Shown in pieces: positions 1 through 64,000 of a stretch of 64,000 bases of DNA (position 1 is the first letter of the stretch; each line of letters starts with the position of its first letter). The notes below the pieces were generated by a model. That model saw nothing but the letters and a program-made list of their open reading frames with translations. It was not told where the DNA came from and did not search any database. The translations under genes and the position numbers were made by a program. Location of the stretch: the NCBI GenBank assembly GCA_020073215.1, contig JAIQFO010000003.1, forward strand, positions 62,001 through 126,000, in the 5' to 3' direction. Origin of the DNA: Terriglobia bacterium (GTDB lineage: Bacteria > Acidobacteriota > Terriglobia > Terriglobales > Acidobacteriaceae).

Positions 1-191
1 ATGACTTCGAGTTGGTGGTCTCTTCCCGCTGGCCGACCGTGCAAGACATTCGACTACCCTCTTGGGGCCGCTTAACTCTAAAAGCCCTGAGCAGCTGGCG
101 CTATCGACTTGGCATCTACTCGGCTCCGATCGAATTGAAGTGGGTACAGCAATTCATCAACCTTCGCAGGCCAAAAGCAGAGAGCTTGTGA
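1..191 (+). CDS. C-terminal fragment of a radical-SAM-like protein (partial)
   Basis: An open frame enters from the left edge (codons in phase with base 3) and stops with TGA at 189-191, giving 62 visible residues. The gene begins outside the window. The tail contains SWRYRLGIYSAPIELKW, which lines up with RWRLDHDFYSFPVELWV near the C-terminus of the complete B12-binding radical SAM protein at 2034-3545: W-R, the aromatic-Tyr-Ser-x-Pro core and the Glu-Leu pair coincide. I therefore infer a paralogous radical SAM enzyme. The stop overlaps the GTG start of the methyltransferase (GTGA), so the two are probably translationally coupled. No catalytic motif is visible, so the family call rests on this tail similarity alone. 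Confidence 0.5.
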   Translation, partial: DFELVVSSRWPTVQDIRLPSWGRLTLKALSSWRYRLGIYSAPIELKWVQQFINLRRPKAESL

Positions 192-979
192 GCGAGAGAT
201 TCAAAGCGACCCGCAGCGCAATCCTTGACTGCAGCGAACGCCTCAGTTCGCCGGGCAGCCCCGTCTCTGTGTCGGCGGACGAAGGCTACCAACGCTGGGC
301 GCCCACATACGATCTGACCCTCAATCCCCTGCTCTCTTTGGAAGAGCGTTATGTCACGCCGCTGCTTCCAAGCATGATGGGGAAAGCGGTTCTGGATGTC
401 GCATGTGGCACAGGACGCTGGCTGGAAAAGCTGGTTGCGTTGGGCGCAAAACCAGGCGTCGGGATTGACTTATCCACAGCAATGCTGCGCATCGCTGCGA
501 CGAAAATCCCCATTGCCGGCCGACTCGTGCGGGCGAACTGCGTGCAATTCCCCTTCGCTGCCGCAAGTTTCGATTTTGCCATCTGCTCGCTCGCATTGAG
601 TCATGTTCGGGATTTGACGGCAGTATCCCGTGAACTAGCCATGACCTTGAAACCGGGCGCTGACTTGTTCGTCAGCGATCTTCATCCCGAGGCTGATGCC
701 CAAGGATGGCGAACTGGCTTCCGGGACGGAACCACAGCGGTCCGGATTAAAACGGTTCCCCACTCGGTTGCCGAGATTCTCGAATCCTTTTGCCCGGCCG
801 GTTTCGATTGCTGTGATCTGATTGCGGCGCGCCTCGGCGAGCCTGAAGAACCGATCTTTATCCATGCGCACAAAGGACACCTCTTCCAATCTGCCCGCGA
901 GGTACCCGCGGTGCTCATCTGCCGATTTCGGCGAAACCGTTCGCATGGGGATGTCGAACACGTCGAAGGTCCGAGATGA
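188..979 (+). CDS. Class I SAM-dependent methyltransferase
   Basis: A 263-residue methyltransferase of the Rossmann type. Motif I is LDVACGTGRW with Asp70 and the Gly-rich loop; GIDLSTAML follows as the acidic ribose-binding strand, and FDFAICSLALSHV is the post-motif region typical of Methyltransf_11/25 proteins. The substrate cannot be read from the sequence. I chose the GTG at 188 because it overlaps the upstream stop (GTGA) and begins just before the conserved core; an ATG at 62 would add 42 residues that overlap the upstream reading frame. It lies between two radical-SAM-type genes, which suggests it works in the same small-molecule or peptide modification pathway (inference). The C-terminus is Arg-rich and not recognisable. 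Confidence 0.8.
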   Translation: MSERFKATRSAILDCSERLSSPGSPVSVSADEGYQRWAPTYDLTLNPLLSLEERYVTPLLPSMMGKAVLDVACGTGRWLEKLVALGAKPGVGIDLSTAMLRIAATKIPIAGRLVRANCVQFPFAAASFDFAICSLALSHVRDLTAVSRELAMTLKPGADLFVSDLHPEADAQGWRTGFRDGTTAVRIKTVPHSVAEILESFCPAGFDCCDLIAARLGEPEEPIFIHAHKGHLFQSAREVPAVLICRFRRNRSHGDVEHVEGPR

Positions 980-1219
980 AAGCAGCGGAGTTGTGGGTAT
1001 TGATGCCGGCGCGAACCGACGATCCTGACCACTTGGGGACAAACCTGCTTGAGCAAAAAAAGAGACGAAGTTTTGACAATTTCGTGACGAACCCCAAAAA
1101 GAGTTCCTGTAGCCTCCGTGGGTATACGGCACGCGCGTCAGCCCAGTGCAGGAGTTCCTGCCAAAATCGGCGCAGCACTCTATCTGTTTCGTCGAAGAAG
1201 GGGAGCGCCACGGTCGGCG

Positions 1220-1888
1220 ATGAAAACCGTGAGTCAGGTAATTGACGTCTTTCTCCTCGCGGAGAGCCGGCTTCTCCGAGAGGCGCTGACCGGTGTGCTC
1301 AATCGAAAGAGCGATATTCGTGTGGTTGCCGCGTTTGCATTTGATCCCGAGATTATCAAAAAGATCGACGAAATTAAGCCGCACGTTCTCGTCTTAGATT
1401 CCGCCGTTTGTGCCGTGGCGGGTTTGCAAGTCGTGGTGTCGGTCCGCGAAGGTCTCCCAGGGATAAAGGTGGTCATGATCGGCATGGAGGCGGACAAAGA
1501 TACATTCGTGCGTTGCGTGCGGGCGGGCGTGGCTGGGTATCTCTTGAAGGACGCATCGGCGTTCGAGATCGCCGCGGCCGTCAAGGCCGTGGCCTATGAA
1601 GAAGCCGCGTGTCCGCCCAGGCTGTGTCTGGCATTGTTCGACTACCTCGCGCGCCAAACCCATTACGTACCCCGGGCGTTCGGGAGGCTAGGACACGGTC
1701 TCAGCCGCCGCGAACAGCAACTGGCGCAGTTGCTGAGCAGTGGATTGAGCAATAAAGAAATTGCCTCCCAATTGAACTTGTCGGAGCAGACAGTCAAGAA
1801 CCATGTCCGTCATATTTTTCGGAAAATCGGCGTCAGCGACCGGCTTACCGCAGCTGAGTACTGTCGCGAACAGGGCCTTGCTGTGTGA
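1220..1888 (+). CDS. LuxR/NarL-family response regulator with atypical receiver
   Basis: A 222-residue two-domain regulator: an N-terminal receiver (about 1-120) and a C-terminal LuxR helix-turn-helix (about 158-215, LSRREQQLAQLLSSGLSNKE then QTVKNHVRHIFRKIGV). The phospho-acceptor candidate is Asp60 (HVLVLDSAV) and the conserved Lys is Lys110 (GYLLKD). The acidic pair that normally binds Mg2+ after strand 1 is reduced to Ala14-Glu15, so phosphorylation may be weak or absent. No histidine kinase lies beside it. I chose ATG 1220 because the receiver begins a few residues later; a GTG at 1118 would add 34 basic residues unlike the family. Transcribed in the same direction as its neighbours, about 240 bases after the methyltransferase and 145 before the radical SAM gene. 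Confidence 0.85.
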   Translation: MKTVSQVIDVFLLAESRLLREALTGVLNRKSDIRVVAAFAFDPEIIKKIDEIKPHVLVLDSAVCAVAGLQVVVSVREGLPGIKVVMIGMEADKDTFVRCVRAGVAGYLLKDASAFEIAAAVKAVAYEEAACPPRLCLALFDYLARQTHYVPRAFGRLGHGLSRREQQLAQLLSSGLSNKEIASQLNLSEQTVKNHVRHIFRKIGVSDRLTAAEYCREQGLAV

Positions 1889-2033
1889 GGGCGAACGCTC
1901 GAACTATCAACACGTCGCTGCGTGACGTAGGAGTCAATGTGACAAGCCATGCTTATGTTGCTGCGGTTGTCGTCCTGAATCGTCCGCCAGGGTGCAATCC
2001 GGTCTCACCATCCACAATTGGAGGGTGGCTCCC

Positions 2034-3545
2034 ATGAAATCCTCGAAGAAGATCGTTTTCTTTGTCGCTTCGTTCTCCAGCATTGAAGCTACTGCCCCTC
2101 TGGGCATCCTCGCTATATCAACCCCGCTGCTGAATGCTGGATACGATATCCGCATCATCGATTCGACTATCAGCCCAGATTACAAGAAAGAGGTGCTGCG
2201 CGAGGTAAGCGATGCCCTTTGTCTTGGAATTTCCGTTGTAACTGGCCCGATGATTCGCGAAACCGTCGACGTGGCCAAGGCAGTCAAAACATGGGATCCG
2301 GAATTTCCGGTCATTCTAGGAGGCTGGCATCCTTCTTTGCTGCCAAAACAAACTTTGGAAGCTGACTACGTAGACGTCATAGTCCGCGCTCAGGGTGAAG
2401 AAAGCATGCTCGAAGTCGCGGAGCGACTGCGCGATGGCGCGCCTCTCGATGACGTACTCGGAATCGGGTTCAAGCGTGATGGAAAGCTTCACCTTACTCC
2501 CGAACGTCCGCTGAAGACGCTCGATAAAATGCCGCCCAAGGCCTATCATCTCGCGGACTTTGACGGTTACGAAAAGGTGTGTGGACGGCGATGGGCCATG
2601 TACGTTTCCAGCCTCGCTTGTCCCTTCAATTGCTTCTATTGCACGAATGCCGGGGTCTACGGGCGAAAGTGGAACGCGCTTCCCGTGGATCAAGTCGTCG
2701 AAGAAACCATTGAGCTCACCGAGCGCTATAACCTCGAATTACTTTGGATGGCCGACGACAACTTCCTGGTCGACCTTAAGCGCTCACTCGAGATCGCAGA
2801 GGGACTGATCCGTGCCGGCGCCAACTTCAAGTGGAGCGTCCAGGCGACCACGAACCTCACTGCCCGCCTTACGACGGAAGAACTAAGCTTGCTCCGCCGC
2901 TCGGGCCTCCACCAGATATGTCAAGGCATCGAAACGGCCTCTCCAACGGTAATGAAATTAATGAATAAGGATTTCCAGGTTTTGGGAGATATCTACGAGT
3001 CCACTGAGCGGTGCATTCGAGCTGGGATAATCCCGTCATTCAATATCATCTTTGGTTATCCGGGAGAGGGCGTGAAAGAGCGTCGTGAAACCGTCTCTTT
3101 CATGATGGACGTCTGTCGCCGCTTCCCAGGAGCGGAATTCTGGACCAATATCTTTACCCCCTATCCGGGCTCTCCCGTCTTTCATCAGGCCGAGTCGCTG
3201 GGGATCGAAGTGCCGAAGTCGCTCGAGGCGTGGGTCGATTACTTCCCCCGCTATACGGTGCTGCCGTGGCTAAAAGGCAAGGACCATCAACGGGTACAAA
3301 CGATGCGGGATTACTTGCGCATCGCTTTTGATCGCGAGCCGATCGCCGTGAAGGGGCCGGGCAGATTCGCCAAGGTTGTCCAGCACCTCACTGCTTACCC
3401 GGCGCGGTGGAGGCTCGACCACGATTTCTATAGTTTTCCGGTTGAACTGTGGGTGAATCGCACGTTGAAAAATATCGTGAAGCTGCCAAAGCCCAGCGTG
3501 GACGCGAAACCGATGGGTCCCGAAACAGCGCCCAGTTGTCCATGA
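2034..3545 (+). CDS. B12-binding domain radical SAM protein
   Basis: A 503-residue enzyme with an N-terminal cobalamin-binding-type Rossmann domain (about 1-140, with LGILAISTPLLNAGYDI and ILGGWHPSLLP) followed by a radical SAM barrel. The 4Fe-4S motif is C196-PFN-C200-FY-C203. Family knowledge: such enzymes reductively cleave SAM and often methylate unactivated carbons or rearrange carbon skeletons; the substrate here is unknown. The cobalamin domain lacks an obvious DxHxxG, so B12 may bind base-off without the His ligand. The start at 2034 has a GGAGGG ribosome-binding site 8 bases upstream; an earlier start at 1992 is unlikely. The stop overlaps a small downstream start (ATGA at 3542-3545). 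Its C-terminal tail resembles the fragment at 1-191, pointing to two paralogues in one cluster. Confidence 0.88.
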   Translation: MKSSKKIVFFVASFSSIEATAPLGILAISTPLLNAGYDIRIIDSTISPDYKKEVLREVSDALCLGISVVTGPMIRETVDVAKAVKTWDPEFPVILGGWHPSLLPKQTLEADYVDVIVRAQGEESMLEVAERLRDGAPLDDVLGIGFKRDGKLHLTPERPLKTLDKMPPKAYHLADFDGYEKVCGRRWAMYVSSLACPFNCFYCTNAGVYGRKWNALPVDQVVEETIELTERYNLELLWMADDNFLVDLKRSLEIAEGLIRAGANFKWSVQATTNLTARLTTEELSLLRRSGLHQICQGIETASPTVMKLMNKDFQVLGDIYESTERCIRAGIIPSFNIIFGYPGEGVKERRETVSFMMDVCRRFPGAEFWTNIFTPYPGSPVFHQAESLGIEVPKSLEAWVDYFPRYTVLPWLKGKDHQRVQTMRDYLRIAFDREPIAVKGPGRFAKVVQHLTAYPARWRLDHDFYSFPVELWVNRTLKNIVKLPKPSVDAKPMGPETAPSCP

Positions 3546-3655
3546 GCACCGCGGTTGCCGATTTCACAATCGCAGGAGTCGAATCGACTGCGCGCGCGAA
3601 AGAGTTTGTGTTTCAGGTGGATCGTGAAACCAAAGCTGGCCCAAGCGATAGTTGA
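3542..3655 (+). CDS. Possible 37-residue small protein, coupled to the radical SAM gene
   Basis: The ATG overlaps the radical SAM stop codon (ATGA), a classical coupling arrangement, and opens a 37-codon frame starting MSTAVADFTIAGVES and ending at TGA 3653-3655. It overlaps the proposed GTG start of the next gene at 3624 in another frame. It has no Cys and no recognised leader motif. It could be a genuine small protein (for example a peptide substrate of the radical SAM enzyme), a coupling leader for the downstream gene, or chance. Existence is uncertain. Confidence 0.3.
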   Translation: MSTAVADFTIAGVESTARAKEFVFQVDRETKAGPSDS

Positions 3656-4898
3656 CTCTCTAAGTTTTTCAAACGAAGAATTAGGAAGAATAGATTTCGA
3701 ACAATTTAGCCAACGCGATTGGCAACGTACGCTGCCCTGGCTTCACGATAACGGCCTTGCCCTTTACTTTCTGCAAAAGCTGAAGAACGCCAATGCCAGC
3801 TCGGCAATCCCGCCCCCCACATTAGCGTGCCTGGAGGAGAGTCTTGCCGCCAACCGGCAGCGTGCTGCCCGTTTGGCCACTCAATTTGAGCGCCTGAACC
3901 GCAGCTTTGATCAGGCGGGAGTTCTGTATGCAGCGGTAAAGGGCCTGACCTTGGTTCCCGAGTTCTGCCCGGAACCGTACTTGCGCCACCAAAGCGATTT
4001 CGATTATCTGGTCGATGACGAGTCGCTTCCGAGAGCCTGTCGTGCGCTTGAGCACGCTGGATATGCATTGAGCATGCATTCCGCTGCAGGTTACGTATTT
4101 CGTCTTCCATCCGACGGATTTGTGCCAACTGTTTACAACCCATACACTGCGGACGCACCTCACACCGTGGAATTACACCTGTCGCTCTGGGGCAGCAATG
4201 CCTATGACATTTTTTTGGCCGAGCCAGGATTTTGTGCCGAACGCACAGTCACACATCAAAGGGGAAGATCGACGTTTCGTGGCTTGCGTGAGGAAGATCT
4301 GTTCCTGTTCCTGGTAGCGCACGTCTTCTACCATATTTCCAGCTATTGGCTACGCCTTTCGTGGTTATACGAGATGGCCTACTTTCTGAACCGGCGGGCA
4401 ACCGACACATTGCTCTGGGCGCGCGTCGAACAGTGCATGGGAGACGATCCGGTTCTGCACGAGATTGTGGCTCTCGTCACCACTCTAGCGACGCATTTTT
4501 TCGAGGCGCCCGTACCGCCCACGATGGAGGCGTGGCCTCTCCGTCCCCCGATTCGATTGTGGATTCAACGCTATTCTCGGGTTTGGGCATTCGGCAATAA
4601 TCAATCGGCTAATTTTAGTGTTTTACCGACTGCCAAGCTCACCCTTTTCCTACTCCAACAGTATGTCCCTGACGCGAAACAGTTCCTGCGGTCCCGGTTG
4701 GTTCCATCAACTCGCCTGGCCAGCATCGCGCACACTCTGAGGAGCAATCCGGAGCGCATGCTGGACAAACAATTCCGCCGCCGCGAGCGCATAGTCAAAC
4801 GAGCGATTTTTCATTTGGCCGCAAACCTGCGATACATCTGCGAGCGACCTCGCTGGGGACGTCTCAACAGGCTTGCGGCCCGCTCCTCTGCACTATGA
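3624..4898 (+). CDS. NTP_transf_5-type nucleotidyltransferase family protein
   Basis: About 424 residues. The segment AAVKGLTLVPEFCPEPYLRH followed by SDFDYLVD is the signature of the uncharacterised nucleotidyltransferase family NTP_transf_5 (PF14907), with Asp125 and Asp127 as the probable metal-binding pair. Members are frequent in exopolysaccharide/exosortase and peptide-modification clusters, but their reaction is unknown. The start is uncertain: GTG 3624 follows a GGTGG sequence, while ATG 3555 would add 23 residues that overlap the small ORF in another frame. The C-terminus is strongly basic. The gene appears A/T-richer at its 5' end than the hyf genes to the right, a possible but weak hint of separate ancestry. 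It is the last gene of the radical SAM cluster. Confidence 0.75.
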   Translation: MKPKLAQAIVDSLSFSNEELGRIDFEQFSQRDWQRTLPWLHDNGLALYFLQKLKNANASSAIPPPTLACLEESLAANRQRAARLATQFERLNRSFDQAGVLYAAVKGLTLVPEFCPEPYLRHQSDFDYLVDDESLPRACRALEHAGYALSMHSAAGYVFRLPSDGFVPTVYNPYTADAPHTVELHLSLWGSNAYDIFLAEPGFCAERTVTHQRGRSTFRGLREEDLFLFLVAHVFYHISSYWLRLSWLYEMAYFLNRRATDTLLWARVEQCMGDDPVLHEIVALVTTLATHFFEAPVPPTMEAWPLRPPIRLWIQRYSRVWAFGNNQSANFSVLPTAKLTLFLLQQYVPDAKQFLRSRLVPSTRLASIAHTLRSNPERMLDKQFRRRERIVKRAIFHLAANLRYICERPRWGRLNRLAARSSAL

Positions 4899-4951
4899 AT
4901 TTCGCAATATGGCTGTTTCATAGCGGGTTTCCTTATTGCGCTCCGGTGCGG

Positions 4952-5500
4952 CTACCGCCCAGGCCGGCTTGGCAGTTCAACGTGTTCTAGTCGGTGGCTG
5001 CGACCGGGTTCGCTTGCGGTTTGCTGCCGAACGAGCAAGCGGAAGATCAGAACGTGCGTGACCAGGAGTGGTGGCGCGAGCGCAGTCACGATAAAGAACG
5101 CCGCTCCGAGCATTCCAGGTTGAATCCCGACCTGTCTGCCCTGATAAAAAGCGAATAGCAAGTCCGCAGCGCCCCACAAATTGAACAGCCATACGCTCCT
5201 GGTGGCCCACGATGCGCGGTTCACGAGCGCGATCGTAGCCACGATCGCCAGGATGCCGGCGATGAAGTCGCCGTAGGCCGCGGGGACCGCGAATCCGGCC
5301 AGCAGCAACGGAGAAACCACTCCAGGCACCAGGAAGCTCAGCCCGATAAAGCGAAGGAACATGTGAGGCGCGACCAGCAAAGTGAGGGCGCGATTGGGAT
5401 CGGTGTTCTGGAGCCGCGGCCACGCGAAGAGTCGAGCCGCGACCGCGGAGCTCACGAAGTTCGCCAGGATGCCGGCTCCGAATAGTGCGAACGCGTTCAT
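4952..5500 (-). CDS. Hypothetical integral membrane protein (DoxX-size)
   Basis: A 182-residue protein with about five hydrophobic segments (for example LLLAGFAVPAAYGDFIAGIL and GMLGAAFFIVTALAPPLLV) and a hydrophilic tail rich in Arg and Pro. I do not recognise a family signature; size and spacing of segments are like small DoxX/DUF-type membrane proteins. Its ATG overlaps the stop of the upstream muconolactone-isomerase-like gene by four bases (ATGA read on the minus strand), so the two form a coupled pair and probably act together. The pair is divergent from the ArsR gene at 6324, which might control it. Confidence 0.65.
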   Translation of the reverse strand: MNAFALFGAGILANFVSSAVAARLFAWPRLQNTDPNRALTLLVAPHMFLRFIGLSFLVPGVVSPLLLAGFAVPAAYGDFIAGILAIVATIALVNRASWATRSVWLFNLWGAADLLFAFYQGRQVGIQPGMLGAAFFIVTALAPPLLVTHVLIFRLLVRQQTASEPGRSHRLEHVELPSRPGR

Positions 5501-5832
5501 CGGTCACCTCCTTGCGTCTTCAGTTGTTCGAGCCGGGCGCGAACCGCCCGCATGCGGACGTCGAAGGTGGTGAGCGGGGTGACCGTCGTTTCCATTCGCG
5601 GCCAGACCGGTAGACTGGTGATGAGATCGTCAAGTTCCTGGGCTGAGTCGGCGCTCACGATCAAAGAGAGAGCAACGGCTCCGCTCAGCGGCCCTCCGGC
5701 AACGATCTTTTTCTGCGCCTCGAGCTTCTTGCACAGTTCCAACGTCGGCAGGATGAGCTGCTCGATGAATACGATGCCCTCCTGTTGATTGGCGGGGCGG
5801 TGGGCGAGTTTCAATTCGACCAGGTAGTTCAT
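5497..5832 (-). CDS. Muconolactone delta-isomerase-like small protein
   Basis: 111 residues opening MNYLVELKLAHRP and containing a ferredoxin-like alpha-beta fold pattern with LSLIVSADSAQELDDLI and SLPVWPRMETTVTPL. The start, the W-P pair and the spacing of strands resemble the muconolactone isomerase (MIase)/YciI-type dimeric alpha-beta barrels. The family contains true isomerases of the beta-ketoadipate pathway and many proteins of unknown role; no other beta-ketoadipate gene is nearby, so a catabolic function is not supported. A very strong ribosome-binding site (GAGGAGGAG) lies about 7 bases before the ATG. It is the first gene of a two-gene operon with the membrane protein downstream. 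Confidence 0.65.
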   Translation of the reverse strand: MNYLVELKLAHRPANQQEGIVFIEQLILPTLELCKKLEAQKKIVAGGPLSGAVALSLIVSADSAQELDDLITSLPVWPRMETTVTPLTTFDVRMRAVRARLEQLKTQGGDR

Positions 5833-6323
5833 AGGATTCTCCTCCTCGGGTTAAATAGATGTATATGCATGTAATTGGGTGCAGAAATATCCGAAGGGAA
5901 TGAGATCAGTGTATATACAGACTATGAAACAGCCTGGATTGAACCCTCGAAAAAAAGAATTGTTTCCTCGCCCTGCGCTTGTGCGGATCTTCGCCGCGCC
6001 GCCGGTGTCGTGACCCAGCGATACGATCAAACACTGCAGCCGGCGGCATAAAGACGACGCCAGTTTGCCCGGTTGCAAGCCTAACGCGCGGGAAGCATCT
6101 CGCAGGGTAATTTGAGTGACCTGCTTGGGCTTGACAGCGCGACTCTGACGCGACCCACGCTCGCGGCTCCATGAAAGCAGGGTTCGTTTCATGTCAATGC
6201 GGGCTCCGGTACCCGGTTCGCGGCAAGGGTTGAGTCAAAAAATCGAAATGCTCTATCCGAACGGCGTATGACGAAAGTCATGTTGATTTATATGAACCAA
6301 TATGCAAATATTGCAATATAACG
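5833..6323. other. Divergent intergenic region
   Basis: 491 bases between the divergent MIase-like and ArsR genes. The part next to ArsR is A/T-rich and holds a perfect palindrome (6308-6319). The part near 5860-5925 has several TATA-rich stretches that may carry the minus-strand promoter. A 113-codon minus-strand frame (5851-6192) crosses the middle but has no recognisable domain and no good ribosome-binding site. Confidence 0.6.
6308..6319. promoter_or_regulatory. Palindromic operator candidate for ArsR
   Basis: ATATTGCAATAT is a perfect 12-base palindrome ending four bases before the ArsR start codon. ArsR proteins are usually autorepressors binding A/T-rich inverted repeats over their own promoter. 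No Shine-Dalgarno sequence precedes the ATG at 6324, so the message may be short-leadered or leaderless. Confidence 0.5.
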
Positions 6324-6656
6324 ATGCCTGAGTTATCACAATTCACAGCCGAGTTTTTCAAGGCCTTGGCGCATCCCATGCGGGTCAGAATACTGGACAG
6401 CCTGCGCTCAGGAGAAGTCGGTGTAAACGAGCTCAGCTCCCGCCTGAAAGTTGAACAAAGTACGCTTTCTCAACAACTTGCAGTCCTGCGGAAAAGTAAT
6501 ATCGTAGTTGGCCGCAAGGAAGGCCAGAACGTCTACTACTCAGTGCCGGACCCTGCAATCTTTCGTCTACTCGACGATGCCCGCCAGGTCTTCAACAACC
6601 AGCTCGTAGACATCCGGGACCTCCTTTCTCAACTTAGCCCAGCGGGGGAAAAGTGA
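6324..6656 (+). CDS. ArsR-family winged-helix transcriptional regulator
   Basis: A 110-residue single-domain regulator. FFKALAHPMRVRILDSLRSG is the conserved ArsR helix alpha-3 region, LSSRLKVEQSTLSQQLAVLR is the recognition helix-turn-helix, and GRKEGQNVYYSVPDPAIF is the wing. The usual alpha-3 metal-binding CxC motif is absent (no Cys at all), so it probably senses something other than arsenic or cadmium through thiols. It precedes the hyf-like operon by about 100 bases in the same direction, and faces the MIase-like operon, so it could regulate either or both. The palindrome at 6308-6319 is the likely binding site. Confidence 0.88.
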   Translation: MPELSQFTAEFFKALAHPMRVRILDSLRSGEVGVNELSSRLKVEQSTLSQQLAVLRKSNIVVGRKEGQNVYYSVPDPAIFRLLDDARQVFNNQLVDIRDLLSQLSPAGEK

Positions 6657-6759
6657 GCGGCACATTCAACGCAGGGTCCCACAGCGCGATCGCACCGCGT
6701 TTGGAATTCACCGTTGCCCCATGCCGATTTGGCGGTCGGACGGACGGACAACTATTCCA

Positions 6760-8727
6760 ATGACGCCAGTTGTCTTCAGTTTGTTCCTGGTGGCAATGCT
6801 CTCGGTGCCCGTCGTCACTCTGATCTCCGGCCGGTGGACGAAGGGGCGCGCGCTCCCAGCGGTACTGCTAATGGCATCGTTGGCGATCGGAATGACGGTG
6901 GCAGGGGCGGGGTTCTGGGGCGGACAAAGGTTCACGGTTGAAGTCTCACCCGTGGCATCGTTCTCGTTTGCACTGACCGTGGACCGGCTCAGCGCGTTCT
7001 TTCTGTTACTGATTTGCTCGGTCTCACTGCCCGTCATCCTGTATTCGAGCTCCTACATCCCACGCCACTATTCCTCCGCGCGCCGGGATTGGCTGTGGGT
7101 GCTCTTGCCTCTGTTCCTGATGTCGATGGTTCTGGTCGTAACCGCTTCCACGGTATTCGCATTTCTTTTTGGATGGGAACTGATGACGCTGTTCTCCGCC
7201 GGCCTCATCGTGATTGACGGAGACTCAGAACAGCGGCGCCACAACATTTTTATCTATCTCCTGATGATGCATGCCGGCGCGGCGGCCGTCATCGCTGCGT
7301 TTCTGTTATTCCTGCCGCACGCCGGCAACTTCGCCGAGATGCGGGCGAGCGCAACCCTGATGCCGCCGGCGCTGCGCACGGCCGTGTTCCTGCTCGCGTT
7401 CGTCGGTTTCGGAACGAAGGCCGGAATTATCCCGTTGCATTTATGGCTGCCCCGAGCGCATCCGATTGCGCCCAGTCCGGTGTCGGCCCTGATGTCGGGC
7501 ATCATGCTCAAAACCGCGGTCTATGGATTTGTGCGCTTCGCGTTTGATTTTCTCGGCGGCGGCCCCGGTTGGTGGGGATACCTGGTGCTGTCGGCGGGCT
7601 GTGTGTCAGGCGTGCTGGGCGTGTTGTACGCGATTTCAGAACACGATCTGAAACGTTTGCTCGCTTATCACAGCGTCGAAAACATTGGCATCATTTATCT
7701 CGGCCTCGGGGCAGCGCTCGTGTTTGCGGCTAATCACGCCCCGGCCTGGGCAGCTCTCGCGCTCACCGCGGCCCTGCTTCACTGCCTAAACCACGCAATT
7801 TTCAAAAGCCTTCTGTTTCTTGGAGCCGGCGCAATTTCCGACGCAGCTCACACTCTCGACCTGGAAGAACTCGGCGGCTTGCAGAAGCGAATGCCTCTCA
7901 CCGGCGCCGTGTTCCTGATTGCATGTTGTTCCATCGTGGGTTTGCCGTTGTTCAACGGTTTCGTCAGCGAATGGCTCACCTTCCGCAGTTTTCTGGCGGG
8001 CTCGGAAATGACCAATCTCTCCGCCGCTATCATCTTGCCCTTAGCTGCGGGCGTGCTGGCGTTGATTGGCGGATTGGCCGCCGCGTGTTTCGCCAAGGTG
8101 TACGGGGTCGCCTTCCTGGGGCGTCCGCGGAGTCACGAGGCGGAACACGCCAACGAAATTTCTCAGGCTATGCAGGCCGGCATGCTGGCGCTCGCGATGG
8201 CGTGCGTCGTGATCGGGATTTTCCCCGGACTGGTGGTGCACAGCCTGGGTGCACTTACGGAGGAGTTGCTTCCCGGCGCCACTTTGCCGCCAGTGGCAAC
8301 ATCGCTTTCCAGCGTGCTTCCCTGGATCGCGCTGTTCGTTCTTGTATTGGTCGCTGGTATTGCCGCCTTCAAGCGAGCGAAAAAGTTGACGGCGACCTGG
8401 GCCTGCGGACTTCCGGGCCTGGACGAGCGCATGCAGTACACCTCCACCGCGTTCTCCAAACCGCTGCGACGAGTATTCTCGCAGGTGTACAAGGCGGATC
8501 GAACGCTCGACGTGGTTCCTGCGGACCAGCCCTATTTCCCGGCTTCGATCTCGTACCGCTCGGTCCGCACCACCTCGTTTGAAAAGTATTTGTACCGGCC
8601 CGGCGTGGACGCCATTGTCGCAGCGGCGATCCGTCTGCGGCGTCTTCAGACCGGCAATATTCAGATTTACCTGCTCTATATTTTCGCCGCGCTGATCACC
8701 GTGCTGATGTTGATGAGGTGGGTATGA
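6760..8727 (+). CDS. hyfB: Hydrogenase-4 subunit B-like proton-conducting membrane protein
   Basis: A 655-residue multi-pass membrane protein of the NuoL/M/N-MrpA antiporter superfamily. It has the TM5 glutamate in GWELMTLFSAGLI and the Lys/His channel segment GTKAGIIPLHLWLPRAH followed by PIAPSPVSALMSG. The C-terminal part (KLTATWACGLPGLDERMQYT) matches HyfB/HycC rather than NuoL. Role by family: proton translocation in a group 4 membrane hydrogenase-like complex. Start choice: ATG 6760 begins directly before the first membrane helix; ATG 6721 would add 13 polar residues. Neither has a clear ribosome-binding site. The stop overlaps the next start (ATGA at 8724-8727). First gene of the six-gene complex. 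Confidence 0.88.
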   Translation: MTPVVFSLFLVAMLSVPVVTLISGRWTKGRALPAVLLMASLAIGMTVAGAGFWGGQRFTVEVSPVASFSFALTVDRLSAFFLLLICSVSLPVILYSSSYIPRHYSSARRDWLWVLLPLFLMSMVLVVTASTVFAFLFGWELMTLFSAGLIVIDGDSEQRRHNIFIYLLMMHAGAAAVIAAFLLFLPHAGNFAEMRASATLMPPALRTAVFLLAFVGFGTKAGIIPLHLWLPRAHPIAPSPVSALMSGIMLKTAVYGFVRFAFDFLGGGPGWWGYLVLSAGCVSGVLGVLYAISEHDLKRLLAYHSVENIGIIYLGLGAALVFAANHAPAWAALALTAALLHCLNHAIFKSLLFLGAGAISDAAHTLDLEELGGLQKRMPLTGAVFLIACCSIVGLPLFNGFVSEWLTFRSFLAGSEMTNLSAAIILPLAAGVLALIGGLAAACFAKVYGVAFLGRPRSHEAEHANEISQAMQAGMLALAMACVVIGIFPGLVVHSLGALTEELLPGATLPPVATSLSSVLPWIALFVLVLVAGIAAFKRAKKLTATWACGLPGLDERMQYTSTAFSKPLRRVFSQVYKADRTLDVVPADQPYFPASISYRSVRTTSFEKYLYRPGVDAIVAAAIRLRRLQTGNIQIYLLYIFAALITVLMLMRWV

Positions 8728-9662
8728 CACGGGCGATGAATGTGGTCCAGGTATTGCTGCTTATTTCGCTGGCACCGCTGGTGCGCGGGGTGATTGCACA
8801 ACTGAAAGCCAGAATTCAGAATCGGCGCGGCGCCAGCGTGTGGAGACCGTACGTCGATCTGTTCAAGCTCCTTCGCAAAGAGGATCTCGTTCCACCTTCG
8901 GCTTCCTTCGTTTTTCGTCTCGCCCCCATCGTCCTGTTTGTTACCACCGTGGTGGTCGCGGCGTTTGTTCCGCTGCTACAGGGCTCGGCGCTGCTGGGAG
9001 TGCGCGGCGATTTCATCCTTCTGGTTTACCTGCTGGCGCTGGGGCGATTTTTCCTGATGCTGGGAGCGATGGATGGCGGCAGTTCCTTCGGAGGCATGGG
9101 GGCCAGCCGCGAAGCCCTGGTTTCGACTTTGGCGGAAGCTCCATTCTTGCTGGGGTTGATGGCAGTGGCCATCGCGGCACGCAGCGGAAGCATCGCGGGA
9201 ATGGTGGAGTGGACCATGGGGCAGAGCTTCTTTCAGTTTTCGGCGGTTCACGCCTTGGCGTTTGTGGCCTTGGCCCTGGTGGCTATCGCAGAGACGGGAC
9301 GCATCCCGGTGGACAATCCCACCACGCATCTGGAACTGACCATGATTCACGAGGCGATGGTGCTGGAGTACTCGGGACCGAGCCTGGCTCTGATTGAATG
9401 GGCAAGCTCCATCAAGCTCACCGTGGTCATGGCCCTGCTGATCGCACTGTTTGTCCCTTGGGGAATCGCGAGCAGCCTTTCCGTGCTGGCCCTCGGCATC
9501 GCAGCGCTGGTGCTGTTGTTGAAAATCGCCGTACTTGTGCTGGCGCTCGCGTTGGTGGAAAGCAGTGTGGCGAAGTTGCGCATGTACCTGGTTCCCGATT
9601 TTCTGGGCGTGGCGTCGGCGCTGGCAATCCTGGCTGTGGTTTTTACGGCGCTGATGAGGTGA
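8724..9662 (+). CDS. hyfC: Hydrogenase-4 subunit C-like protein (NuoH family)
   Basis: A 312-residue membrane protein of the NuoH/HycD family, which forms the quinone-chamber or connector subunit between the peripheral arm and the antiporter-like subunits. RRGASVWRPYVDLFKLLRKE is the conserved cytoplasmic loop and AETGRIPVDNPTTHLELTMI is the family signature with the acidic residues facing the E-channel. About eight transmembrane helices can be drawn. The ATG at 8724 overlaps the hyfB stop, so translation is coupled; a GTG two codons earlier is possible. It anchors the HyfG/HyfI-like peripheral subunits to the membrane. Confidence 0.88.
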   Translation: MTRAMNVVQVLLLISLAPLVRGVIAQLKARIQNRRGASVWRPYVDLFKLLRKEDLVPPSASFVFRLAPIVLFVTTVVVAAFVPLLQGSALLGVRGDFILLVYLLALGRFFLMLGAMDGGSSFGGMGASREALVSTLAEAPFLLGLMAVAIAARSGSIAGMVEWTMGQSFFQFSAVHALAFVALALVAIAETGRIPVDNPTTHLELTMIHEAMVLEYSGPSLALIEWASSIKLTVVMALLIALFVPWGIASSLSVLALGIAALVLLLKIAVLVLALALVESSVAKLRMYLVPDFLGVASALAILAVVFTALMR

Positions 9663-9682
9663 GATGGGATTAGAGGTGAACG

Positions 9683-10345
9683 ATGGGATTATTTGAGACG
9701 GCGGCGGCCAAAGCTCTGGCGTCGTCCGGGGTGTTCTTGTTTATGACGGTGCTGCTGATCGCGGCCGCCAAGCGGATTTCCACCTGCATCGGTCTGTACA
9801 GCGTGCAATCGCTGATCATCACCGCACAGATCGTCGCCGTCTCGCGCATGCACCATTCGACGGCAGGCTTCTTCGTTGCCGGCATGGTGTTGGGGGTCAA
9901 GGTGATCGCGATTCCGTACCTGCTGTACCGCATCGTCGAAGATTTGCAGGCACCGCGCGACGTCTCCTCCTCAACCTCGTCTTCCCAATCCGTGTTCATT
10001 GCCGCTGGACTCATTCTGCTTTCTTTCTTTGCGGTGCGGCCCTATGTCGGGGCCCTGGGTGGCGACCAAGCCATGCTCGCCGCCGCAGTCGCACTCGTGT
10101 TAACCGGCGGTTTTCTGATGGTGAGCCGCAAGAAGGCATTGATGCAGGTGGTCGGCCTGCTGGTGTTGGATAACGGCATCTTCCTCGCCGCTCTGACCAC
10201 CACCTTCGGCATGCCGCTGGTCATCGAGATCGGAATTGTGTTCGACCTGCTGATGGGAGTCTTCCTGATGGGACTGTTTGTCTTTCGTATTCGCGACACC
10301 TTCGACCACTTGGACGTTTCCAAGCTGCGGAAGTTGCGAGGCTGA
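9683..10345 (+). CDS. hyfE: Hydrogenase-4 subunit E-like membrane protein
   Basis: 220 residues, very hydrophobic, with six to seven predicted helices. The pattern ISTCIGLYSVQSLIITAQIV and ALMQVVGLLVLDNGIFLAAL resembles HyfE, a distant relative of NuoK/MrpC, and LDNGIFL is typical of it. A GAGGTG ribosome-binding site lies about 7 bases before the ATG. It sits between hyfC and hyfF as in other hyf operons; hyfA, hyfD and hyfH are not present as separate genes. Probable role: a small ion-conducting subunit of the membrane arm. Confidence 0.85.
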   Translation: MGLFETAAAKALASSGVFLFMTVLLIAAAKRISTCIGLYSVQSLIITAQIVAVSRMHHSTAGFFVAGMVLGVKVIAIPYLLYRIVEDLQAPRDVSSSTSSSQSVFIAAGLILLSFFAVRPYVGALGGDQAMLAAAVALVLTGGFLMVSRKKALMQVVGLLVLDNGIFLAALTTTFGMPLVIEIGIVFDLLMGVFLMGLFVFRIRDTFDHLDVSKLRKLRG

Positions 10346-10348
10346 TGC

Positions 10349-11824
10349 ATGGTTTTGCTTCTTCCATTGTTTATACCGCTGGCCGGCGCGCTCTTTGTGT
10401 TCCTGTGCCGGCAACCGCGCGTGGTGGTGCGCGCCGCCCTCACCGCCGGAGCGTTGCAACTGGCCGCGATCGGGCTTACGGTGTACAAGATTCATTCCCA
10501 GGGCGTTCTGACCGCGGGACGCTATCTGCGCGCCGACGGCCTCACCTCGTTCTTCCTCATCAGTCTTGGACTCATCTCCGCGCTCGTGCTCGTCTATTCC
10601 TCGGGATACCTGCGGCATGTTCCGGAAGGAAGATTCTCTTCTCTGCGCTGGTTTTATGGGCTGGTGTTCTTGTTCCTGTTCACCATGGTCGCGGTGTACC
10701 TGTCGGCCAATCTCGGAATGATGTGGATTTTTGTTGAAGCCACCACTCTGGCGTCTGCCTTGCTGGTGGGCTTCTACAACACGGAAGGCGCGGTCGAGGC
10801 CGGCTGGAAATACTTGATCGTCTGCACCGTGGGCATCGCCTTCGCACTGTTCGGTACCATCGCCCTCTATTTGGCGGCGGTGAAGGGCGGAGTCAGCCCC
10901 GAGTCCGCGCTCGATTGGGGAACGCTGATGGCCGCCGCTCCGGGTCTGGTGGGCGGGCGCGAACTGCTGAAACTGGCGTTTGTCTTTGTCGCGGTTGGAT
11001 ATGGGACCAAGGTGGGCTTTGTGCCCATGCATAGCTGGCTGCCCGATGCCCACGCCGAGGCCCCCTCACCCATCAGCGCGCTATTGTCCGCGGTCCTGCT
11101 GAATTGCGCGATGTACGCGCTGCTGCGTTTTGACGCGATCACCTCGCGAGCCATCGGCAGCGGATTCAGTCATACCCTGCTGCTGATCTTTGGCGGAGCT
11201 TCGCTCGCCGTGGCAAGCTTGCTGATGATTGTGCAGCGCGATCTGAAACGCCTGCTCGCCTACAGCAGCATTGAGCACATGGGCATCGTCGCCATCGGCG
11301 TTGGTCTGGGCGGTGCACTCGGACTCTTCGGCGCTTTGCTGCACACCTTCAATCACTCGATCGCGAAGACATTTCTGTTCTTCACCGCGGGCAATGTTCG
11401 GGAAAACTTCGGCACCCTTCGCATGGAGCGGATCCGCGGGATGGCACGTTCCCTGCCCTGGACCGGCAGCGCTCTCATTCTGGGCGCCCTCGCCATCACC
11501 GGGATGCCGCCCTTTGGATTGTTTGTCAGCGAGCTGTTGATACTCACAGGGGCCTTTTCGACAGCACACTATTTCATTGCCGTGCTGATGCTGGCGGCGA
11601 TTTCCGTGGTCTTTGGTGCACTGCTCCACCACTTTCAGCACATGCTCGTGGGCCAACCGGAAGATGTTCCCGTGCCGCAGCCGGCGTTGCAGGCTTCCTG
11701 GTTCGTCGTGATGGGCGTCTGCGCCTTGTGCCTGCTGGTGTTGGGCATCCATGTCCCGGCGGCCTTTGCGGCAGTTTTGCATGGTGCGATGGCGGTATTG
11801 CAACCGGCGGTATTGCAACCATGA
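10349..11824 (+). CDS. hyfF: Hydrogenase-4 subunit F-like antiporter-type protein
   Basis: 491 residues of the NuoL/M/N superfamily. MMWIFVEATTLASALLVGFY holds the TM5 glutamate, and GTKVGFVPMHSWLPDAHAEA with PSPISALLSA holds the channel lysine and the broken helix; LLAYSSIEHMGIV is a further family signature. This is the second ion-translocating antiporter-like subunit of the complex. It starts four bases after the hyfE stop and its own stop overlaps the hyfG-like start (ATGA at 11821-11824), so it lies inside one operon. Confidence 0.88.
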   Translation: MVLLLPLFIPLAGALFVFLCRQPRVVVRAALTAGALQLAAIGLTVYKIHSQGVLTAGRYLRADGLTSFFLISLGLISALVLVYSSGYLRHVPEGRFSSLRWFYGLVFLFLFTMVAVYLSANLGMMWIFVEATTLASALLVGFYNTEGAVEAGWKYLIVCTVGIAFALFGTIALYLAAVKGGVSPESALDWGTLMAAAPGLVGGRELLKLAFVFVAVGYGTKVGFVPMHSWLPDAHAEAPSPISALLSAVLLNCAMYALLRFDAITSRAIGSGFSHTLLLIFGGASLAVASLLMIVQRDLKRLLAYSSIEHMGIVAIGVGLGGALGLFGALLHTFNHSIAKTFLFFTAGNVRENFGTLRMERIRGMARSLPWTGSALILGALAITGMPPFGLFVSELLILTGAFSTAHYFIAVLMLAAISVVFGALLHHFQHMLVGQPEDVPVPQPALQASWFVVMGVCALCLLVLGIHVPAAFAAVLHGAMAVLQPAVLQP

Positions 11825-13290
11825 CCGAGATCGTTCCCAATAGAGAAGTGGGCGTGTCACGAGCGCTGGATCTGCTGCGCTCCGAGAACACGCGTCTGGT
11901 CTCCATCTTTGGCAGCCGCGACGATAACCGCGTGTGCCGCGTTCACTACCTCATCGAAGTGAACGGCCGCGAATACCGCATGTTCAGTTCGCCTGTGACC
12001 GGACCCATTCCCTCGGCAACCGAGATCACGCCCGCGGCCGCCTGGTACGAACGCGAACTCCATGACCAGTACGGCATCGAGTGTGAAGGACACCCTGACC
12101 CGCGTCCTCTGTTGTTTCACGAGAACTGGCCGGACAACGTTCATCCCATGATTGACGATGTTTCGCGTGTCCCTTGGGCCAATCGTCAATACCGCTTCCT
12201 CAAGGTGCAAGGGGACGGGGTTTGCGAAGTGCCGGTCGGTCCCATACATGCCGGCATCATTGAGCCTGGACATTTTCGTTTCAGTGTCGTTGGCGATACA
12301 GTCCTCCATCTGGAATTGCGGCATTTTTATACCCACAAGGCCACGGAGAAGTTGTTCGAGAACACGCCCGTGAGCGATGGCGTGATGATTGCCGAATCGG
12401 TTTCCGGCGACAACTGCTTCTCGCACGCCGTGGCCTATTGCCAGGCCATCGAAAACGCATTGGCGATTTCTGTGCCGCCGCGGGCGCAGGCGATCCGCCT
12501 GATCGGACTCGAACTGGAGCGCATGATGGCCCACATTGCCGACGTCGGGGCGCTCTGCGGCGACGTCGGATTCAGCGTGCCCGCCGCCTACACCGCATGC
12601 ATTAAGGAGAGTCTGCTGCAGGCTTCCACCCGCTTTTTTGGTACGCGGTTCTGGCGCGGCATGGCCGTGCCTGGAGGTGTGACTCGCGACTTCTCCTCGG
12701 CGGACGCGAGTGAGTTCGGGAAGATGGTAACGGCCGCCGCCCGCGATTTTGCGCGCATGGCGCGCCTCATCCTGCACACGTCGTCGGTTCAGAACCGTTT
12801 TGAATCGACCGGAATCCTGACCGCCGAAATTGCCCGCCAACTGGCGGTAGTCGGGCCAGCGGCTCGAGCCAGTGGAATCAGGATGGACGTTCGTCGCGAT
12901 CATCCGAGCGGCCGCTATCGCAACCTCAACGTCGACGTTCCGCAGTACAAATATGGAGATGTACTGGCGCGCGCGCGCATCCGCATCGACGAGACCGCTA
13001 TATCGACGGGTTTGATCCTGGAAACGCTGAAGGATCTTCCGGCGGGATTGGTGCTGGCGCCGGTGCCCGCGGTGGGCAACGCCGAGGCTTTGTCGGCCGT
13101 CGAATCGCCGCGGGGAGAACTGCTTTACTGGGTGCGAATCCGCGACGGCAAAATTGCGCGCTGCCACATCAAGTCGCCTTCGTTTCAGAATTGGCCCGCC
13201 CTGCCCCTGGCCATGCCCGGCAACATCATTGCGGACTTTCCCCTGATCAACAAAAGCTTCAATCTTTCGTACTCAGGATGTGATCGATGA
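11821..13290 (+). CDS. hyfG: Hydrogenase-like large subunit (NuoCD type) without full NiFe cysteine pairs
   Basis: 489 residues: an N-terminal NuoC-like domain (about 1-120, WYERELHDQYGIE with PLLFHE) fused to a NuoD/hydrogenase large-subunit domain. Active group 4 hydrogenases carry a CxxC near the start of the large domain and a second CxxC at the C-terminus; the four cysteines hold the Ni-Fe site. Here the first site reads ESVSGDNCFSHA (only Cys199) and the protein ends NLSYSGCDR (only Cys487). One cysteine of each pair is missing, so a normal Ni-Fe centre is not expected. The surrounding fold motifs (LELERMMAHIADVGALCGDV) are intact. This matches the Ehr class (energy-converting hydrogenase-related complexes). 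The ATG overlaps the hyfF stop. No maturation gene is in the window. Confidence 0.88.
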   Translation: MTEIVPNREVGVSRALDLLRSENTRLVSIFGSRDDNRVCRVHYLIEVNGREYRMFSSPVTGPIPSATEITPAAAWYERELHDQYGIECEGHPDPRPLLFHENWPDNVHPMIDDVSRVPWANRQYRFLKVQGDGVCEVPVGPIHAGIIEPGHFRFSVVGDTVLHLELRHFYTHKATEKLFENTPVSDGVMIAESVSGDNCFSHAVAYCQAIENALAISVPPRAQAIRLIGLELERMMAHIADVGALCGDVGFSVPAAYTACIKESLLQASTRFFGTRFWRGMAVPGGVTRDFSSADASEFGKMVTAAARDFARMARLILHTSSVQNRFESTGILTAEIARQLAVVGPAARASGIRMDVRRDHPSGRYRNLNVDVPQYKYGDVLARARIRIDETAISTGLILETLKDLPAGLVLAPVPAVGNAEALSAVESPRGELLYWVRIRDGKIARCHIKSPSFQNWPALPLAMPGNIIADFPLINKSFNLSYSGCDR

Positions 13291-13300
13291 GGTGGGAAAG

Positions 13301-14140
13301 ATGATCGGCGACGCGGTCGAGCGCAGTCTCAGAAGCGCGCAGGTGCTGATTCCGGTCGGCGAATTAATGTTGAACGCCGCCGGAAGCCGCATGCCGGATG
13401 TTCAGCCGGACCTGCTGACCGGCGAGGTGGCGCGTCGCGTGGTCGCCGCCTGCCCGACTTCGGCACTGAAGATTGACGAGGGCGCCGGGCGCGAGTATCT
13501 AGTTCTCAACTACGGCGATTGCATTGCGTGCTCCCGCTGCATCGCCGCCGGCAGTGGGGCGTTCCGATACGCGGAAAAAGTCGACCGTTGCGGGGTCAGG
13601 AAAGAGGCACTGGTTCGCCGCTGGGACATCCTGAGCCGCACCGAAATTGTTGAAGACGAGCCCGCTTTATCTCAGGCAGCCGAGCAGATTCGCTCGCTGG
13701 TCGGGCGGGCGCTGAACATACGGCAAGTCGATGCCGGATCGTGCAACGGCTGCGAGGCAGAAATCGTTGCCCTTACCAACCCCTACTACGACCTGGAACG
13801 ATTTGGAATTCACTTTGTCGCATCCCCGAAGCACGCGGATATGCTGCTGGTCACCGGGCCTGTAACTCGAAACATGGCGGTAGCGTTGAAGAACGCTCAT
13901 GATGCGGTCCCTTCTCCGAAGCTGGTCGTGGCGGTTGGGGCCTGCGGATGCGGCGGTGGAATCTTCGGCGGCAGCCACGCCGTTGTCGGTGCGGTGGACG
14001 CGGTCATTCCCGTGGATGGATATATCCCGGGATGCCCTCCCACTCCGAAAATGTTGCTGACAGGTATCTTGCAGGTCCTACGCGCTTTCCCAACGCCCTC
14101 GCGAAGACGGAAGCATCGGGGCCGCGCTCGCTCCTTCTAG
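13301..14140 (+). CDS. hyfI: Hydrogenase-like small subunit (NuoB type) with half-ferredoxin domain
   Basis: 279 residues. The N-terminal part (about 40-95) looks like a two-cluster ferredoxin that has lost its first CxxCxxC: ACPTSAL gives Cys51, and CIACSRC gives Cys74, Cys77 and Cys80. In 8Fe ferredoxins these four are exactly the ligands of one cluster, so one 4Fe-4S centre can still form. The C-terminal part is NuoB/hydrogenase small-subunit-like with CNGCE (Cys148, Cys151), GACGCGG (Cys215) and PGCPP (Cys245), enough for the proximal cluster. GAGGTGGG before ATG 13301 favours this start over GTG 13280, which overlaps the hyfG stop. The stop TAG lies in the edge of a dispersed repeat and the tail is unusually basic. 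Confidence 0.85.
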   Translation: MIGDAVERSLRSAQVLIPVGELMLNAAGSRMPDVQPDLLTGEVARRVVAACPTSALKIDEGAGREYLVLNYGDCIACSRCIAAGSGAFRYAEKVDRCGVRKEALVRRWDILSRTEIVEDEPALSQAAEQIRSLVGRALNIRQVDAGSCNGCEAEIVALTNPYYDLERFGIHFVASPKHADMLLVTGPVTRNMAVALKNAHDAVPSPKLVVAVGACGCGGGIFGGSHAVVGAVDAVIPVDGYIPGCPPTPKMLLTGILQVLRAFPTPSRRRKHRGRARSF

Positions 14141-14252
14141 AGCGGTTTCAGAGTTGCTGTGGCCGCGGGCAACTGTCGAGCTGCGCTCGGCTTGGACGGC
14201 CGAGGGCGGCCGTCCCTACGCGAGCGGATACAACAACGGCGAATCCGCTCTA
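14138..14252. repeat. Dispersed palindromic repeat between convergent genes
   Basis: Flanked by the inverted pair TCTAGAGCGG / CCGCTCTAGA. Inside lies a copy of the GCAACTG-CGAGCT-CGCTCGGC element also seen at 37190-37243 and 45553-45606, with a self-complementary GGACGGCC core. The TAG stops of both hyfI (plus) and czcA (minus) lie in the two ends of the element. It may also act as a bidirectional hairpin at the convergent gene ends. Confidence 0.7.
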
Positions 14253-17200
14253 GACCTGCAGCACATCGCCCTCGTGCGCAACCATCTCGTACAACACAGG
14301 ATTGACGAAGAAGCCGATGAAGAGGCGGGAGATGAGGCCGGCAACGATGACGATGGCAAACGGCTTTTGCGTATCCGATCCGATGCCCGTGGAAAGAGCC
14401 GCGGGCAGCAATCCGAGGCAGGCGACCAGAGCTGTCATCATGATCGGACGGAGCCGAAGCAGCGAAGCTTCCCGTGTGGCCTCGTGAATGCTCATCCCTT
14501 CCTGGCGGAGCTTGTTGATGTAGGAAACGAGGATGACGGCTGTCTCCACGGAAACCCCGAGCAGCGCCATAAGGCCAAGGACTGAGGAAACGCTGAAGGG
14601 AGTGTGCGTGAGCTTCAGCGCCACGAGCGCGCCCACCGGTTGGGTCATGATCACGCCCAGGGCAATGGTAGCGGGGAATTTGAAGTTTCCGTAGAGGGCA
14701 AACAAGATCATGAAAATCAGCACCACCGCCAGCGGACCTGTAAAGTACATCTGCGATTTGGCTTCGAGAAACTGGCTGTATTCGCCGCCCCATGACATCG
14801 TATAACCCTGCGGCAGGATGACGGACTTCCTTACCGCCGCTTGGCCGTCTCGCACTGCCCGCTCCAAATCGCGCCCCTCGATGCTGTATTGCACGCCGAT
14901 ATAGCGGGAATTGTTTTCGCGATAAATGAATGACGCACCGTTGCCCTGAGTAATTTTCGCGAGCTGACTGAGGGGAATCTGCTGCCCATCGGGCGTGCCG
15001 ACCAGCAGGTTTCCAATCTCATGCGCGCTGCTGCGGAATTGGGGCTGCATTCGGACCACGAGATCGAACAGTTTCTCTCCCTGAATCACCTGGGTCACCG
15101 CCTGCCCGCCGACGGCGGCCGAAATCACGGCTTCCACGTCGGCAACGTTGATCCCGTAGCGCGCGATCTTGTCTCGATCGACATCGACCAGCAGACTGGG
15201 CTGGCCCAGTTCGCGGACTACGGTAAGTTCGGTGAACCCGCGCACATTGGCCAGCGCGTTCTTGATCTGGATGGCTTTGTCCTGCAGCACGTTCAGGTCT
15301 TCACCATAGATCTTGACCGCCAAAGAGCTCTTGAGGCCGGTAAGGGCCTCGTCCACGGCGTCTTCGGCAGGCTGCGTGTAGTTGAAAATGATTCCGGGAA
15401 AGGCGGTGAGTTTCTTGTTGATCGACTCGACCAGTTGTTTTTTCTCGCTAATATCGCCGGTCCAGGATTTGTCTTTGTAGGGCTTCAAGCCAACGTAGAA
15501 CTCGCAGTTAAAAAAGCCCGTGGCATCGGTGCCATCGTCGGGGCGTCCTAGCTCCGAACCTACGACAGTAACCTGCGGATAAGACATGAGTATGTCGCGT
15601 ATCTGAGGAGCGATGCTGCTAGCTTCCTCGAAAGAAATGGTATAGGGCATGGTGGCGCGTACCCAGAGCGCGCCTTCGTCGAGGTGAGGCATAAACTCGC
15701 CGCCGATGAAGGGCACTAACAGCAGGCTCCCCCCGAAGAGCAGGACCGCGATCGCGAGTGTGGTCTTGGGCCGCTCGAGCGCCCAATCCAGTTGCACCGC
15801 GTATTTGCGCTTCATCCATTCGAAGGCTCGATTCGGTTTCTCGTGCACGCCCTGCTTGAACCAGTAAGAGGCGAGCACGGGTATCAGCGTGAGCGTCAGG
15901 ATGAGCGCGCCGACCAGCGCAAACGACATGGTTTCAGCCATGGGGTGAAACAGTTTTCCAGAGGGGCCGCTCAAACCGTAAATCGGCAGATAACCGGCGA
16001 GGATGACCGCTACGGAATAGAAAATGGGGCGATCCACATCTTTCGCAGCCGCGAGAATGACCTCGTTCAGCTTGTATGGCTGCCCCTCGCGTAGTGCGAG
16101 TTCGCGGTAGATGTTTTCCACCATAACCACGGTGCCGTCAATGACAATTCCGAAGTCGATCGCTCCGATGGAAAGCAGATTCGCGGCAACGTCGTGCGCA
16201 TGGAGCACGATGAAAGCAAACAGAAGCGAGAGTGGAATGGTGATGGCGACGATGATCGCCGCCCGGAAGCTGACCAGGAAGAAAATCAGCACGATCAGGA
16301 CCAACACCATGCCGCGGAGCAGATTCCCTTCCACCGTGTCGGTGGTGAGGCTCACAAGTTCACTGCGGTCGTAAAAGGGATGAATCTTCACGTCAGGCGG
16401 CAGGATCTGGCGGTTCAGTTCTTGCGTTTTCGCGTCAACTGCTTTCAAGACGTTCTGGGTCTGCTCTCCGCGCCGCATCAGAATGACTCCCTCCACTGCA
16501 TCGTCATTCTTCTGGAAGCCGAATTCGCCCAGGCGCGGAGCGTGACCGATCGTCACTTCTCCAATGTCGCGCACACGGATCGGCACACCCTTGTTGGCGC
16601 CAACCACTATGTTTCCAATATCCTCGGTGCTGTGCACCAAGCCGATGCCGCGGACGTAATAGAACTGTCCGCCTTGAGAATAGAATCCGCCGCCGGCATT
16701 CGCGTTATTCGCGGCGAGCGCCGTGATCACTTGCGGGATGGCCAGGTGATATCCGTAGATGCGCGCGGGGTCGAGCAGCACCTGGTATTGCATCACCGTT
16801 CCGCCAAAACCCGAGTCGTCGGCTACGCCCGGCACCGATCGATAGGCCCGCTGTACCACCCAGTCCTCGATCGTCTTTAACTCCTGCGGTGAGCGGTCGG
16901 GACTTTCGAGCACATAGCGATAGACCAGACCACTAGGGCTGAACAGAGGAGCCAGTGTTGGGATGACTCCGGCCGGCAGGGTGGCTTGGGCAAGCCTCTC
17001 AAACACGATTTGCCGCGCAAAATAGCTGTCGGTGCTTTCCTCGAACGTAAGGATCAGATCGGACAAGCCATAGAGCGATTTGGAACGCATCACTACCAAG
17101 CGCGGAACGCCGTTCATCTGGAGTTCAAGAGGAAGGGTGACCAGGCGTTCGACTTCTTCGGCGGCGTGGTCCGGCCACTGGGTGATGATTTCGACCTGCG

Positions 17201-17333
17201 GAGGCGAGAGGTCGGGATAGGCGTCCACCGGCATGCGCTGAAAAGAGATGACGCCGGCGACCGTGATGAATGCGGTCAGCATCAGCACCAGAAATCTTTG
17301 ACGGAGCGCCGCTTGGACGATTCGGTGGATCAT
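14250..17333 (-). CDS. czcA: CzcA/CnrA-type heavy-metal efflux RND pump
   Basis: 1027 residues, the usual length for HME-RND transporters, with two repeats of six transmembrane helices and large periplasmic loops. The TM4 segment IDFGIVIDGTVVMVEN carries the DFGxxxDGxxxxxEN pattern of Zn/Co/Cd/Ni exporters (CzcA, CnrA), not the CusA copper/silver pattern, so divalent cations are the likely substrates. Acts in the inner membrane with the adaptor and outer-membrane channel encoded upstream. The order czcC-czcB-czcA is read on the minus strand; a 210-base gap with a dispersed repeat separates it from czcB. ATG 17333 starts MIHRIVQAALRQRFLVLML, the typical N-terminus; no strong ribosome-binding site precedes it. 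The stop codon is part of the repeat at 14138-14252. Confidence 0.92.
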   Translation of the reverse strand: MIHRIVQAALRQRFLVLMLTAFITVAGVISFQRMPVDAYPDLSPPQVEIITQWPDHAAEEVERLVTLPLELQMNGVPRLVVMRSKSLYGLSDLILTFEESTDSYFARQIVFERLAQATLPAGVIPTLAPLFSPSGLVYRYVLESPDRSPQELKTIEDWVVQRAYRSVPGVADDSGFGGTVMQYQVLLDPARIYGYHLAIPQVITALAANNANAGGGFYSQGGQFYYVRGIGLVHSTEDIGNIVVGANKGVPIRVRDIGEVTIGHAPRLGEFGFQKNDDAVEGVILMRRGEQTQNVLKAVDAKTQELNRQILPPDVKIHPFYDRSELVSLTTDTVEGNLLRGMVLVLIVLIFFLVSFRAAIIVAITIPLSLLFAFIVLHAHDVAANLLSIGAIDFGIVIDGTVVMVENIYRELALREGQPYKLNEVILAAAKDVDRPIFYSVAVILAGYLPIYGLSGPSGKLFHPMAETMSFALVGALILTLTLIPVLASYWFKQGVHEKPNRAFEWMKRKYAVQLDWALERPKTTLAIAVLLFGGSLLLVPFIGGEFMPHLDEGALWVRATMPYTISFEEASSIAPQIRDILMSYPQVTVVGSELGRPDDGTDATGFFNCEFYVGLKPYKDKSWTGDISEKKQLVESINKKLTAFPGIIFNYTQPAEDAVDEALTGLKSSLAVKIYGEDLNVLQDKAIQIKNALANVRGFTELTVVRELGQPSLLVDVDRDKIARYGINVADVEAVISAAVGGQAVTQVIQGEKLFDLVVRMQPQFRSSAHEIGNLLVGTPDGQQIPLSQLAKITQGNGASFIYRENNSRYIGVQYSIEGRDLERAVRDGQAAVRKSVILPQGYTMSWGGEYSQFLEAKSQMYFTGPLAVVLIFMILFALYGNFKFPATIALGVIMTQPVGALVALKLTHTPFSVSSVLGLMALLGVSVETAVILVSYINKLRQEGMSIHEATREASLLRLRPIMMTALVACLGLLPAALSTGIGSDTQKPFAIVIVAGLISRLFIGFFVNPVLYEMVAHEGDVLQV

Positions 17334-17388
17334 TCGGTTTTGGTGGACACGATCCTCTTCGTGCGAAAATTGTTGTAAATCGCTCTTT

Positions 17389-17527
17389 TAGAGCATTTCC
17401 CCTAATGGTGAGAGTGCAGGCCCTCAGCGGCTAAAGCCGGAACCCGTTGCAGCTCAGGGCGGCACGGCTGAAGCCGTGCCCTTCCCTTTCTTGCCCTCCC
17501 TCTAGAGCAAATCGAGAAATGCCCTAG
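17389..17527. repeat. Dispersed hairpin repeat between czcB and czcA
   Basis: Fills most of the czcB-czcA gap. Outer inverted ends TAGAGCATTTC and GAAATGCCCTAGA flank GGCACGGCTGAAGCCGTGCC, a strong hairpin, and a GGCCCTCAGCGGCTAAAGCC unit that recurs near 27820. The lack of coding potential and recurrence elsewhere mark it as a mobile-type intergenic repeat. Confidence 0.65.
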
Positions 17528-17543
17528 AACTTGCGCGCTCCTG

Positions 17544-18710
17544 CTAGCGCTGCAGCGAGTTCGCAAACTGCACGAACAAGCCGCCATTCCCAATCACCTG
17601 ATCGCCGGCTTTCAACCCGCTGGTTATTTCCGTCTGTCCGTTCACGCTTTCTCCGAGCGTAACCGCGCGTCTGCCAAACTGGTTCGAACCTGCGGCCGCA
17701 TAAACAAAAGGCTGGTTCTCGCTATCGCGCAGCACCGCGGCATCCGGAAGCGCAATGGCGTTCGGAATCGTACCCGCGTTTACGGTGGCAACCACGTACA
17801 TATCTTTTTTCAGTTTCTTCCCAGGATTGTTCGTCTCAATCCGTGCCTGCAGCGTACGCGTGTTCGGATCAAGTGAGGCCGCGACGTAGGAAATGCGGCC
17901 GTGGAAGACTTCAGGATAAGTATCCGTCTGAATGGTGACCGCATTTCCGACATGCACGTAGGGCAAGTCTTTCTGGTAGACATTGACCAGCACCCAAACG
18001 CTGCCGGTATCCGAAATCATGAAGCACTGCGTGGTGCCAGGTTGGATCAGCTGCCCGGCAGACACATTCTGCTCGACGACCTCGCCGCTAATCGGCGCTC
18101 TCACCGGAACTTCAAAAGAAGGCGGAGCTTGGACGAGTGCGTCGGGATCCGTAATCCCCATCACTTTCAATGCCGCTTGCGCGGCTGCCAGGTCGCCGTT
18201 CGCCTGGATTTCGGCCGTCTGCGCCTGCTCCAGGTTCTGTTCGGCAATCGCCTTGTGCTCAAACAAGTCATGGGCGCGCGCATATGCCTTTTCTGCCAGA
18301 GCGTAGGCCTCTTTGGCTTTCAGGTAATTGGTGCGGAGTTGCGAATAATCGGGACTCGCCACGTAGAGCATGGGGTCGCCCTTGCTTACCTTCTGACCGG
18401 GGACAACCACCACCCGGTTGACCGGTCCGCTCACCTGCGTGATGACGGGCGTGGTACGAAAACTGTTGTAAGCGACAGACCCCGTCAGCCGCAGGGTTCG
18501 AGGCAGGGTTGTGGGCTGAACCGTCAGCACCTGCACGTGCGCCATCTGTTCCTGGGGGATGGTGAACAATTCCGCATGGTCTGATTTCCTGGCGCCATTG
18601 TAATCAGCGGAGGCTTTCGAGCCTGACTCTCCGCAGTCGGCCCACAGCATGATCGCCGACGCGGCAGCCAGCGCAGCCCACCATCGACAGCGATCCGCGT
18701 GCATCCTCAT
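17544..18710 (-). CDS. czcB: RND efflux periplasmic adaptor subunit (CzcB-like)
   Basis: 388 residues of the membrane fusion protein family. An N-terminal signal or lipoprotein-like segment (WWAALAAASAIMLWADC) is followed by a lipoyl/hairpin region (VVVVPGQKVSKGDPMLYVAS, then the coiled coil AYALAEKAYARAHDLFEHKA) and by the beta-barrel part (DTGSVWVLVNVYQKDLPYV). It links the inner-membrane pump to the outer-membrane channel. There is no extra N-terminal His-rich metal-binding extension as in some CzcB or CusB proteins. Its ATG overlaps the czcC stop by four bases (ATGA on the minus strand), so the two are coupled. Confidence 0.9.
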   Translation of the reverse strand: MRMHADRCRWWAALAAASAIMLWADCGESGSKASADYNGARKSDHAELFTIPQEQMAHVQVLTVQPTTLPRTLRLTGSVAYNSFRTTPVITQVSGPVNRVVVVPGQKVSKGDPMLYVASPDYSQLRTNYLKAKEAYALAEKAYARAHDLFEHKAIAEQNLEQAQTAEIQANGDLAAAQAALKVMGITDPDALVQAPPSFEVPVRAPISGEVVEQNVSAGQLIQPGTTQCFMISDTGSVWVLVNVYQKDLPYVHVGNAVTIQTDTYPEVFHGRISYVAASLDPNTRTLQARIETNNPGKKLKKDMYVVATVNAGTIPNAIALPDAAVLRDSENQPFVYAAAGSNQFGRRAVTLGESVNGQTEITSGLKAGDQVIGNGGLFVQFANSLQR

Positions 18711-19975
18711 GGCAAGTTCCTCGTTCCTTCTGCTTCCTTCAGTTGCTCCAGCGCCGTCATATAAGATGCCAACGCTTGGCGATAGGCCAGTTGCACCAAC
18801 CGGTAGCTGCGCTCAGCATCCAGATAATCCAGAAGGCTGGCGGCGCCACGCTTGTAAGCATACTCACTGATGTCTCGCGAATCCTGCGCCTGCTTGAGGT
18901 AGCCGGAAGTGTAAAGTTGCACCACCTCTTCGTTGGTCCTGACCGCCTCGTAGGCATTGGCCACGTCGGAAAGAACCGCATCGCTGGCGGATTGCCGCTG
19001 CTCCTGTGCCTGGGTCAGGGCATAGCCGGTGCGCGCAATCTCTCCTTGATTGCGATTGAAGATCGGCAGCGCAACATTGGCAAAAAGTGAACCAGTGTAC
19101 TCTGCGGAAACGTGGGTGAAATCAAAGGTGCCGGTGACGTCGACTTTGGCGTTGGCTTTGGCCAACTGGATTTGGCTCTGGGCAGCGGTGATTCCGAGTT
19201 CAGCAGCGCGAAAGTCTGGGCGTTCCTTCAGCGCCCGCGCCTGCAAATCTTCCAGGTTGCCTTTGAGCGGCTGAAACTCCAGTTCACCCACCACGTCGAA
19301 GTCGGCCGGCACCGCGTTGTAACCCAGAAACCCGCGCAGGCCGACCAGCGCCTGCTTTTTCGCAAGGCGGGCAGAAGTGACGTCGGTCTGGAACTGCAGA
19401 AGCTGGAGCTTGATCTTCAGATAATCGCCTTCACCAATGAATCCCGCTTTGAGTTGTGTCTCGCTGATATCGACCGTCTGCTGAAAATCCTTCAGATCCT
19501 CGAGAGCAAACTGGAGAGTCGACTCCGCCAGCAAGACACTGACAAACTGCTGGCCTACATTAAACGCCAGTGTGCGCTCGGCGTCGGCAACCTGGGCGCG
19601 CGTGACGGCCGTCTGATCAAGAGCCGCCTGCAGCCGCCGCTGCCGCTTGTGACCGCGTTCGAAGAGGTATCCGACGCCAATATCGAACTGTTGAACGTTG
19701 TTCAGGTTGTCCCCGGAAAAGTCTTGCGGAGTGAATAATGGGAGGAATTGCGTGTCTACGCCCAACGTCGGGTTGGGGCGCAGGTTGGCGGTGATTTCCT
19801 GAGCTTGATTCTGGAGAATCAGGGTTCGCGTCGCTTGCAGCGAATGGTTGTGAGCCAGCGCCAGATCGATGGCCTGATCAAGAGTGATGCGCGTGGTATT
19901 TTGCCCACTGCCGATCCCCACCAGCAGCAAGAGCATCACCGCCGGTGCTGACACCCGCGAATACCTGGAGAGCAT
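18707..19975 (-). CDS. czcC: TolC-family outer membrane efflux protein (CzcC-like)
   Basis: About 422 residues with a signal peptide (MLSRYSRVSAPAVMLLLLVG) and two outer-membrane-efflux repeats rich in long helices. ITLDQAIDLALAHNHSLQAT is the typical opening of the mature channel protein. It forms the outer-membrane duct of the CzcCBA system. I chose ATG 19975 because it begins a normal signal peptide; a GTG at 20035 would add 20 residues. Neither has a clear ribosome-binding site. First gene of the operon; no metal sensor (CzcRS, MerR) is found next to it. Confidence 0.88.
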   Translation of the reverse strand: MLSRYSRVSAPAVMLLLLVGIGSGQNTTRITLDQAIDLALAHNHSLQATRTLILQNQAQEITANLRPNPTLGVDTQFLPLFTPQDFSGDNLNNVQQFDIGVGYLFERGHKRQRRLQAALDQTAVTRAQVADAERTLAFNVGQQFVSVLLAESTLQFALEDLKDFQQTVDISETQLKAGFIGEGDYLKIKLQLLQFQTDVTSARLAKKQALVGLRGFLGYNAVPADFDVVGELEFQPLKGNLEDLQARALKERPDFRAAELGITAAQSQIQLAKANAKVDVTGTFDFTHVSAEYTGSLFANVALPIFNRNQGEIARTGYALTQAQEQRQSASDAVLSDVANAYEAVRTNEEVVQLYTSGYLKQAQDSRDISEYAYKRGAASLLDYLDAERSYRLVQLAYRQALASYMTALEQLKEAEGTRNLP

Positions 19976-20280
19976 AAGGGTTGAGATCAAAGCGCGCTGA
20001 CTGTGACGCAACAGAACTCGCAGGAATGCTCGCACCTAACGAGCACTACGCAGGCTCCGGCGTCCGTACCGTCGTTCGTACCGTCCTCCTGTGTCTAAGA
20101 CTGCGACTCAGGGCCCAAGGGATGTATTGTAATTCACAGCAATCACGAATTGCGCCGTACATGGGCCGACCAAAGGAAGTACACCGGTATTCCCGGGGGG
20201 CTTCAGGGGCAGTGGATCAACTGCGAGGTCCTGAAACAGGGCCTCCGGGAGATCAATGGCGACCGCTTCGGATAGGACGT

Positions 20281-20299
20281 AAGTGGAACCAATCCACTT
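20281..20299 (-). terminator. Hairpin downstream of the TPR gene
   Basis: AAGTGGA and TCCACTT form a perfect 7-base stem with a 5-base loop, eight bases after the TPR stop codon. No T-run follows, so termination would be inefficient or Rho-dependent. Confidence 0.3.
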
Positions 20300-20306
20300 C
20301 CAGGCC

Positions 20307-21947
20307 CTATTGCCCGTCCTTGGCCAGTACGATCTTGGCGCGGCCCAATTCCGGGCGGTCCGAGTGCTTTCCGTCGTCGCAGTTCTTCAACAGTTGCGCG
20401 TAGTAAGAATTCGCCTTTCCTGGTTGATGAACCAACTCGGCGGCGCGCGCGGCTCCGGCGAGATCGTTGAAGCGGTTGGGATCAGTCTTCATTGACTTCT
20501 CATACTCCGACAAGGCTTGCTCCGGCTGGTTGAGTTGGAGCAGCATATCGGCCAGCATCTCGCGCGCCGGAATGTCGACCTCGGCTTTTCCAACTTTGTC
20601 CTGGGTGTCGGCGACCTGGCGCATCTGCCGGAGAGCCTCGTCGTTTTTCTTTTCGGCGAAAGCCAGCCAGGCGTGGACTTCCCCGTGCGACGAACGCGGG
20701 CCATCCAGGATATAGGCATACTTCGACTTGCGAGTGGCCTCTTCTGCATCGTCGAATTTCTGAGCATTGCGGCGGGTCGCTTCCACATCGCCGATATGCG
20801 CGGAGGCTATCGTCTGGGCCCAAAAGGTGATCATCTGCAAATGGGGCGATGCGTTCGCCGCTGGCTGGAGCGCCGCGGCATCGGCCCAGTGCCGCATCTC
20901 CAAGTCATAGAGCGCGGGGAAATGCGCCGCGGCAAAGCCGTAGTATTCCAGCATTCCGGTATCGTCGCCATGAGTGGACGCCGTCGCCAGGATCTCCTTG
21001 GATTGCTCCACTACCTGCTTCGCTGCTTCGTCCTGGCCGGTCTGCAGGTAGGCATAAAGAAGAAAGTGCATGGCATGCAATTCGTGTCCATGCATGTACA
21101 TGGCGCCAGACTTGTGGGTCAGGGCCACCGACTTCAGGTTCGCCTGGATATCCTCTTGCCACAGACCCAGCCGGGCAAAAATGTGCGATGGCATGTGGAC
21201 CGCGTGGGCTGACGACGAGGCAATGTCCGCATAGCGGCGGGCTGCCTCAAGTCCCAGGGGCGCCATTTGAGGGGAATCGCAGGAATGAATGATGTAGTGC
21301 GCCAGGCCCGGGTGATCGGGTTGTTGCTGGAACAGCGGGTTGAGCACCGCGACCGCCTTTTTTCTTGAGGTAAGCGACGTGTCCTCCGGAGACTCGGAGG
21401 CCAGCAAAGACAAGGCATAGAATGCGCCCGCCTCTAAATCTGCGGGATACTGCTGGTAGAGTTTCCCCATCGCGTCCGAGTATGCCGTGGCCCGCTTCAG
21501 GTAGTCATTCGTGGCAGGATCGCGATAGAAAACAGCCAGGGCGGAAATATAGCCGCGCTCGCGCTCGGTTTTAGCGCCAATCGTCTGCGCTTTTTCAATT
21601 TCCTGCTGACCCCGCTTCAGGGTTGAGTCCTGGGGCCGCTCCCAGATCTGGTGGAACAAGCTCATCGCAATTCCCCAGTGTGCCATGGCGCACGCCGTGT
21701 CTTTCTGGGCAATTTCGGCAAACTGGGCCTCCGCCTCTTCGTACCCAAAGGAATGGAGCAGGGCGACGCCACGCTCGAAAGCTTTCTCGGAAGCAGGCGC
21801 GCACGAGATCGGAAACGAAACCTTGCCCAGTTGTTCAGTAGCATCGTGATAATGGGCGTGCATTTCATCATCGAGAGCCGCCGCGGGCACGACACACAGG
21901 AGGCACCCCGAGACCAGCAGGCACATAAGCGATTTTGCGCAGAACAT
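20307..21947 (-). CDS. Secreted tetratricopeptide-repeat protein
   Basis: 546 residues with a signal peptide (MFCAKSLMCLLVSGCLLCVV, cleavage near AAALDD) and several TPR helices. The clearest are GVALLHSFGYEEAEAQFAEI with KDTACAMAHWGIAMS near the N-terminus, and LNQPEQALSEYEKSMKTDPN near the C-terminus. The middle has two conserved-looking segments, HYIIHSCDSPQMAPLGLEAA and SAHAVHMPSHIFARLGLWQE, which recur in a group of bacterial TPR proteins of unknown role. Probably periplasmic or extracellular scaffold; no enzymatic motif is visible. It stands alone, followed by a weak hairpin, with 266 unremarkable bases upstream before the DinB gene. Confidence 0.8.
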   Translation of the reverse strand: MFCAKSLMCLLVSGCLLCVVPAAALDDEMHAHYHDATEQLGKVSFPISCAPASEKAFERGVALLHSFGYEEAEAQFAEIAQKDTACAMAHWGIAMSLFHQIWERPQDSTLKRGQQEIEKAQTIGAKTERERGYISALAVFYRDPATNDYLKRATAYSDAMGKLYQQYPADLEAGAFYALSLLASESPEDTSLTSRKKAVAVLNPLFQQQPDHPGLAHYIIHSCDSPQMAPLGLEAARRYADIASSSAHAVHMPSHIFARLGLWQEDIQANLKSVALTHKSGAMYMHGHELHAMHFLLYAYLQTGQDEAAKQVVEQSKEILATASTHGDDTGMLEYYGFAAAHFPALYDLEMRHWADAAALQPAANASPHLQMITFWAQTIASAHIGDVEATRRNAQKFDDAEEATRKSKYAYILDGPRSSHGEVHAWLAFAEKKNDEALRQMRQVADTQDKVGKAEVDIPAREMLADMLLQLNQPEQALSEYEKSMKTDPNRFNDLAGAARAAELVHQPGKANSYYAQLLKNCDDGKHSDRPELGRAKIVLAKDGQ

Positions 21948-22213
21948 CCTTCACCCCCACTCTTCCGAGAGACTTAATGCGGCTCCCAGGTCCGGTGAGT
22001 ATACACCCGCTTTAGCCGTCGGCTGGATGGCCTCTGGCAGGCCGACTTTCGGGCAACGGAGGAGGATTTCGGCCAGTCTTTCCCAATACGGTTACTTCCG
22101 GTCTGCCGTCATCGGGGCGCAGTTCGGGGGCAAGAGTGGATCGAGTCCAACTTCCACAAGTCGACCGCGGAAGTGGGTTGGGACTTGGGTTCGACGAGAG
22201 TGCTGACCATGGG

Positions 22214-22732
22214 TCAAATCATGTAGCCAGGCGGCCTGATGCCCTTGTCTCGGAGATAGATCTCAGCCTGGCCGCGATGATGCGCGACGTGAATGTACAT
22301 GGCGAGCAGGATTTCTCGCCCGGGGAGCCTTCCGTCGGGAGAGTTATGCGCCTGGTTGAGTTGCTCGCCGGTAAGGTTTGGGATCACGGCGGAGCAATAG
22401 TCGAAGGAGTCGCTTAGGAACTTGACGACGGCGTCCTTGCCGGTGGGTGAAGGTAAGGTGGGGGGATCGGAATCCCTCAAACCGGCACAAAATTGGTAGT
22501 TGGTGGTCGCGATGTGAGACATCAATTCGCCAAAATTCATGGATTCCGGGTGAGGCCGGAAGCCATACTGCTCAGGCGGCATGGCCTGGGCTACGGCGAT
22601 CGACAGCTTGGCGAGAGCATCAAAGTGCTTCGAATATTCCGCAGCGGCGTTCGCCGGGACTGCTGCCGCATCCGTGGTTGAGAGCGAGAGCGAAAGTAGC
22701 ACAGCGAGAACAACAACAGCTCGAGATGTCAT
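22214..22732 (-). CDS. DinB-family protein with signal peptide
   Basis: 172 residues. An N-terminal export signal (MTSRAVVVLAVLLSLSLSTT) is followed by a four-helix DinB/YfiT-like domain. The putative metal ligands are His in GELMSHIATTNY and the two His in HVAHHRGQAEIYL, which match the family's His triad. DinB-like proteins are often metal-dependent thiol-S-transferases or of unknown function; an exported one is less common. ATG 22732 has GGAGGT five bases upstream, so a start at 22759 is rejected. Read on the minus strand, it is the last of three genes (GlxA regulator, DJ-1-YHS, DinB) but gaps of about 100 bases leave operon status open. Confidence 0.82.
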   Translation of the reverse strand: MTSRAVVVLAVLLSLSLSTTDAAAVPANAAAEYSKHFDALAKLSIAVAQAMPPEQYGFRPHPESMNFGELMSHIATTNYQFCAGLRDSDPPTLPSPTGKDAVVKFLSDSFDYCSAVIPNLTGEQLNQAHNSPDGRLPGREILLAMYIHVAHHRGQAEIYLRDKGIRPPGYMI

Positions 22733-22830
22733 AGGACCTCCGTTAAGAATGCTGCCCAAGCGGAACGTTTCGTGAGACTCTCATTACTTCTTACTTCTAC
22801 TTCTTACTTTTACTTCTTCCTTCTCACTTC

Positions 22831-23784
22831 TTACTTCTTAGGCTCTTCCAGGAATCTGTCAGGATCTGCGTCGAATTGCTGTTTGTGCTGCTCAGACATG
22901 AAGTAATAGGTCTTGCCTTTATAAACAGACTTTGGAGCGCTCGCCGGATCCACCGCCATACCGCACACGGGGCAGACGGGATGCTCGTCGGATTGGGCAT
23001 AGGCTCGAGCATAGACCGCGTTCGAGTCTGGGTTGGTCCAGCCTTCGCCCTGGTATTCCATGTTGAAGGCGGTCTGGCGCGCGACGTCGCTTCCGTAGTA
23101 GCGTTCCACAACCCGGAGCGCGAGATCGATGCCCGAGGAAAGTCCGCCCGCACTGGCGAGGTTGCCGGCTTCAACAAATCTTGCTCCACGCTTGACTTGG
23201 ATATCCGGGAACTGCGTGGCCAGGGTGGCATACGAACTGTGATGGGTGGTGGCGGCTTTGCCGGATAGCAAGCCGGTGCTTGCCAACGCAAATGCGCCTG
23301 TGCAAACCGACATGGTCACGTCGGTGCTTTTTGTCGCGTTACGGATCCATTGCTTCGTTGCTTCGCTTAGCGGACTTTGCGCCGGAATCACGATTACCTT
23401 TGGGGCAGGAGCATTTGCAATGGTGTAGTCCGGTACGATCTTCATCCCGCCGCTGGCGTGGATGGGTTTCGCTGTGGCGGCAACTGTGTAGAGGCGGAAC
23501 GCCGCGCCCTTACGACCGGGAATGTTGACATCCTGGAAGACCTCCCAAGGTCCAGTGAAGTCGATCATCACTGCGCCTTCCGAGATGAGGAAGGCAACGG
23601 GGATGCTGCCGTGGGCGGGGGGAGTGAGTGGATTTTGGATGGCCGCGGTCTTGTTCCCGTCTGCACCCTTGGATGATTCGCCCGTGCCTGAACCGGCTGA
23701 ACGTTTGCACACAGCCAGAGATAGAATTGCCACCACCAAACCGAATGCTGCTGCCGACTGGAACCATTCTCTTTTCTTCATCAT
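22831..23784 (-). CDS. Exported DJ-1/PfpI domain protein with C-terminal YHS domain
   Basis: 317 residues. Order: signal or lipoprotein-like N-terminus (FGLVVAILSLAVCKRSAG, possible lipid anchor at the Cys), a DJ-1/PfpI domain (about 50-245, with DFTGPWEVFQDVN and the nucleophile elbow MSVCTGAFALAS), and a YHS domain (about 268-312, HPVCPVCGMAV and YYFMSEQHKQQFDADP). DJ-1/PfpI proteins are amidases, glyoxalases or chaperones. YHS domains occur in copper-related and other metal-handling proteins and use the CxxC motif seen here. The fusion outside the cytoplasm suggests a metal or carbonyl stress role (inference). The DJ-1 domain is related to that of the adjacent GlxA regulator, so one may derive from the other. 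Confidence 0.85.
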   Translation of the reverse strand: MMKKREWFQSAAAFGLVVAILSLAVCKRSAGSGTGESSKGADGNKTAAIQNPLTPPAHGSIPVAFLISEGAVMIDFTGPWEVFQDVNIPGRKGAAFRLYTVAATAKPIHASGGMKIVPDYTIANAPAPKVIVIPAQSPLSEATKQWIRNATKSTDVTMSVCTGAFALASTGLLSGKAATTHHSSYATLATQFPDIQVKRGARFVEAGNLASAGGLSSGIDLALRVVERYYGSDVARQTAFNMEYQGEGWTNPDSNAVYARAYAQSDEHPVCPVCGMAVDPASAPKSVYKGKTYYFMSEQHKQQFDADPDRFLEEPKK

Positions 23785-23887
23785 GTCGTTCTCTCTTTCA
23801 GGACATCTGCCGATGTCGGGCTGCGAGACCTGGAACGCTTTGGATTGACCACCGCAGGGATGCGAGCGTCAATCCGAGACGTAAGAA

Positions 23888-24913
23888 TCAATTCGCCGGC
23901 AAGCCGGTGAAGCGGCTTCTGTAATCTGCGGGAGGAACGTGAAGAACACGCAAAAACGACCGGCGCAGGGTGGTGATGGACCCGAAGCCACAGTCGGTCA
24001 CAATCTTCTCGAGCTTATCTTGCGACTCCTCTAAGCGCCGGCGGGCCGCTTCGACTCGCAGACGCTCGACGAAACGCGCCGGGGTTGTTCCCGTATCCTG
24101 CAGGAAGACTCGGGCAAAATTGCGCGGACTCATTCCCGCCCTGGCGGCAAGCTTGTCGACGGGAAGGTCCTGCTCCAAATGGTCGAGAGCCCACGTACGG
24201 ATTTCCTCAATCTGCCTACGGTCCGAGGCCTGCAGGGATAGCGCGGTGCTGAACTGCGACTGACCTCCAGCCCTGCGCAAGTACAGGACCAACTCGCGGG
24301 CAACCTTCAGGGCCAGGGGCGACCCCAGGTCTTCCTCAACCAGAGCCAGGGCGAGATCCATTCCGGCCGTGATGCCCGCCGTCGTGTACGTGTTTCCATC
24401 CCGTATGTAGATCGGGTCCGGATCGACCGTTGTCAGCTTGGATCGTTTTGCCAGTTCCGCTGCCCATTTCCAATGAGTGGTGGCGCGTTTGCCGTCCAGA
24501 AGCCCCGCGGCAGCAAGCAGGAAGGCTCCCGTACAAATGGATCCAATGCGCCGCACTCGCTGTGCTGCCGTTCGCAGCCAGGCAAGTAACTCTTCGTCAC
24601 TGGCTGCCTTTTCGAGACCGGTCCCGCCGGCAACGAGCAGGGTATCGATAGATCCACGGAGGCTGCGGAAAGTTTCGGTTCCGGTCAGTGCCAACCCACA
24701 GTTTGTTGTCACCGTCTTGCGATGAGTCGAACTTGCCAGTACGACGTTATAAGGTCGTTTCCGCGACGGGTAATCCTGGACAAAAAGGTCCGCTGCCCGG
24801 ACGAAGACTTGAAATGGGCCCGCCACGTCGAGGATTTGCGTGCTGGGAGCGGCAAGAAAGACGATGGTTCTTGGACGCATTGCGCTTGGATCCGTCGCTT
24901 TCGAGTTCTTCAT
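23888..24913 (-). CDS. GlxA-family transcriptional regulator (DJ-1/PfpI plus AraC HTH)
   Basis: 341 residues. N-terminal DJ-1/PfpI-like sensor (about 12-190, DVAGPFQVFVRAADLF and SICTGAFLLAAAGLLDGKRA) joined to a C-terminal AraC-type double helix-turn-helix (about 235-335, DHLEQDLPVDKLAARAGMSP, then CGFGSITTLRRSFLRVLHV). Typical architecture of GlxA/FtrA/CdhR regulators, which sense amines or carnitine-like ligands. The DJ-1 nucleophile Cys is kept in the ICTGAF elbow. It reads away toward the DJ-1-YHS gene about 100 bases downstream, its most likely target. Confidence 0.9.
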   Translation of the reverse strand: MKNSKATDPSAMRPRTIVFLAAPSTQILDVAGPFQVFVRAADLFVQDYPSRKRPYNVVLASSTHRKTVTTNCGLALTGTETFRSLRGSIDTLLVAGGTGLEKAASDEELLAWLRTAAQRVRRIGSICTGAFLLAAAGLLDGKRATTHWKWAAELAKRSKLTTVDPDPIYIRDGNTYTTAGITAGMDLALALVEEDLGSPLALKVARELVLYLRRAGGQSQFSTALSLQASDRRQIEEIRTWALDHLEQDLPVDKLAARAGMSPRNFARVFLQDTGTTPARFVERLRVEAARRRLEESQDKLEKIVTDCGFGSITTLRRSFLRVLHVPPADYRSRFTGLPAN

Positions 24914-25245
24914 GGAGCCATGGTAGGGTCCGGGAAGGATGGCAGCAATGACAAAAACAGGTCATTTTCTGCCAGACCTTCCGTAGCAGAAGCCGAAAAG
25001 AAGAAGCGGCGCAAGCCGTCCGGGGCGGGCACTTGCCGTGTGGTCAGCTACTTTTCCATGACCGCAGTACCTGCATGCGGCGCACTTTTCCACCGCCCGT
25101 TTGCCCAGGCCACTGATCACCGGCCCGGGCTACGTTTCAGAGAGCGTCACGCGGCCTAGTGATGCACATCACAGAGTCCTGTGCGGTCCGGCGGTACAAG
25201 AAGGTAGCGAAACGATCCAGCCCATTCGCCATCGGGAGGCACCCC
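24914..25245. other. Divergent intergenic region with CRP/FNR-like site
   Basis: 332 bases between the GlxA regulator (minus) and the Cys-rich protein (plus). The only signal I can support is the palindrome at 25158-25173. No convincing coding frame. Confidence 0.5.
25158..25173. promoter_or_regulatory. CRP/FNR-type palindrome 1
   Basis: AGTGATGCACATCACA fits TGTGA-N6-TCACA in nine of ten consensus positions and is symmetric over GTGATG/CATCAC. Its centre is about 80 bases before the proposed start of the Cys-rich gene. GTCCTGTG follows at the same distance as it follows palindrome 2 at 32299. Confidence 0.55.
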
Positions 25246-25707
25246 TTGAATCCTGCCAAGTATCTGAGGCCGTACACGGCCGGGATGGCTGCGTTCTTAG
25301 GATTTCTCAGCTTGAGTGCTCGCGGAATTCTTCGTCGCGGCGACAAAACCACAGTTGTCATCTGTCCCACCGCAAAACTGCCGGCCGCGGTGGGACTTGA
25401 TCCCGAGCTCCGCATGGAATCCTGTTCACGCTGGCCGGAACTGCAGAGCTGCAGCCAATCCTGCATGCCACAGGTCCAATTTTCCGCCGAGGACCTGAAC
25501 GATTTCGCGGCCCGCTACGACGGCAAGAAGTGCAGTTCGTGTGGTACGCCGTTAACCCGGGACGACTGGTACAAGAGTCGGTTGGCGGTCCTTGAGATCA
25601 ACACCGGAGTGCTGGAAACTCCCGGGGTGGTTCCCCCATCCTTCTTCAGCGCCGCCGAGAGTGGCGATCCGATCTGCTCAGGCTGCTACGGCGCGAAGAG
25701 CACCTAG
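25246..25707 (+). CDS. Cys-rich protein of unknown function
   Basis: About 153 residues. A short hydrophobic segment (MAAFLGFLSLSARGI) near the N-terminus may anchor it in the membrane. The rest is Cys-rich: VICP, then CSRWPELQSCSQSC (C-x7-C-x3-C), then CSSC and CSGC. The two CxxC pairs, 59 residues apart, suggest a metal- or heme-binding or thiol-redox fold. I recall similar CSRWPE-containing conserved proteins in Acidobacteria, but no function. Start: TTG 25246 has GGGAGG six bases upstream; ATG 25285 or GTG 25159 are alternatives, though the latter lies inside the CRP-like site. It converges with the ETF operon at 25723 and may share its regulation. Confidence 0.65.
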   Translation: MNPAKYLRPYTAGMAAFLGFLSLSARGILRRGDKTTVVICPTAKLPAAVGLDPELRMESCSRWPELQSCSQSCMPQVQFSAEDLNDFAARYDGKKCSSCGTPLTRDDWYKSRLAVLEINTGVLETPGVVPPSFFSAAESGDPICSGCYGAKST

Positions 25708-25722
25708 AGTAACCCGCTTCGG

Positions 25723-26796
25723 TCAGGCTTGCTGAGGCGCGGGTTCGGGGCTGGTTCGGCTTTTCTGGGCGAGGAGTGTGTTTAATTTCGTCAGCACTTC
25801 AAACGCATCTGCCACGTAAAGCACGTCCGCTTTTCCGCGGGCCCATCCGCAGTTCGGGTCGAGATTCACGGCGCGGCGCTCGTTGATGAAGCGCCAGCCC
25901 ACGACGTGGGGCTCCTCACCATGGCAGCAAGTGGACAAACCCTTTGGATGGCGCGGCGTCGATCCGGTCTGGCCCACCTGGTTGAGATGGGTCATGAAGC
26001 CGAGTACCGTCTGACTCTCTCCCGTTTGATCGACGAGCGACTTGCTGCCGCCGAGGGATGCGCCCGACGTGCGCAGGAAGTCGAGAATCAGCGGTTCGGC
26101 TTGCTCGACGTGGGTCTTGCCGTCGGCCTGCTTCTTGGTCCAGCCTGCACCCGCGACAAACAGCAAGCGGGCATCGGGGCGGATGGTTTGTACGTCGCTC
26201 TTCGGAGCGCGGACGCCGGTGACGACCGTTCTGGTGGCTGCTTTCGGCAGGGTCACCGGAATCTGTTCGACCTGGGTCGGGCCCGCTGCCCCGAGGAACG
26301 CCGGGTGACAGCCGGACTCCAGCAACACCATCCAAGTTCGCGGGTCGCGTCGGATAACGGCTTCGATGCGCTGGCGATAGTGCCAGCGCGTGGCCCGCAC
26401 GTCTCCGTCGACGGCTTCGAGCGCTGTGACATGCGTGTCGACACAACCGTTCAGACGATGTGCCACTCCCGCCAGGACGCGCATGAAGCGTGAGGTTGCG
26501 GGCGCGAGAATCAGTTCGGCAGCGGCGGACCGGCAGAGTGCTTCCGCCGCCGCGGCATCGCTGGCGTAGCGCGCGGTGGCGAAATCTGGTCCGGCGACCG
26601 CGAGAATTCGCTCGGCTCCGGCGGTGGCGACCGTCTTCGCGGCAGCCGACACGTCCTCCCCGATTAAGCCGATGGTCAAGCGCGCGCCTAGCTGCTTGGT
26701 CAATTCCTGAGCAGCGCCTAGAACCTCATACGATGCCTTGGGGAGCGTGTTACCAGCTTCCGAAACGTGCGCCAGAAATAGAATGCTTTGTGACAT
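25723..26796 (-). CDS. etfA: Divergent electron transfer flavoprotein alpha subunit
   Basis: 357 residues. N-terminal ETF domain (ILFLAHVSEAGNTLPKASYE) and a C-terminal FAD-binding region recognisable by KSLVDQTGESQTV and HLNQVGQTG. The normal continuation LYIAVGISGAIQH is missing; instead GLSTCCHGEEPHVVGWRFIN, with a Cys-Cys pair, precedes NLDPNCGWARGKADVLYVAD. FAD binding therefore probably differs from housekeeping ETF. It carries electrons between the acyl-CoA-dehydrogenase-like protein and the ETF-quinone oxidoreductase encoded upstream. ATG 26796 gives a normal ETF start; longer versions would translate the repeat at 26814-26886. The last gene of the operon. Confidence 0.82.
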   Translation of the reverse strand: MSQSILFLAHVSEAGNTLPKASYEVLGAAQELTKQLGARLTIGLIGEDVSAAAKTVATAGAERILAVAGPDFATARYASDAAAAEALCRSAAAELILAPATSRFMRVLAGVAHRLNGCVDTHVTALEAVDGDVRATRWHYRQRIEAVIRRDPRTWMVLLESGCHPAFLGAAGPTQVEQIPVTLPKAATRTVVTGVRAPKSDVQTIRPDARLLFVAGAGWTKKQADGKTHVEQAEPLILDFLRTSGASLGGSKSLVDQTGESQTVLGFMTHLNQVGQTGSTPRHPKGLSTCCHGEEPHVVGWRFINERRAVNLDPNCGWARGKADVLYVADAFEVLTKLNTLLAQKSRTSPEPAPQQA

Positions 26797-26813
26797 CAGA
26801 GTCTTGATCTCCG

Positions 26814-26886
26814 GTACAGCCCCTAAAGGGGCATTTGATTTCGACGTCTTTATCGGCATCGCTGAAGCGATGCCCTGATACGAACC
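26814..26886. repeat. Dispersed two-hairpin repeat between etfB and etfA
   Basis: Contains GCCCCTAAAGGGGC and GGCATCGCTGAAGCGATGCC, two perfect or near-perfect hairpins, with ATTTGATTTCGA between. Both units recur, in both orientations, at 29812-29973. Confidence 0.75.
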
Positions 26887-26917
26887 TTGCTTGCCCGTGT
26901 GCGTTTGATTCAGTTGT

Positions 26918-27727
26918 CTACTTGCCAATCCATTCCGCAATCTCTTGCGCGATCTGATCGGCCGACAAGTCTTTGACCACGCGCGTCTGACGCTGTTGTT
27001 TCGGGGGGCTCGCGCTCAGGAAGTGCAATCCACCTGCCGCCAGCGGCACGGACTTCGCCCGTTGCAACGCGGGCATCACGGTGCGCATATTCGCCATCCC
27101 GATCTGAGGATTGTTGCGCGGCTCCGGCAGATTGCCGGTCGCCCAGCCGAACAACGCCGGGGGCCCCTGGCACACCGAAACCTGGTGACGTCCGCCTTCG
27201 ATGCGCTCCAGAACTTCGAACGAACCGTCGGCCTGAAAGCTGAGCTGGTCGACGCCTTGAAACTGATCGAGAATTTCGAGGCGCTCTCCGACTAACTGCA
27301 TGGTGACGCCTGCGCCTCGCGACGCCGATTCCCAACCGCCGAATACGAGCAGGCGCGCGCGATCGAGGCCGGGAATACTCTGGATGGTTTCTGCCAGCAG
27401 CGCGGCTGTCGCGTGCGCATCGGCAAAACCGCTGGCGCTCGCATCGACCGGAACCAACTCAAAACTCACGCGCTGGGCAATCGTCATCATCACTTGCTGG
27501 AGTTTTGCTTTGGGTCCCACGCTTACCAGCCAGACCTTGCTGCCCGCCGCCTTGGACGCCAGGTCAGCGGCTTCGTACAACGCATGAGCGGCCCAGGGAT
27601 CGAGCACCGCGGGAAGCATCATTTCGTTCTTGAGCGCGGGGCCGGTCGGGGTCTGGATCGGCTCCAGAGTTTGCAGCGGGTCGGGTACGATGCTGCCGCA
27701 GACTACTATGTGATATCCGTTGGCCAT
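26918..27727 (-). CDS. etfB: Divergent electron transfer flavoprotein beta subunit
   Basis: 269 residues in the ETF-beta (FixA-like) adenine-nucleotide alpha-hydrolase fold. Recognisable parts are the N-terminal strand HIVVCGSIVPDPLQTLEP, ALYEAADLASKAAGSKVWLV and the family signature PEPRNNPQIGMANMRTVMP. The nucleotide loop reads LVFGGWESASRGAGVTMQLV rather than the usual D-x-x-T-G-Q/AQVGP, so AMP or bifurcating-FAD binding cannot be assumed. AGGAGT lies four bases before the ATG. It partners the etfA gene 121 bases downstream, from which a dispersed repeat separates it. Confidence 0.82.
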   Translation of the reverse strand: MANGYHIVVCGSIVPDPLQTLEPIQTPTGPALKNEMMLPAVLDPWAAHALYEAADLASKAAGSKVWLVSVGPKAKLQQVMMTIAQRVSFELVPVDASASGFADAHATAALLAETIQSIPGLDRARLLVFGGWESASRGAGVTMQLVGERLEILDQFQGVDQLSFQADGSFEVLERIEGGRHQVSVCQGPPALFGWATGNLPEPRNNPQIGMANMRTVMPALQRAKSVPLAAGGLHFLSASPPKQQRQTRVVKDLSADQIAQEIAEWIGK

Positions 27728-27763
27728 TCGACTCCTGTCAATTCAGTAATCCACGTTTACAAG

Positions 27764-27883
27764 TGGAGAGGCGGGCGTCCCCGCCCGGCGGGCTCTCCGG
27801 CCCTCAGGGGCTAAAGCCGTGCCCTTCCCAAAACCATTTATGAGATCAGCGTCTACGAGGACGGGCGAGGCGCCCGGCTCTCC
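27764..27883. repeat. Dispersed GC-rich repeat between the ETF-QO gene and etfB
   Basis: Inverted ends GGAGAG / CTCTCC, inner hairpin CGGGCG-TCCC-CGCCCG and a GGCCCTCAGGGGCTAAAGCC unit shared with 17412-17440. Occupies nearly the whole intercistronic gap. Confidence 0.65.
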
Positions 27884-27891
27884 ATTTGCAA

Positions 27892-29772
27892 TCAGTTCAG
27901 CGCCGAGTGCAGTCCTCCTGCGCCGGCCTTGAACTCGATATTCCCCTTCGCTCCGTCGTGCTCGGCTTCGCAATTCCACAGACATGCGCCGCAGTACACA
28001 CACTTTTCGCGGTCGAAGGCAGGCACTGCGTCTTCACCGCGAGTGATCGCTTGCCCTGAGCACATTTCCACGCATAACTTAGTTTCACAGGCGCGGCAGA
28101 GTTCGGGGCGGCGAAAGATCACGTGATTCGCATAGCCGGACGGAGCTTGCACGCCCCCTCCCATGAGCAGAGCATCCTGGTGCGAGATGAGCAGCTTGCC
28201 ATCCATCGGAATCTCGGGCCAACCACAGCGGTCCATGATCCGGTCGTGCAGCGACGTGCCCTTGGCGGCGCATTCCTCCTGCATCTGCTTCAATTCGGCG
28301 GGTGAAATCCGCGACCCGAAAGTTTCCTCAAGCGAGGGCTGATGACTGGGCGCTGGCCGCGATGCTGGCGTGACTCGCCCGCCGGTCAAGCCCGCGACGG
28401 CCATGCCGATCATTCCCGTGACCACGCCCTGCTGGAATCCATTGCGCGCGTCGGCTGCGATCTTCGACTCGCGATCAACCCAGCTTTCGCGGCGGCGGCG
28501 CACATACGTCGCCTCAAGATTTTCGCGCGTAAACGCCCGTTTTTGTTCGGCGAGTTCGATGACCGCTTCCGCCAGTTGCACGCCGGTGGTCCAGGCCTCA
28601 TCCACTCCGGAGCCCGCGAGCACGTTCGTGCTGCCCGAGCCCTCACCGATGCGGGCGTAGCCATTGCCCGCTAGAAAGGGCTCGCCGTGGCGGCCCGATT
28701 CCTGCAGCGACTTCGCTCCCCACGACTTCAGCGTTCCACCTTCGAGATAACGCCACAAATAAGGATGAAGCATGAAGTGCTGGAGGTAGCGATACGCGGT
28801 GCGGACCGGACTGCGAAACCACGACGGTATAAAGATGCCAACCGAAGCCAGCCTTTCGGGATGAACGTAGAGGAAGCCGAAAATTTCCGGCTCGGGGAAA
28901 CCGATGGTGTGCAGGACGGTGCCGGGCTCCAGCCCGCTATCTTCGCGGAGTTCGACCACCATCTTCATGCCGAGCGCCCATTCGCGGGAGCCGTGGCCTT
29001 CGGGCATTCCAAGCTGCGCGTCGATTTTGCGGCCGACTGCTCCCACCGGACCGTCGCCTACTACCGTCAGCGCGGCGCGCAGGTCCATGCCGGGCGTAAA
29101 GCCTGCGTCGGGGAGTCCTTGAAGATCGGTTCCCTGATCGGCGAGGCGCACGCCGGTAACGGAGTCGGCTTCAATCAGCGGCTCGGCGACCGGCATGCCG
29201 GGCCAGATCTGTACCACGCCGGAGGCTGCCACTTGATCGCTGACCCACTGGTTGAACTGACCGAGCGACAGGATCAGGCCGTCGTGTTTCCGCATGAACG
29301 GCGGAGTGTAGGGTAGCTCGAAGGCGTCGTGCTTCAGCCCGAATGCGAAGCTTAGTGAACGCAGGACGCGGTCGGCAGCCCTGAACGCCAGAGAGCGCCG
29401 GCTGGCCCTTGTGGGATCGAGCAGGTAGACGAGCTTTTCATTCTTCACAGCTGCTGACATCGGGATCTCGGTGAGATCCACACCGGGGAAACTGCCGCGT
29501 ATTCCTCGGGCCTTGGTGACCGCGCCTGACACTCCGAAACCCAGCCCGTCGGCGCGCTCGTGGCAGATTACCTGCAGGGGGAGGCCGGGGGAGGCGGTGC
29601 TCTCCAGTCGCACCGAGCCATCCGCATTCAGCAGGCTGCGGCTGAGCGTCGTCAGGAAGCCGCCCATCGCCGGACCGAAGCCGACGCAGGCGATGTCGAC
29701 CGTCATCTGCTGACGCTCGATTGCGGACGGTTCTGAAGAAGCAGCGCTCATGAGCTTGACGTGAATCTCCAT
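27892..29772 (-). CDS. ETF-quinone oxidoreductase-like protein with fused C-terminal ferredoxin (FixCX-like)
   Basis: 626 residues. N-terminal FAD domain (VDIACVGFGPAMGGFLTTLS, a variant dinucleotide-binding motif), a middle region with GAVGRKIDAQLGMPEG and MLHPYLWRYLEGG, and FLAGNGYARIGEGSGSTNVL, typical of ETF-QO/FixC. The C-terminus holds a ferredoxin: CRACETKLCVEMC followed by CVYCGACLWNC. In many bacteria FixC and FixX are separate; here they are one protein as in mitochondrial-type ETF-QO, though the Cys spacing is bacterial-ferredoxin-like. Predicted to pass electrons from reduced ETF to the membrane quinone pool. Start 29772 or 29751 both possible. Second gene after the acyl-CoA-dehydrogenase-like gene. 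Confidence 0.82.
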   Translation of the reverse strand: MEIHVKLMSAASSEPSAIERQQMTVDIACVGFGPAMGGFLTTLSRSLLNADGSVRLESTASPGLPLQVICHERADGLGFGVSGAVTKARGIRGSFPGVDLTEIPMSAAVKNEKLVYLLDPTRASRRSLAFRAADRVLRSLSFAFGLKHDAFELPYTPPFMRKHDGLILSLGQFNQWVSDQVAASGVVQIWPGMPVAEPLIEADSVTGVRLADQGTDLQGLPDAGFTPGMDLRAALTVVGDGPVGAVGRKIDAQLGMPEGHGSREWALGMKMVVELREDSGLEPGTVLHTIGFPEPEIFGFLYVHPERLASVGIFIPSWFRSPVRTAYRYLQHFMLHPYLWRYLEGGTLKSWGAKSLQESGRHGEPFLAGNGYARIGEGSGSTNVLAGSGVDEAWTTGVQLAEAVIELAEQKRAFTRENLEATYVRRRRESWVDRESKIAADARNGFQQGVVTGMIGMAVAGLTGGRVTPASRPAPSHQPSLEETFGSRISPAELKQMQEECAAKGTSLHDRIMDRCGWPEIPMDGKLLISHQDALLMGGGVQAPSGYANHVIFRRPELCRACETKLCVEMCSGQAITRGEDAVPAFDREKCVYCGACLWNCEAEHDGAKGNIEFKAGAGGLHSALN

Positions 29773-29811
29773 TTCTGCCCGCTGTGTCTAAGCAGGCTGC
29801 TGAAACCGGGG

Positions 29812-29973
29812 CTTCGTATCGTGGCATCGCTTTAGCGATGCCGTAAGTTACTCGGAATCAAACGCCCCTTTAGGGGCTGGACTTCGAGATCCGAGTTGTT
29901 CCGACCCGGCCCCTAAAGGGGCGAATGACTTCGAAAACTTGCGGTATCGCTAAAGCGATACCCTGATACGAGC
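29812..29973. repeat. Head-to-head pair of dispersed repeats
   Basis: Two inverted copies of the 26814-26886 element, arms of about 65-80 bases. Each arm has a GCATCGCTTTAGCGATGC-like hairpin and a GCCCCTAAAGGGGC-like hairpin. The transcript could fold into one long stem between the dehydrogenase and ETF-QO genes. Confidence 0.75.
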
Positions 29974-30010
29974 CTAGGCGCTGATCGAACGACCGCTGAA
30001 AAACGGGCGG

Positions 30011-32227
30011 TCATGCGGGGTAGTCCAGCGCCTCCGGAATCATGAGCTTCGAGATTGCCTCGGCGGCCCGGTCTTTCGATAGGCGGCAGCCTGTGAGACA
30101 GGTGGCGAGCTTGGTTTGCAGCGAGAGAAACTGCTCGGCGCCGTTGCACTTCGCACAGGGTCCGGCTTTTCTGGGATGCGAGCCATCGAGTGCGATGACG
30201 TCGAGACCATAGGAACCAATGCCCGGAACAATGCCTTCGAGCGAATCCAGTTCGTCCTGTTGATAGCAGCCGCGATATCCTGCTTCGTCCCATGCGGGGT
30301 GACGGTTGTATCCAAACACCAACTCGGCGCAGATGCGGGCCACTTCTCCGCTGGCGCGCGCCGACTGCACGTGGCACAGGTCGGTCATAAAGTTCACCAG
30401 GCCAGCCAGGCCCTCGGCAACCGCGGGATCGCCTGGTCCACGGCGCTCCAGTTCGAGCGCATCGAGAATCTGGCAGCGCGCCGCCAGCAACCAGCAGAGT
30501 GCGTCGGCGAGCGGGAACGTCACCCCCTGGCGCGCGCTCTGGTAGAGACGGCCGCCGTCGGCATCTGTGCTGTGCTGCAAACGGTCGAGCGTCCACAGCC
30601 ACATTCCCATCGCCGTGGCCAGCGTGCACGCCCCGGTGCCGGGACGCTCGCTGGCGATGGCGCGCATCTCCGCAATCCACGCCTTGAACTGCGCGAGGAA
30701 AAGCGGGTTGGTCATGGTGATCGAAAGTTGGCGGCGTTGCACGGCTTCCGGTCCCTCGTAGGTCGCTTCCAGTTGCGCATCCATCCACTTGTTGCCGAGG
30801 AAGCCCGGGCAGTCTTCGGTGATACCGTAGCCGCCCATCAGGCTGACCGCCTCGCGCATCATCTGCGCGCCCCAGCCGGTGTTCCACAGTTTGGTGGCGG
30901 GGCAAAGGACGTCGGCCAGAGAATCCAGAAGAACGAAACGCAGAAGCGTGTCCGATTCGAGTTGTGCTCGATGGGGATCGCCGGCGGGCAGACGGAGCAA
31001 ATCCGCCGCCCGTTCCGACGCTTCGCGATTCGCTTTTGCGCGCGCCTTGGCGGTGATGACTCCCCGCGTAGACAACAGTTGGTCAGCCTCGCGCTCGAGC
31101 GGGTCGAGTTCATCAAAGGCCCTCGCCGCCGCAAACCCGAGCGATGTGCTGGCCTCGCCGGTCGCCCACACGTCCACCAACCGGTGCAGTGCGTCTTCGC
31201 GAGCCTGCAGCCCTAGTTCATAACGCACCGATCCTGGCGTTGCAGTCTCGGCGCCACGAAAACGCCCGCGCTGATAGCGAATGACCGGCTCGATCGCGGA
31301 GAGCAATTTCGCCGCGGTCATAACGCCCACGGTCACGCGGGTTCGGCGGAACACGGCTTCAATGATCTCGCTGTGGTTGAAGCGCGGCACGATGACGCCA
31401 TCTCTTACATCGTAGCCGCCGACGATGCGGCTGGCCGGAATGCGCAGGCTGAAAATCGGGTCGCCGGTCGAGGAAAGCTGATGCACCAGCTTGCGCGTGG
31501 GCGTGCCGCGATCGAATGTGCCCGGGTCGCCTTCTTCCAGGATCACCATGCAACTGCCCTTGATGCGCTCGTCGCCGGAATCCACCGCCGCCGTTACAAA
31601 ATTAGCAAACGCAATGTTGGTGATAAAGCGGCCGCGCTTTTCCACCTGCAACGCCGGCTCTTCTCCATCCTTCCACTCGGCGATGCGAATTTTTCCGTTG
31701 AGCATGCCCGTGTCCACCCCTACGTAAGGAATGGGCTCGGTCAGGCAGAAGGCTCCCCGCCAGGGCTTGCGATCTTCTCCGGCTTGGGGAGGTGCGGCTA
31801 ACTGCATGTACTTGGTTTGCTGCTCTGGCGTGCCCCGCTCGTGGATCGGCGACAGAGCCAGACAGCTGGCTAGGCTGGCGGTTGCGGCCCCGCCGTCTAC
31901 CCATCCCAGTTCAAACGCTACCAGCGCCAGCGCCAAGTTCTTGGGGCCGGCGATGAACCCACCCTGCTCCGGCTCCATGAACACGGCGGTGATTCCGGAC
32001 TTATCGAAAGCCTCCAGCAGTTCGGCCTTGGCGGGAGTCCAATCATGAGAATTGCGGCCGCCGCTGGCTACCAGCCGGGCCACCGGACCGCGGGCAACGG
32101 ACCGTACCGACTGCACCAGCATCTGCAGGTCATAGCGGTCCGCGAATCGCCATTGCAACTGGCGTGCGGCATCGGAAGGAAGCGTCCGCAACAATTCCGG
32201 CTTGACCGGGGTGGCAGTAGAGGCCAT
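30011..32227 (-). CDS. Large acyl-CoA dehydrogenase-like protein with Cys-rich C-terminal extension
   Basis: 738 residues, far longer than the usual 380-600. The dehydrogenase core shows the FAD/substrate segment AFCLTEPIPYVGVDTG, the helical domain with FRRTRVTVGVMTAAKLLSAI, SLMGGYGITEDCPGF and ATYEGPEAVQRRQL, where Glu of YEGPE is the likely catalytic base. After residue about 550 comes an extension with a second helical domain and a terminal cluster CAKC...CLTGC (near residues 690-720) that could bind a metal or Fe-S centre. Substrate unknown. AAGGAG precedes ATG 32227, which settles the start. First gene of an operon with ETF-QO, etfB and etfA, its evident electron acceptors. A CRP/FNR-like palindrome is centred 80 bases upstream. 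Confidence 0.85.
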   Translation of the reverse strand: MASTATPVKPELLRTLPSDAARQLQWRFADRYDLQMLVQSVRSVARGPVARLVASGGRNSHDWTPAKAELLEAFDKSGITAVFMEPEQGGFIAGPKNLALALVAFELGWVDGGAATASLASCLALSPIHERGTPEQQTKYMQLAAPPQAGEDRKPWRGAFCLTEPIPYVGVDTGMLNGKIRIAEWKDGEEPALQVEKRGRFITNIAFANFVTAAVDSGDERIKGSCMVILEEGDPGTFDRGTPTRKLVHQLSSTGDPIFSLRIPASRIVGGYDVRDGVIVPRFNHSEIIEAVFRRTRVTVGVMTAAKLLSAIEPVIRYQRGRFRGAETATPGSVRYELGLQAREDALHRLVDVWATGEASTSLGFAAARAFDELDPLEREADQLLSTRGVITAKARAKANREASERAADLLRLPAGDPHRAQLESDTLLRFVLLDSLADVLCPATKLWNTGWGAQMMREAVSLMGGYGITEDCPGFLGNKWMDAQLEATYEGPEAVQRRQLSITMTNPLFLAQFKAWIAEMRAIASERPGTGACTLATAMGMWLWTLDRLQHSTDADGGRLYQSARQGVTFPLADALCWLLAARCQILDALELERRGPGDPAVAEGLAGLVNFMTDLCHVQSARASGEVARICAELVFGYNRHPAWDEAGYRGCYQQDELDSLEGIVPGIGSYGLDVIALDGSHPRKAGPCAKCNGAEQFLSLQTKLATCLTGCRLSKDRAAEAISKLMIPEALDYPA

Positions 32228-32298
32228 GGCCTTGCTCCTTTGTGGAGTGTTCTTGCGAAGTGACCCCTCCGATTCTGCCGTCGCATGACCATCGGGTC

Positions 32299-32314
32299 TG
32301 TGACGTGCGTCATG
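32299..32314. promoter_or_regulatory. CRP/FNR-type palindrome 2
   Basis: TGTGACGTGCGTCATG, symmetric over TGACG/CGTCA, eight of ten matches to TGTGA-N6-TCACA. Centre 80 bases before the dehydrogenase start on the minus strand. Followed, as at palindrome 1, by GTCCTGTG at the same spacing. Confidence 0.55.
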
Positions 32315-32386
32315 AGGTCCTGTGACCTTGGCACATCGCTGCACCAGCGGCGTGGCGACCCGTGGGTGTCGGCGCAGCCATGCCTA

Positions 32387-32402
32387 TGTGCCGTGCATCA
32401 CA
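32387..32402. promoter_or_regulatory. CRP/FNR-type palindrome 3
   Basis: TGTGCCGTGCATCACA matches TGTGA-N6-TCACA in nine of ten positions. Its centre is about 60 bases before the bacterioferritin ATG, a plausible activator position. Confidence 0.5.
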
Positions 32403-32453
32403 GCGTTGTTGGCGTGCAAAATCGCAGAATGTTAAACAGCGGAGGCCGAAATC

Positions 32454-32930
32454 ATGCACGGCGACGAGAAAGTCATTGCGCAGCTGAACCTGGCCCTATG
32501 TTGTGAATTGACGGCGATTGTGCAATACATGACGCAGTCGGAGATGTGCCAGAACTGGGGCTACAAACGCCTGGGAGAGGTCACGAAAGGGCGGGCGATC
32601 GAGGAGATGCGACACGCCGAAGGGCTGATCGAGCGGATTATCTTTCTGGACGGCATACCCGGTGTCGACGTCGTATTGAAGCCTCAGCTGGGCACCAAGG
32701 TGCAGCAGCAAATGGAGATTAACCTCAAGGATGAGCTGGATGCGGTCCGCCAGTATAACGGAGCCTTGAAGACTTGTGTCGTGGCGGGAGACGAAGGCAC
32801 GAGGGCCCTATTCGAGCACATGATTAAGGACGAAGAGCGGCACGCGGACTTTCTGGAATCTCAACTCCATTCCATCAAGGAAATGGGCATTGCCAACTAC
32901 CTCGCGCAGCAGTTGCATGGCGACAAATGA
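32454..32930 (+). CDS. bfr: Bacterioferritin
   Basis: 158 residues, the normal length. All six ferroxidase-centre ligands are at the E. coli Bfr positions: Glu18, Glu51, His54, Glu94, Glu127 and His130; Tyr25 and the heme ligand Met52 are also kept. The protein assembles as a 24-mer that oxidises and stores iron in the cytoplasm, binding heme between subunits. GGAGG lies ten bases before the ATG. It is divergent from the dehydrogenase-ETF operon and has its own CRP/FNR-like site, so iron storage and that redox operon may be co-regulated. No bacterioferritin-associated ferredoxin gene is nearby. Confidence 0.93.
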   Translation: MHGDEKVIAQLNLALCCELTAIVQYMTQSEMCQNWGYKRLGEVTKGRAIEEMRHAEGLIERIIFLDGIPGVDVVLKPQLGTKVQQQMEINLKDELDAVRQYNGALKTCVVAGDEGTRALFEHMIKDEERHADFLESQLHSIKEMGIANYLAQQLHGDK

Positions 32931-32986
32931 CCTTACGTTCTGCCTCAGAATGAGGGCGGGAACCCTCGTCATCACTCCAACTTCAT

Positions 32987-33025
32987 AAAAAAGCAGTGGG
33001 ACGCGTGGTTGCGCGTCTCACTGCT
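32987..33025 (-). terminator. Rho-independent terminator of the FecR/DUF6600 gene
   Basis: Read on the minus strand, AGCAGTGAGACGCG pairs with CGCGTCCCACTGCT (13 of 14 bases) around a six-base loop, followed directly by six T. It lies 54 bases after the gene stop at 33080 and may also serve the convergent bfr gene. Confidence 0.85.
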
Positions 33026-33079
33026 GGGGTGAGTGTTGCTATGCTGCGTTGCTACGCTGGGAAAGAATCCAGCGTAGGC

Positions 33080-35389
33080 TTACCTTCCATGTCTGCCGCC
33101 GCCGCCACTGCTGTGCGATGATCCGCCGCCGCGCGATCCGCCGCTCGGCGCGGAATGGCCACCACCACCGCTGGGAGCGGAACGTCCGCCACCACCGAAA
33201 CTCGGGCGTCCGCCACCGCCGCTCGGGGCCGACCGTCCGCCGCCGCCGAAACTCGGGGCCGGGCGTCCGCCACCGCTGTAGGCACCGCGATTGCCGTCAT
33301 AAGGACGGCTGTACGAGCGCGGAGTAACGATCGGCTGCCTCATATTGAGTTGCGGGCGAGACGATCCGCTGTAGCCCCGGGCCTCTGGACTGTAGCCGCG
33401 GCTTGCGGGACCCGCACTGCGGGGTGAGCCGTACGAACCGCGGGGCGATGCGTACGAACCGCGGTTCTCCGCGCCACCCATGGATGGGCGTGCGGCCGAC
33501 CCACCGCGGGCTGATTCAGGAGACGAGCGCTGGGGCATGGGCGAAAATCTCTGCCAGCCACCGCCGTTGCCGTTGCCAGCCTCGCGAGCTGGCATCGATC
33601 TAGCCGAGTTACCGGGTCTTGGCGCTGAACCCCAATTTGAGTTGCCTCGCGTTTCCGGGCGTGCCGGAGAATTGTTCATACGACCGGTGGAACGCGGTTG
33701 CGCGACGGTGTTCTGTCCCGATTGGCTGAAGCGCCGAAACCCGTTGTTCGGACCAGAGCTGGATCTCATATTCGAGTTACCGCTTCCGGGTCGCGCAACT
33801 TCGTTGCCGTTTCCAGTGAACCTGCCGGCCGGCCGGTTGCTGTTTGAGATCTGCGATTGCCCTCGGCCGAACGATCGCGACGCGTTTCCAGAGGTGCCGC
33901 GGGCCGAGAAGAAATGCTGGTTCTGCGACACGTGCCGCATGGTGGAAGCAGCGGCCGGACGTCCACTGGCCGAGAAGCTCTCGCGGCTCGGAGTCATGGG
34001 CACTCTGCCGTTCGTGAAACGCGCATTCTGGAACTGCGCATGACTCATCGGCTGCGCCCTCATGCGGCCTCGGCCAAACTCATTCCCTGAGACGACCGTG
34101 CCGCCGCGGAAGTGTTCGTTATGCAGCGCCAGGTTCACATTCGAAAATCGCGTGCCCCCATGTAGCGGCGCAAAGCCGCTGCGGTTGATGATGTTGATGT
34201 TGGTGATGTTGATATTGGTGCCACCCCCGCCCCACCGGCCCCACCAGGGATGGAAAAAGTCACACGGCCCAAGGGGAAGCCAACCGACCGAGCCCCAGCC
34301 GAAACCGAAGCCGAGACCACCGCCCCAGCCGAAGAACGAAACATAAGCCGGCGCCCAGATCGGACGGTAGTACGGGTACCCGTAGACCGGACCCGGCCAC
34401 CATCCCCACCCTCCGTCGATATACATCCAGCGGCCGTAGTGGTACGGAGCCCAGCCCCAATCATCGTACGAAACCCACGTCCAGCCCCAATAAGGCTCGT
34501 ACACCCAGCGGCCGTTGCGATACGGAGCCCAATCGGGATCGGATACAGCTGGCCGCCACACGGGACCGTAATCGGGAACGTCCGACCAGGTTCCGTGGTT
34601 GTCGAGATCTTCGGCTCCGACGTAATAATCGTTGGTGTGTCGCCGCGATGCCGCATTGCGGATGACGTTGTCGCGATCGGTGTTCCACTGGTCCCAATCA
34701 TCGCGGGCCGGTGCCTCGCCGATTTTGTACTGTGCCTGATCGCCAGCGCCCTGAATGGTAATGAACTGGCCCTGGGTCACGCGCGTGCCGCCCTGCGGAG
34801 TCGTAACGTCGACTTCGCCTTTGCGGACGAGGACTTCGGTGTGATCGTCGGCGGTGACCAGAATTCGGAAACTGGATTCGCGGCGGTCGGTGCGAATAGC
34901 AACGTTGGGCGTATCGATTTCAGCATCCGCGTCGCTGTTCTTGAAGACGGAGTAGTTCGCCATGCCGCGTCCGAGCTGAATCTGGATCTGGGAGCGGGTC
35001 AGGGTGTTGATGTTGGCCTGCGAATTCCCGGCCAGGCGGAGCATGTTGGCATAGTCAAGCTGAAGTTCAGTCCGCGCGTTGTCGCCGGTCGAAACGCGGT
35101 CACCCGCGAGCACGGGAGCATTTAGCGCCGCCGCCGACCAGGCGCTGTTATCACCGCGCTGGGTAGAAACGTCGCCCTGAATCAGGCTGACGCGCGCAAC
35201 GCCATTGGTTTCCTCCGGCGCCGACGTCTTGTAAGTCTGGTCGCTAGAATTCGAACCCTGGTCGCTGGAGTAGGGGGCCGCTTGCGAGTCTTGGCTCGGC
35301 GCCTGGTCGTCCGTATAGACCTGAGCGAAGACGGCGCCTGGAATCGCCAGCATCAATCCTAAAAGTGCTGCTATTAATTTGAATTTCAT
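33080..35389 (-). CDS. Secreted FecR-domain and DUF6600 protein with Gly/Ser-rich tail
   Basis: 769 residues. Signal peptide (MKFKLIAALLGLMLAIPGAV, cleavage near VFAQ), a FecR-type domain (about 60-215, VSLIQGDVSTQRGDNSAWSA and LQLDYANMLRLAGNSQANI), a DUF6600 region full of Trp/Tyr-Gly repeats (about 270-360, DYGPVWRPAVSDPDWAPYRN, WVSYDDWGWAPYHYGRWMY), then roughly 350 residues of Ser/Gly/Arg/Asn-rich low complexity ending in GGGGRSAPS-like repeats. Probably an envelope or surface structural protein; FecR here is unlikely to be an anti-sigma regulator because no FecI is present. GGAGGT before ATG 35389 fixes the start. A sigma-54 promoter lies 45-59 bases upstream and a terminator follows. 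Confidence 0.82.
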   Translation of the reverse strand: MKFKLIAALLGLMLAIPGAVFAQVYTDDQAPSQDSQAAPYSSDQGSNSSDQTYKTSAPEETNGVARVSLIQGDVSTQRGDNSAWSAAALNAPVLAGDRVSTGDNARTELQLDYANMLRLAGNSQANINTLTRSQIQIQLGRGMANYSVFKNSDADAEIDTPNVAIRTDRRESSFRILVTADDHTEVLVRKGEVDVTTPQGGTRVTQGQFITIQGAGDQAQYKIGEAPARDDWDQWNTDRDNVIRNAASRRHTNDYYVGAEDLDNHGTWSDVPDYGPVWRPAVSDPDWAPYRNGRWVYEPYWGWTWVSYDDWGWAPYHYGRWMYIDGGWGWWPGPVYGYPYYRPIWAPAYVSFFGWGGGLGFGFGWGSVGWLPLGPCDFFHPWWGRWGGGGTNINITNINIINRSGFAPLHGGTRFSNVNLALHNEHFRGGTVVSGNEFGRGRMRAQPMSHAQFQNARFTNGRVPMTPSRESFSASGRPAAASTMRHVSQNQHFFSARGTSGNASRSFGRGQSQISNSNRPAGRFTGNGNEVARPGSGNSNMRSSSGPNNGFRRFSQSGQNTVAQPRSTGRMNNSPARPETRGNSNWGSAPRPGNSARSMPAREAGNGNGGGWQRFSPMPQRSSPESARGGSAARPSMGGAENRGSYASPRGSYGSPRSAGPASRGYSPEARGYSGSSRPQLNMRQPIVTPRSYSRPYDGNRGAYSGGGRPAPSFGGGGRSAPSGGGGRPSFGGGGRSAPSGGGGHSAPSGGSRGGGSSHSSGGGGRHGR

Positions 35390-35433
35390 AAGTACCTCCG
35401 CCTTGCTCGGAACGAATCTCTGCCTGTAATAAC

Positions 35434-35448
35434 GCAAGCTGAGTGCCA
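35434..35448 (-). promoter_or_regulatory. Sigma-54 (-24/-12) promoter
   Basis: On the minus strand TGGCACTCAGCTTGC matches TGGCAC-N5-TTGC at every fixed base with exact spacing. The expected start of transcription is about 35 bases before the ATG at 35389. The NtrC-type activator encoded at 35810-37180 is the obvious candidate regulator. Confidence 0.75.
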
Positions 35449-35449
35449 A

Positions 35450-35809
35450 TGTTGCGCGACCGAAGATATTTCTTTAACTTCCTTATTTATAGCGAGATAC
35501 GAGAGACATAACAGACTGGACAGACGACATGCTGCGGGCTCCGGTGGCCCGGTTCAGCCAAGGTGGTGGTTTTCGGCCAGGGGTTGAGCTATCGATTATC
35601 GCGGGTTCGATGAAGGTGTGTCCTGCTGCTCGATCCAACGCTCTTGCCCCCTTGACACGGTCTTTGGAAATCAAAGACTTAGGGGGCGATTGCCCCCAGG
35701 TCTTTGAGGAATAAGGACTTATCTGTAAAGTATTTTAAAATCAATCAGTTAGAGTGGGTTCGCGGTCGGCAAGGCGCGTCAATACCGAGAGGCGTCGCGG
35801 GGCTACGCT
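35450..35809. other. Intergenic region with competing hairpins
   Basis: 360 bases between the response regulator stop and the FecR promoter. Apart from the structure at 35646-35706 no gene is visible; enhancer sites for the NtrC-type regulator would be expected here but I cannot define them. Confidence 0.5.
35646..35706. repeat. Mutually exclusive hairpin set
   Basis: GCCCCC (35646-35651) and GTCTTTG (35660-35666) recur as GCCCCC (35692-35697) and GTCTTTG (35700-35706). Between them CAAAGAC (35672-35678) and GGGGGC (35682-35687) can pair with either copy, so two alternative stems compete. It may terminate the kinase-regulator transcript on the minus strand. Confidence 0.55.
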
Positions 35810-37180
<1,371 letters not shown>

Positions 37181-37183
37181 TGG

Positions 37184-38638
37184 TTAGCTCGTGTGGGGAC
37201 GGGCGACCTCGCCCGTCCAAGCCGAGCGCAGCTCGGCAGTTGCCTTCGGCTCGACGGCTTCGTCGAGCGGGAAAAAAAGCGTAAACACTGCGCCGCCTTC
37301 CGGCGCGTTCTCAACCTCGATCCGCCCGCGATGACCATCCACAATCTTTGAAACGATGGAGAGGCCCAGTCCGACGCCGGTTTTCTTCGTGGTCACGAAC
37401 GGATTGAAAATTTCTTCGCGCAGTGCTTCGGGGACGCCAGGGCCGGTGTCGGCCAAGCGGAGTTCCACTCCTTCCCGATCATTCCGTGAAGCGGGTCGAA
37501 CCCCTACCCGCAACGTGCCGCCATGGTCCTGATCCTGCATGGCTTCGTAGGCATTCTGCACCAGATTGAGGAAGGCTTGCTCGCACAGGCTTTCGTCGAG
37601 CGGAACGAGCGGCAGTCCGCTGGCGTAGTGGCGCTCGACGCGCACCGGCTTGGTCTTCTCCTGTTTCGCATTGAAGCGATCGGCAACCGTTTGCAGAACA
37701 CGATCGAGAAGGGCGGTCAAGTCCGCGGGATGCGGTTCGGCGTGAAGCGGACGAGCGAAGTCCAGAAATTCGGTGACTAGGGCGCTAAGCCGGTTCACCT
37801 CGGTCGAAATGTAACCCGCCAACTCGCGCGCAATCTCATCGGAGGCTTGCAATTTCTGGGTCAACATTTCGGCCGAGCCTTTGATGACTCCGAGAGGATT
37901 GCGAATTTCATGCGCTAATCCAGCCGAGAGCTGGCCGAGAGCCGCCAGGCGCTCAGACCGTCGCGCTTCGGCCTGAGCGCGCTCCAAGCGGCGATTGGTT
38001 TCGGCCAGGCGTTCAGCGAGGTCACGGTACAACTGGGTTTGATGCCGGCTCTGCTGCGAGAAGCGGTTGACCACCATGGCGGCGAGGAAGAAGAACATGA
38101 TGCGCAACCCGAGGTGGCCGAAAGCCTCGGGAGTCAAGTCGTATTCCTGCATCGCGGGATAGAGATACGAGCAGTAGGCGGCGGATGCCAGCAGCGTCCA
38201 GAGAAGGGTCAGCCATGGCCCGCAGTAGAGCGCCGCGGTTACGACCGGCAGGTAATAAATAGGATAGTAACTGCTGTTGATGCCAACTTCCCCGGTGTGA
38301 TCGATGAGAGCGGTGGCCAGCAGAATCTTCAGCAGAACGACGTAGAAGACTCCTCGTTTGGGGAGGCGGGAGATCAAGCGCGTCTCGAACAACTGCACAA
38401 TTCCGATGGCAAGCAGAATTACCTGTTTGTGCCATTCCAATTGTGGAGGGAGCACGGCCAGTCCGGCGAGAAACAAGAGCCAGATTGTGAGCCACACGGC
38501 GTCAAGGCGGCTAAGCCGCTGCGAGTCGGGATCGAGGATGGAGGACGCAGGCGCCACGCAACTTCCATCCAACCGCAGAAAGCCCTCCCGCGTCAATTGG
38601 ACGGCAGCTTCCTCCGGTGCGGCGGCCGTGAACGGCAT
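37184..38638 (-). CDS. Membrane sensor histidine kinase
   Basis: 484 residues. About five N-terminal transmembrane helices (for example WLTIWLLFLAGLAVLPPQL, YLPVVTAALYCGPWLTLLWT) without a large periplasmic sensor, then a coiled linker, HisKA with the H-box GLAHEIRNPLGVIKGS, and HATPase_c with N (NLVQNAYEAM), G1 (LADTGPGVPEAL) and G2 (TTKKTGVGLGLSIV) boxes. The domain ends at VFTLFFPLDE; the last about 20 residues (ATAELRSAWTGEVARPHTS) are encoded by a dispersed repeat that also supplies the stop. Upstream it follows the VWA gene by about 40 bases; downstream it is three bases from the response regulator, forming one operon. ATG 38638 preferred over GTG 38656. Confidence 0.92.
   Translation of the reverse strand: MPFTAAAPEEAAVQLTREGFLRLDGSCVAPASSILDPDSQRLSRLDAVWLTIWLLFLAGLAVLPPQLEWHKQVILLAIGIVQLFETRLISRLPKRGVFYVVLLKILLATALIDHTGEVGINSSYYPIYYLPVVTAALYCGPWLTLLWTLLASAAYCSYLYPAMQEYDLTPEAFGHLGLRIMFFFLAAMVVNRFSQQSRHQTQLYRDLAERLAETNRRLERAQAEARRSERLAALGQLSAGLAHEIRNPLGVIKGSAEMLTQKLQASDEIARELAGYISTEVNRLSALVTEFLDFARPLHAEPHPADLTALLDRVLQTVADRFNAKQEKTKPVRVERHYASGLPLVPLDESLCEQAFLNLVQNAYEAMQDQDHGGTLRVGVRPASRNDREGVELRLADTGPGVPEALREEIFNPFVTTKKTGVGLGLSIVSKIVDGHRGRIEVENAPEGGAVFTLFFPLDEAVEPKATAELRSAWTGEVARPHTS
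37190..37243 (-). repeat. Copy of the GCAACTG-type dispersed repeat inside the kinase 3' end
   Basis: On the minus strand it reads GCAACTGCCGAGCTGCGCTC and continues with GGACGGGCGAGGTCGCCCGTCC, nearly identical to 45553-45606. It is translated as the kinase C-terminus. Confidence 0.8.
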
Positions 38639-38680
38639 GGATCGGTCCAGCCACACGCCACAGACTTGCGGGCCGCCGCG

Positions 38681-39862
38681 CTACCGATCAGCGTAATATC
38701 CGTCTCGGGTCTGCACGCTCAGGTCTTTGTCTTTGTCTTTGCGTTTCACCTGCAACTGGATGTGATGATAACCACTGGCTGCGCTGTCTTTATCGGGCGT
38801 GTAGCCCATGTTGTACTGGGCACGTAGTTCTTCGACAATGCTGTTATAGATCTCGCCCACGGATTGCTTTTTCGAGACTTCGAAGAAGCGTCCACCTGTT
38901 TCTTTGGATATCCGCTGGAGGATTTTCTTGCCATCGGCGTGCGGTTCTTCGGGATGACGTTGGCCTCCACCGCGACCACCGCCGCCGCCCGGATACCCAC
39001 CTCCGCCACCGGGCCATCCACCACCTCCGCCTGGCCAACCGCCGCCGCCCCGGCCGGTTCCGCCGCCCCGGCCCATTCCGCCCGGTCTTTCTCCTGGGCC
39101 TTCCTCACGGCGAGAATCGGCGAAATAGATGGAGTAGACGATTGTGTCGGCGCGTTGAGCCGACTCGATCGCGCTCTCCAAATAGGTCTTGCTGCCGCGG
39201 TCAACTCCGTCCGACAGAACAATGAGAGCCTTTCGTCCCTGCTGTTTCTTCATTAATTCGTTCGACGCCAGAAAAACGGCGTCGTACAACTCGGTACCGC
39301 CATGATGCGACCCCGATCGGGAGCGGCGATCGCCTGAGTCGTTGGGATCGTTTGAGTTGGGATCGTTCGAGCTGTCGCGGCCCGGCGGCGTCTTGAGCAA
39401 TTCCAGCGCCGCCTGCAGCTTTTCACGGGACGAAGTCAAGTCCTGCAGAAGCTCTACTTCCCGATCAAAGTGGATGAGGAAGGCCGTATCCTTTGGTTGC
39501 ACGAGCATCTGATCGAAAAAACCGCGGCTCGCATTTCGCTCCGCGTCGAGAACATTGGTTTGACTGCGACTCGTGTCGACGAGCAAACCCAGCGTGAACG
39601 GAAGATTCGAGTCCTGCGAAAAATAGCGAATGGTCTGCAGCCGGCCGTCTTCCTGCAGCGTGAAATCGTCTTTTGTAAGATCGCGGACGATCTTGCCGTT
39701 TTTGTCGCGAACGGTGACGGGCAGCGTGACGACTTTGACTTCGACGGGGATGGTGGCAGCCGTCTCCTGAGCCCGCATCGACGGGAGAGCCCCGGGAAGA
39801 GCGGCCAGCGCGCCAATCAGCGCGCAGGCAACCCGCTTCCGGCAGGATGGCCGGTTCGCCAT
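38681..39862 (-). CDS. Acidobacterial VWFA-related domain protein
   Basis: 393 residues: signal peptide (ACALIGALAALPGALPSMRA), a short beta-rich prefix (VTLPVTVRDKNGKIVRDLTK, DDFTLQEDGRLQTIRYFSQD) and a von Willebrand A domain with a MIDAS-like DTSRS motif (GLLVDTSRSQTN). This architecture is the VWFA-related family strongly expanded in Acidobacteria. Inserted after the domain's middle is a Gly/Trp/Pro-rich repeat stretch (GGGGWPGGGGG repeats). Secreted or periplasmic adhesion or scaffold role, unknown ligand. It is the first gene before the kinase and regulator, about 40 bases upstream of the kinase ATG, so they may be one transcript. The ATG at 39862 is chosen for its signal peptide. Confidence 0.85.
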   Translation of the reverse strand: MANRPSCRKRVACALIGALAALPGALPSMRAQETAATIPVEVKVVTLPVTVRDKNGKIVRDLTKDDFTLQEDGRLQTIRYFSQDSNLPFTLGLLVDTSRSQTNVLDAERNASRGFFDQMLVQPKDTAFLIHFDREVELLQDLTSSREKLQAALELLKTPPGRDSSNDPNSNDPNDSGDRRSRSGSHHGGTELYDAVFLASNELMKKQQGRKALIVLSDGVDRGSKTYLESAIESAQRADTIVYSIYFADSRREEGPGERPGGMGRGGGTGRGGGGWPGGGGGWPGGGGGYPGGGGGRGGGQRHPEEPHADGKKILQRISKETGGRFFEVSKKQSVGEIYNSIVEELRAQYNMGYTPDKDSAASGYHHIQLQVKRKDKDKDLSVQTRDGYYADR

Positions 39863-40126
39863 CGCGCCCACCCAACCGGGGAAGGCAATCGTCCATCGAT
39901 CACGGACGCGCACCGCGCCCAGTTGATCCTGCTTTGCGAAACTGACTTTCTCAGCGGACATAGGACCCCAGGCCAGCACTTTCCCGGCGACCTGACTTCT
40001 GTCCTAGGACTGGATGCGCGGCAACGGAGTTGTAGTTGCCAGCCTCCGTGTAATCGCCGTGTCAATGCCGGGTAAAACTTCGTAAAGGCTGAATAGCGTG
40101 GGTTTTTGCGATGCTAGAGTGGAGTC

Positions 40127-41416
40127 ATGCGATGCTTCTGGCAGAGTCCACCGCGGGTTTCGGTTCTTTGGACGCACGTTCTTGCGAGATGCCTGCTCAC
40201 GGCGATGGTCACTTTGATCCTGGCGGGGCCGGGCTACGTTGTAGCGCAGGAGAAACCACCCGGCGTTACCGCGGGCGCACAAGTCGCCAAAGCCGTGGGA
40301 GTGATCAAGAGTATTCAGGCGGATTCGATTACGGTTGCGGCTGAATCTGGTGGCAAGGGCGACATTATTGCGAAATTGACGGGTTCGACGAAGATCTTGC
40401 GCGTGCCGCCAGGAGAAAAGGATCTGAAGAACGCGACCGCTGTGCAGGTGCAGGACTTGCAGCCAGGGGATCGCGTGCTGGTTCGCGGACAGGCAGAGGC
40501 CAACGGCGACGGCCACACCATTGCCGCGCTGGCCGTGATTGTCATGAAGCAGTCCGACGTGGCGGCCAAGCAGCAGCACGACCGCGACGACTGGCAAAAA
40601 CGAGGAGTGGGCGGGCTTGTCACCAAGGTGGACGCGGCCGCGGGCACCATCACAATTTCATCCGGGGGCATCAGTGCCAGCCGAAGTATTGCCGTTCACA
40701 TCACTAAGGATACGATTCTGCGCCGCTACGCGCCCGACTCGGTGAAGTTTGACGACGCCAAGCCGGCGCCCGCCAGTCAAATCATGGCGCGAATCAAGCC
40801 GGGCGATCAGTTGCGCGCGCGCGGAACTCACAGCCCTGACGGCAGCGAACTCACCGCGGAGGAAGTGGTCTCCGGCACATTTCGAAATATTGCGGGAACC
40901 ATCAAGGCGATCGACGCGGCGGGCAACACCATGACCGTACAGGATTCGATCACCAAGAGCGCGGTGGTGGTGAAGGTGTCTTCTGACTCGCAAATGAAGA
41001 AGCTGCCGGCGGAGATGGCGCAGCGCATCGCGATACGGCTGAAGAACGCGGGAGGCGCGGCGGGCGGCGGAGAACAACTGGGCGCGAATGGACAAAAGGC
41101 GAGCGCCCAGGGCGGTCCGCCAGCTGCAAACGGCGCGGGGCACGGGCAGAACGGCGGAGCGGGTGGGAATGGGGCACCGGACTTACAGCGCATGCTGGGC
41201 CGCTTGCCCAATAGCACGCTGGCCGACCTGCAGAAGGGCGATGCCGTGATGATCGTCTCGACCGACGGCGTGGATTCGGGCGCCGTCACGGCGGTCACGC
41301 TGCTGGCCGGAGTGGACGCGATCCTGACGGCGGCAACGAATCGAAGCGCATCCACGTTGTTGTCGCCGTGGTCGCTGAGCGAATCCGCTCCAGAAAGTGA
41401 AGCCGCACAGCAGTGA
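40127..41416 (+). CDS. Secreted DUF5666-domain protein
   Basis: 429 residues with an N-terminal membrane/signal segment (LLTAMVTLILAGPGYVVAQE) and several beta-rich OB-like repeats of the DUF5666 type: VGVIKSIQADSITVAAESGG, VGGLVTKVDAAAGTITISSG and IAGTIKAIDAAGNTMTVQDS. Each starts with a G-x-I/V-x-x-I/V-D/Q pattern. A Gly/Asn/Gln-rich linker (about 315-350) precedes a C-terminal helix. Function unknown; such proteins are exported in Acidobacteria. Its stop overlaps the GTG start of the TonB-dependent receptor (GTGA), so both are probably one operon. Divergent from the VWA gene, 264 bases away. Confidence 0.75.
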   Translation: MRCFWQSPPRVSVLWTHVLARCLLTAMVTLILAGPGYVVAQEKPPGVTAGAQVAKAVGVIKSIQADSITVAAESGGKGDIIAKLTGSTKILRVPPGEKDLKNATAVQVQDLQPGDRVLVRGQAEANGDGHTIAALAVIVMKQSDVAAKQQHDRDDWQKRGVGGLVTKVDAAAGTITISSGGISASRSIAVHITKDTILRRYAPDSVKFDDAKPAPASQIMARIKPGDQLRARGTHSPDGSELTAEEVVSGTFRNIAGTIKAIDAAGNTMTVQDSITKSAVVVKVSSDSQMKKLPAEMAQRIAIRLKNAGGAAGGGEQLGANGQKASAQGGPPAANGAGHGQNGGAGGNGAPDLQRMLGRLPNSTLADLQKGDAVMIVSTDGVDSGAVTAVTLLAGVDAILTAATNRSASTLLSPWSLSESAPESEAAQQ

Positions 41417-44382
41417 ATCGTTCTCAGTTCCTGTTTTCGATTCGACGTGATCTGCCTGGAAAGAAAAGGTGTGTAGTGAGGTATCTATTCGTATTCATTT
41501 TGGCGATTCTGATTCCGGCGGCGCCGATCGGGCTGACAGCGCCGGCATGGGCGCAGTCGCAGGCCCAGTCTTTAGCAACGACCGGAACCTTGCGCGGGCA
41601 AGTGACGGATCCATCAGGGGCGGTGGTTCCGAACGCCACGGTCGCGATCCAGATCTCTGGAGAGCCGGGATCCGGGGGACAGACGCATTCGGCAACGACC
41701 AGCCGCACCGGCGGGTACGAAATCGGAAACCTGGCACCGGGTAAGTACACAGTCACGGCGAACGCACAGGGGTTTTCCGTTTTTGTGCAGAACGACGTGG
41801 GGGTAGCGGCGGGCCAGGTCGCGCAATTCAACATTTCGCTTGACATCAACGTGCACCAGGAAAAGGTCAACGTAGAGGAAGAAACTTCTCAAGTCGACGT
41901 CAACCCCGCCAGCAATGCCAGCGCGATCGTGCTTAGCGGCAAAGATCTGGAGGCGCTTCCCGACGATCCCGATGAATTGCAGCAGGATCTGGAAGCGCTC
42001 GCCGGTCCGTCGGCCGGTCCCAACGGCGGGCAGATTTACATCGATGGATTTACTGCCGGGCAGCTTCCGCCGAAAGAATCGATTCGCGAGATTCGCATCA
42101 ACCAGAATCCGTTTTCCGCCGAATACGACAAGCTGGGCTACGGACGAATCGAAATCTTTACCAAGCCGGGCACGGACAAGCTACATGGACAATTCGCGGT
42201 TGAGGGCAACAGTTCGGGAATGAACTCGCGCAATCCATTTCTCGCCCCCGATCAGACGCAGCCGTACGACTCGGTGATCTACATGGGAAACATCGGCGGG
42301 CCGATCAACAAGAAGACGTCGTTCTTTTTCCAGGCGCAGCGGCGCAACATCGACGAGATCGCGGTCATAAACGCGCCCGTGCTGGATCCGATCACGCCAG
42401 GTCAGATCATTCAACTGAGCGAGAGCGTTCCCAACCCGCGCACCCGCACCAACATCAGCCCGCGGATCGACTACCAGGTCAGCCCGAACAATACGCTCAC
42501 CGCCCGCTACCAGTTTTATCGTGACACACAGCAGAACGCAGGCGTTGGGGGATTTACGCTGCCGGAGGCCGGGTACGACACCACGTCCACCGAACACACG
42601 GTGCAAATCAGCGACACGCAGATTCTGGGATCGAAGGCCGTCAATGAAACCCGCTTCCAGTACCTGCGCGACAACAGCGGGCAGAATCCTGTGAGCACGC
42701 TCCCGACAATCAATGTGCAGGGAGCCTTCACGGGAGGCGGCAGCAGTGGCGGAATGGAGACCGACCACGTGGATCATTACGAACTGCAGAATTACACCTC
42801 GGTATCGCAGGGCAAGCACTTCCTGAAATTCGGCGGGCGACTCCGCACAATTCACGAAGTCAGCACGTCCAGCGCTGGATTTAACGGCAGCTTCACTTTC
42901 CCCGACCTCCAGACTTATAGCAACGCGTTGCAGGGCCTCCCGGACGGTGCTCCGCTGCAGCTTAAGCTCGACACAACAGCCAGCGGCGCTGTTCCCACTG
43001 TTCCGGTCACCGTGACCGATATCGGGCTGTACATACAGGATGACTGGAAAGTCCGTCCCAATTTCACGCTGAGTGGCGGGCTGCGCTTTGAAACGCAGAA
43101 CGCGATTCACGATCATGCGGACTGGGCGCCCCGGTTCGGGTTTGCGTGGGGCATCGGCGGCGGGGGGAAGAGCGCTCCAAAGACCGTGCTACGAGGCGGC
43201 TTTGGCTTGTTTTACGACCGGTTCACGCAGGATTTGGTCCTCAATGCGAACCGTTTGAACGGCGTGACGCAGCTCCAGTACACCGTGCCCCTGCCGCCGT
43301 CCGCCTGCTTCTCGGACCTGAAGTCGCCTTCCTGCACAGGTTCATTCACTCCGCCGACGCGAACGACCTACCAGATCGACTCGAACTTGCACGCACCCTA
43401 CATCATGCAAAGCGCGCTCAGCCTGGAGAGGCAGGTCACGAAGATCGCCAACGTTACGCTTACGTATTTGAATTCGCGTGGCGTGCATCAATTTGAGTCG
43501 CTGAACGTCACTGCTCCCCTTCCGGGCAAACCCGGCTCGCCCCCAACGAGCGAGGCGCCGATCTATCAGTATTCGTCGGATGGAGTCTTCCGCCAAAATC
43601 AGTTGATCGCACGTTTCAACGTACGAGCCGGCGCCAAGCTGTCGCTCTTCGGCTTCTACGCTCTGAACTATGCCAACAGCGACGCGTCAGGCGCGTCGAG
43701 CTTTCCCGCGGATTCGCACGATCTCGCCGCCGATTACGGACGGGCTTCCTTCGATACCCGGCACCGGCTGTTCGTGGGCGGCACGATCGGCCTCCCCCAC
43801 GCGTTCCGCCTGAGCCCATTCATAATCTTCCGTTCGGGGTCACCGTATAACGTCACGGTGGGGCGGAACGACTTGAATAACGACACCATTCTCAACGATC
43901 GCCCCGCATTCTCAAATAATCCTGCGTATCCTTCGTTGACCTCGCCCGGCCACTATAACCCAAACCCCACCGCGTCGGATGTCCTGATCCCCGTCAACTA
44001 CCTCACCGGCCCGTCCAACTTCACGCTTAATGTGCGGCTGGCGAAGACCTTCGGGTTTGGGCAGGAGGCCGGGGGAAAAAACGCGGCGCAAGCGGACGGT
44101 GGATCTCCGGGCGGCGGTGGCTCGCACGGCGGTGGTCACGGTGGTCCAGGACACGGGCCCGGCGGACCTTTCGGGGGCATGGGCCCTGCGACCTCTCGGC
44201 GCTACAACCTGACCTTCAGCATCAATGCGCGGAACTTGCTGAATAAAGTGAATGCCGCCACTCCCGTCGGAGTCTTGAGTTCGCCCAACTTCGGACAGTC
44301 CGTTGCTCTGGCGGGGGGCGGGCCGTTCTCGAGTGCGGCGGCGAATCGGAAAATCGAATTGCAGGCGATGTTCAGCTTCTAG
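41413..44382 (+). CDS. Oar-like TonB-dependent receptor with carboxypeptidase-regulatory domain
   Basis: 989 residues. Signal peptide (YLFVFILAILIPAAPIGLTA), a carboxypeptidase-regulatory-like beta-sandwich (about 58-145, TGTLRGQVTDPSGAVVPNAT), a plug region (IYIDGFTAGQLPPKESIREI, SAEYDKLGYGRIEIFTKPGT) and a large beta-barrel ending in a terminal aromatic (QAMFSF). This is the Oar-like architecture typical of Acidobacteria. Near the C-terminus a Gly/His-rich loop (residues about 895-927, SHGGGHGGPGHGPGG) lies before the last strands and could bind a metal. Transport of large substrates through the outer membrane is the family role; the substrate is unknown. Start GTG 41413 overlaps the preceding stop; GTG 41476 is an alternative. 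Confidence 0.85.
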   Translation: MNRSQFLFSIRRDLPGKKRCVVRYLFVFILAILIPAAPIGLTAPAWAQSQAQSLATTGTLRGQVTDPSGAVVPNATVAIQISGEPGSGGQTHSATTSRTGGYEIGNLAPGKYTVTANAQGFSVFVQNDVGVAAGQVAQFNISLDINVHQEKVNVEEETSQVDVNPASNASAIVLSGKDLEALPDDPDELQQDLEALAGPSAGPNGGQIYIDGFTAGQLPPKESIREIRINQNPFSAEYDKLGYGRIEIFTKPGTDKLHGQFAVEGNSSGMNSRNPFLAPDQTQPYDSVIYMGNIGGPINKKTSFFFQAQRRNIDEIAVINAPVLDPITPGQIIQLSESVPNPRTRTNISPRIDYQVSPNNTLTARYQFYRDTQQNAGVGGFTLPEAGYDTTSTEHTVQISDTQILGSKAVNETRFQYLRDNSGQNPVSTLPTINVQGAFTGGGSSGGMETDHVDHYELQNYTSVSQGKHFLKFGGRLRTIHEVSTSSAGFNGSFTFPDLQTYSNALQGLPDGAPLQLKLDTTASGAVPTVPVTVTDIGLYIQDDWKVRPNFTLSGGLRFETQNAIHDHADWAPRFGFAWGIGGGGKSAPKTVLRGGFGLFYDRFTQDLVLNANRLNGVTQLQYTVPLPPSACFSDLKSPSCTGSFTPPTRTTYQIDSNLHAPYIMQSALSLERQVTKIANVTLTYLNSRGVHQFESLNVTAPLPGKPGSPPTSEAPIYQYSSDGVFRQNQLIARFNVRAGAKLSLFGFYALNYANSDASGASSFPADSHDLAADYGRASFDTRHRLFVGGTIGLPHAFRLSPFIIFRSGSPYNVTVGRNDLNNDTILNDRPAFSNNPAYPSLTSPGHYNPNPTASDVLIPVNYLTGPSNFTLNVRLAKTFGFGQEAGGKNAAQADGGSPGGGGSHGGGHGGPGHGPGGPFGGMGPATSRRYNLTFSINARNLLNKVNAATPVGVLSSPNFGQSVALAGGGPFSSAAANRKIELQAMFSF

Positions 44383-44389
44383 CCTGTTG

Positions 44390-44444
44390 GTGGAGTGCCG
44401 GGCGTTCCCGCCCGGCTGGACGGGCGAGACGCCGGTCGCTCCAC
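44390..44444. repeat. Dispersed hairpin between convergent receptor and argJ genes
   Basis: Outer pair GTGGAG / CTCCAC, inner hairpin CGGGCG-TTCC-CGCCCG, then CTGGACGGGCGAGACGCC, related to the core of the GCAACTG-type repeat. It could stop transcription from both sides. Confidence 0.6.
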
Positions 44445-44455
44445 TGTACAACTCC

Positions 44456-45736
44456 TTATGTGGAATAATCGGCGTTGATCCGCACATACTCGGCGGTGAG
44501 GTCGGTGGTGAGAAATCGCACCGAGCGCGGACCGCGTCCGAGTTGCACGCGAACATCGCAGACCGGCTGCGCAAGGTCGCGGTGCGCCTGCCGCTCGTTG
44601 AACGGGCAAGCGATTCCGTTGTGGCATACTTTCTGCCTGCCGATCAAAATCTGGACTCGGGATGGATCAATGGGCAGGCCGCACCTTCCTACGGCCGCGA
44701 GAATGCGTCCCCAATTCGGATCGGCGCCGGCCCACGCAGTCTTCACGAGCATGGAGTGGGCGATCGTCCGCGCCACCTGCAACGCCTCTTCCCGGCTCCG
44801 CGCCTGTTCGACGAACAGGCGGATCACGTGCTGCACGCCTTCGCCGTCACTGACGATCTGCTCGGCGAGCGACTGGCACACGGCGCTCAGAGCCGCGGAG
44901 AATTTCTTGCGGGTACGAAGGTCTCTAACCCGAGCACCGCTCGCGCCGCTCGCCAGCAGCAACACGGTGTCGTTGGTGGAAGTGTCGCCGTCAATGGACA
45001 TGCAATTCAGCGACTGGTCGCAGGCCTGACCGAGAAGAGGCTGCAGCTCACGCGCACTCGCGCCGACGTCGGTGAACAGGTACACCAGCATGGTCGCGAG
45101 CTGCGGATGGATCATGCCGGCTCCCTTCGCGATACCCAGCACGGTGACTGCTTGCGAGCCCACTCGAAAGCGTGCGGACGCGATCTTCGGCCGCGTGTCG
45201 GTGGTCATGATGGCGTGGGCGAAGGCGCGGACGCCACGCTCGCTGGCGGATCGCGCTGCGATAAGCTCGGGCAACTTGGCGTGAATCTTTTCCGCTGGCA
45301 ATGGCACTCCGATGATGCCGGTCGAGGACGGAAAGATTTCGGCGGCGGGTACACCGAGGAGTTTTCCGGCTTCGCGACACACCCGTTCGCAGGCTTTGAT
45401 GCCGGCGCGTCCGGTGGCGCAGTTGGCGTTGCCGGAGTTCACGACGAGGGCGCGAACGCGGCCACCGGTCGAGTGCAACGACGCGCGGCCCACTTCCACC
45501 GGAGCGGCGACGACTCGGTTCGTCGTGAATAGCGCAGCAGCACTCGCGCCACCGGCAACTGCCGAGCTTCGCTCGGCCTGGACGGGCGAGGCGCCCGTCC
45601 CCACACAAGGCCGTCCCCACACTTCCACCAGCGCGAGGTCTGGCCTACCACTTACTTTAATGCCGGCGGCGACCGCGGAGAAAGAAAACCCCAGGGGCAA
45701 ACGAATTCTCTCGGGAGAGCGGCGCAGCGCGGTCAT
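44456..45736 (-). CDS. argJ: Ornithine acetyltransferase / glutamate N-acetyltransferase
   Basis: 426 residues of the ArgJ family, which transfers acetyl from N-acetylornithine to glutamate and can also make acetylglutamate from acetyl-CoA. The autocleavage site and nucleophile Thr are in KGAGMIHPQLATML; C-terminal part has DPNWGRILAAVGR. Between SGRPDLALVE and SAAALFTTNRVV about 20 to 25 extra residues (VWGRPCVGTGASPVQAERSS) are encoded by a dispersed repeat inserted in frame; in the family this position is a short loop. It may be tolerated, but activity should be questioned. ATG 45736 overlaps the stop of the upstream acetyltransferase (ATGA). Last gene of the arginine operon. Confidence 0.9.
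   Translation of the reverse strand: MTALRRSPERIRLPLGFSFSAVAAGIKVSGRPDLALVEVWGRPCVGTGASPVQAERSSAVAGGASAAALFTTNRVVAAPVEVGRASLHSTGGRVRALVVNSGNANCATGRAGIKACERVCREAGKLLGVPAAEIFPSSTGIIGVPLPAEKIHAKLPELIAARSASERGVRAFAHAIMTTDTRPKIASARFRVGSQAVTVLGIAKGAGMIHPQLATMLVYLFTDVGASARELQPLLGQACDQSLNCMSIDGDTSTNDTVLLLASGASGARVRDLRTRKKFSAALSAVCQSLAEQIVSDGEGVQHVIRLFVEQARSREEALQVARTIAHSMLVKTAWAGADPNWGRILAAVGRCGLPIDPSRVQILIGRQKVCHNGIACPFNERQAHRDLAQPVCDVRVQLGRGPRSVRFLTTDLTAEYVRINADYST
45553..45622. repeat. Dispersed repeat inserted in the argJ coding sequence
   Basis: Carries GCAACTGCCGAGCTTCGCTC followed by GGACGGGCGAGGCGCCCGTCC, almost the same as 37190-37243 and 14170-14218. The length keeps the argJ frame open. 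Confidence 0.8.
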
Positions 45737-46239
45737 GCCTGAATTTTCAACCAGCTCTTTGGTGCCGGCAAAATTGCGAAGGCAGGCAGATTGCCACGGA
45801 TCATCGCCACTTCGTCGCAGCGATAGAGCCTCGGACACTTATAACAGTCCTTGTGAATCTTGTCGGGAAGATCCTGGTGAGCAGCGGCAACGAATCCCAT
45901 GCGCGCGAAAAATTCCGGAATGCGCGTGAACAGGCACACACAGGTGACCTGGTGCTTTTCCGCCTGCGCAAGCAGAGCTTTGACCAAGCGTCTGCCGCCA
46001 CCGCTGCTTTGGCTTGCGGGATCGACGGTAATCGAACGAATCTCGGCGAGATGCACGCCGTAGAGGTGAAGAGCGCCACATCCGATGATGCGCCCTTCCT
46101 GCTCGAGGACGACAAAGTCGCGGACGTTCTCGCAGATCTCCGCGAGCGTGCGCGGCAAGAGAGTGCCGTCGCCGGAGTAGGCGGCGATGAGAGCGTGAAT
46201 TTGTTCGGCATCGGGGAGGATGGCTTCACGCGTGCGCAT
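45733..46239 (-). CDS. argA: GNAT-type N-acetylglutamate synthase
   Basis: 168 residues of the GNAT fold: acetyl-CoA pyrophosphate loop in SQSSGGGRRLVKALLAQAEK, preceded by LAEIRSITVDPA and followed by VCLFTRIPEFFARMGF. The short, kinase-domain-free form and the position between argD and argJ identify it as the N-acetylglutamate synthase of the acetylated ornithine pathway. The C-terminal DLPDKIHKDCYKCPRLYRCD with three Cys is typical of this short ArgA group. It overlaps argD by 14 bases and argJ by four. Having both argA and a potentially bifunctional argJ allows linear or cyclic acetyl use. Confidence 0.85.
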   Translation of the reverse strand: MRTREAILPDAEQIHALIAAYSGDGTLLPRTLAEICENVRDFVVLEQEGRIIGCGALHLYGVHLAEIRSITVDPASQSSGGGRRLVKALLAQAEKHQVTCVCLFTRIPEFFARMGFVAAAHQDLPDKIHKDCYKCPRLYRCDEVAMIRGNLPAFAILPAPKSWLKIQA

Positions 46240-47506
46240 GGATGGCCCCCTTGCGCCGCGGCGGAGCGGTCTTCTCTTTTTTCGACGTATGTCGGTTTGA
46301 GGATTCCGAATTCTTGCGCAACGCCGCGTCCAGGGCTTTGACCACCTGATCCACGTGCCTCTTCTGGATCACATAAGGCGGCAGAAAGCGCAGCACGGTT
46401 TCGTGCGTGCGGTTGATGATAATTCCTTCCTGCAGCAGTTGCCTGGCCACTGCCTTCGCCAGTCCGGGCGAGTCCACTTCCACGGCCTGCATCAGGCCTG
46501 CTCCGCGGACGTCCTGAATCGACTTATGCTTCTTGTCCAGCGCCAGGAGCGCGGCGTGAAAATATTGGCCGAGCTCGCGCACGTGCCTCAGCAATTTCTT
46601 TTCCTCGCGCAAAAACTCGATGGCCACGGCGCAGGCCAGCGGGCCTCCGCCGAACGTGGTGCCGTGCATGCCCGGGTGGATGCAACTCGCAACCCGCTCG
46701 GTGGTGAGGATGGCGCCGAGCGGCAAACCGCACGCCAGGGGCTTGGCGACCGTTACTACATCGGGCGTCAAGCCGTAGTGCTGGTAGGCAAAGTGGCGTC
46801 CAGTGCGGCCGAGGCCGCATTGAATCTCGTCGAGCACGAGCAACGCTCCGCTCTGTTTGGTCAGGCGGGAAGCGAGTTGGAGAAACTCCTTATTGACCGG
46901 GCATACCCCGCCCTCTCCCTGAATGGTCTCGATGCACACGGCACAAACGCTGGAATCGAATTTTCGTTGCAGGTCATCAAGGTCATTGAACTTGACGAAA
47001 CTCACGCCGGGCAAGAGAGGAACGAACGGAGCTCGGTACTTCGGCTGACCGGTGGTAGCTAGCGCACCAAAGGTGCGTCCATGAAAAGAGTTGTCCATGG
47101 CGAGAATGCGCGTCTTTGGCCTGCTGCCGTTCTTGTTGTTGGCTTGCGCAAAGGCGCGGGCGAGTTTGAGCGCTCCCTCCCAGGCCTCGGTGCCGCTGTT
47201 GCAAAAGAAGGCGCGATCCAGGCCGGAGATTTCGGTCAGCAGCCGCGCAAGTTCCGCTTGATATTCGTGGAAGTACAGATTCGAAATATGAATCAACCGG
47301 CTGGCCTGCCGCTTGATCGCCGCCTGGACGGCCGGGTGGTTGTGACCGAGTGCGTTGACTCCGATTCCGCTCAAGAAATCCAGATAGCGGTTGCCGCCGG
47401 AATCCCACAGATACACGCCGCGCCCGCGAACAAACAGGATAGGCTGACGCTCGTAGGTGGGAAGCAAGAGCTTCGCTTCCATGCGCGAAACCGAAGCCAG
47501 GCTCAT
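46226..47506 (-). CDS. argD: Acetylornithine aminotransferase
   Basis: 426 residues, class III PLP aminotransferase. SGIGVNALGHNHPAVQAAIK, FCNSGTEAWEGALKLARA and NSFHGRTFGALATTGQPKYR are family signatures; PLP Lys is in VVTVAKPLACGLPLGAIL. It converts N-acetylglutamate semialdehyde to N-acetylornithine. ATG 47506 overlaps the argB stop (ATGA) with GGAGGTG upstream; a longer frame back to 47992 lies entirely over argB and is rejected. The C-terminus is lengthened by a Lys/Arg-rich tail (SKKEKTAPPRRKG) beyond the usual end. Confidence 0.93.
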   Translation of the reverse strand: MSLASVSRMEAKLLLPTYERQPILFVRGRGVYLWDSGGNRYLDFLSGIGVNALGHNHPAVQAAIKRQASRLIHISNLYFHEYQAELARLLTEISGLDRAFFCNSGTEAWEGALKLARAFAQANNKNGSRPKTRILAMDNSFHGRTFGALATTGQPKYRAPFVPLLPGVSFVKFNDLDDLQRKFDSSVCAVCIETIQGEGGVCPVNKEFLQLASRLTKQSGALLVLDEIQCGLGRTGRHFAYQHYGLTPDVVTVAKPLACGLPLGAILTTERVASCIHPGMHGTTFGGGPLACAVAIEFLREEKKLLRHVRELGQYFHAALLALDKKHKSIQDVRGAGLMQAVEVDSPGLAKAVARQLLQEGIIINRTHETVLRFLPPYVIQKRHVDQVVKALDAALRKNSESSNRHTSKKEKTAPPRRKGAIHAHA

Positions 47507-48288
47507 GCTCTCAGCACCTCCGTGCCGCATTCCAGTTTGGTGAAATAGAACAGCGGCAGAACTTCGACCTGAGCGGCGGGCAGGATGCGCACGCGCCCCA
47601 CGCCGGACTTGAGCGCCTGGGTACAGGCTTCGAGTTTGGGCATCATGCCGCCGCTGATTACGGATTCGCCGATGAGCCCGGCAACCTGCTTGGTATCCAA
47701 CCGAGGCATCACCGAACCGTCGGCCTGCTTTACACCGGGCACGTCGGTCAGAAAAATGAGCGCGTCGGCCTGGCAGGCGATGGCGCACGCGGCCGCCATC
47801 TGGTCGGCATTCACGTTGTAATACTGGCCGTCGCCTCCGAGCGCGACCGAGGAAAGCACGGGAATGCCACCTTCGGCCCAGATGGCTTTGAGCCAGCGGG
47901 GCTCGGAGAAGCAGATTTCTCCGACATATCCCAGGTCGTATCCCGCGTCCTGTTTCTTGCGGGCACGAAAAACGCCGCCGTCTCCGCCACAAAGCCCGAT
48001 CGCCGGTTGTCCAGCCGCGGCGATCGCCGCCACCAGGCTTTTGTTCACAATGCCGGCGAGCACCATCAGGGCAACGTCACGCGTTTCGGCGTCGGTCACG
48101 CGCAGTCCGTGGATGAAGTCACTTTTCTTCCCGAGGAGTTTCAGAGTGCGGGTCAGGGCGCTGCCCCCGCCGTGCACGACAGCGATCTGGTGGCCGTCTT
48201 GGGCGAGTTGCACCACAGCTCGCGCGCACTTGTGAAGGGTGACTTTATCCTCCAGCGCCGCGCCGCCGATCTTGACCACAATCTTCAC
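47503..48288 (-). CDS. argB: Acetylglutamate kinase
   Basis: 261 residues of the amino-acid kinase family: MKIVVKIGGAALEDK with the phosphate-binding Lys and Gly pair, HGGGSALTRTLKLLG (HGGG loop), and DGQYYNVNADQMAAACAIA. Phosphorylates N-acetylglutamate. At 261 residues it resembles the non-inhibited E. coli-type enzyme that lacks the N-terminal arginine-sensing helix. Its ATG overlaps the argC stop by four bases. Second gene of the operon. Confidence 0.94.
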   Translation of the reverse strand: MKIVVKIGGAALEDKVTLHKCARAVVQLAQDGHQIAVVHGGGSALTRTLKLLGKKSDFIHGLRVTDAETRDVALMVLAGIVNKSLVAAIAAAGQPAIGLCGGDGGVFRARKKQDAGYDLGYVGEICFSEPRWLKAIWAEGGIPVLSSVALGGDGQYYNVNADQMAAACAIACQADALIFLTDVPGVKQADGSVMPRLDTKQVAGLIGESVISGGMMPKLEACTQALKSGVGRVRILPAAQVEVLPLFYFTKLECGTEVLRA

Positions 48289-49334
48289 TGCAGACCCTCC
48301 GCCTCGTCCCAGCCGTACATGAGATTCATGTTCTGCACGGCTTGACCGGCCGCACCTTTGAGCAGGTTGTCGAGACAGGAAACGACAACCAACCGGCGGC
48401 CATCGCGCGCGAGGCAGAAACCGAGATCACAGTGGTTGGTGTGCACGGAGAATTGGATTTCCGGCAAACTCGGCGCCGGGAAGACGCGTATCCAGCGCTT
48501 GCCCTTATAGAAATCCCGGAAGCAGCTTTGAATTTCATCCGATGTCGTTTCGTGCTTCAGATGCACGTATATCGTGGACAGAATTCCGCGTGGGATGGGC
48601 AAAAGATGGGGAGTGAAGATCAACTGGCTGGACTTGAGCGCCAATTGTTCGAGGATCTCGCCGGTGTGACGGTGTCCGAAGACCGAGTAGGCGGAAAAAT
48701 TGTCGGCCACCGATACGAAGTGGGTGCGCGCGGTGGGTTCCTTGCCGGCTCCGGATACACCGGACTTTGAATCGGAGACGATGCCGCGATCGCAATCGAC
48801 AATGCCGGACGACAGCAAGGGAGCCAGCGCAAGAATGACGGACGTCGCATAGCAACCGGGGTTTGCTACCAGGGCGGCGGACGGGATCTGGTCCGCATTG
48901 GGCTTCAACTCGGGCAGGCCGTAGACGGCATGCTCGGTGAGTTCCGCCGCAGTCTGGGGGTTCGAATCTTTGAAGCCATAGACGGCACGATGCTGTTCTT
49001 GTTTCAGGCGCCATGCGCCGCTCAGATCGACGATCCGCAGGCCGCGCGTAACCGCCTCGGGAACAAGTTCGCGAGAAACAGCGTGCGGCGTCGCCAGGAA
49101 CAGCAGTTCCACACCCTGTTGCTGCAACGCGGGCCAGGAAAACGGCTGAAGGGGCGAATGGCCATTGCCATTGCCGGAAACGTGCGGCAGGGCGGCGGCG
49201 GACTCGTCAGTTTCCGCACTCCGCCGCAAGAGTAAAGGCGCATCGGTGCGCGGATGACGGCCGAGAAGGCGGGCGAGTTCGAGACCGGAATAGCCGGTCG
49301 CGCCGAGAACCGCGGTTTTGAGTTTCGCCGTCAT
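48285..49334 (-). CDS. argC: N-acetyl-gamma-glutamyl-phosphate reductase
   Basis: 349 residues. NADP-binding loop VLGATGYSGLELARLLGRHP, catalytic Cys in LVANPGCYATSVILAL, SGVSGAGKEPTARTHFVSV and HRHTGEILEQL as family signatures. Reduces acetylglutamyl phosphate to the semialdehyde. ATG 49334 starts just before the dinucleotide-binding strand with an A/G-rich leader (GAAGAAAA); a start at 49382 is less likely. First gene of the arginine operon, with a promoter and two ARG-box-like operators 69-130 bases upstream. Confidence 0.93.
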   Translation of the reverse strand: MTAKLKTAVLGATGYSGLELARLLGRHPRTDAPLLLRRSAETDESAAALPHVSGNGNGHSPLQPFSWPALQQQGVELLFLATPHAVSRELVPEAVTRGLRIVDLSGAWRLKQEQHRAVYGFKDSNPQTAAELTEHAVYGLPELKPNADQIPSAALVANPGCYATSVILALAPLLSSGIVDCDRGIVSDSKSGVSGAGKEPTARTHFVSVADNFSAYSVFGHRHTGEILEQLALKSSQLIFTPHLLPIPRGILSTIYVHLKHETTSDEIQSCFRDFYKGKRWIRVFPAPSLPEIQFSVHTNHCDLGFCLARDGRRLVVVSCLDNLLKGAAGQAVQNMNLMYGWDEAEGLQ

Positions 49335-49402
49335 CAGATTTTCTTCAAGCCGTCCCGATCGGATCGCTGGCCGGTTCCCCACGTGCAGGCATATTTCACT
49401 TC

Positions 49403-49416
49403 GGCATAATTATCCA
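49403..49416. promoter_or_regulatory. ARG-box-like operator 1
   Basis: GGCATAATTATCCA matches 11 of 14 positions of the ArgR core TGAATWWWWATTCA. It lies 20 bases (start to start) from operator 2. Confidence 0.5.
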
Positions 49417-49422
49417 CAGTTA

Positions 49423-49436
49423 TGCATAAATATTCA
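49423..49436. promoter_or_regulatory. ARG-box-like operator 2
   Basis: TGCATAAATATTCA matches TGAATWWWWATTCA at 13 of 14 positions. It lies 89 bases before the argC start and overlaps the expected transcription start. Confidence 0.65.
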
Positions 49437-49439
49437 TTC

Positions 49440-49468
49440 ATGATTCAACGATCCCCGCGAATTGTCAA
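49440..49468 (-). promoter_or_regulatory. argC promoter (sigma-70 type)
   Basis: On the minus strand a perfect -35 TTGACA, a 17-base spacer and AATCAT as -10 (four of six). The predicted start falls near 49433, inside ARG-box-like operator 2, a normal repression geometry. Confidence 0.5.
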
Positions 49469-49512
49469 GTCGAAATCACACCGGAGTGACTTTTTGAGTT
49501 CGGGGTGCGGGT

Positions 49513-49534
49513 GAGACGGGGCAAGCCCCGTCTC
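49513..49534. repeat. Perfect hairpin downstream of the phosphorylase gene
   Basis: GAGACGGGGC and GCCCCGTCTC form a 10-base stem with a two-base loop, 27 bases after the glgP stop. Resembles the other dispersed GC hairpins; may act as a transcript end. Confidence 0.6.
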
Positions 49535-49560
49535 TACGAAACGGTTGAGATGGCGATGGC

Positions 49561-52350
49561 TTACAGTTTTCGCCGGAGGTCGCTCGAGGTGCCACCGGCG
49601 GCGGGGACGTAGCACTGGAGGGTGTAATCCATCACCATGCGATCGGCGTTGAAGCGCCAGCCCAGGGTGCGGATGGTGCGCTTCATGCGTTGGATCCAGC
49701 CGCGGGGCAGACCGTCGCGATCGCGCTGGTAGTAGAGCGGGATCACTTCGTCGCGAAGCGCCCGCAGCAGGTCTTCCCCGTCGCGGGTGTCGTGAACATT
49801 CATGTCGGAGTGAGTTCTGCCGGTTCCGATGGCGAAACCGTTCAGGCCGTCGTAGGCTTCCGCCCACCAGCCGTCGAGGACCGAGAGGTTCAACCCGCCG
49901 TTCAAAACGACTTTCTGGCCGCTGGTTCCGGAGGCTTCCAGCGGACGCCGCGGATTATTCAGCCAGACGTCAACCCCTTGCACGAAATGGCGGCCGACGT
50001 TGATGTCGTAATCTTCGACGAAGACGAACTTGTCGGAAAATTGCGGATCGCGCATCAACCGGGCAATCTGCTGCAGGACGCGCTTGCCGGGTTCGTCGAG
50101 AGGGTGAGCTTTGCCGGCAAACACGAATTGCACGGGGCGTTTCGGGTCATTGACCATGCTGGCGATTTTTTCGATGTCGGTCAAGATCAGATTGGCGCGC
50201 TTGTAGGTGGCAAAGCGGCGGGCAAAACCGATGGTGAGGGCGTCGGGACTGAGGACGCGCTCCAGGTGCTGCAGCACGGCGCGCGGCTCGTCGCGGCGCA
50301 CGGCCTGCTGGACGGCGCGGCGGCGCACAAATTCGATCATTCGCGACTTCAGGCCGAAGTGGGTCTCCCAGAGCTCGCCGTCGTCGACGTCGTCGATGCC
50401 ATCCCAGATTTTGGCCTCGCTGCTGCGGAGATGCCATCCCGTTCCGAGGTGGCGGTCGTACAGGCGAAACATCTGGGGCGCCAACCAGGAGGGGACGTGG
50501 ACGCCGTTGGTGATGTGTCCGATCGGAACCGCGTCTTCGGTTTTGCCCGGGGAAAGTCCGGTCCACATGGCGCGGGAAACTTCCCCGTGCAGAGAGGAAA
50601 CCGCATTGGCGCGCCGCGAGAGTCTCAGACCGAGCACGGTCATGCAGAAACGTTCGTCGCTATCGGGATTCTCTCGTCCCAGAGCCATGAAACTTTCCTT
50701 GGAAAGACCGAGGGCCTCGCGCAGAGGTCCGAGATGTTCTTCGATCAGATCGGCATCGAAGCGGTCATGGCCGGCGGGCACGGGAGTGTGGCTGGTAAAG
50801 ACCACTTCCCGGGAAACGCGCGGCATGGCCTTCTCGAAGCCGATGCCCTCTTCTTCCATGCGCTGGCGAATCGCCTCGAGGACGGCAAATCCGCTGTGCC
50901 CTTCGTTCAGGTGCAGAACGCCCGGGGTGATGCCGAGCGCTTTCAGGGCGCGCAAACCTCCCACGCCGAGAAGCAGTTCCTGATGCACGCGAACGCGGCC
51001 GTCGCCGCCATACAGGCGGGAGGTGAGGACGCGGTCCTCCGGGGAATTGCCTTCTACGTCAGAGTCGAGGAGAAGCAAATCGCAGCGGCCCACCTTGACG
51101 CGCCAGACTTTGGCGCGGATCGAGCCATGGCGGGTATCGATCTGCACCACGACCGGTCGGCCGTTTTTCCCGATGGCCGCCTCCATGGGAAGCTGGTTGA
51201 CATCGGTCTCGAGGTACTCCTCGTGCTGCCAGCCCTCGCGATCAAGGCGCTGGCGGAAATATCCCTGGCCATAAAACAGGCCCACGCCAACGAGGGGGAT
51301 GCCGAGATCAGAGGCGCTCTTGATGTGGTCGCCGGCCAGAACCCCGAGTCCGCCGGAATAGACGGGGAGAGATTCATGCACGCCAAATTCAGCGGAAAAA
51401 TAAGCGACGGGGCGGGGCCGTAGCACGCCGGCGTGGCGCGCCCCCCAGGTTCGCTCGGCGTTTTCGTATTCGCGCAGGCGGCGATAGGCGTAGTTGATGC
51501 GGCTGTGCAGATTGAGTTCGGTGGCGCGCGCTTCGAGTTTGGCGAGAGGGCATTCGTTCAGAAGGGAGACGGGGCTGTGATTGAGCTGGCTCCAACGCAG
51601 CGGATCGAGTTCGCGGAACAAGCTGCCGGAATCGTGATCCCAGCTCCACCACAGGTTGCGGGCCAGCGCCCAGAGACGCTCCTGGACCGGCGCGATGAAA
51701 CGGTCGAGGGTGCGGGCTTCGCTCACCACGTGCGCTACCCGGTTCGCAGCCTCGGTAAGCAGACGAATCTCATCTTCCGGGAAGACTCGCGCCTCCACGG
51801 TCTGAATCACCAGCACGCCTTGCAGCACGCCACGATCGATCAGGGGAACTCCCAGGAACGATTGGTAGGCATCTTCGCCGGCTTCGCTGAAATACTTGAA
51901 GCGAGGGTGATTCCTGACCTGTTCGACGGCCACCGGGCGGACCTGTTCCGCGACCAGGCCGACCAGTCCTTCATTGACCGCCATGCGAAGCTTGCCGACG
52001 GCTTCATGGCGAAGCCCCAGGGTCGCGGCAAGCACGAGATTGGCGCGGTCCGGTTCGAGCAGGTAGGCAGAGCAAACATCGGTGCCAAATCGCCGGGCAA
52101 TCAAGGCGACCACGTTCATCAGGGTTTCGGCCGGCTTGCCGGGCTCCGCCGTCAAGTTTGCAATTTCTTCCCAGGTCAACACATGGCTGGCATCGAGAGA
52201 GCAGGCAGCGTGGTCTTGAGCCGGAACGGGCTCATTCGGTCGGTCCAAATCTGGTCTCCAATCGCTTACATTCCCCAAGTCTTGCAACGGTTCTCCCAGC
52301 AGCCGGCTTCGCGGCGCGAAACGGTTAGAAAAGCCATCCCTTCTAACCAT
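49561..52350 (-). CDS. glgP: GAF-domain alpha-glucan (glycogen) phosphorylase fusion
   Basis: 929 residues. Residues about 58-215 form a GAF domain like that of PtsP-type enzymes (LMNVVALIARRFGTDVCSAY, VNEGLVGLVAEQVRPVAVEQ, FLGVPLIDRGVLQGVLVIQ). The rest is a TIGR02094-type alpha-glucan phosphorylase: VAYFSAEFGVHESLPVYSGG, LHLNEGHSGFAVLEAI, FTSHTPVPAGHDRF, FARRFATYKRANLIL, and EASGTSGQKVVLNGGLNLSV with the PLP lysine. It releases glucose-1-phosphate from glycogen or maltodextrin. The GAF part suggests small-molecule or nitrogen/redox control of glycogen breakdown (inference). ATG 52350 begins MVRRDGFSNRF; the first about 55 residues are not recognisable and a later start cannot be excluded. 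It stands alone, converging on nothing. Confidence 0.9.
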   Translation of the reverse strand: MVRRDGFSNRFAPRSRLLGEPLQDLGNVSDWRPDLDRPNEPVPAQDHAACSLDASHVLTWEEIANLTAEPGKPAETLMNVVALIARRFGTDVCSAYLLEPDRANLVLAATLGLRHEAVGKLRMAVNEGLVGLVAEQVRPVAVEQVRNHPRFKYFSEAGEDAYQSFLGVPLIDRGVLQGVLVIQTVEARVFPEDEIRLLTEAANRVAHVVSEARTLDRFIAPVQERLWALARNLWWSWDHDSGSLFRELDPLRWSQLNHSPVSLLNECPLAKLEARATELNLHSRINYAYRRLREYENAERTWGARHAGVLRPRPVAYFSAEFGVHESLPVYSGGLGVLAGDHIKSASDLGIPLVGVGLFYGQGYFRQRLDREGWQHEEYLETDVNQLPMEAAIGKNGRPVVVQIDTRHGSIRAKVWRVKVGRCDLLLLDSDVEGNSPEDRVLTSRLYGGDGRVRVHQELLLGVGGLRALKALGITPGVLHLNEGHSGFAVLEAIRQRMEEEGIGFEKAMPRVSREVVFTSHTPVPAGHDRFDADLIEEHLGPLREALGLSKESFMALGRENPDSDERFCMTVLGLRLSRRANAVSSLHGEVSRAMWTGLSPGKTEDAVPIGHITNGVHVPSWLAPQMFRLYDRHLGTGWHLRSSEAKIWDGIDDVDDGELWETHFGLKSRMIEFVRRRAVQQAVRRDEPRAVLQHLERVLSPDALTIGFARRFATYKRANLILTDIEKIASMVNDPKRPVQFVFAGKAHPLDEPGKRVLQQIARLMRDPQFSDKFVFVEDYDINVGRHFVQGVDVWLNNPRRPLEASGTSGQKVVLNGGLNLSVLDGWWAEAYDGLNGFAIGTGRTHSDMNVHDTRDGEDLLRALRDEVIPLYYQRDRDGLPRGWIQRMKRTIRTLGWRFNADRMVMDYTLQCYVPAAGGTSSDLRRKL

Positions 52351-53067
52351 TCTAGCGGGTGAAAGCGGAACGGCTTACTTCAGCCGCGGGATTTTTGGTT
52401 ACCGCGGTGCGCATCGGAGGTGCGGATTGCAGTCTTGCGCCCGCGTTATTTTGAATTGTAACTGAGTCAGGAACGCTCGATTGCTCAACTCATAACGAAA
52501 GACTTGAACAACGGAATCGAAAAAACCACTACCGCCGCCCCGATAGTGCGGGCGCGGGAGGGCTTGCTACTGTCCGGTGCCCGTTAGACTCATCTCCTGT
52601 GGGCTGTAGCTTGGGGTGACGCCGGAATACGTCACCGTTACGTTTCCCTTGATGGAGCCGGTCGCGGACGGTGTGAAGGTAACACCGATCGTACACTTTG
52701 CGTGTGCGCCGAGATTCGCCCACATGGAGTGGCACCCGTGGCGAACGCAGCGTAGTCGCCGCTGGCGACAAAACTGATGCCGCTCATCGCTGCGCCTGCG
52801 TTGTTGGTCAGCGTTACCGTCCTCGCGGCAATCTATCACTAATGGCAGATGTCAATAGGAAAAAAAGTTGCAACCCTTGACTGTCAGGAGCGGCGTTATC
52901 CGCTGCGCTGTAAGGGAGTGTGCCCCAGGCCGGAGACATTCGCGCCCGTGTTGGTCACGCGGGTAGGGTTACCTTTGCGATAATCTTGAGGATGTGCCGG
53001 GACGCACCAACTCTTCCTATCCACGGCGGAAGCGGGACAGTTTGAAGTGCAGGTTGTGAGTCGCTAG
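52351..53067. other. Long intergenic region with pseudogene remains
   Basis: 717 bases between glgP (minus) and the phosphoesterase gene (plus). Holds the frameshifted choice-of-anchor fragment 52567-52974; the flanks show no gene or clear promoter. Confidence 0.6.
52567..52974 (-). pseudogene. Decayed choice-of-anchor-D/HYDIN-like repeat protein
   Basis: On the minus strand VTNTGANVSGL (52896-52974 segment), TVTLTNNAGAAMSGISFVAS and, after a one-base frameshift near 52718, ANLGAHAKCTIGVTFTPSAT then SIKGNVTVTYSG and MSLTGTGQ followed by TAG. These are the phrases of choice-of-anchor-D and ASPM/HYDIN-like beta-sandwich repeats of secreted Acidobacteria proteins. The pieces are in different frames and lack a start, so this is a C-terminal remnant. 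Confidence 0.7.
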
Positions 53068-54063
53068 ATGAAACGTTTCCAGACATTGACGATTGCTTTT
53101 CTTTTTCTCGGCTGCGCTGCCTGTTCACGGTCGCATTCGCAGGCGGCGCCGCAAGCCGAGCCAGTAGAGCTGCAACTGCAAGTGAGCGCTCCCTTCCATT
53201 TCGTCGCCTACGGAGATTCGCGCTTCCACGATCCCAAGGACAGGGAAGCAGCGAATCCCGAAGTGCGGCAGACGCTGGTGCAGGCGATTGCCCAATCCAA
53301 TCCGGCGTTCATCTCCTTCGGCGGTGACATCGTTTATAACGGCTATGACGCGGACGATTGGAAGGTGTGGGACCGCGAAACCGCTGTATGGCGGGCGAAA
53401 AAGATTCCGGTTTACCCGGCGCTGGGCAACCACGAGCTGCATGGCAACGAAGAAGTTGCGCTGGGGAACTACTTCGAGCGCTTCCCCGATCTGAAGAACA
53501 GCCGCTACTATTCCGTCCGAGCTGCCAACACGCTCCTGCTTGTGCTCGACAGCTCGCTCGACGAGATCTCGGGCCCGCAAGGGCGTTGGCTCACCCAGAA
53601 GCTGGACTATCTTCCTGGCGACGTGGACTTCGTGTTCGTGGTGATGCACCATCCTCCCTACACCAGCTCGACCGATACCAAGACGTTCGGCGGCGGACAC
53701 TCCGCCCGGAGCCAGGAGAAGGAACTGGCCAAGACGCTGGAAGCACGGCAGCAGAACCTCCGCGCCCGGATCGTGGTTTTCTCCGGACACGTGCATAACT
53801 ACGAACGGCATGAGCACGGCGGCGTGACTTATTTTGTAACGGGCGGTGCGGGGGCGCACGCCTATCCGATTGAACGCGCCGCGGACGATCCTTTCCAGAG
53901 CAAGGACGTGAACTACCACTACCTGCAGGTGGAAGTCGATCGCGGTAAGGCCAAAGTCACCATGCATCGTCTGGACCTGACGAGCGGCACGGCGCTTTGG
54001 ACGGAACCTGACTCGATCACGATATCGGCGCCGGCGGCGAGAGCGGCAGCGCCAGGCCATTAG
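53068..54063 (+). CDS. Exported metallophosphoesterase (purple-acid-phosphatase-like)
   Basis: 331 residues. A signal or lipoprotein segment (MKRFQTLTIAFLFLGCAACS; lipobox candidate around LGC/AAC) precedes a calcineurin-like phosphoesterase domain with all metal-binding blocks: AYGDSRFHD, SFGGDIVYNG, ALGNHELHG, VVMHHPPYTS and GHVHNYERHE. The Tyr and NYER ending resemble purple acid phosphatases. Probably a periplasmic or surface phosphomonoesterase or phosphodiesterase; substrate unknown. It stands alone with no clear promoter; the TetR-led export operon begins 222 bases downstream in the same direction. Confidence 0.88.
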   Translation: MKRFQTLTIAFLFLGCAACSRSHSQAAPQAEPVELQLQVSAPFHFVAYGDSRFHDPKDREAANPEVRQTLVQAIAQSNPAFISFGGDIVYNGYDADDWKVWDRETAVWRAKKIPVYPALGNHELHGNEEVALGNYFERFPDLKNSRYYSVRAANTLLLVLDSSLDEISGPQGRWLTQKLDYLPGDVDFVFVVMHHPPYTSSTDTKTFGGGHSARSQEKELAKTLEARQQNLRARIVVFSGHVHNYERHEHGGVTYFVTGGAGAHAYPIERAADDPFQSKDVNYHYLQVEVDRGKAKVTMHRLDLTSGTALWTEPDSITISAPAARAAAPGH

Positions 54064-54251
54064 ACGAAGAGAAAAGCGCCTTCCAGCAACGGCAGCGAGG
54101 CGCGTCCGGCTTGCGCAAGGCAGAGCGCGTGCTCTGAGCCGAAGCATTCAGGAACCAAGCACCCTCGTTGCGAACTCCGCCTCGATTTCAGGTCAACCAA
54201 ATACCCGCAATTTTTTCTGCTTGACAAAATCCGAGGTTCCGAACCACAATA

Positions 54252-54279
54252 TTGACTGCTGGTCGAATATGGTTATAAG
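54252..54279 (+). promoter_or_regulatory. Promoter of the TetR-led export operon
   Basis: TTGACT, a 16-base spacer and TATAAG. The expected start is at or one to two bases from the ATG 54286, implying a leaderless message; no ribosome-binding site is present. The pair of TATAAGTC sequences around the start is a candidate operator half-site set. Confidence 0.5.
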
Positions 54280-54285
54280 TCTAGT

Positions 54286-54966
54286 ATGAATATAAGTCAT
54301 GCATCTGAATCCCCGGTCGAAGCGCTCGCCTCCGAGAGCCTTCCCCACCTGCAGGGCATGGGACGCCGGCAGCGCCGTGCCGCCGAAACGCGTTTGCGGC
54401 TGTTTCGTTGCGCGCTTCGGCTTTTTGGCGAGCGCGGCTTCCCCAATGTCACGGTCGAAGACATCACCGAAGCGGCGGATGTGGGCAAGGGCACCTTCTT
54501 CAACTATTTCGAGAGCAAGGATCACGTGCTCGGGGTAATGGCTGAAATTCAGCTGGGCAAGATCAAAGAAGCCACGACGCTGGCCGACTGCGGCAAACTG
54601 ACCATTTACTCGGTGTTGCACCGTCTATTTCTTCGGGTCGCCGAGGAACCGGGACGGAGTCCCGACCTCGCTCGCGCCCTGATCACTTCTTTTCTGGCCA
54701 GCGAGCGCGTTCGTCAACTGATCGACCACAACATGTCCGAGGGCCGCAAGATGGTCGCCCAAGTTGTGGCGGAGGGACAAAAGCGTGGAGAAATCGATCC
54801 TCGCCTGAAAAAAGAGAAGGTCGCGCTCCAGCTGCAGCAGGCTTTCATGGGAACACTCCTGCTCTGGTCGCTACATGGTGGGCCCGCGCTCGAAACCAGG
54901 GCAGAAGAAAGTTTTCAACACTTTTGGAGGGCGATCGCCGCCTCCGGTAAAGAGCAGAAGCGATGA
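54286..54966 (+). CDS. TetR-family regulator of the export operon
   Basis: 226 residues. N-terminal helix-turn-helix (about 38-85, TVEDITEAADVGKGTFFNYF ESKDHVL) of TetR proteins and an all-helical ligand domain. The position directly before TolC-HlyD-ABC genes matches the E. coli CecR (YbiH)-YbhGFSR layout, so it probably represses the operon and is relieved by a transported compound. It overlaps the TolC start by four bases (ATGA at 54963). An internal start at 54358 (MGRRQRRAAETRLRLF) is possible, removing an unstructured N-terminus. Confidence 0.9.
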   Translation: MNISHASESPVEALASESLPHLQGMGRRQRRAAETRLRLFRCALRLFGERGFPNVTVEDITEAADVGKGTFFNYFESKDHVLGVMAEIQLGKIKEATTLADCGKLTIYSVLHRLFLRVAEEPGRSPDLARALITSFLASERVRQLIDHNMSEGRKMVAQVVAEGQKRGEIDPRLKKEKVALQLQQAFMGTLLLWSLHGGPALETRAEESFQHFWRAIAASGKEQKR

Positions 54967-56300
54967 AATACAAGTTTTGTGCGGTCCTGATCCTTTCGCT
55001 GGCAACTTTGACCTGCGGTACGTTCAGCGCAGCCCAGGAAGCAACTCCCTACCACCTGACGCTGCGGGATGCGATTCAAAAAGCATTGCAGGCCAACCTC
55101 AGCGTGCTGGTTGCGAACACTCGAGTTGAGGAGGCGGAAGGCACGCGGGCGCGGCGGTTGTCGGCCGCGCTGTTTCCGCGCGTACGCGTCCAGAGTTATG
55201 CCAACGTCCAGAATCGCGATCTTCGCGCTTTCGGGATCTCGTTCCCTGGCACTCCAGAGGTCGTGGGGCCGTTTTCTAACTACGATTTTCGCGTTTATGG
55301 GGAACAGAACCTGGTCGATCTGCAAAGCTATCGCGGGTGGAAAGCGAGCGAACGGGCTCTTGACGCCGGCAAAATGGACTATCAGGATGCCCGCGATCTC
55401 ATCATCCGCGCCATTGCCGGGCTTTATCTCAACGCGCAGTCTGCCGCTGCTCGTGTCGATGCCGCGCAATCGCGGGTGACCGCTTCCGATGTCTTGTACA
55501 AGCTCGCAAAGGACAGGCATGATGCCGGGACCGCGACCGGTGTGGACGTGCTGCGCTCGCAGGTGCAACTGGCGAATGACAAGCAGGCTCTGCTGGTCGC
55601 GCAGAACCGCCACAAACAGTCGCTGCTCGCACTCGCCCGCAATATAGGGATGAGTCCGAGCACGTCTTTGGAACTCGCCGAGCGGCTGGTGTATCAGGCC
55701 TTAACCCAGCCTCAGGCCGAGGGCCTTGTGTCTACCGCGCTGCTCGCGCGCCCCGACTACCTGTCGCTGGCCAGCCAGCGCCAGGGACTGGTCGAGCAGC
55801 AGCGCGCCAACCATGCCCGCTCTCTTCCGAAACTCAGCATCAACGGGAACTATGGCGGGCTTGGCCGGAGCATCGGCAGCGTGCAGGGCACCGGCATTAT
55901 TCAAGGCCAGATCGACCTTACGGTTTTTGATCGCGACCGCAACGGCGAGGCGCAGGAACTGGATAGCCGGGTTAAGCGCATCGACGCCCAAATCGCAGAC
56001 CTGCGCCGTGGCATTGAAGAGGACATTCGCGAGGCACTGCTGAATTTGGAGTCCGCCGCCGAGCAGGTTGCGGTGGCCAAAGACGGGCAGGATCTCGCCG
56101 AGCGCGAACTCGAACTGGCGCAAGACCGTTTTCAGTCGGGTACCACCAACAACGTTGAAGTGGTCACCGCCCAGGACGAACTGGCTCGCGCGCAGGAGAA
56201 CTACATTCTTGCCGTTTCCAGCCACGCTGACGCCAAGTTCGCGCTGGCGCGGGCCCTGGGCGATACCGAGAAGAACATTGGACAGTATCTAGTACCGTGA
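54963..56300 (+). CDS. TolC-family outer membrane channel protein
   Basis: 445 residues, with a signal peptide (FCAVLILSLATLTCGTFSAA) and two OEP repeats: YHLTLRDAIQKALQANLSVL, SRVTASDVLYKLAKDRHDAG, and ELELAQDRFQSGTTNNVEVV. It is the outer-membrane duct for the ABC exporter encoded downstream; E. coli YbhGFSR uses chromosomal TolC instead, so here the system carries its own. Its ATG overlaps the TetR stop. A 233-base gap filled partly by a dispersed repeat separates it from the adaptor gene. Confidence 0.9.
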   Translation: MKYKFCAVLILSLATLTCGTFSAAQEATPYHLTLRDAIQKALQANLSVLVANTRVEEAEGTRARRLSAALFPRVRVQSYANVQNRDLRAFGISFPGTPEVVGPFSNYDFRVYGEQNLVDLQSYRGWKASERALDAGKMDYQDARDLIIRAIAGLYLNAQSAAARVDAAQSRVTASDVLYKLAKDRHDAGTATGVDVLRSQVQLANDKQALLVAQNRHKQSLLALARNIGMSPSTSLELAERLVYQALTQPQAEGLVSTALLARPDYLSLASQRQGLVEQQRANHARSLPKLSINGNYGGLGRSIGSVQGTGIIQGQIDLTVFDRDRNGEAQELDSRVKRIDAQIADLRRGIEEDIREALLNLESAAEQVAVAKDGQDLAERELELAQDRFQSGTTNNVEVVTAQDELARAQENYILAVSSHADAKFALARALGDTEKNIGQYLVP

Positions 56301-56329
56301 CCGCATGATGATTACGACGTGGAAAACGA

Positions 56330-56426
56330 GTAGCGCCGGCATCTTGCCGGCTGTCCTGAGGGCGTCTCGCCCTCGGCACGGCGGGCGAGGACGCCCGCCG
56401 GACAGCCGCCGGGACGGCGGCGCTAC
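56330..56426. repeat. Dispersed palindromic repeat between tolC-like and hlyD-like genes
   Basis: Outer ends GTAGCGCCG / CGGCGCTAC pair, with inner GCCGGCTGTCC / GGACAGCC and CGGGCGAGGACGCCCG hairpins. Non-coding and of the same GC-hairpin class as the other dispersed elements here. Confidence 0.65.
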
Positions 56427-56533
56427 TTTCAGTGGTGAAACAGTACAAATCACGCGGTCACGGTACTAGGAAACCCGTAAGCGATTTGTCGAGCGGACTG
56501 CCACTTATTTTTCCGTCCGCGAGGTTTGAAGCT

Positions 56534-57565
56534 ATGAAACGACGTCTACCGGTTCTGATCGTGCTGGCGGCCGTAATTGCCGCAGGTGTGTACTTTTATC
56601 CGCGTCTCACCAAGAAATCTGGGCCCGAGAATCAGCTCACGCTGTCTGGCAACATCGAAGCGCACGAGAGCCTGGTGAGCTTCAAGGTGCAAGGGCGCAT
56701 CGTTGATGTGCCCGTCGAGGAGGGCCAGTCGGTTGAGCCGGGTACGTTGCTGGCGCGGCTGGATGATGCCGATTACCGGCAAAAGGTCCGTATCGACGAA
56801 GCCAATGTTCATGTGCGCGAGTCCAACCTCGCGCTGGTGCTGGCGGGAACCCGCGAGCAGGAAGTGAAGGCATCCGAGCAAACCATGCTCGATGCCCAAG
56901 CCGATCTGCAGCAGAAGAAGATCGACTACGACCGGGCGCAGCGACTCTTCGGCAAAGATGAGGTTTCCGCCCAGGACCGCGACCTCGCGGAAACCGCACG
57001 GAAACGCGCCGAGGCAACTTTCCAGGCGGCGCAACAACGTTACAACCAAGCTGTCGAAGGCAGCCGTAAGGAAGACATCGCGATCGCTCGCGCCAATGTC
57101 GCGGAAGCCGGCGCCACTTTGGGCCTGTCGCGTGTGAACCTGGACTACGCCACGCTCCGGGCCCCTTCTGCAGGCGTGATCACGGTGCGCCAGGCGGAAC
57201 TCGGAGAGGTGGTCGTTCCCGGCTCTCCGGTGGTCACGCTCGCGGACCTCGATCACATCTGGTTGCGCGCGTATATCGCCGAACCCGACCTCGGCCGAAT
57301 CCGCTGGGGCCAGGACGCAACCGTCACGACCGATACCTATCCTGGCAAGCAGTACCACGGACGAATCTCGTTCATCTCGTCTACCGCCGAGTTCACGCCC
57401 AAAAGCGTTCAGACCTATAAGGAGCGCGTCACGCTGGTCTATCGCATCAAGATCGACATCGACAATCCCAATCACGAACTCAAACCGGGCATGCCCGCGG
57501 ACGCTCATATCAGTCTGGCCGCAGCCAATACGCCCCAACCAGGAACTGCACCGGAGAAGCAGTGA
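56534..57565 (+). CDS. HlyD-family periplasmic adaptor (YbhG-like)
   Basis: 343 residues. Single N-terminal transmembrane helix (LPVLIVLAAVIAAGVYFYP), biotinyl-lipoyl part (GRIVDVPVEEGQSVEPGTLL), a long coiled hairpin (TMLDAQADLQQKKIDYDRAQ to AEATFQAAQQRYNQAVEGS) and a beta-barrel (APSAGVITVRQAELGEVVVP). It bridges the ABC permeases and the TolC-like channel. ATG 56534 follows GAGG at about nine bases; a start at 56432 would translate the repeat edge. Its stop overlaps the GTG start of the first ATPase (GTGA). Confidence 0.9.
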   Translation: MKRRLPVLIVLAAVIAAGVYFYPRLTKKSGPENQLTLSGNIEAHESLVSFKVQGRIVDVPVEEGQSVEPGTLLARLDDADYRQKVRIDEANVHVRESNLALVLAGTREQEVKASEQTMLDAQADLQQKKIDYDRAQRLFGKDEVSAQDRDLAETARKRAEATFQAAQQRYNQAVEGSRKEDIAIARANVAEAGATLGLSRVNLDYATLRAPSAGVITVRQAELGEVVVPGSPVVTLADLDHIWLRAYIAEPDLGRIRWGQDATVTTDTYPGKQYHGRISFISSTAEFTPKSVQTYKERVTLVYRIKIDIDNPNHELKPGMPADAHISLAAANTPQPGTAPEKQ

Positions 57566-58557
57566 CCGAGCCAACCCAATCCGCGGTCGTTTCCGCCAGC
57601 ATTTCCGCGATCGTTCCCGCGATCAATGCCGAGGGACTTACGAAGAACTTTCCAGGCGTACGCGCGGTTGATCGCCTGAGTTTCGATGTACACGCTGGCG
57701 AAATCTTTGGACTGGTCGGTCCCGATGGCGCGGGGAAAACGACTACGCTCCGAATGCTCGCGGGCATCCTGCCTCCCGATGAAGGCAAGGCAACGGTCGC
57801 TGGCTTTGATGTGGTTCACGATCCCGAAGGCGCCAAGCACCACCTCAGCTACATGCCGCAACGCTTCGGACTTTACGAAGACCTCACGGTCGATGAGAAC
57901 ATCCGCTTCTACGCCGACCTGTTCGGAGTCAAGAAGCGGGAGCGCGAAGAACGTTCCCCGCAACTCTTGCGGGCGGCGGGCATGAGCGAATTCCGCAAGC
58001 GTCTCGCCGGGAAACTTTCCGGCGGCATGAAACAGAAGCTTGGCCTGGTTTGCGCGCTGATCCATCGACCCAAGGTAATTTTGTTGGATGAGCCGACTAC
58101 GGGCGTCGATCCGGTTTCGCGGAGGGACTTCTGGCGCATCCTTTACGAACTGATTTCGGAGGGTGTGGCGATCCTCACCTCCACCGCCTACCTCGACGAA
58201 GCCGAACGCTGTCATCGAGTCGCGTTACTCCATCAGGGCAAGCTGCTGTTCTGCGATACGCCCGCAAATCTCAAGGCGAAGCTGGGCAAAGGAGTTTTGT
58301 CGGTCACTTCGTCGGAACCGCGCCGACTGCGAAGCGAAATAGAGCACGCAGTTGGGATCTCGAGCCTGGTGCTGACGGGCGATGGCGTGCATGTGGTGGT
58401 GGATGATGCCGTCCGGCGCATTCCCGAATTCGAGGCTCGGCTAAAGAACGCGCACGTCCCCTTCGACGCGATTCAACAAGTCACTCCCACAATCGAAGAT
58501 CTATTCATCGACGCGGTTGGCAGCGGCAAGAACAACGGAGCATCCCCTCATGCCTGA
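57562..58557 (+). CDS. ABC transporter ATPase 1 (YbhF N-half-like)
   Basis: 331 residues. Walker A GPDGAGKTTTLRML, Q-loop SYMPQRFGLYEDLTV, signature LSGGMKQKLGL and Walker B ILLDEPTTGVDPVSRR are intact. In E. coli two such domains are fused in YbhF; here they are separate genes. The signature's fourth position is normal (LSGGM). GTG start overlaps the adaptor stop; the stop overlaps the second ATPase gene by eight bases. Drives export through the two ABC-2 permeases that follow. Confidence 0.9.
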   Translation: MTEPTQSAVVSASISAIVPAINAEGLTKNFPGVRAVDRLSFDVHAGEIFGLVGPDGAGKTTTLRMLAGILPPDEGKATVAGFDVVHDPEGAKHHLSYMPQRFGLYEDLTVDENIRFYADLFGVKKREREERSPQLLRAAGMSEFRKRLAGKLSGGMKQKLGLVCALIHRPKVILLDEPTTGVDPVSRRDFWRILYELISEGVAILTSTAYLDEAERCHRVALLHQGKLLFCDTPANLKAKLGKGVLSVTSSEPRRLRSEIEHAVGISSLVLTGDGVHVVVDDAVRRIPEFEARLKNAHVPFDAIQQVTPTIEDLFIDAVGSGKNNGASPHA

Positions 58558-59506
58558 GGATAACAACTCGGTCGTGATCGAGAACCTTGTGAAGCGCTTC
58601 GGCGATTTTGTGGCCGTAGATCGCATCAACCTGGAAACACGCAAAGGCGAGGTATTTGGTTTTCTCGGACCGAACGGCGCCGGCAAATCGACGACGATCC
58701 GCATGCTTTGCGGGCTGCTCACACCCACATCCGGCCGTGCGCGGGTTGCCGGATACGACGTCGGCCGCGAACCCGAGTCTGTACGGCAGAACATCGGCTA
58801 CATGTCGCAGAAGTTCTCTCTCTATAACGATCTCAAGGTGATCGAAAACATACGTTTGTTCGCCGGCCTCTATAGCGTGCCTTCCAACCAACTCAGAGAA
58901 CGAATCGAATGGGCGCTCGAGATGGCGAACCTCAAAGGCCAGGAAAATCTAATTACCGGCACGCTCCCTGGCGGATGGAAGCAGCGCCTCGCCCTGGGTT
59001 GCGCCGTGTTGCACAAGCCGCCCATCATTTTTCTGGATGAGCCCACTTCCGGTGTCGATCCCATCTCGCGCCGCCAGTTCTGGGACCTCATTCACCATAT
59101 GGCGGAAGAAGGTGTGACCGTCTTCGTGACCACGCATTACATGGAAGAAGCGGAATACTGCAAACGTCTTGCGCTGATCTTCCGGGGCAAGATGGTCGCC
59201 CTGGGCACACCTTCCGAGCTTAAGCGGAAATCGATGAAAGGCGAACTGCTCCTGGTCGAGTGCGAACCGCTGGGCATGGCGGTTGAAGTCCTGCAGTCCG
59301 CACCCGGCGTGATGGATGCCGCGGTTTTCGGTAACGCTCTACACCTGGTGGTGCGGGACGCGACGGCTGCGGTCCCGCAGATAGAGAAGTATCTGTCGGA
59401 TCACAGTATCAGCGTTGGCCGAATCGAGAAGATACGTCCCAGCCTGGAGGACGTTTTCGTCTCTCTTACAACCGCGCGCGATTCGCGAAAGGAACAGGGA
59501 GCATGA
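58550..59506 (+). CDS. ABC transporter ATPase 2 (YbhF C-half-like)
   Basis: 318 residues. Walker A GPNGAGKSTTIRML and Walker B IIFLDEPTSGVDPISRR are intact, but the signature reads LPGGWKQRLALG instead of LSGGQ, suggesting one of the two composite ATP sites is weakened, as in many heterodimeric exporters. ATG 58550 has GGAG ten bases upstream; the longer frame to 58517 lies inside ATPase 1. Its stop overlaps the next start (ATGA). Confidence 0.9.
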   Translation: MPEDNNSVVIENLVKRFGDFVAVDRINLETRKGEVFGFLGPNGAGKSTTIRMLCGLLTPTSGRARVAGYDVGREPESVRQNIGYMSQKFSLYNDLKVIENIRLFAGLYSVPSNQLRERIEWALEMANLKGQENLITGTLPGGWKQRLALGCAVLHKPPIIFLDEPTSGVDPISRRQFWDLIHHMAEEGVTVFVTTHYMEEAEYCKRLALIFRGKMVALGTPSELKRKSMKGELLLVECEPLGMAVEVLQSAPGVMDAAVFGNALHLVVRDATAAVPQIEKYLSDHSISVGRIEKIRPSLEDVFVSLTTARDSRKEQGA

Positions 59507-60636
59507 GCTTCACGCGCTTTCTGGCCGTGGCCCATAAAGAGGTCGTACAAATCCTGCGCGACACGCGCAGTCTGATCATTGTCGTGATCATGCCGGTAAT
59601 CCTGGTGCTGCTGTTTGGGTACGGTGTCAATCTCGATCTCAAGGGCCTTCCCGTTTATGTGTATGACCGCGACGGCAGCCAGCAGAGTCAGGACTTGTTG
59701 AAGCGTTTCCAGGCCAGCGATTACTTCCATATCGTGCGGGTGGTGAACGACTATCCCGCGCTCGCCCGGGCGCTTGACGGTGGCGACGCCAAAATAGGGA
59801 TTGTCGTCCCGTGGGACTTCTCGCAGCGTTTGCACGACGGCGGGCCAGTTCAGATTCAAGCGCTGGTCGATGGCACGGATGACAATACCGCGAATGTTGC
59901 CATTGGCTACGCCCAGGCGGTTGTCCAAGGCTACTCGTCGGATATTCAACTCGACTGGCTGCGCAGCCGTGGCCAACTCGTCCAGCCTGCTGCTGTCAGT
60001 GTTCAAACCCGCACCTGGTACAACGAGGATCTCGAAAGCAGCGCCTTCATCGTTCCCGGAGTGCTCGCCCTGGTCATGTCGGTGATTGGAGCCTTCCTCA
60101 CCTCTCTCACCATCGCGCGGGAGTGGGAACGCGGCACCATGGAACAGCTGATTTCAACTCCCGTCACTCCGCTTGAAATCATGCTGGGCAAACTGGTGCC
60201 CTATTTCACCATCGGGATGTTCGACGTCATCGTCTGCGCCCTGATCGCCATCTACTGGTTCCATGTCCCTTTTCGAGGTTCTTTTCTAACTCTGCTGATT
60301 AGTTCCGCCATGTTCATGGTGGTGGTGCTTTCGCTCGGATTCTTTATCTCCGTGATCGCAAAAAGTCAGCTCGCGGCGAGTCAGATCGCGTTGCTCGTCG
60401 CCTTCCTCCCCGCTTTCCTGCTGTCCGGATTTCTATATTCGATTGAGCAAATGCCTATCGCCCTGCAGTGGATCACGCGCATCCTGCCCGCACGCTACTA
60501 CGTTTCGGTGTTGAAGAAAATCTTCCTGAAGGGGACACCCACGGCTCTGCTCTACGCCGACCTGGTTCCTTTGGCCGTTTTCACGCTCGTGCTGGCGCTG
60601 CTCGCCACCCACTCATTCCACAAGAGGCTGGCCTGA
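59503..60636 (+). CDS. ybhS: ABC-2 type permease (YbhS-like)
   Basis: 377 residues, the same length as E. coli YbhS. One N-terminal helix (LIIVVIMPVILVLLFGYGVN), a long extracytoplasmic domain (GLPVYVYDRDGSQQSQDLLK ... QALVDGTDDNTANV), then five helices (FIVPGVLALVMSVIGAFLTS, AREWERGTMEQLI, LVAFLPAFLLSGFLYSIEQM). ABC-2 permeases of this group export hydrophobic compounds or drugs. The ATG overlaps the ATPase 2 stop. Confidence 0.9.
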   Translation: MSFTRFLAVAHKEVVQILRDTRSLIIVVIMPVILVLLFGYGVNLDLKGLPVYVYDRDGSQQSQDLLKRFQASDYFHIVRVVNDYPALARALDGGDAKIGIVVPWDFSQRLHDGGPVQIQALVDGTDDNTANVAIGYAQAVVQGYSSDIQLDWLRSRGQLVQPAAVSVQTRTWYNEDLESSAFIVPGVLALVMSVIGAFLTSLTIAREWERGTMEQLISTPVTPLEIMLGKLVPYFTIGMFDVIVCALIAIYWFHVPFRGSFLTLLISSAMFMVVVLSLGFFISVIAKSQLAASQIALLVAFLPAFLLSGFLYSIEQMPIALQWITRILPARYYVSVLKKIFLKGTPTALLYADLVPLAVFTLVLALLATHSFHKRLA

Positions 60637-60646
60637 GGAGGAAATT

Positions 60647-61780
60647 ATGCTGGCGCGACTCAAGCAGATGCTGATTAAGGAATTCATCCAGGTCTTCCGC
60701 GACAAGCGCACGCGCGCCGTGCTGTTTGGCCCGCCGATCATTCAGATGCTGATCTTCGGATACGCAGCCACTTTCGAGATTCATCATGTTCCAACCGTCG
60801 TCCTCGATCTCGACCACAGCCAGGAAAGCCGCGAACTGATCTCCCGTTTTACCTCCAGCCCCTATTTCGACGTGCAACGACAATTAACCGACTATCGCCA
60901 GATCGGTGATCTCATCGATCGAGGAGAGGCTACGGTCGGACTGGAGATCAATGCCGGTTTCGCCCAGAATCTGCGCAAGGGACAGACGGCGCCCCTGCAA
61001 GTAATTGTCGATGCAACCAACTCGAATACTGCCTTGATCGCGTCCGGCTATATTTCGCAGATCGCACTCGCCTTCGCCCAGCACTACCAGCAAGACCGCA
61101 TCTCACGAATCTCACCGCAAATGATCGAGAAAATCCCCTCTGTGCAACTCGAGCAGCGGCCGTGGTACAACCCCGACCTGAGGAGCCGCTGGTTTTTCGT
61201 GCCTGGAATCATCGGTAGTCTTATTCTCGTGCTGGTAGTCAATCTGACCGCCTTCGCGGTGGTCCGCGAACGTGAGATTGGCACTCTCGAACAGATCATG
61301 GTCACGCCCATCCGCCCGGCCGAGTTCATATTGGGCAAGACGCTGCCGTTCTTCCTCATTGGCCTGTTTGATGTTTTGCTGATTGCGACGGTAGGGACAC
61401 TATGGTTTCAGGTTCCATTTCGCGGCCAGATTCTGGTGTTGTTCGCGGGCGCGATTCTCTTTCTGCTGTGCATGCTGGGCGTTGGCCTGTTAATTTCAAC
61501 GGTCTCATCCACGCAGCAACAAGCAATGGTGACGGCCTTCTTCTTTGTTATGCCCGCCATAACTTTTTCGGGCTTCGGATTCCCCATCAGCACCATGCCG
61601 CAGTGGCTGCAATACCTCACCTTTCTTAGCCCGCTGCGTTATTTTCTGATCGTGTTAAGGGGCACGTATCTGAAAGGGGTTGGCATGGAGGTTCTGTGGC
61701 CACAGATGGTCGCGATGGCCGGGCTGGGGATCGGGCTGCTCACGGTTGCTGTTCTGCGCTTCCACAAAGCGCTCGACTGA
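60647..61780 (+). CDS. ybhR: ABC-2 type permease (YbhR-like)
   Basis: 377 residues, paralogous to the preceding gene. FGPPIIQMLIFGYAATFEIH marks the first helix; then an extracytoplasmic domain (TVVLDLDHSQESRELISRFT) and FVPGIIGSLILVLVVNLTAF, REREIGTLEQIMVTPIRP, FFFVMPAITFSGFGFPISTM. It completes the transmembrane half with the YbhS-like protein. GAGGAGGAA six bases upstream is one of the best ribosome-binding sites in the window. Last gene of the operon; a GCCCT/AGGGC hairpin at 61786-61801 follows. Confidence 0.9.
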   Translation: MLARLKQMLIKEFIQVFRDKRTRAVLFGPPIIQMLIFGYAATFEIHHVPTVVLDLDHSQESRELISRFTSSPYFDVQRQLTDYRQIGDLIDRGEATVGLEINAGFAQNLRKGQTAPLQVIVDATNSNTALIASGYISQIALAFAQHYQQDRISRISPQMIEKIPSVQLEQRPWYNPDLRSRWFFVPGIIGSLILVLVVNLTAFAVVREREIGTLEQIMVTPIRPAEFILGKTLPFFLIGLFDVLLIATVGTLWFQVPFRGQILVLFAGAILFLLCMLGVGLLISTVSSTQQQAMVTAFFFVMPAITFSGFGFPISTMPQWLQYLTFLSPLRYFLIVLRGTYLKGVGMEVLWPQMVAMAGLGIGLLTVAVLRFHKALD

Positions 61781-61938
61781 CATTCGCCCTGACAAAAGGG
61801 CCTCGGTGACATTGCGAAGTGGGAACCGGCAAAGCCCGCGAAATATCGGCGGAAGCCGGAAGGGCGTGGCGAAGTGGCGCGACGAGGCCGCTCGGCACGG
61901 CTTAAAGACTGATGGTTACAGACTGCAGCCAGCGTCTC

Positions 61939-64000
61939 TCACCCACGCAAAGACAGCGCCGCTTTCACGCGATCGGGCGTGAATGGCACTTCTCGAATTC
62001 GCGCGCCGGTTGCGTCGAAAATGGCATTGCCGATCGCTGCCGCGGCCAGGGTGATCGCCGTCTCGCCCGCGCCCGTCGCTCTCGCTGCCGGGCGGTTGAT
62101 GAGAACGCTCTCGATCACTGGCACCTCAATTCCAAGCGGCAGCGTGCGGTAACTCTGCCAGTCGGTCGAAGTCACCTTATGATCGTCCCAGGTGATTTCC
62201 TCTCCCAGTGCGCGGCTGGTTCCCTGCAATACTCCACCCTCGATCTGATTACGCAAGCCATCCGGATTCGAAACCGGTCCGCAATCGAGGGCAGCCACAA
62301 ACCGCCGGGGCTGCACTCGCCCGCTTGCCCGATCCACTTGCACTTCGGCGACCAGCGCAGCGTATCCGTTATCGCCCTCGTACGCGACACAAGCGATACC
62401 GCGTCCGGTGGCAGTACCGGTGTGCGCAGTGCCGGGTTTGGGCGAGGGACGGGCATCCCAGTTCGCTGTTTTGGCCGCGACTTTCACGACGTCAATGACC
62501 CGCGTGTCCCTCAGATGCTGTAACCGATAGGCGACCGGGTCGGCCTTGACGTACGCACTAATCTCATCCATAAAACATTCGTGTGCGAAAGTGTTTTGCA
62601 AGCGCAATGGCGATCGCAACGGGCCGGTAAAGAAAGGCGATTTCACCGCATGCGTCAGCACTCGTTCACCACGGATCGAGCCGGTCCCGCCACACTTGCC
62701 GTCGATGCATCCCGCCACATACGACGGGACGGCGTTGCTGCCGTTGCGCAGTTCTCCGGCAGGCTCGACGGCTGCCTGCGGAGTAATCGTCACAGGATCA
62801 AAACCGGCCAGCATGCCCGTGATTATGTTTCCAGGCTTTTGATATCCCGGTCTCCCGCCGAACGAGACCGACCACGTCTCACAGTCCCAAACGTCAATCG
62901 CGCCGCTCGCATCGAGTCCAGCCTGTTGTTCGATCACGCACGCGGAGCCATAGTTTTCGGAAATGAACTCGTCCTGTCGTGTGAGCTGCACGCGAACCGG
63001 CCTGTGCACCGCCTGCGATAGCAGCGCCGCATCGTAGGAGACTGCGTCCGCGGCATTCAGCCCGTAACAGCCCGAGCCGCGAACAAAGATTACGCGCACG
63101 CCGTCGAGCGGCAAGCCCGTGAGCGCTGACACGCCATGTTGCGTCGGATACACCGACTGCGTTGCCGACCAGACGGTTGCGTGATCCGCCTGCACATCGG
63201 CTACTGCGCATGATGAACCAATCGAACCGTGCGCCTGATAGGGATGCAAATATGTGGCCTTCAGGACTCGCGAAGCCAACTTCAATTTGCTATCCACATT
63301 CCTGGAATCAACGAGCATTACGTCGCGGGACGGCTGCTTTCTCATGTAATCGTAGAAATCTTTTTGCGCCGGCAGCCCGGGGCCCGGCTTCCATGCGACC
63401 TTCAGACCCTTGGCGGCTTGCTCTGCCTGCCACTGCTTCTCCGCGACCACACCGACGAAATTGTTTCGCACGACCACCTTAATCAGCCCGGGGACGTGCC
63501 GCACCGATTTCTCGTCGACGCTCGCAACGGTGGCTCCGATCTCTGGCGGACGCACCACCCGACCGTGAACCATTCCCGGCTCGTGCACATTGTGAACGAA
63601 CTCAAACGTGCCGGTCATCAGCGCGACTCGGTCCATCGACGGCACCGGTTTCCCCAGCACCTTCCACTGGCTCGGCGATCTGCGTTTTGCCGTAGAGTTC
63701 ACCGAGATATCGAAATGCTTGTCGCCAATCAACTCACCATAGCTGACATGGCGTCCGCGCTTCGCGCTGACGATTCCATCCTCGATCGCAAGTTGGTCGG
63801 CGGGAACGCCTAGCCTCTGCGCTGCCATTCCGACGAGAGCCTCGCGTGCGGTTGCCGCGGCTTGTGCCAGGTTCTCCGTATTGAAATTGGTCGGCGTGGA
63901 CTGACTGCCGGAGGTTGTTCCCTGGTCCGGAGTCACAGACGTATCGCACTGAATCAGTTTCACTTTGCTTATAGACACACACAGTTCTTCGGCGACTAAC
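61939..64000 (-). CDS. Xanthine dehydrogenase-family molybdopterin subunit (5' end cut by window)
   Basis: Open to the right edge; 687 residues visible, the beginning is outside. The visible N-terminus LVAEELCVSISKVKLIQCDT with SVTPDQGTTSGSQST matches the interior of xanthine dehydrogenase/isoquinoline-1-oxidoreductase/aldehyde-oxidase large subunits, so several hundred residues are missing. Other signatures: GSIGSSCAVADVQ, FVRGSGCYGLNAADAVSYDA, EGGVLQGTSRALGEEI, and GAGETAITLAAAAIGNAI, whose Glu is the probable catalytic base. It oxidises an unknown heterocycle, purine or aldehyde, using Mo-molybdopterin; the 2Fe-2S and FAD partner subunits may lie upstream outside the window. It converges with the export operon. 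Confidence 0.9.
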   Translation of the reverse strand, partial: LVAEELCVSISKVKLIQCDTSVTPDQGTTSGSQSTPTNFNTENLAQAAATAREALVGMAAQRLGVPADQLAIEDGIVSAKRGRHVSYGELIGDKHFDISVNSTAKRRSPSQWKVLGKPVPSMDRVALMTGTFEFVHNVHEPGMVHGRVVRPPEIGATVASVDEKSVRHVPGLIKVVVRNNFVGVVAEKQWQAEQAAKGLKVAWKPGPGLPAQKDFYDYMRKQPSRDVMLVDSRNVDSKLKLASRVLKATYLHPYQAHGSIGSSCAVADVQADHATVWSATQSVYPTQHGVSALTGLPLDGVRVIFVRGSGCYGLNAADAVSYDAALLSQAVHRPVRVQLTRQDEFISENYGSACVIEQQAGLDASGAIDVWDCETWSVSFGGRPGYQKPGNIITGMLAGFDPVTITPQAAVEPAGELRNGSNAVPSYVAGCIDGKCGGTGSIRGERVLTHAVKSPFFTGPLRSPLRLQNTFAHECFMDEISAYVKADPVAYRLQHLRDTRVIDVVKVAAKTANWDARPSPKPGTAHTGTATGRGIACVAYEGDNGYAALVAEVQVDRASGRVQPRRFVAALDCGPVSNPDGLRNQIEGGVLQGTSRALGEEITWDDHKVTSTDWQSYRTLPLGIEVPVIESVLINRPAARATGAGETAITLAAAAIGNAIFDATGARIREVPFTPDRVKAALSLRG

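Follow-up and report, generated by a model that had tools for sequence, protein, structure and literature searches.

Homologues of group 4 hydrogenases that do not carry the CxxC ligand motifs and are accompanied by complex I-like subunits are known as Ehr (energy-converting hydrogenase-related). Available accounts report them from Geobacter sulfurreducens (GSU0739-45), Sulfobacillus and comammox Nitrospira, the Sulfobacillus version comprising six syntenic genes with homology to nuoH, nuoL, HyfE and HyfB (PMC4378227, PMC7894505, PMC10284858). They occur in several bacteria and archaea, and the published text available assigns them no function (PMC10284858, PMC4378227). A further Ni-Fe-less member of the superfamily is MBS of Pyrococcus, which is solved and has a known reaction; the available parts of its description state that it is also without the quinone residues, that it keeps one Cys of each ligand pair (C85 and C385) and that its proximal cluster has three Cys ligands in a motif three residues shorter (PMC7684303). 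In M. tuberculosis the genes rv0082-rv0087, according to the excerpts available, comprise an oxidoreductase, rv0083, hycD, hycP, hycQ and hycE and are controlled by rv0081 (PMC6901956), with the rv0081-rv0087 complex termed a putative [NiFe]-hydrogenase or formate hydrogenlyase in the publications as far as these are accessible.

The 64,000-nucleotide window (the whole stretch of DNA that was analysed) comes from a soil acidobacterium and carries an intact, conserved set of seven genes at 6324-14140, and the genes that a sequence-only reading had recognised at 6760-14140 are indeed present. The features are as follows.

6300..6319, strand (.), operator-like near-palindrome ATATGCAAATATTGCAATAT, immediately 5' of the regulator gene
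6324..6656, + strand, ArsR-family regulator, Rv0081-like, 110 aa (PF01022, E 3e-11)
6721..8727, + strand, HyfB-like antiporter-like membrane subunit of NuoL type (634 bits against the hydrogenase 4 subunit B model, short of the curated cut-off of 667)
8724..9662, + strand, HyfC/HycD-like subunit of NuoH type (PF00146, E 1e-41; start at 8724 taken from the ATGA overlap with hyfB, the open reading frame list having GTG 8718)
9683..10345, + strand, HyfE-like small membrane subunit (NF008556 hydrogenase 4 membrane subunit, E 3e-26, under the model's cut-off; a Pfam search gave no match)
10349..11824, + strand, HyfF-like second antiporter-like subunit (467 bits against the hydrogenase 4 subunit F model, short of the cut-off of 610)
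11821..13290, + strand, HyfG-like large subunit with fused NuoC and NuoD domains, 489 aa, ATG at 11821
12403..12417, + strand, SGDNC, HyfG residues 195-199, the former first ligand motif (CGIC-G in HycE)
13273..13287, + strand, SGCDR, HyfG residues 485-489, the end of the former second ligand motif and the protein terminus
13280..14140, + strand, NuoB/HycG-like Fe-S subunit with an N-terminal one-cluster ferredoxin-like domain (PF01058, E 3e-31; the start is likely ATG 13301, close to that of its relatives)

A promoter scan 5' of the operon gave no match, and terminator counts were at about chance level. The Rv0081-like regulator stands beside the same six-gene set as in rv0081-rv0087, a likeness that is drawn from published names for the mycobacterial genes and from sequence for the regulator; the difference is that the Fe-S gene is last in the window and second in the mycobacterial order. 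At the acidobacterial loci L096 and L099 the genes run ArsR, FeS, B, C, E, F, G, which going by subunit names is presumably also the order of rv0081-rv0087.

The likeness to Ehr, as judged from published descriptions, lies in a large subunit that is a group 4 homologue without CxxC and in a complex I-like membrane arm of HyfB, C, E and F type encoded in the same operon, whilst the NKSF..SG.D signature, the one-cluster ferredoxin-like fusion and the ArsR gene with its operator-like site are without mention in the portions of the Ehr accounts that are available. Likewise, the open-licence literature on acidobacterial or ArsR-linked Ehr or on Rv0087, to the extent available, yielded no description of this signature. 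With E. coli hydrogenase 3/4 (HycE/HyfG; formate hydrogenlyase, group 4a) the complex has in common the fold of the large subunit, the HyfB/C/E/F-type arm, a hydrogenase-type proximal cluster and the equivalents of HycE E193 and R478. It differs in having neither the Ni-Fe ligands nor a C-terminal tail, and in that none of the seven genes of the operon is HyfD-, HyfH-, HycI- or FdhF-like.

The sequence-only reading had placed SGDNC and SGCDR correctly in HyfG, but its view that each NiFe pair had lost one Cys, which would have resembled the state of MBS, was wrong, as alignment with HycE and conservation across the family show that all four ligands are gone. HycE (7z0s_E) aligns without gaps at both sites, CGIC-G opposite SGDN-C and CYSC-T opposite SYSG-C, and the ligands C241, C244, C531 and C534 correspond to S195, N198, S483 and G486 of HyfG. 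The same holds throughout the family, with a Cys at any of the four positions in 0 of 53 aligned members (window included) from Acidobacteriota, Burkholderiales, Rhizobium and Rhodococcus, an agreement that makes chance or sequencing error unlikely. These family counts are without L008 (C-terminus masked), L016-L020 (the same as loci L075-L079), L115 (a duplicate) and L124 (incomplete). As predicted from these alignments, HyfG cannot hold a normal Ni-Fe centre. The tree separates 69 Ni-Fe-less rows from nine hydrogenases and three NuoD sequences by a single branch (100/100), with L100 additionally left aside, group labels assigned from motifs and the program warning of long branches meeting; its references being hydrogenases and NuoD, the placement is relative to these.

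The two Cys that are left, C199 and C487, each lie one residue beyond the second ligand position of their motif, and their columns are the most variable ones within those motifs. Both are found together in 17 of the 53 members, C199 alone in one and neither in 35; SGD(N/H)C with SGCDR occurs in 16 other non-redundant sequences, all from the window's clade, and locus L010 combines SGDNC with SGSDR. Remnant ligands were considered and rejected for these Cys, which are out of register and in variable columns. That they are a re-evolved redox pair is distinctly unlikely, since all carriers belong to a single clade and no other columns of the motifs vary as much, and the Ehr2 type (17 sequences without NKSF), which has a Cys at the 487 position in 10 of 17 and at the 199 position in none, speaks against an obligate pair.

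It is hardly conceivable that the complex is a working [NiFe] hydrogenase with unusual ligands such as C199, C487 and others, as there are just these two displaced Cys in the former motifs and both are missing in most of the family, although the assembly does hold maturation genes. A partial hypE-like gene, hypA and hypB lie beside the HypF match at a contig end, outside the contig of the operon, and HypF and PF00384 matches lie on contigs other than the window's, whilst HypD was not found in a search of the whole assembly. The earlier statement that such genes are not in the window thus stands for HypD, HypF and PF00384. Also in this assembly are a group 4 hydrogenase that seems normal, its ligand motifs being intact, and, off the contig of the operon, a HycI gene; together these can explain the hyp genes. 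Genomes with this type have a HypD match more often than others do (23/38 vs 90/261; Fisher p 0.004, uncorrected for kinship), an excess that would fit a link to Ni-Fe maturation but that kinship could also cause; a HypD match is missing in 15 of the 38, one of these being listed as 100% complete in 8 contigs.

The C-terminal extension of HycE is cleaved by HycI. HyfG ends at SGCDR, and there is no tail in any of the 53 family members counted; in CxxC hydrogenase rows a tail of 28-33 aa is found in seven of nine, and it is not universal among hydrogenases since L070 and L127 have 0 residues.

The replacement residues are conserved. D197 and G486 are fixed in 53/53 and absent from the nine CxxC hydrogenases compared, as are N477, K478 and F480, whose fixation is partly by construction because the 53-member set was chosen by the string NKSF. 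All 53 retain E148 and R431, which correspond to HycE E193 and R478, and at the position of HycE D529 there is Asn in 51 of them and Ser in two. The fixed polar set at the site (E148, D197, R431, N477 and K478) suggests a small polar substrate, one that would be protonated during its reduction.

A different use for the vacated cavity would be to bind menaquinone anew, the complex then working like a short complex I as a ferredoxin- (or formate-) to-quinone oxidoreductase. Two antiporter-like subunits with a NuoH-type subunit are in keeping with this, a quinone has been suggested as the end point in other Ehr in the part of the literature available (PMC6349859), and in the best 50 solved matches listed for the AlphaFold model of HyfG (mean pLDDT 76) HycE is first (7z0s_E, Z 43.1) and the other 49 are complex I subunits. 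MBS and MBH chains are absent among the best 50 structure matches listed, which is not evidence against kinship. The model falls below pLDDT 50 at residues 122-150 and 482-489, that is at both ligand loops, and so contacts at the site are taken from homology and not from model distances. In the alignment with Nqo4, T37-H38-G39 lies opposite I146-I147-E148 and M85-D86-Y87 opposite V194-S195-G196. The quinone-headgroup residues, named in the available text as H38 and Y87 (PMC7684303), are thus replaced by I147 and G196, which sets HyfG apart from NuoD, and the Fe-S subunit has the CxxC spacing of hydrogenases (GSCNGC), unlike the adjacent Cys pair of complex I. With the Ni-Fe ligands and both headgroup residues absent, the complex probably does not act on H2 or on a quinone bound in the manner of complex I; the loss of H38 and Y87 does not strictly exclude another kind of quinone binding, and the quinone explanation is on balance rather unlikely.

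Formate as donor finds little in its favour, as FdhA above cut-off is not clearly commoner with this type (11/38 genomes vs 58/261 others, p 0.41; the count takes in 69 genomes of a tally of 70, and only above-cut-off matches were used as the family at E <= 0.001 matched all 299 genomes). FdhA presence does not track the operon, and formate dehydrogenase was rejected as an obligate partner.

MBS offers another precedent, that of a sulfane-sulfur or polysulfide reductase, being a Ni-Fe-less relative of known reaction that in its available description also does without the quinone residues (PMC7684303). Nonetheless such an activity is very unlikely here, as MBS retains two of the four ligand Cys where the window complex has none, and its shorter three-Cys proximal motif contrasts with four Cys and CxxC spacing in all 15 aligned sequences of the window's clade. 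The match of HyfG to MbsL (E 1e-22) is also weaker than that to HycE (E 8e-72), the arm of MBS is of Mrp type in the published text available whereas that of the window is of HyfB/C/E/F type, and the regulator contains zero Cys and therefore is no thiol-based sulfide sensor.

The Fe-S subunit keeps its cluster ligands. The proximal-cluster Cys 155, 158, 222 and 252 are present, as had been claimed, and are invariant in 15/15 aligned sequences of the window's clade (window included), as are the ferredoxin-type Cys 58, 81, 84 and 87; going by these residues, the proximal cluster and one other [4Fe-4S] cluster have their ligands. This bears on the proposal of an ion channel or antiporter under regulation, in which the peripheral arm would sense the redox state or take up a ligand without turning over a substrate. 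In a related Fe-S subunit, that of M. branderi (L119), the proximal-cluster Cys are all lost and the operon is still present, and no neighbouring gene outside the operon is common to at least four of the 19 clade loci compared, several of which have short flanks. Both cluster ligand sets being invariant in the clade, and the proton-donor Glu being kept in 53/53, fit turnover better, and a mere channel or antiporter is very improbable. The same comparison of 19 loci is in line with the earlier view of a donor left unnamed, no conserved donor gene being seen beside the operon.

The membrane arm likewise keeps its key residues, as the sequence-only reading had it, with conserved charged or His columns in HyfB, HyfF and HyfC. 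HyfB and HyfF have nine such columns common to both and to their E. coli and Rhizobium counterparts; E153, H240, K362 and others are conserved in HyfB and E130, H228 and K340 in HyfF, and HyfC has 20 charged columns in common with E. coli HycD/HyfC and a Rhizobium HyfC.

It is thus reasonably probable that the operon encodes an intact, selected Ehr-type complex that acts as a redox-driven ion pump with a substrate other than H2, since with all four Ni-Fe ligand Cys gone the complex most likely pumps ions by another reaction. It would be a Hyf-type membrane machine of the complex I superfamily without the whole Ni-Fe site, in which a soluble low-potential donor may pass electrons to the single [4Fe-4S] cluster of the N-terminal domain of the Fe-S subunit, and from there by way of the hydrogenase-type proximal cluster to the substrate in the vacated cavity of HyfG. 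This reaction would power ion pumping through HyfC, HyfE, HyfF and HyfB. The earlier interpretation of an Ehr-like complex without a normal Ni-Fe centre is supported, as are the genes, motif positions, pump subunits and Fe-S ligands on which it drew, and it is the one surviving Cys per pair that does not; the ArsR gene with its operator-like site, the ferredoxin-like fusion and the intact hydrogenase as an internal contrast are additions made here.

A more tentative proposal, possible but not quite probable, is that the former Ni-Fe site has been rebuilt as a new catalytic site, with D197, N477 and K478 added to the retained E148 and R431, and that a widespread family of pumps across Acidobacteriota, Burkholderiales, Rhizobium and Rhodococcus, maybe including, to judge by regulator and genes present, the mycobacterial rv0082-rv0087 complex that is currently annotated as formate hydrogenlyase, carries out one undescribed energy-conserving reaction. 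The Ehr class is already known, and the window complex is a well-defined further member that provides handles on Ehr function, namely fixed replacement residues to mutate and homologues in culturable soil bacteria. The ligands should be checked in any operon that carries a hydrogenase 4 or formate hydrogenlyase annotation, and Cys left near a former ligand site need not be remnants.

The regulator may offer a further route, as its inducer should point to the substrate. Its best solved-structure match is Rv0081 (6jmi, E 2e-18), and 26 of 53 related loci have a homologue of the regulator no more than 1.2 kb from the operon. Local control of expression would be exerted by the ArsR protein at the palindrome 5' of its own gene. 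ATATGCAAATATTGCAATAT matches the palindrome ATATGCAAATATTTGCATAT at 17/20 positions, the best among 63981 window positions on the + strand, and is the one place in the assembly of 5.6 Mb that comes within 3 mismatches of it, though the consensus was built from these same upstream regions and the site is a lead, a candidate operator. In a search of seven other genomes the site lies beside the operon only in G086, so that the operator is not uniform across genomes; G143 and G147 have matches elsewhere and four have none.

Across the 33 orthologue comparisons that yielded a value dN/dS was 0.05-0.20, the maximum of 0.20 being HyfB against L074. This set excludes HyfB values of 0.39 and 0.42 (against L009 and L010), where hyfB lies beyond the contig ends and the match is its paralogue HyfF; for one ArsR comparison no value could be computed. 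By this measure the genes of the window are under purifying selection.

The assembly that carries the operon comprises 111 contigs, 5.6 Mb in all (listed completeness 97.98%, contamination 5.65%), with Acidobacteriaceae and Terriglobia assemblies as its nearest named relatives. The genes are tightly packed, with a four-base overlap between hyfF and hyfG and probably a further overlap between hyfB and hyfC. When the operon proteins were searched against family models, none of the hydrogenase-4 models reached its curated cut-off.

6324-14140, + strand: operon of an ArsR-family regulator, then HyfB-, HyfC-, HyfE-, HyfF- and HyfG-like subunits and a NuoB-like Fe-S protein

The large subunit HyfG had been read from the sequence alone as keeping one cysteine of each NiFe pair, within the motifs SGDNC and SGCDR. 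The residue positions assigned to these motifs are correct, it is the register that was misjudged. In a HMMER alignment with HycE, the catalytic subunit of E. coli formate hydrogenlyase, there is no gap at either ligand site and the ligands C241, C244, C531 and C534 of HycE correspond to S195, N198, S483 and G486, with C199 opposite G245 and C487 opposite T535. As C199 and C487 each lie immediately after the second ligand position of their pair, all four Ni-Fe ligands have been lost. Cysteine is found at none of the four positions in any of the 53 non-redundant sequences of this type, the window counted. C199 occurs in 18 of the 53 and C487 in 17, with all carriers within the window's own clade, one of which (L010) has C199 with serine at 487. 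Both are limited to this clade, and at 1.94 and 2.25 bits their columns have the highest entropy within each motif, so neither cysteine is a conserved remnant. With the Ni-Fe ligands all absent, it is very unlikely that the HyfG cavity carries out H2 chemistry.

Judged by its pattern of substitution the operon is not decaying, with dN/dS of 0.05-0.20 for the seven genes against their orthologues in six related loci (L007-L011 and L074; 33 comparisons with a value). The 53 HyfG members have 63 invariant columns in common, and the lowest identities of the window HyfG among those measured are ~36-38%. In 15 columns the 53 members are at least 98% fixed for a residue that none of the nine CxxC hydrogenases compared has at that place; among them are D197, within what was the first ligand motif, and, near the second, N477, K478, F480, L482 and G486. 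Choosing the set by the string NKSF partly dictates that N477, K478 and F480 are fixed, but has no such bearing on D197, L482 and G486. The equivalents of HycE E193, a proposed proton donor (PMC9474812), and of R478 are retained in 53/53. HycE D529, an aspartate that the paper on the HycE structure terms strictly conserved (PMC9474812), has asparagine as its equivalent in 51 members and serine in two. Taken together, the low dN/dS, the fixed replacement columns and the retained E193 and R478 equivalents argue that the site of the former metal centre was remodelled and then kept constant rather than abandoned.

The NuoB-like subunit retains the hydrogenase-type CxxC spacing and the four proximal-cluster cysteines in all 15 aligned sequences, as it does a single four-cysteine set, C58 (in CPT), C81, C84 and C87, in an N-terminal ferredoxin-like domain. 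By the usual ferredoxin pattern these four would hold a single cluster, and the domain would have lost its other one. In more distant members that share the large-subunit signature, such as L096, L099, L118 and L120, the short form of the NuoB-like subunit is the only one present. It is unlikely that the cavity carries out the reaction of MBS, because the three-cysteine proximal cluster that is the hallmark of MBS is missing from the window's complex. A quinone site like that of complex I is possible in HyfG, but the characteristic histidine and tyrosine are missing. The favoured reading is that a small polar substrate would be reduced in the cavity, with E148 as proton donor; the subunits and retained ligands fit a peripheral arm in which two [4Fe-4S] clusters would feed a HyfG cavity sitting above a pumping membrane arm.

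Other loci depart from this pattern. In nine loci of a second Ehr type (L062, L064, L067, L068 and L105-L109) PGC of the small subunit has become PG[DSAF], leaving three proximal-cluster cysteines, the number reported for MBS, and PGC is retained in L063, L065, L104 and L122. On a plasmid of Mycobacterium branderi (L119, 10306-11100) the NuoB-like subunit of a related complex reads GSNGSDE, VGTDA and VPGAP, with no cysteine at the four proximal-cluster positions, so that besides the Ni-Fe site the proximal cluster may be missing too.

A search of the whole genome for hyp genes, proposed in the sequence-only reading, gave a divided answer. HypD has no match in the window's assembly, but contig C57 (L113, 34-4257) carries in series a hypE-like gene truncated at the contig end, hypA, hypB and hypF. 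As these genes are present the missing HypD may be an assembly gap, with hypC and hypD perhaps located past the end of the contig. The assembly also has a second complex on contig C16 (L073, 5212-18937), a group 4 hydrogenase whose motifs CGIC and CFSC are intact and which has a 33-residue tail; its operon also encodes a HycI protease, an FAD/NAD-binding subunit and a molybdopterin oxidoreductase. GC content and tetranucleotide use of both contigs agree with the window, although either may have been binned in error. In genome G199 the window's type is likewise accompanied by a second match (33% identical), put with the C16 kind by match and not by motifs. Across the class HypD is commoner with the window's type than without it (23/38 against 90/261 genomes, p 0.004), and a match is absent in 15 of the 38, including G147, an 8-contig genome with a listed completeness of 100%. 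On our reading the window's complex would be independent of Ni-Fe maturation, and the association with HypD may be one of kinship or lifestyle. A further frame resembling a hydrogenase large subunit, with a PF00374 match at both ends, occurs at G000:C4:93939-95078 (L129, L131).

The ArsR protein has no cysteine, and among solved structures Rv0081 of M. tuberculosis matches it best. Of 53 loci inspected, 26 have a homologue no more than 1.2 kb from the operon, sometimes on the other side or strand, and many of the remaining 27 end close to the operon. Within the window's clade it is found in 13 of 18 other loci; L009, L010 and L076 are cut before hyfB, and L078 and L079 have none within 1.2 kb. 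A candidate operator, a near-palindrome at 6300-6319, ends four bases 5' of the ArsR start codon. A site that matches the palindrome at 15 or more of 20 positions is found in 11 of the 17 upstream regions scanned, window included, and the site is unique in the window's assembly at up to 3 mismatches, with other genomes mixed. An operator-like site before the regulator's own gene, unique in its assembly, suggests a local, self-controlled switch. The genes rv0082-rv0087 are described as under rv0081 control, in the order oxidoreductase, rv0083, hycD, hycP, hycQ, hycE (PMC6901956), an order matched by acidobacterial loci L096 and L099.

Complexes of this kind have been described in several organisms, so that the window's complex belongs to a known Ehr-like class, to which it adds a better-defined signature as well as a regulatory handle. 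Ehr-like complexes that lack the ligand motifs are reported from Sulfobacillus, with a similar gene set (PMC4378227), from comammox Nitrospira and ammonia-oxidising archaea (PMC10284858, PMC10432482), from Geobacter (GSU0739-45), with subunits reported as more abundant on formate than in hydrogen-containing conditions (PMC7894505), and from Acidithiobacillus ferrooxidans, as a hyfBCEFGI cluster whose catalytic subunit is not that of a hydrogenase (PMC7735108). In a maximum-likelihood tree of 81 rows, a 100/100 branch splits the 69 Ni-Fe-less rows from nine CxxC hydrogenases and three NuoD, with 52 rows of the window's signature (support 96/79) and 17 of the second type; the tree gives no date for ligand loss, as it is unrooted and drew a long-branch warning from the program. 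Matches to HyfG at E <= 1e-50 occur in 56 of 299 genomes of the class, 38 of them with the window's signature type. Beyond Acidobacteriota the signature occurs in Paraburkholderia, Cupriavidus metallidurans, Rhizobium and Rhodococcus plasmid records; the laboratory strains that carry a homologue include C. metallidurans CH34 (L118) and Paraburkholderia phymatum (L116).

Directly 3' of the operon, on the opposite strand, are genes resembling a CusA/CusB/TolC-type efflux system (14250-20035), named by reading their translations. Further on, EtfA/EtfB-like and ETF-quinone oxidoreductase-like genes, with a ferredoxin-like end (25723-29772) and again named by reading, are a possible electron-transfer neighbour of the operon.
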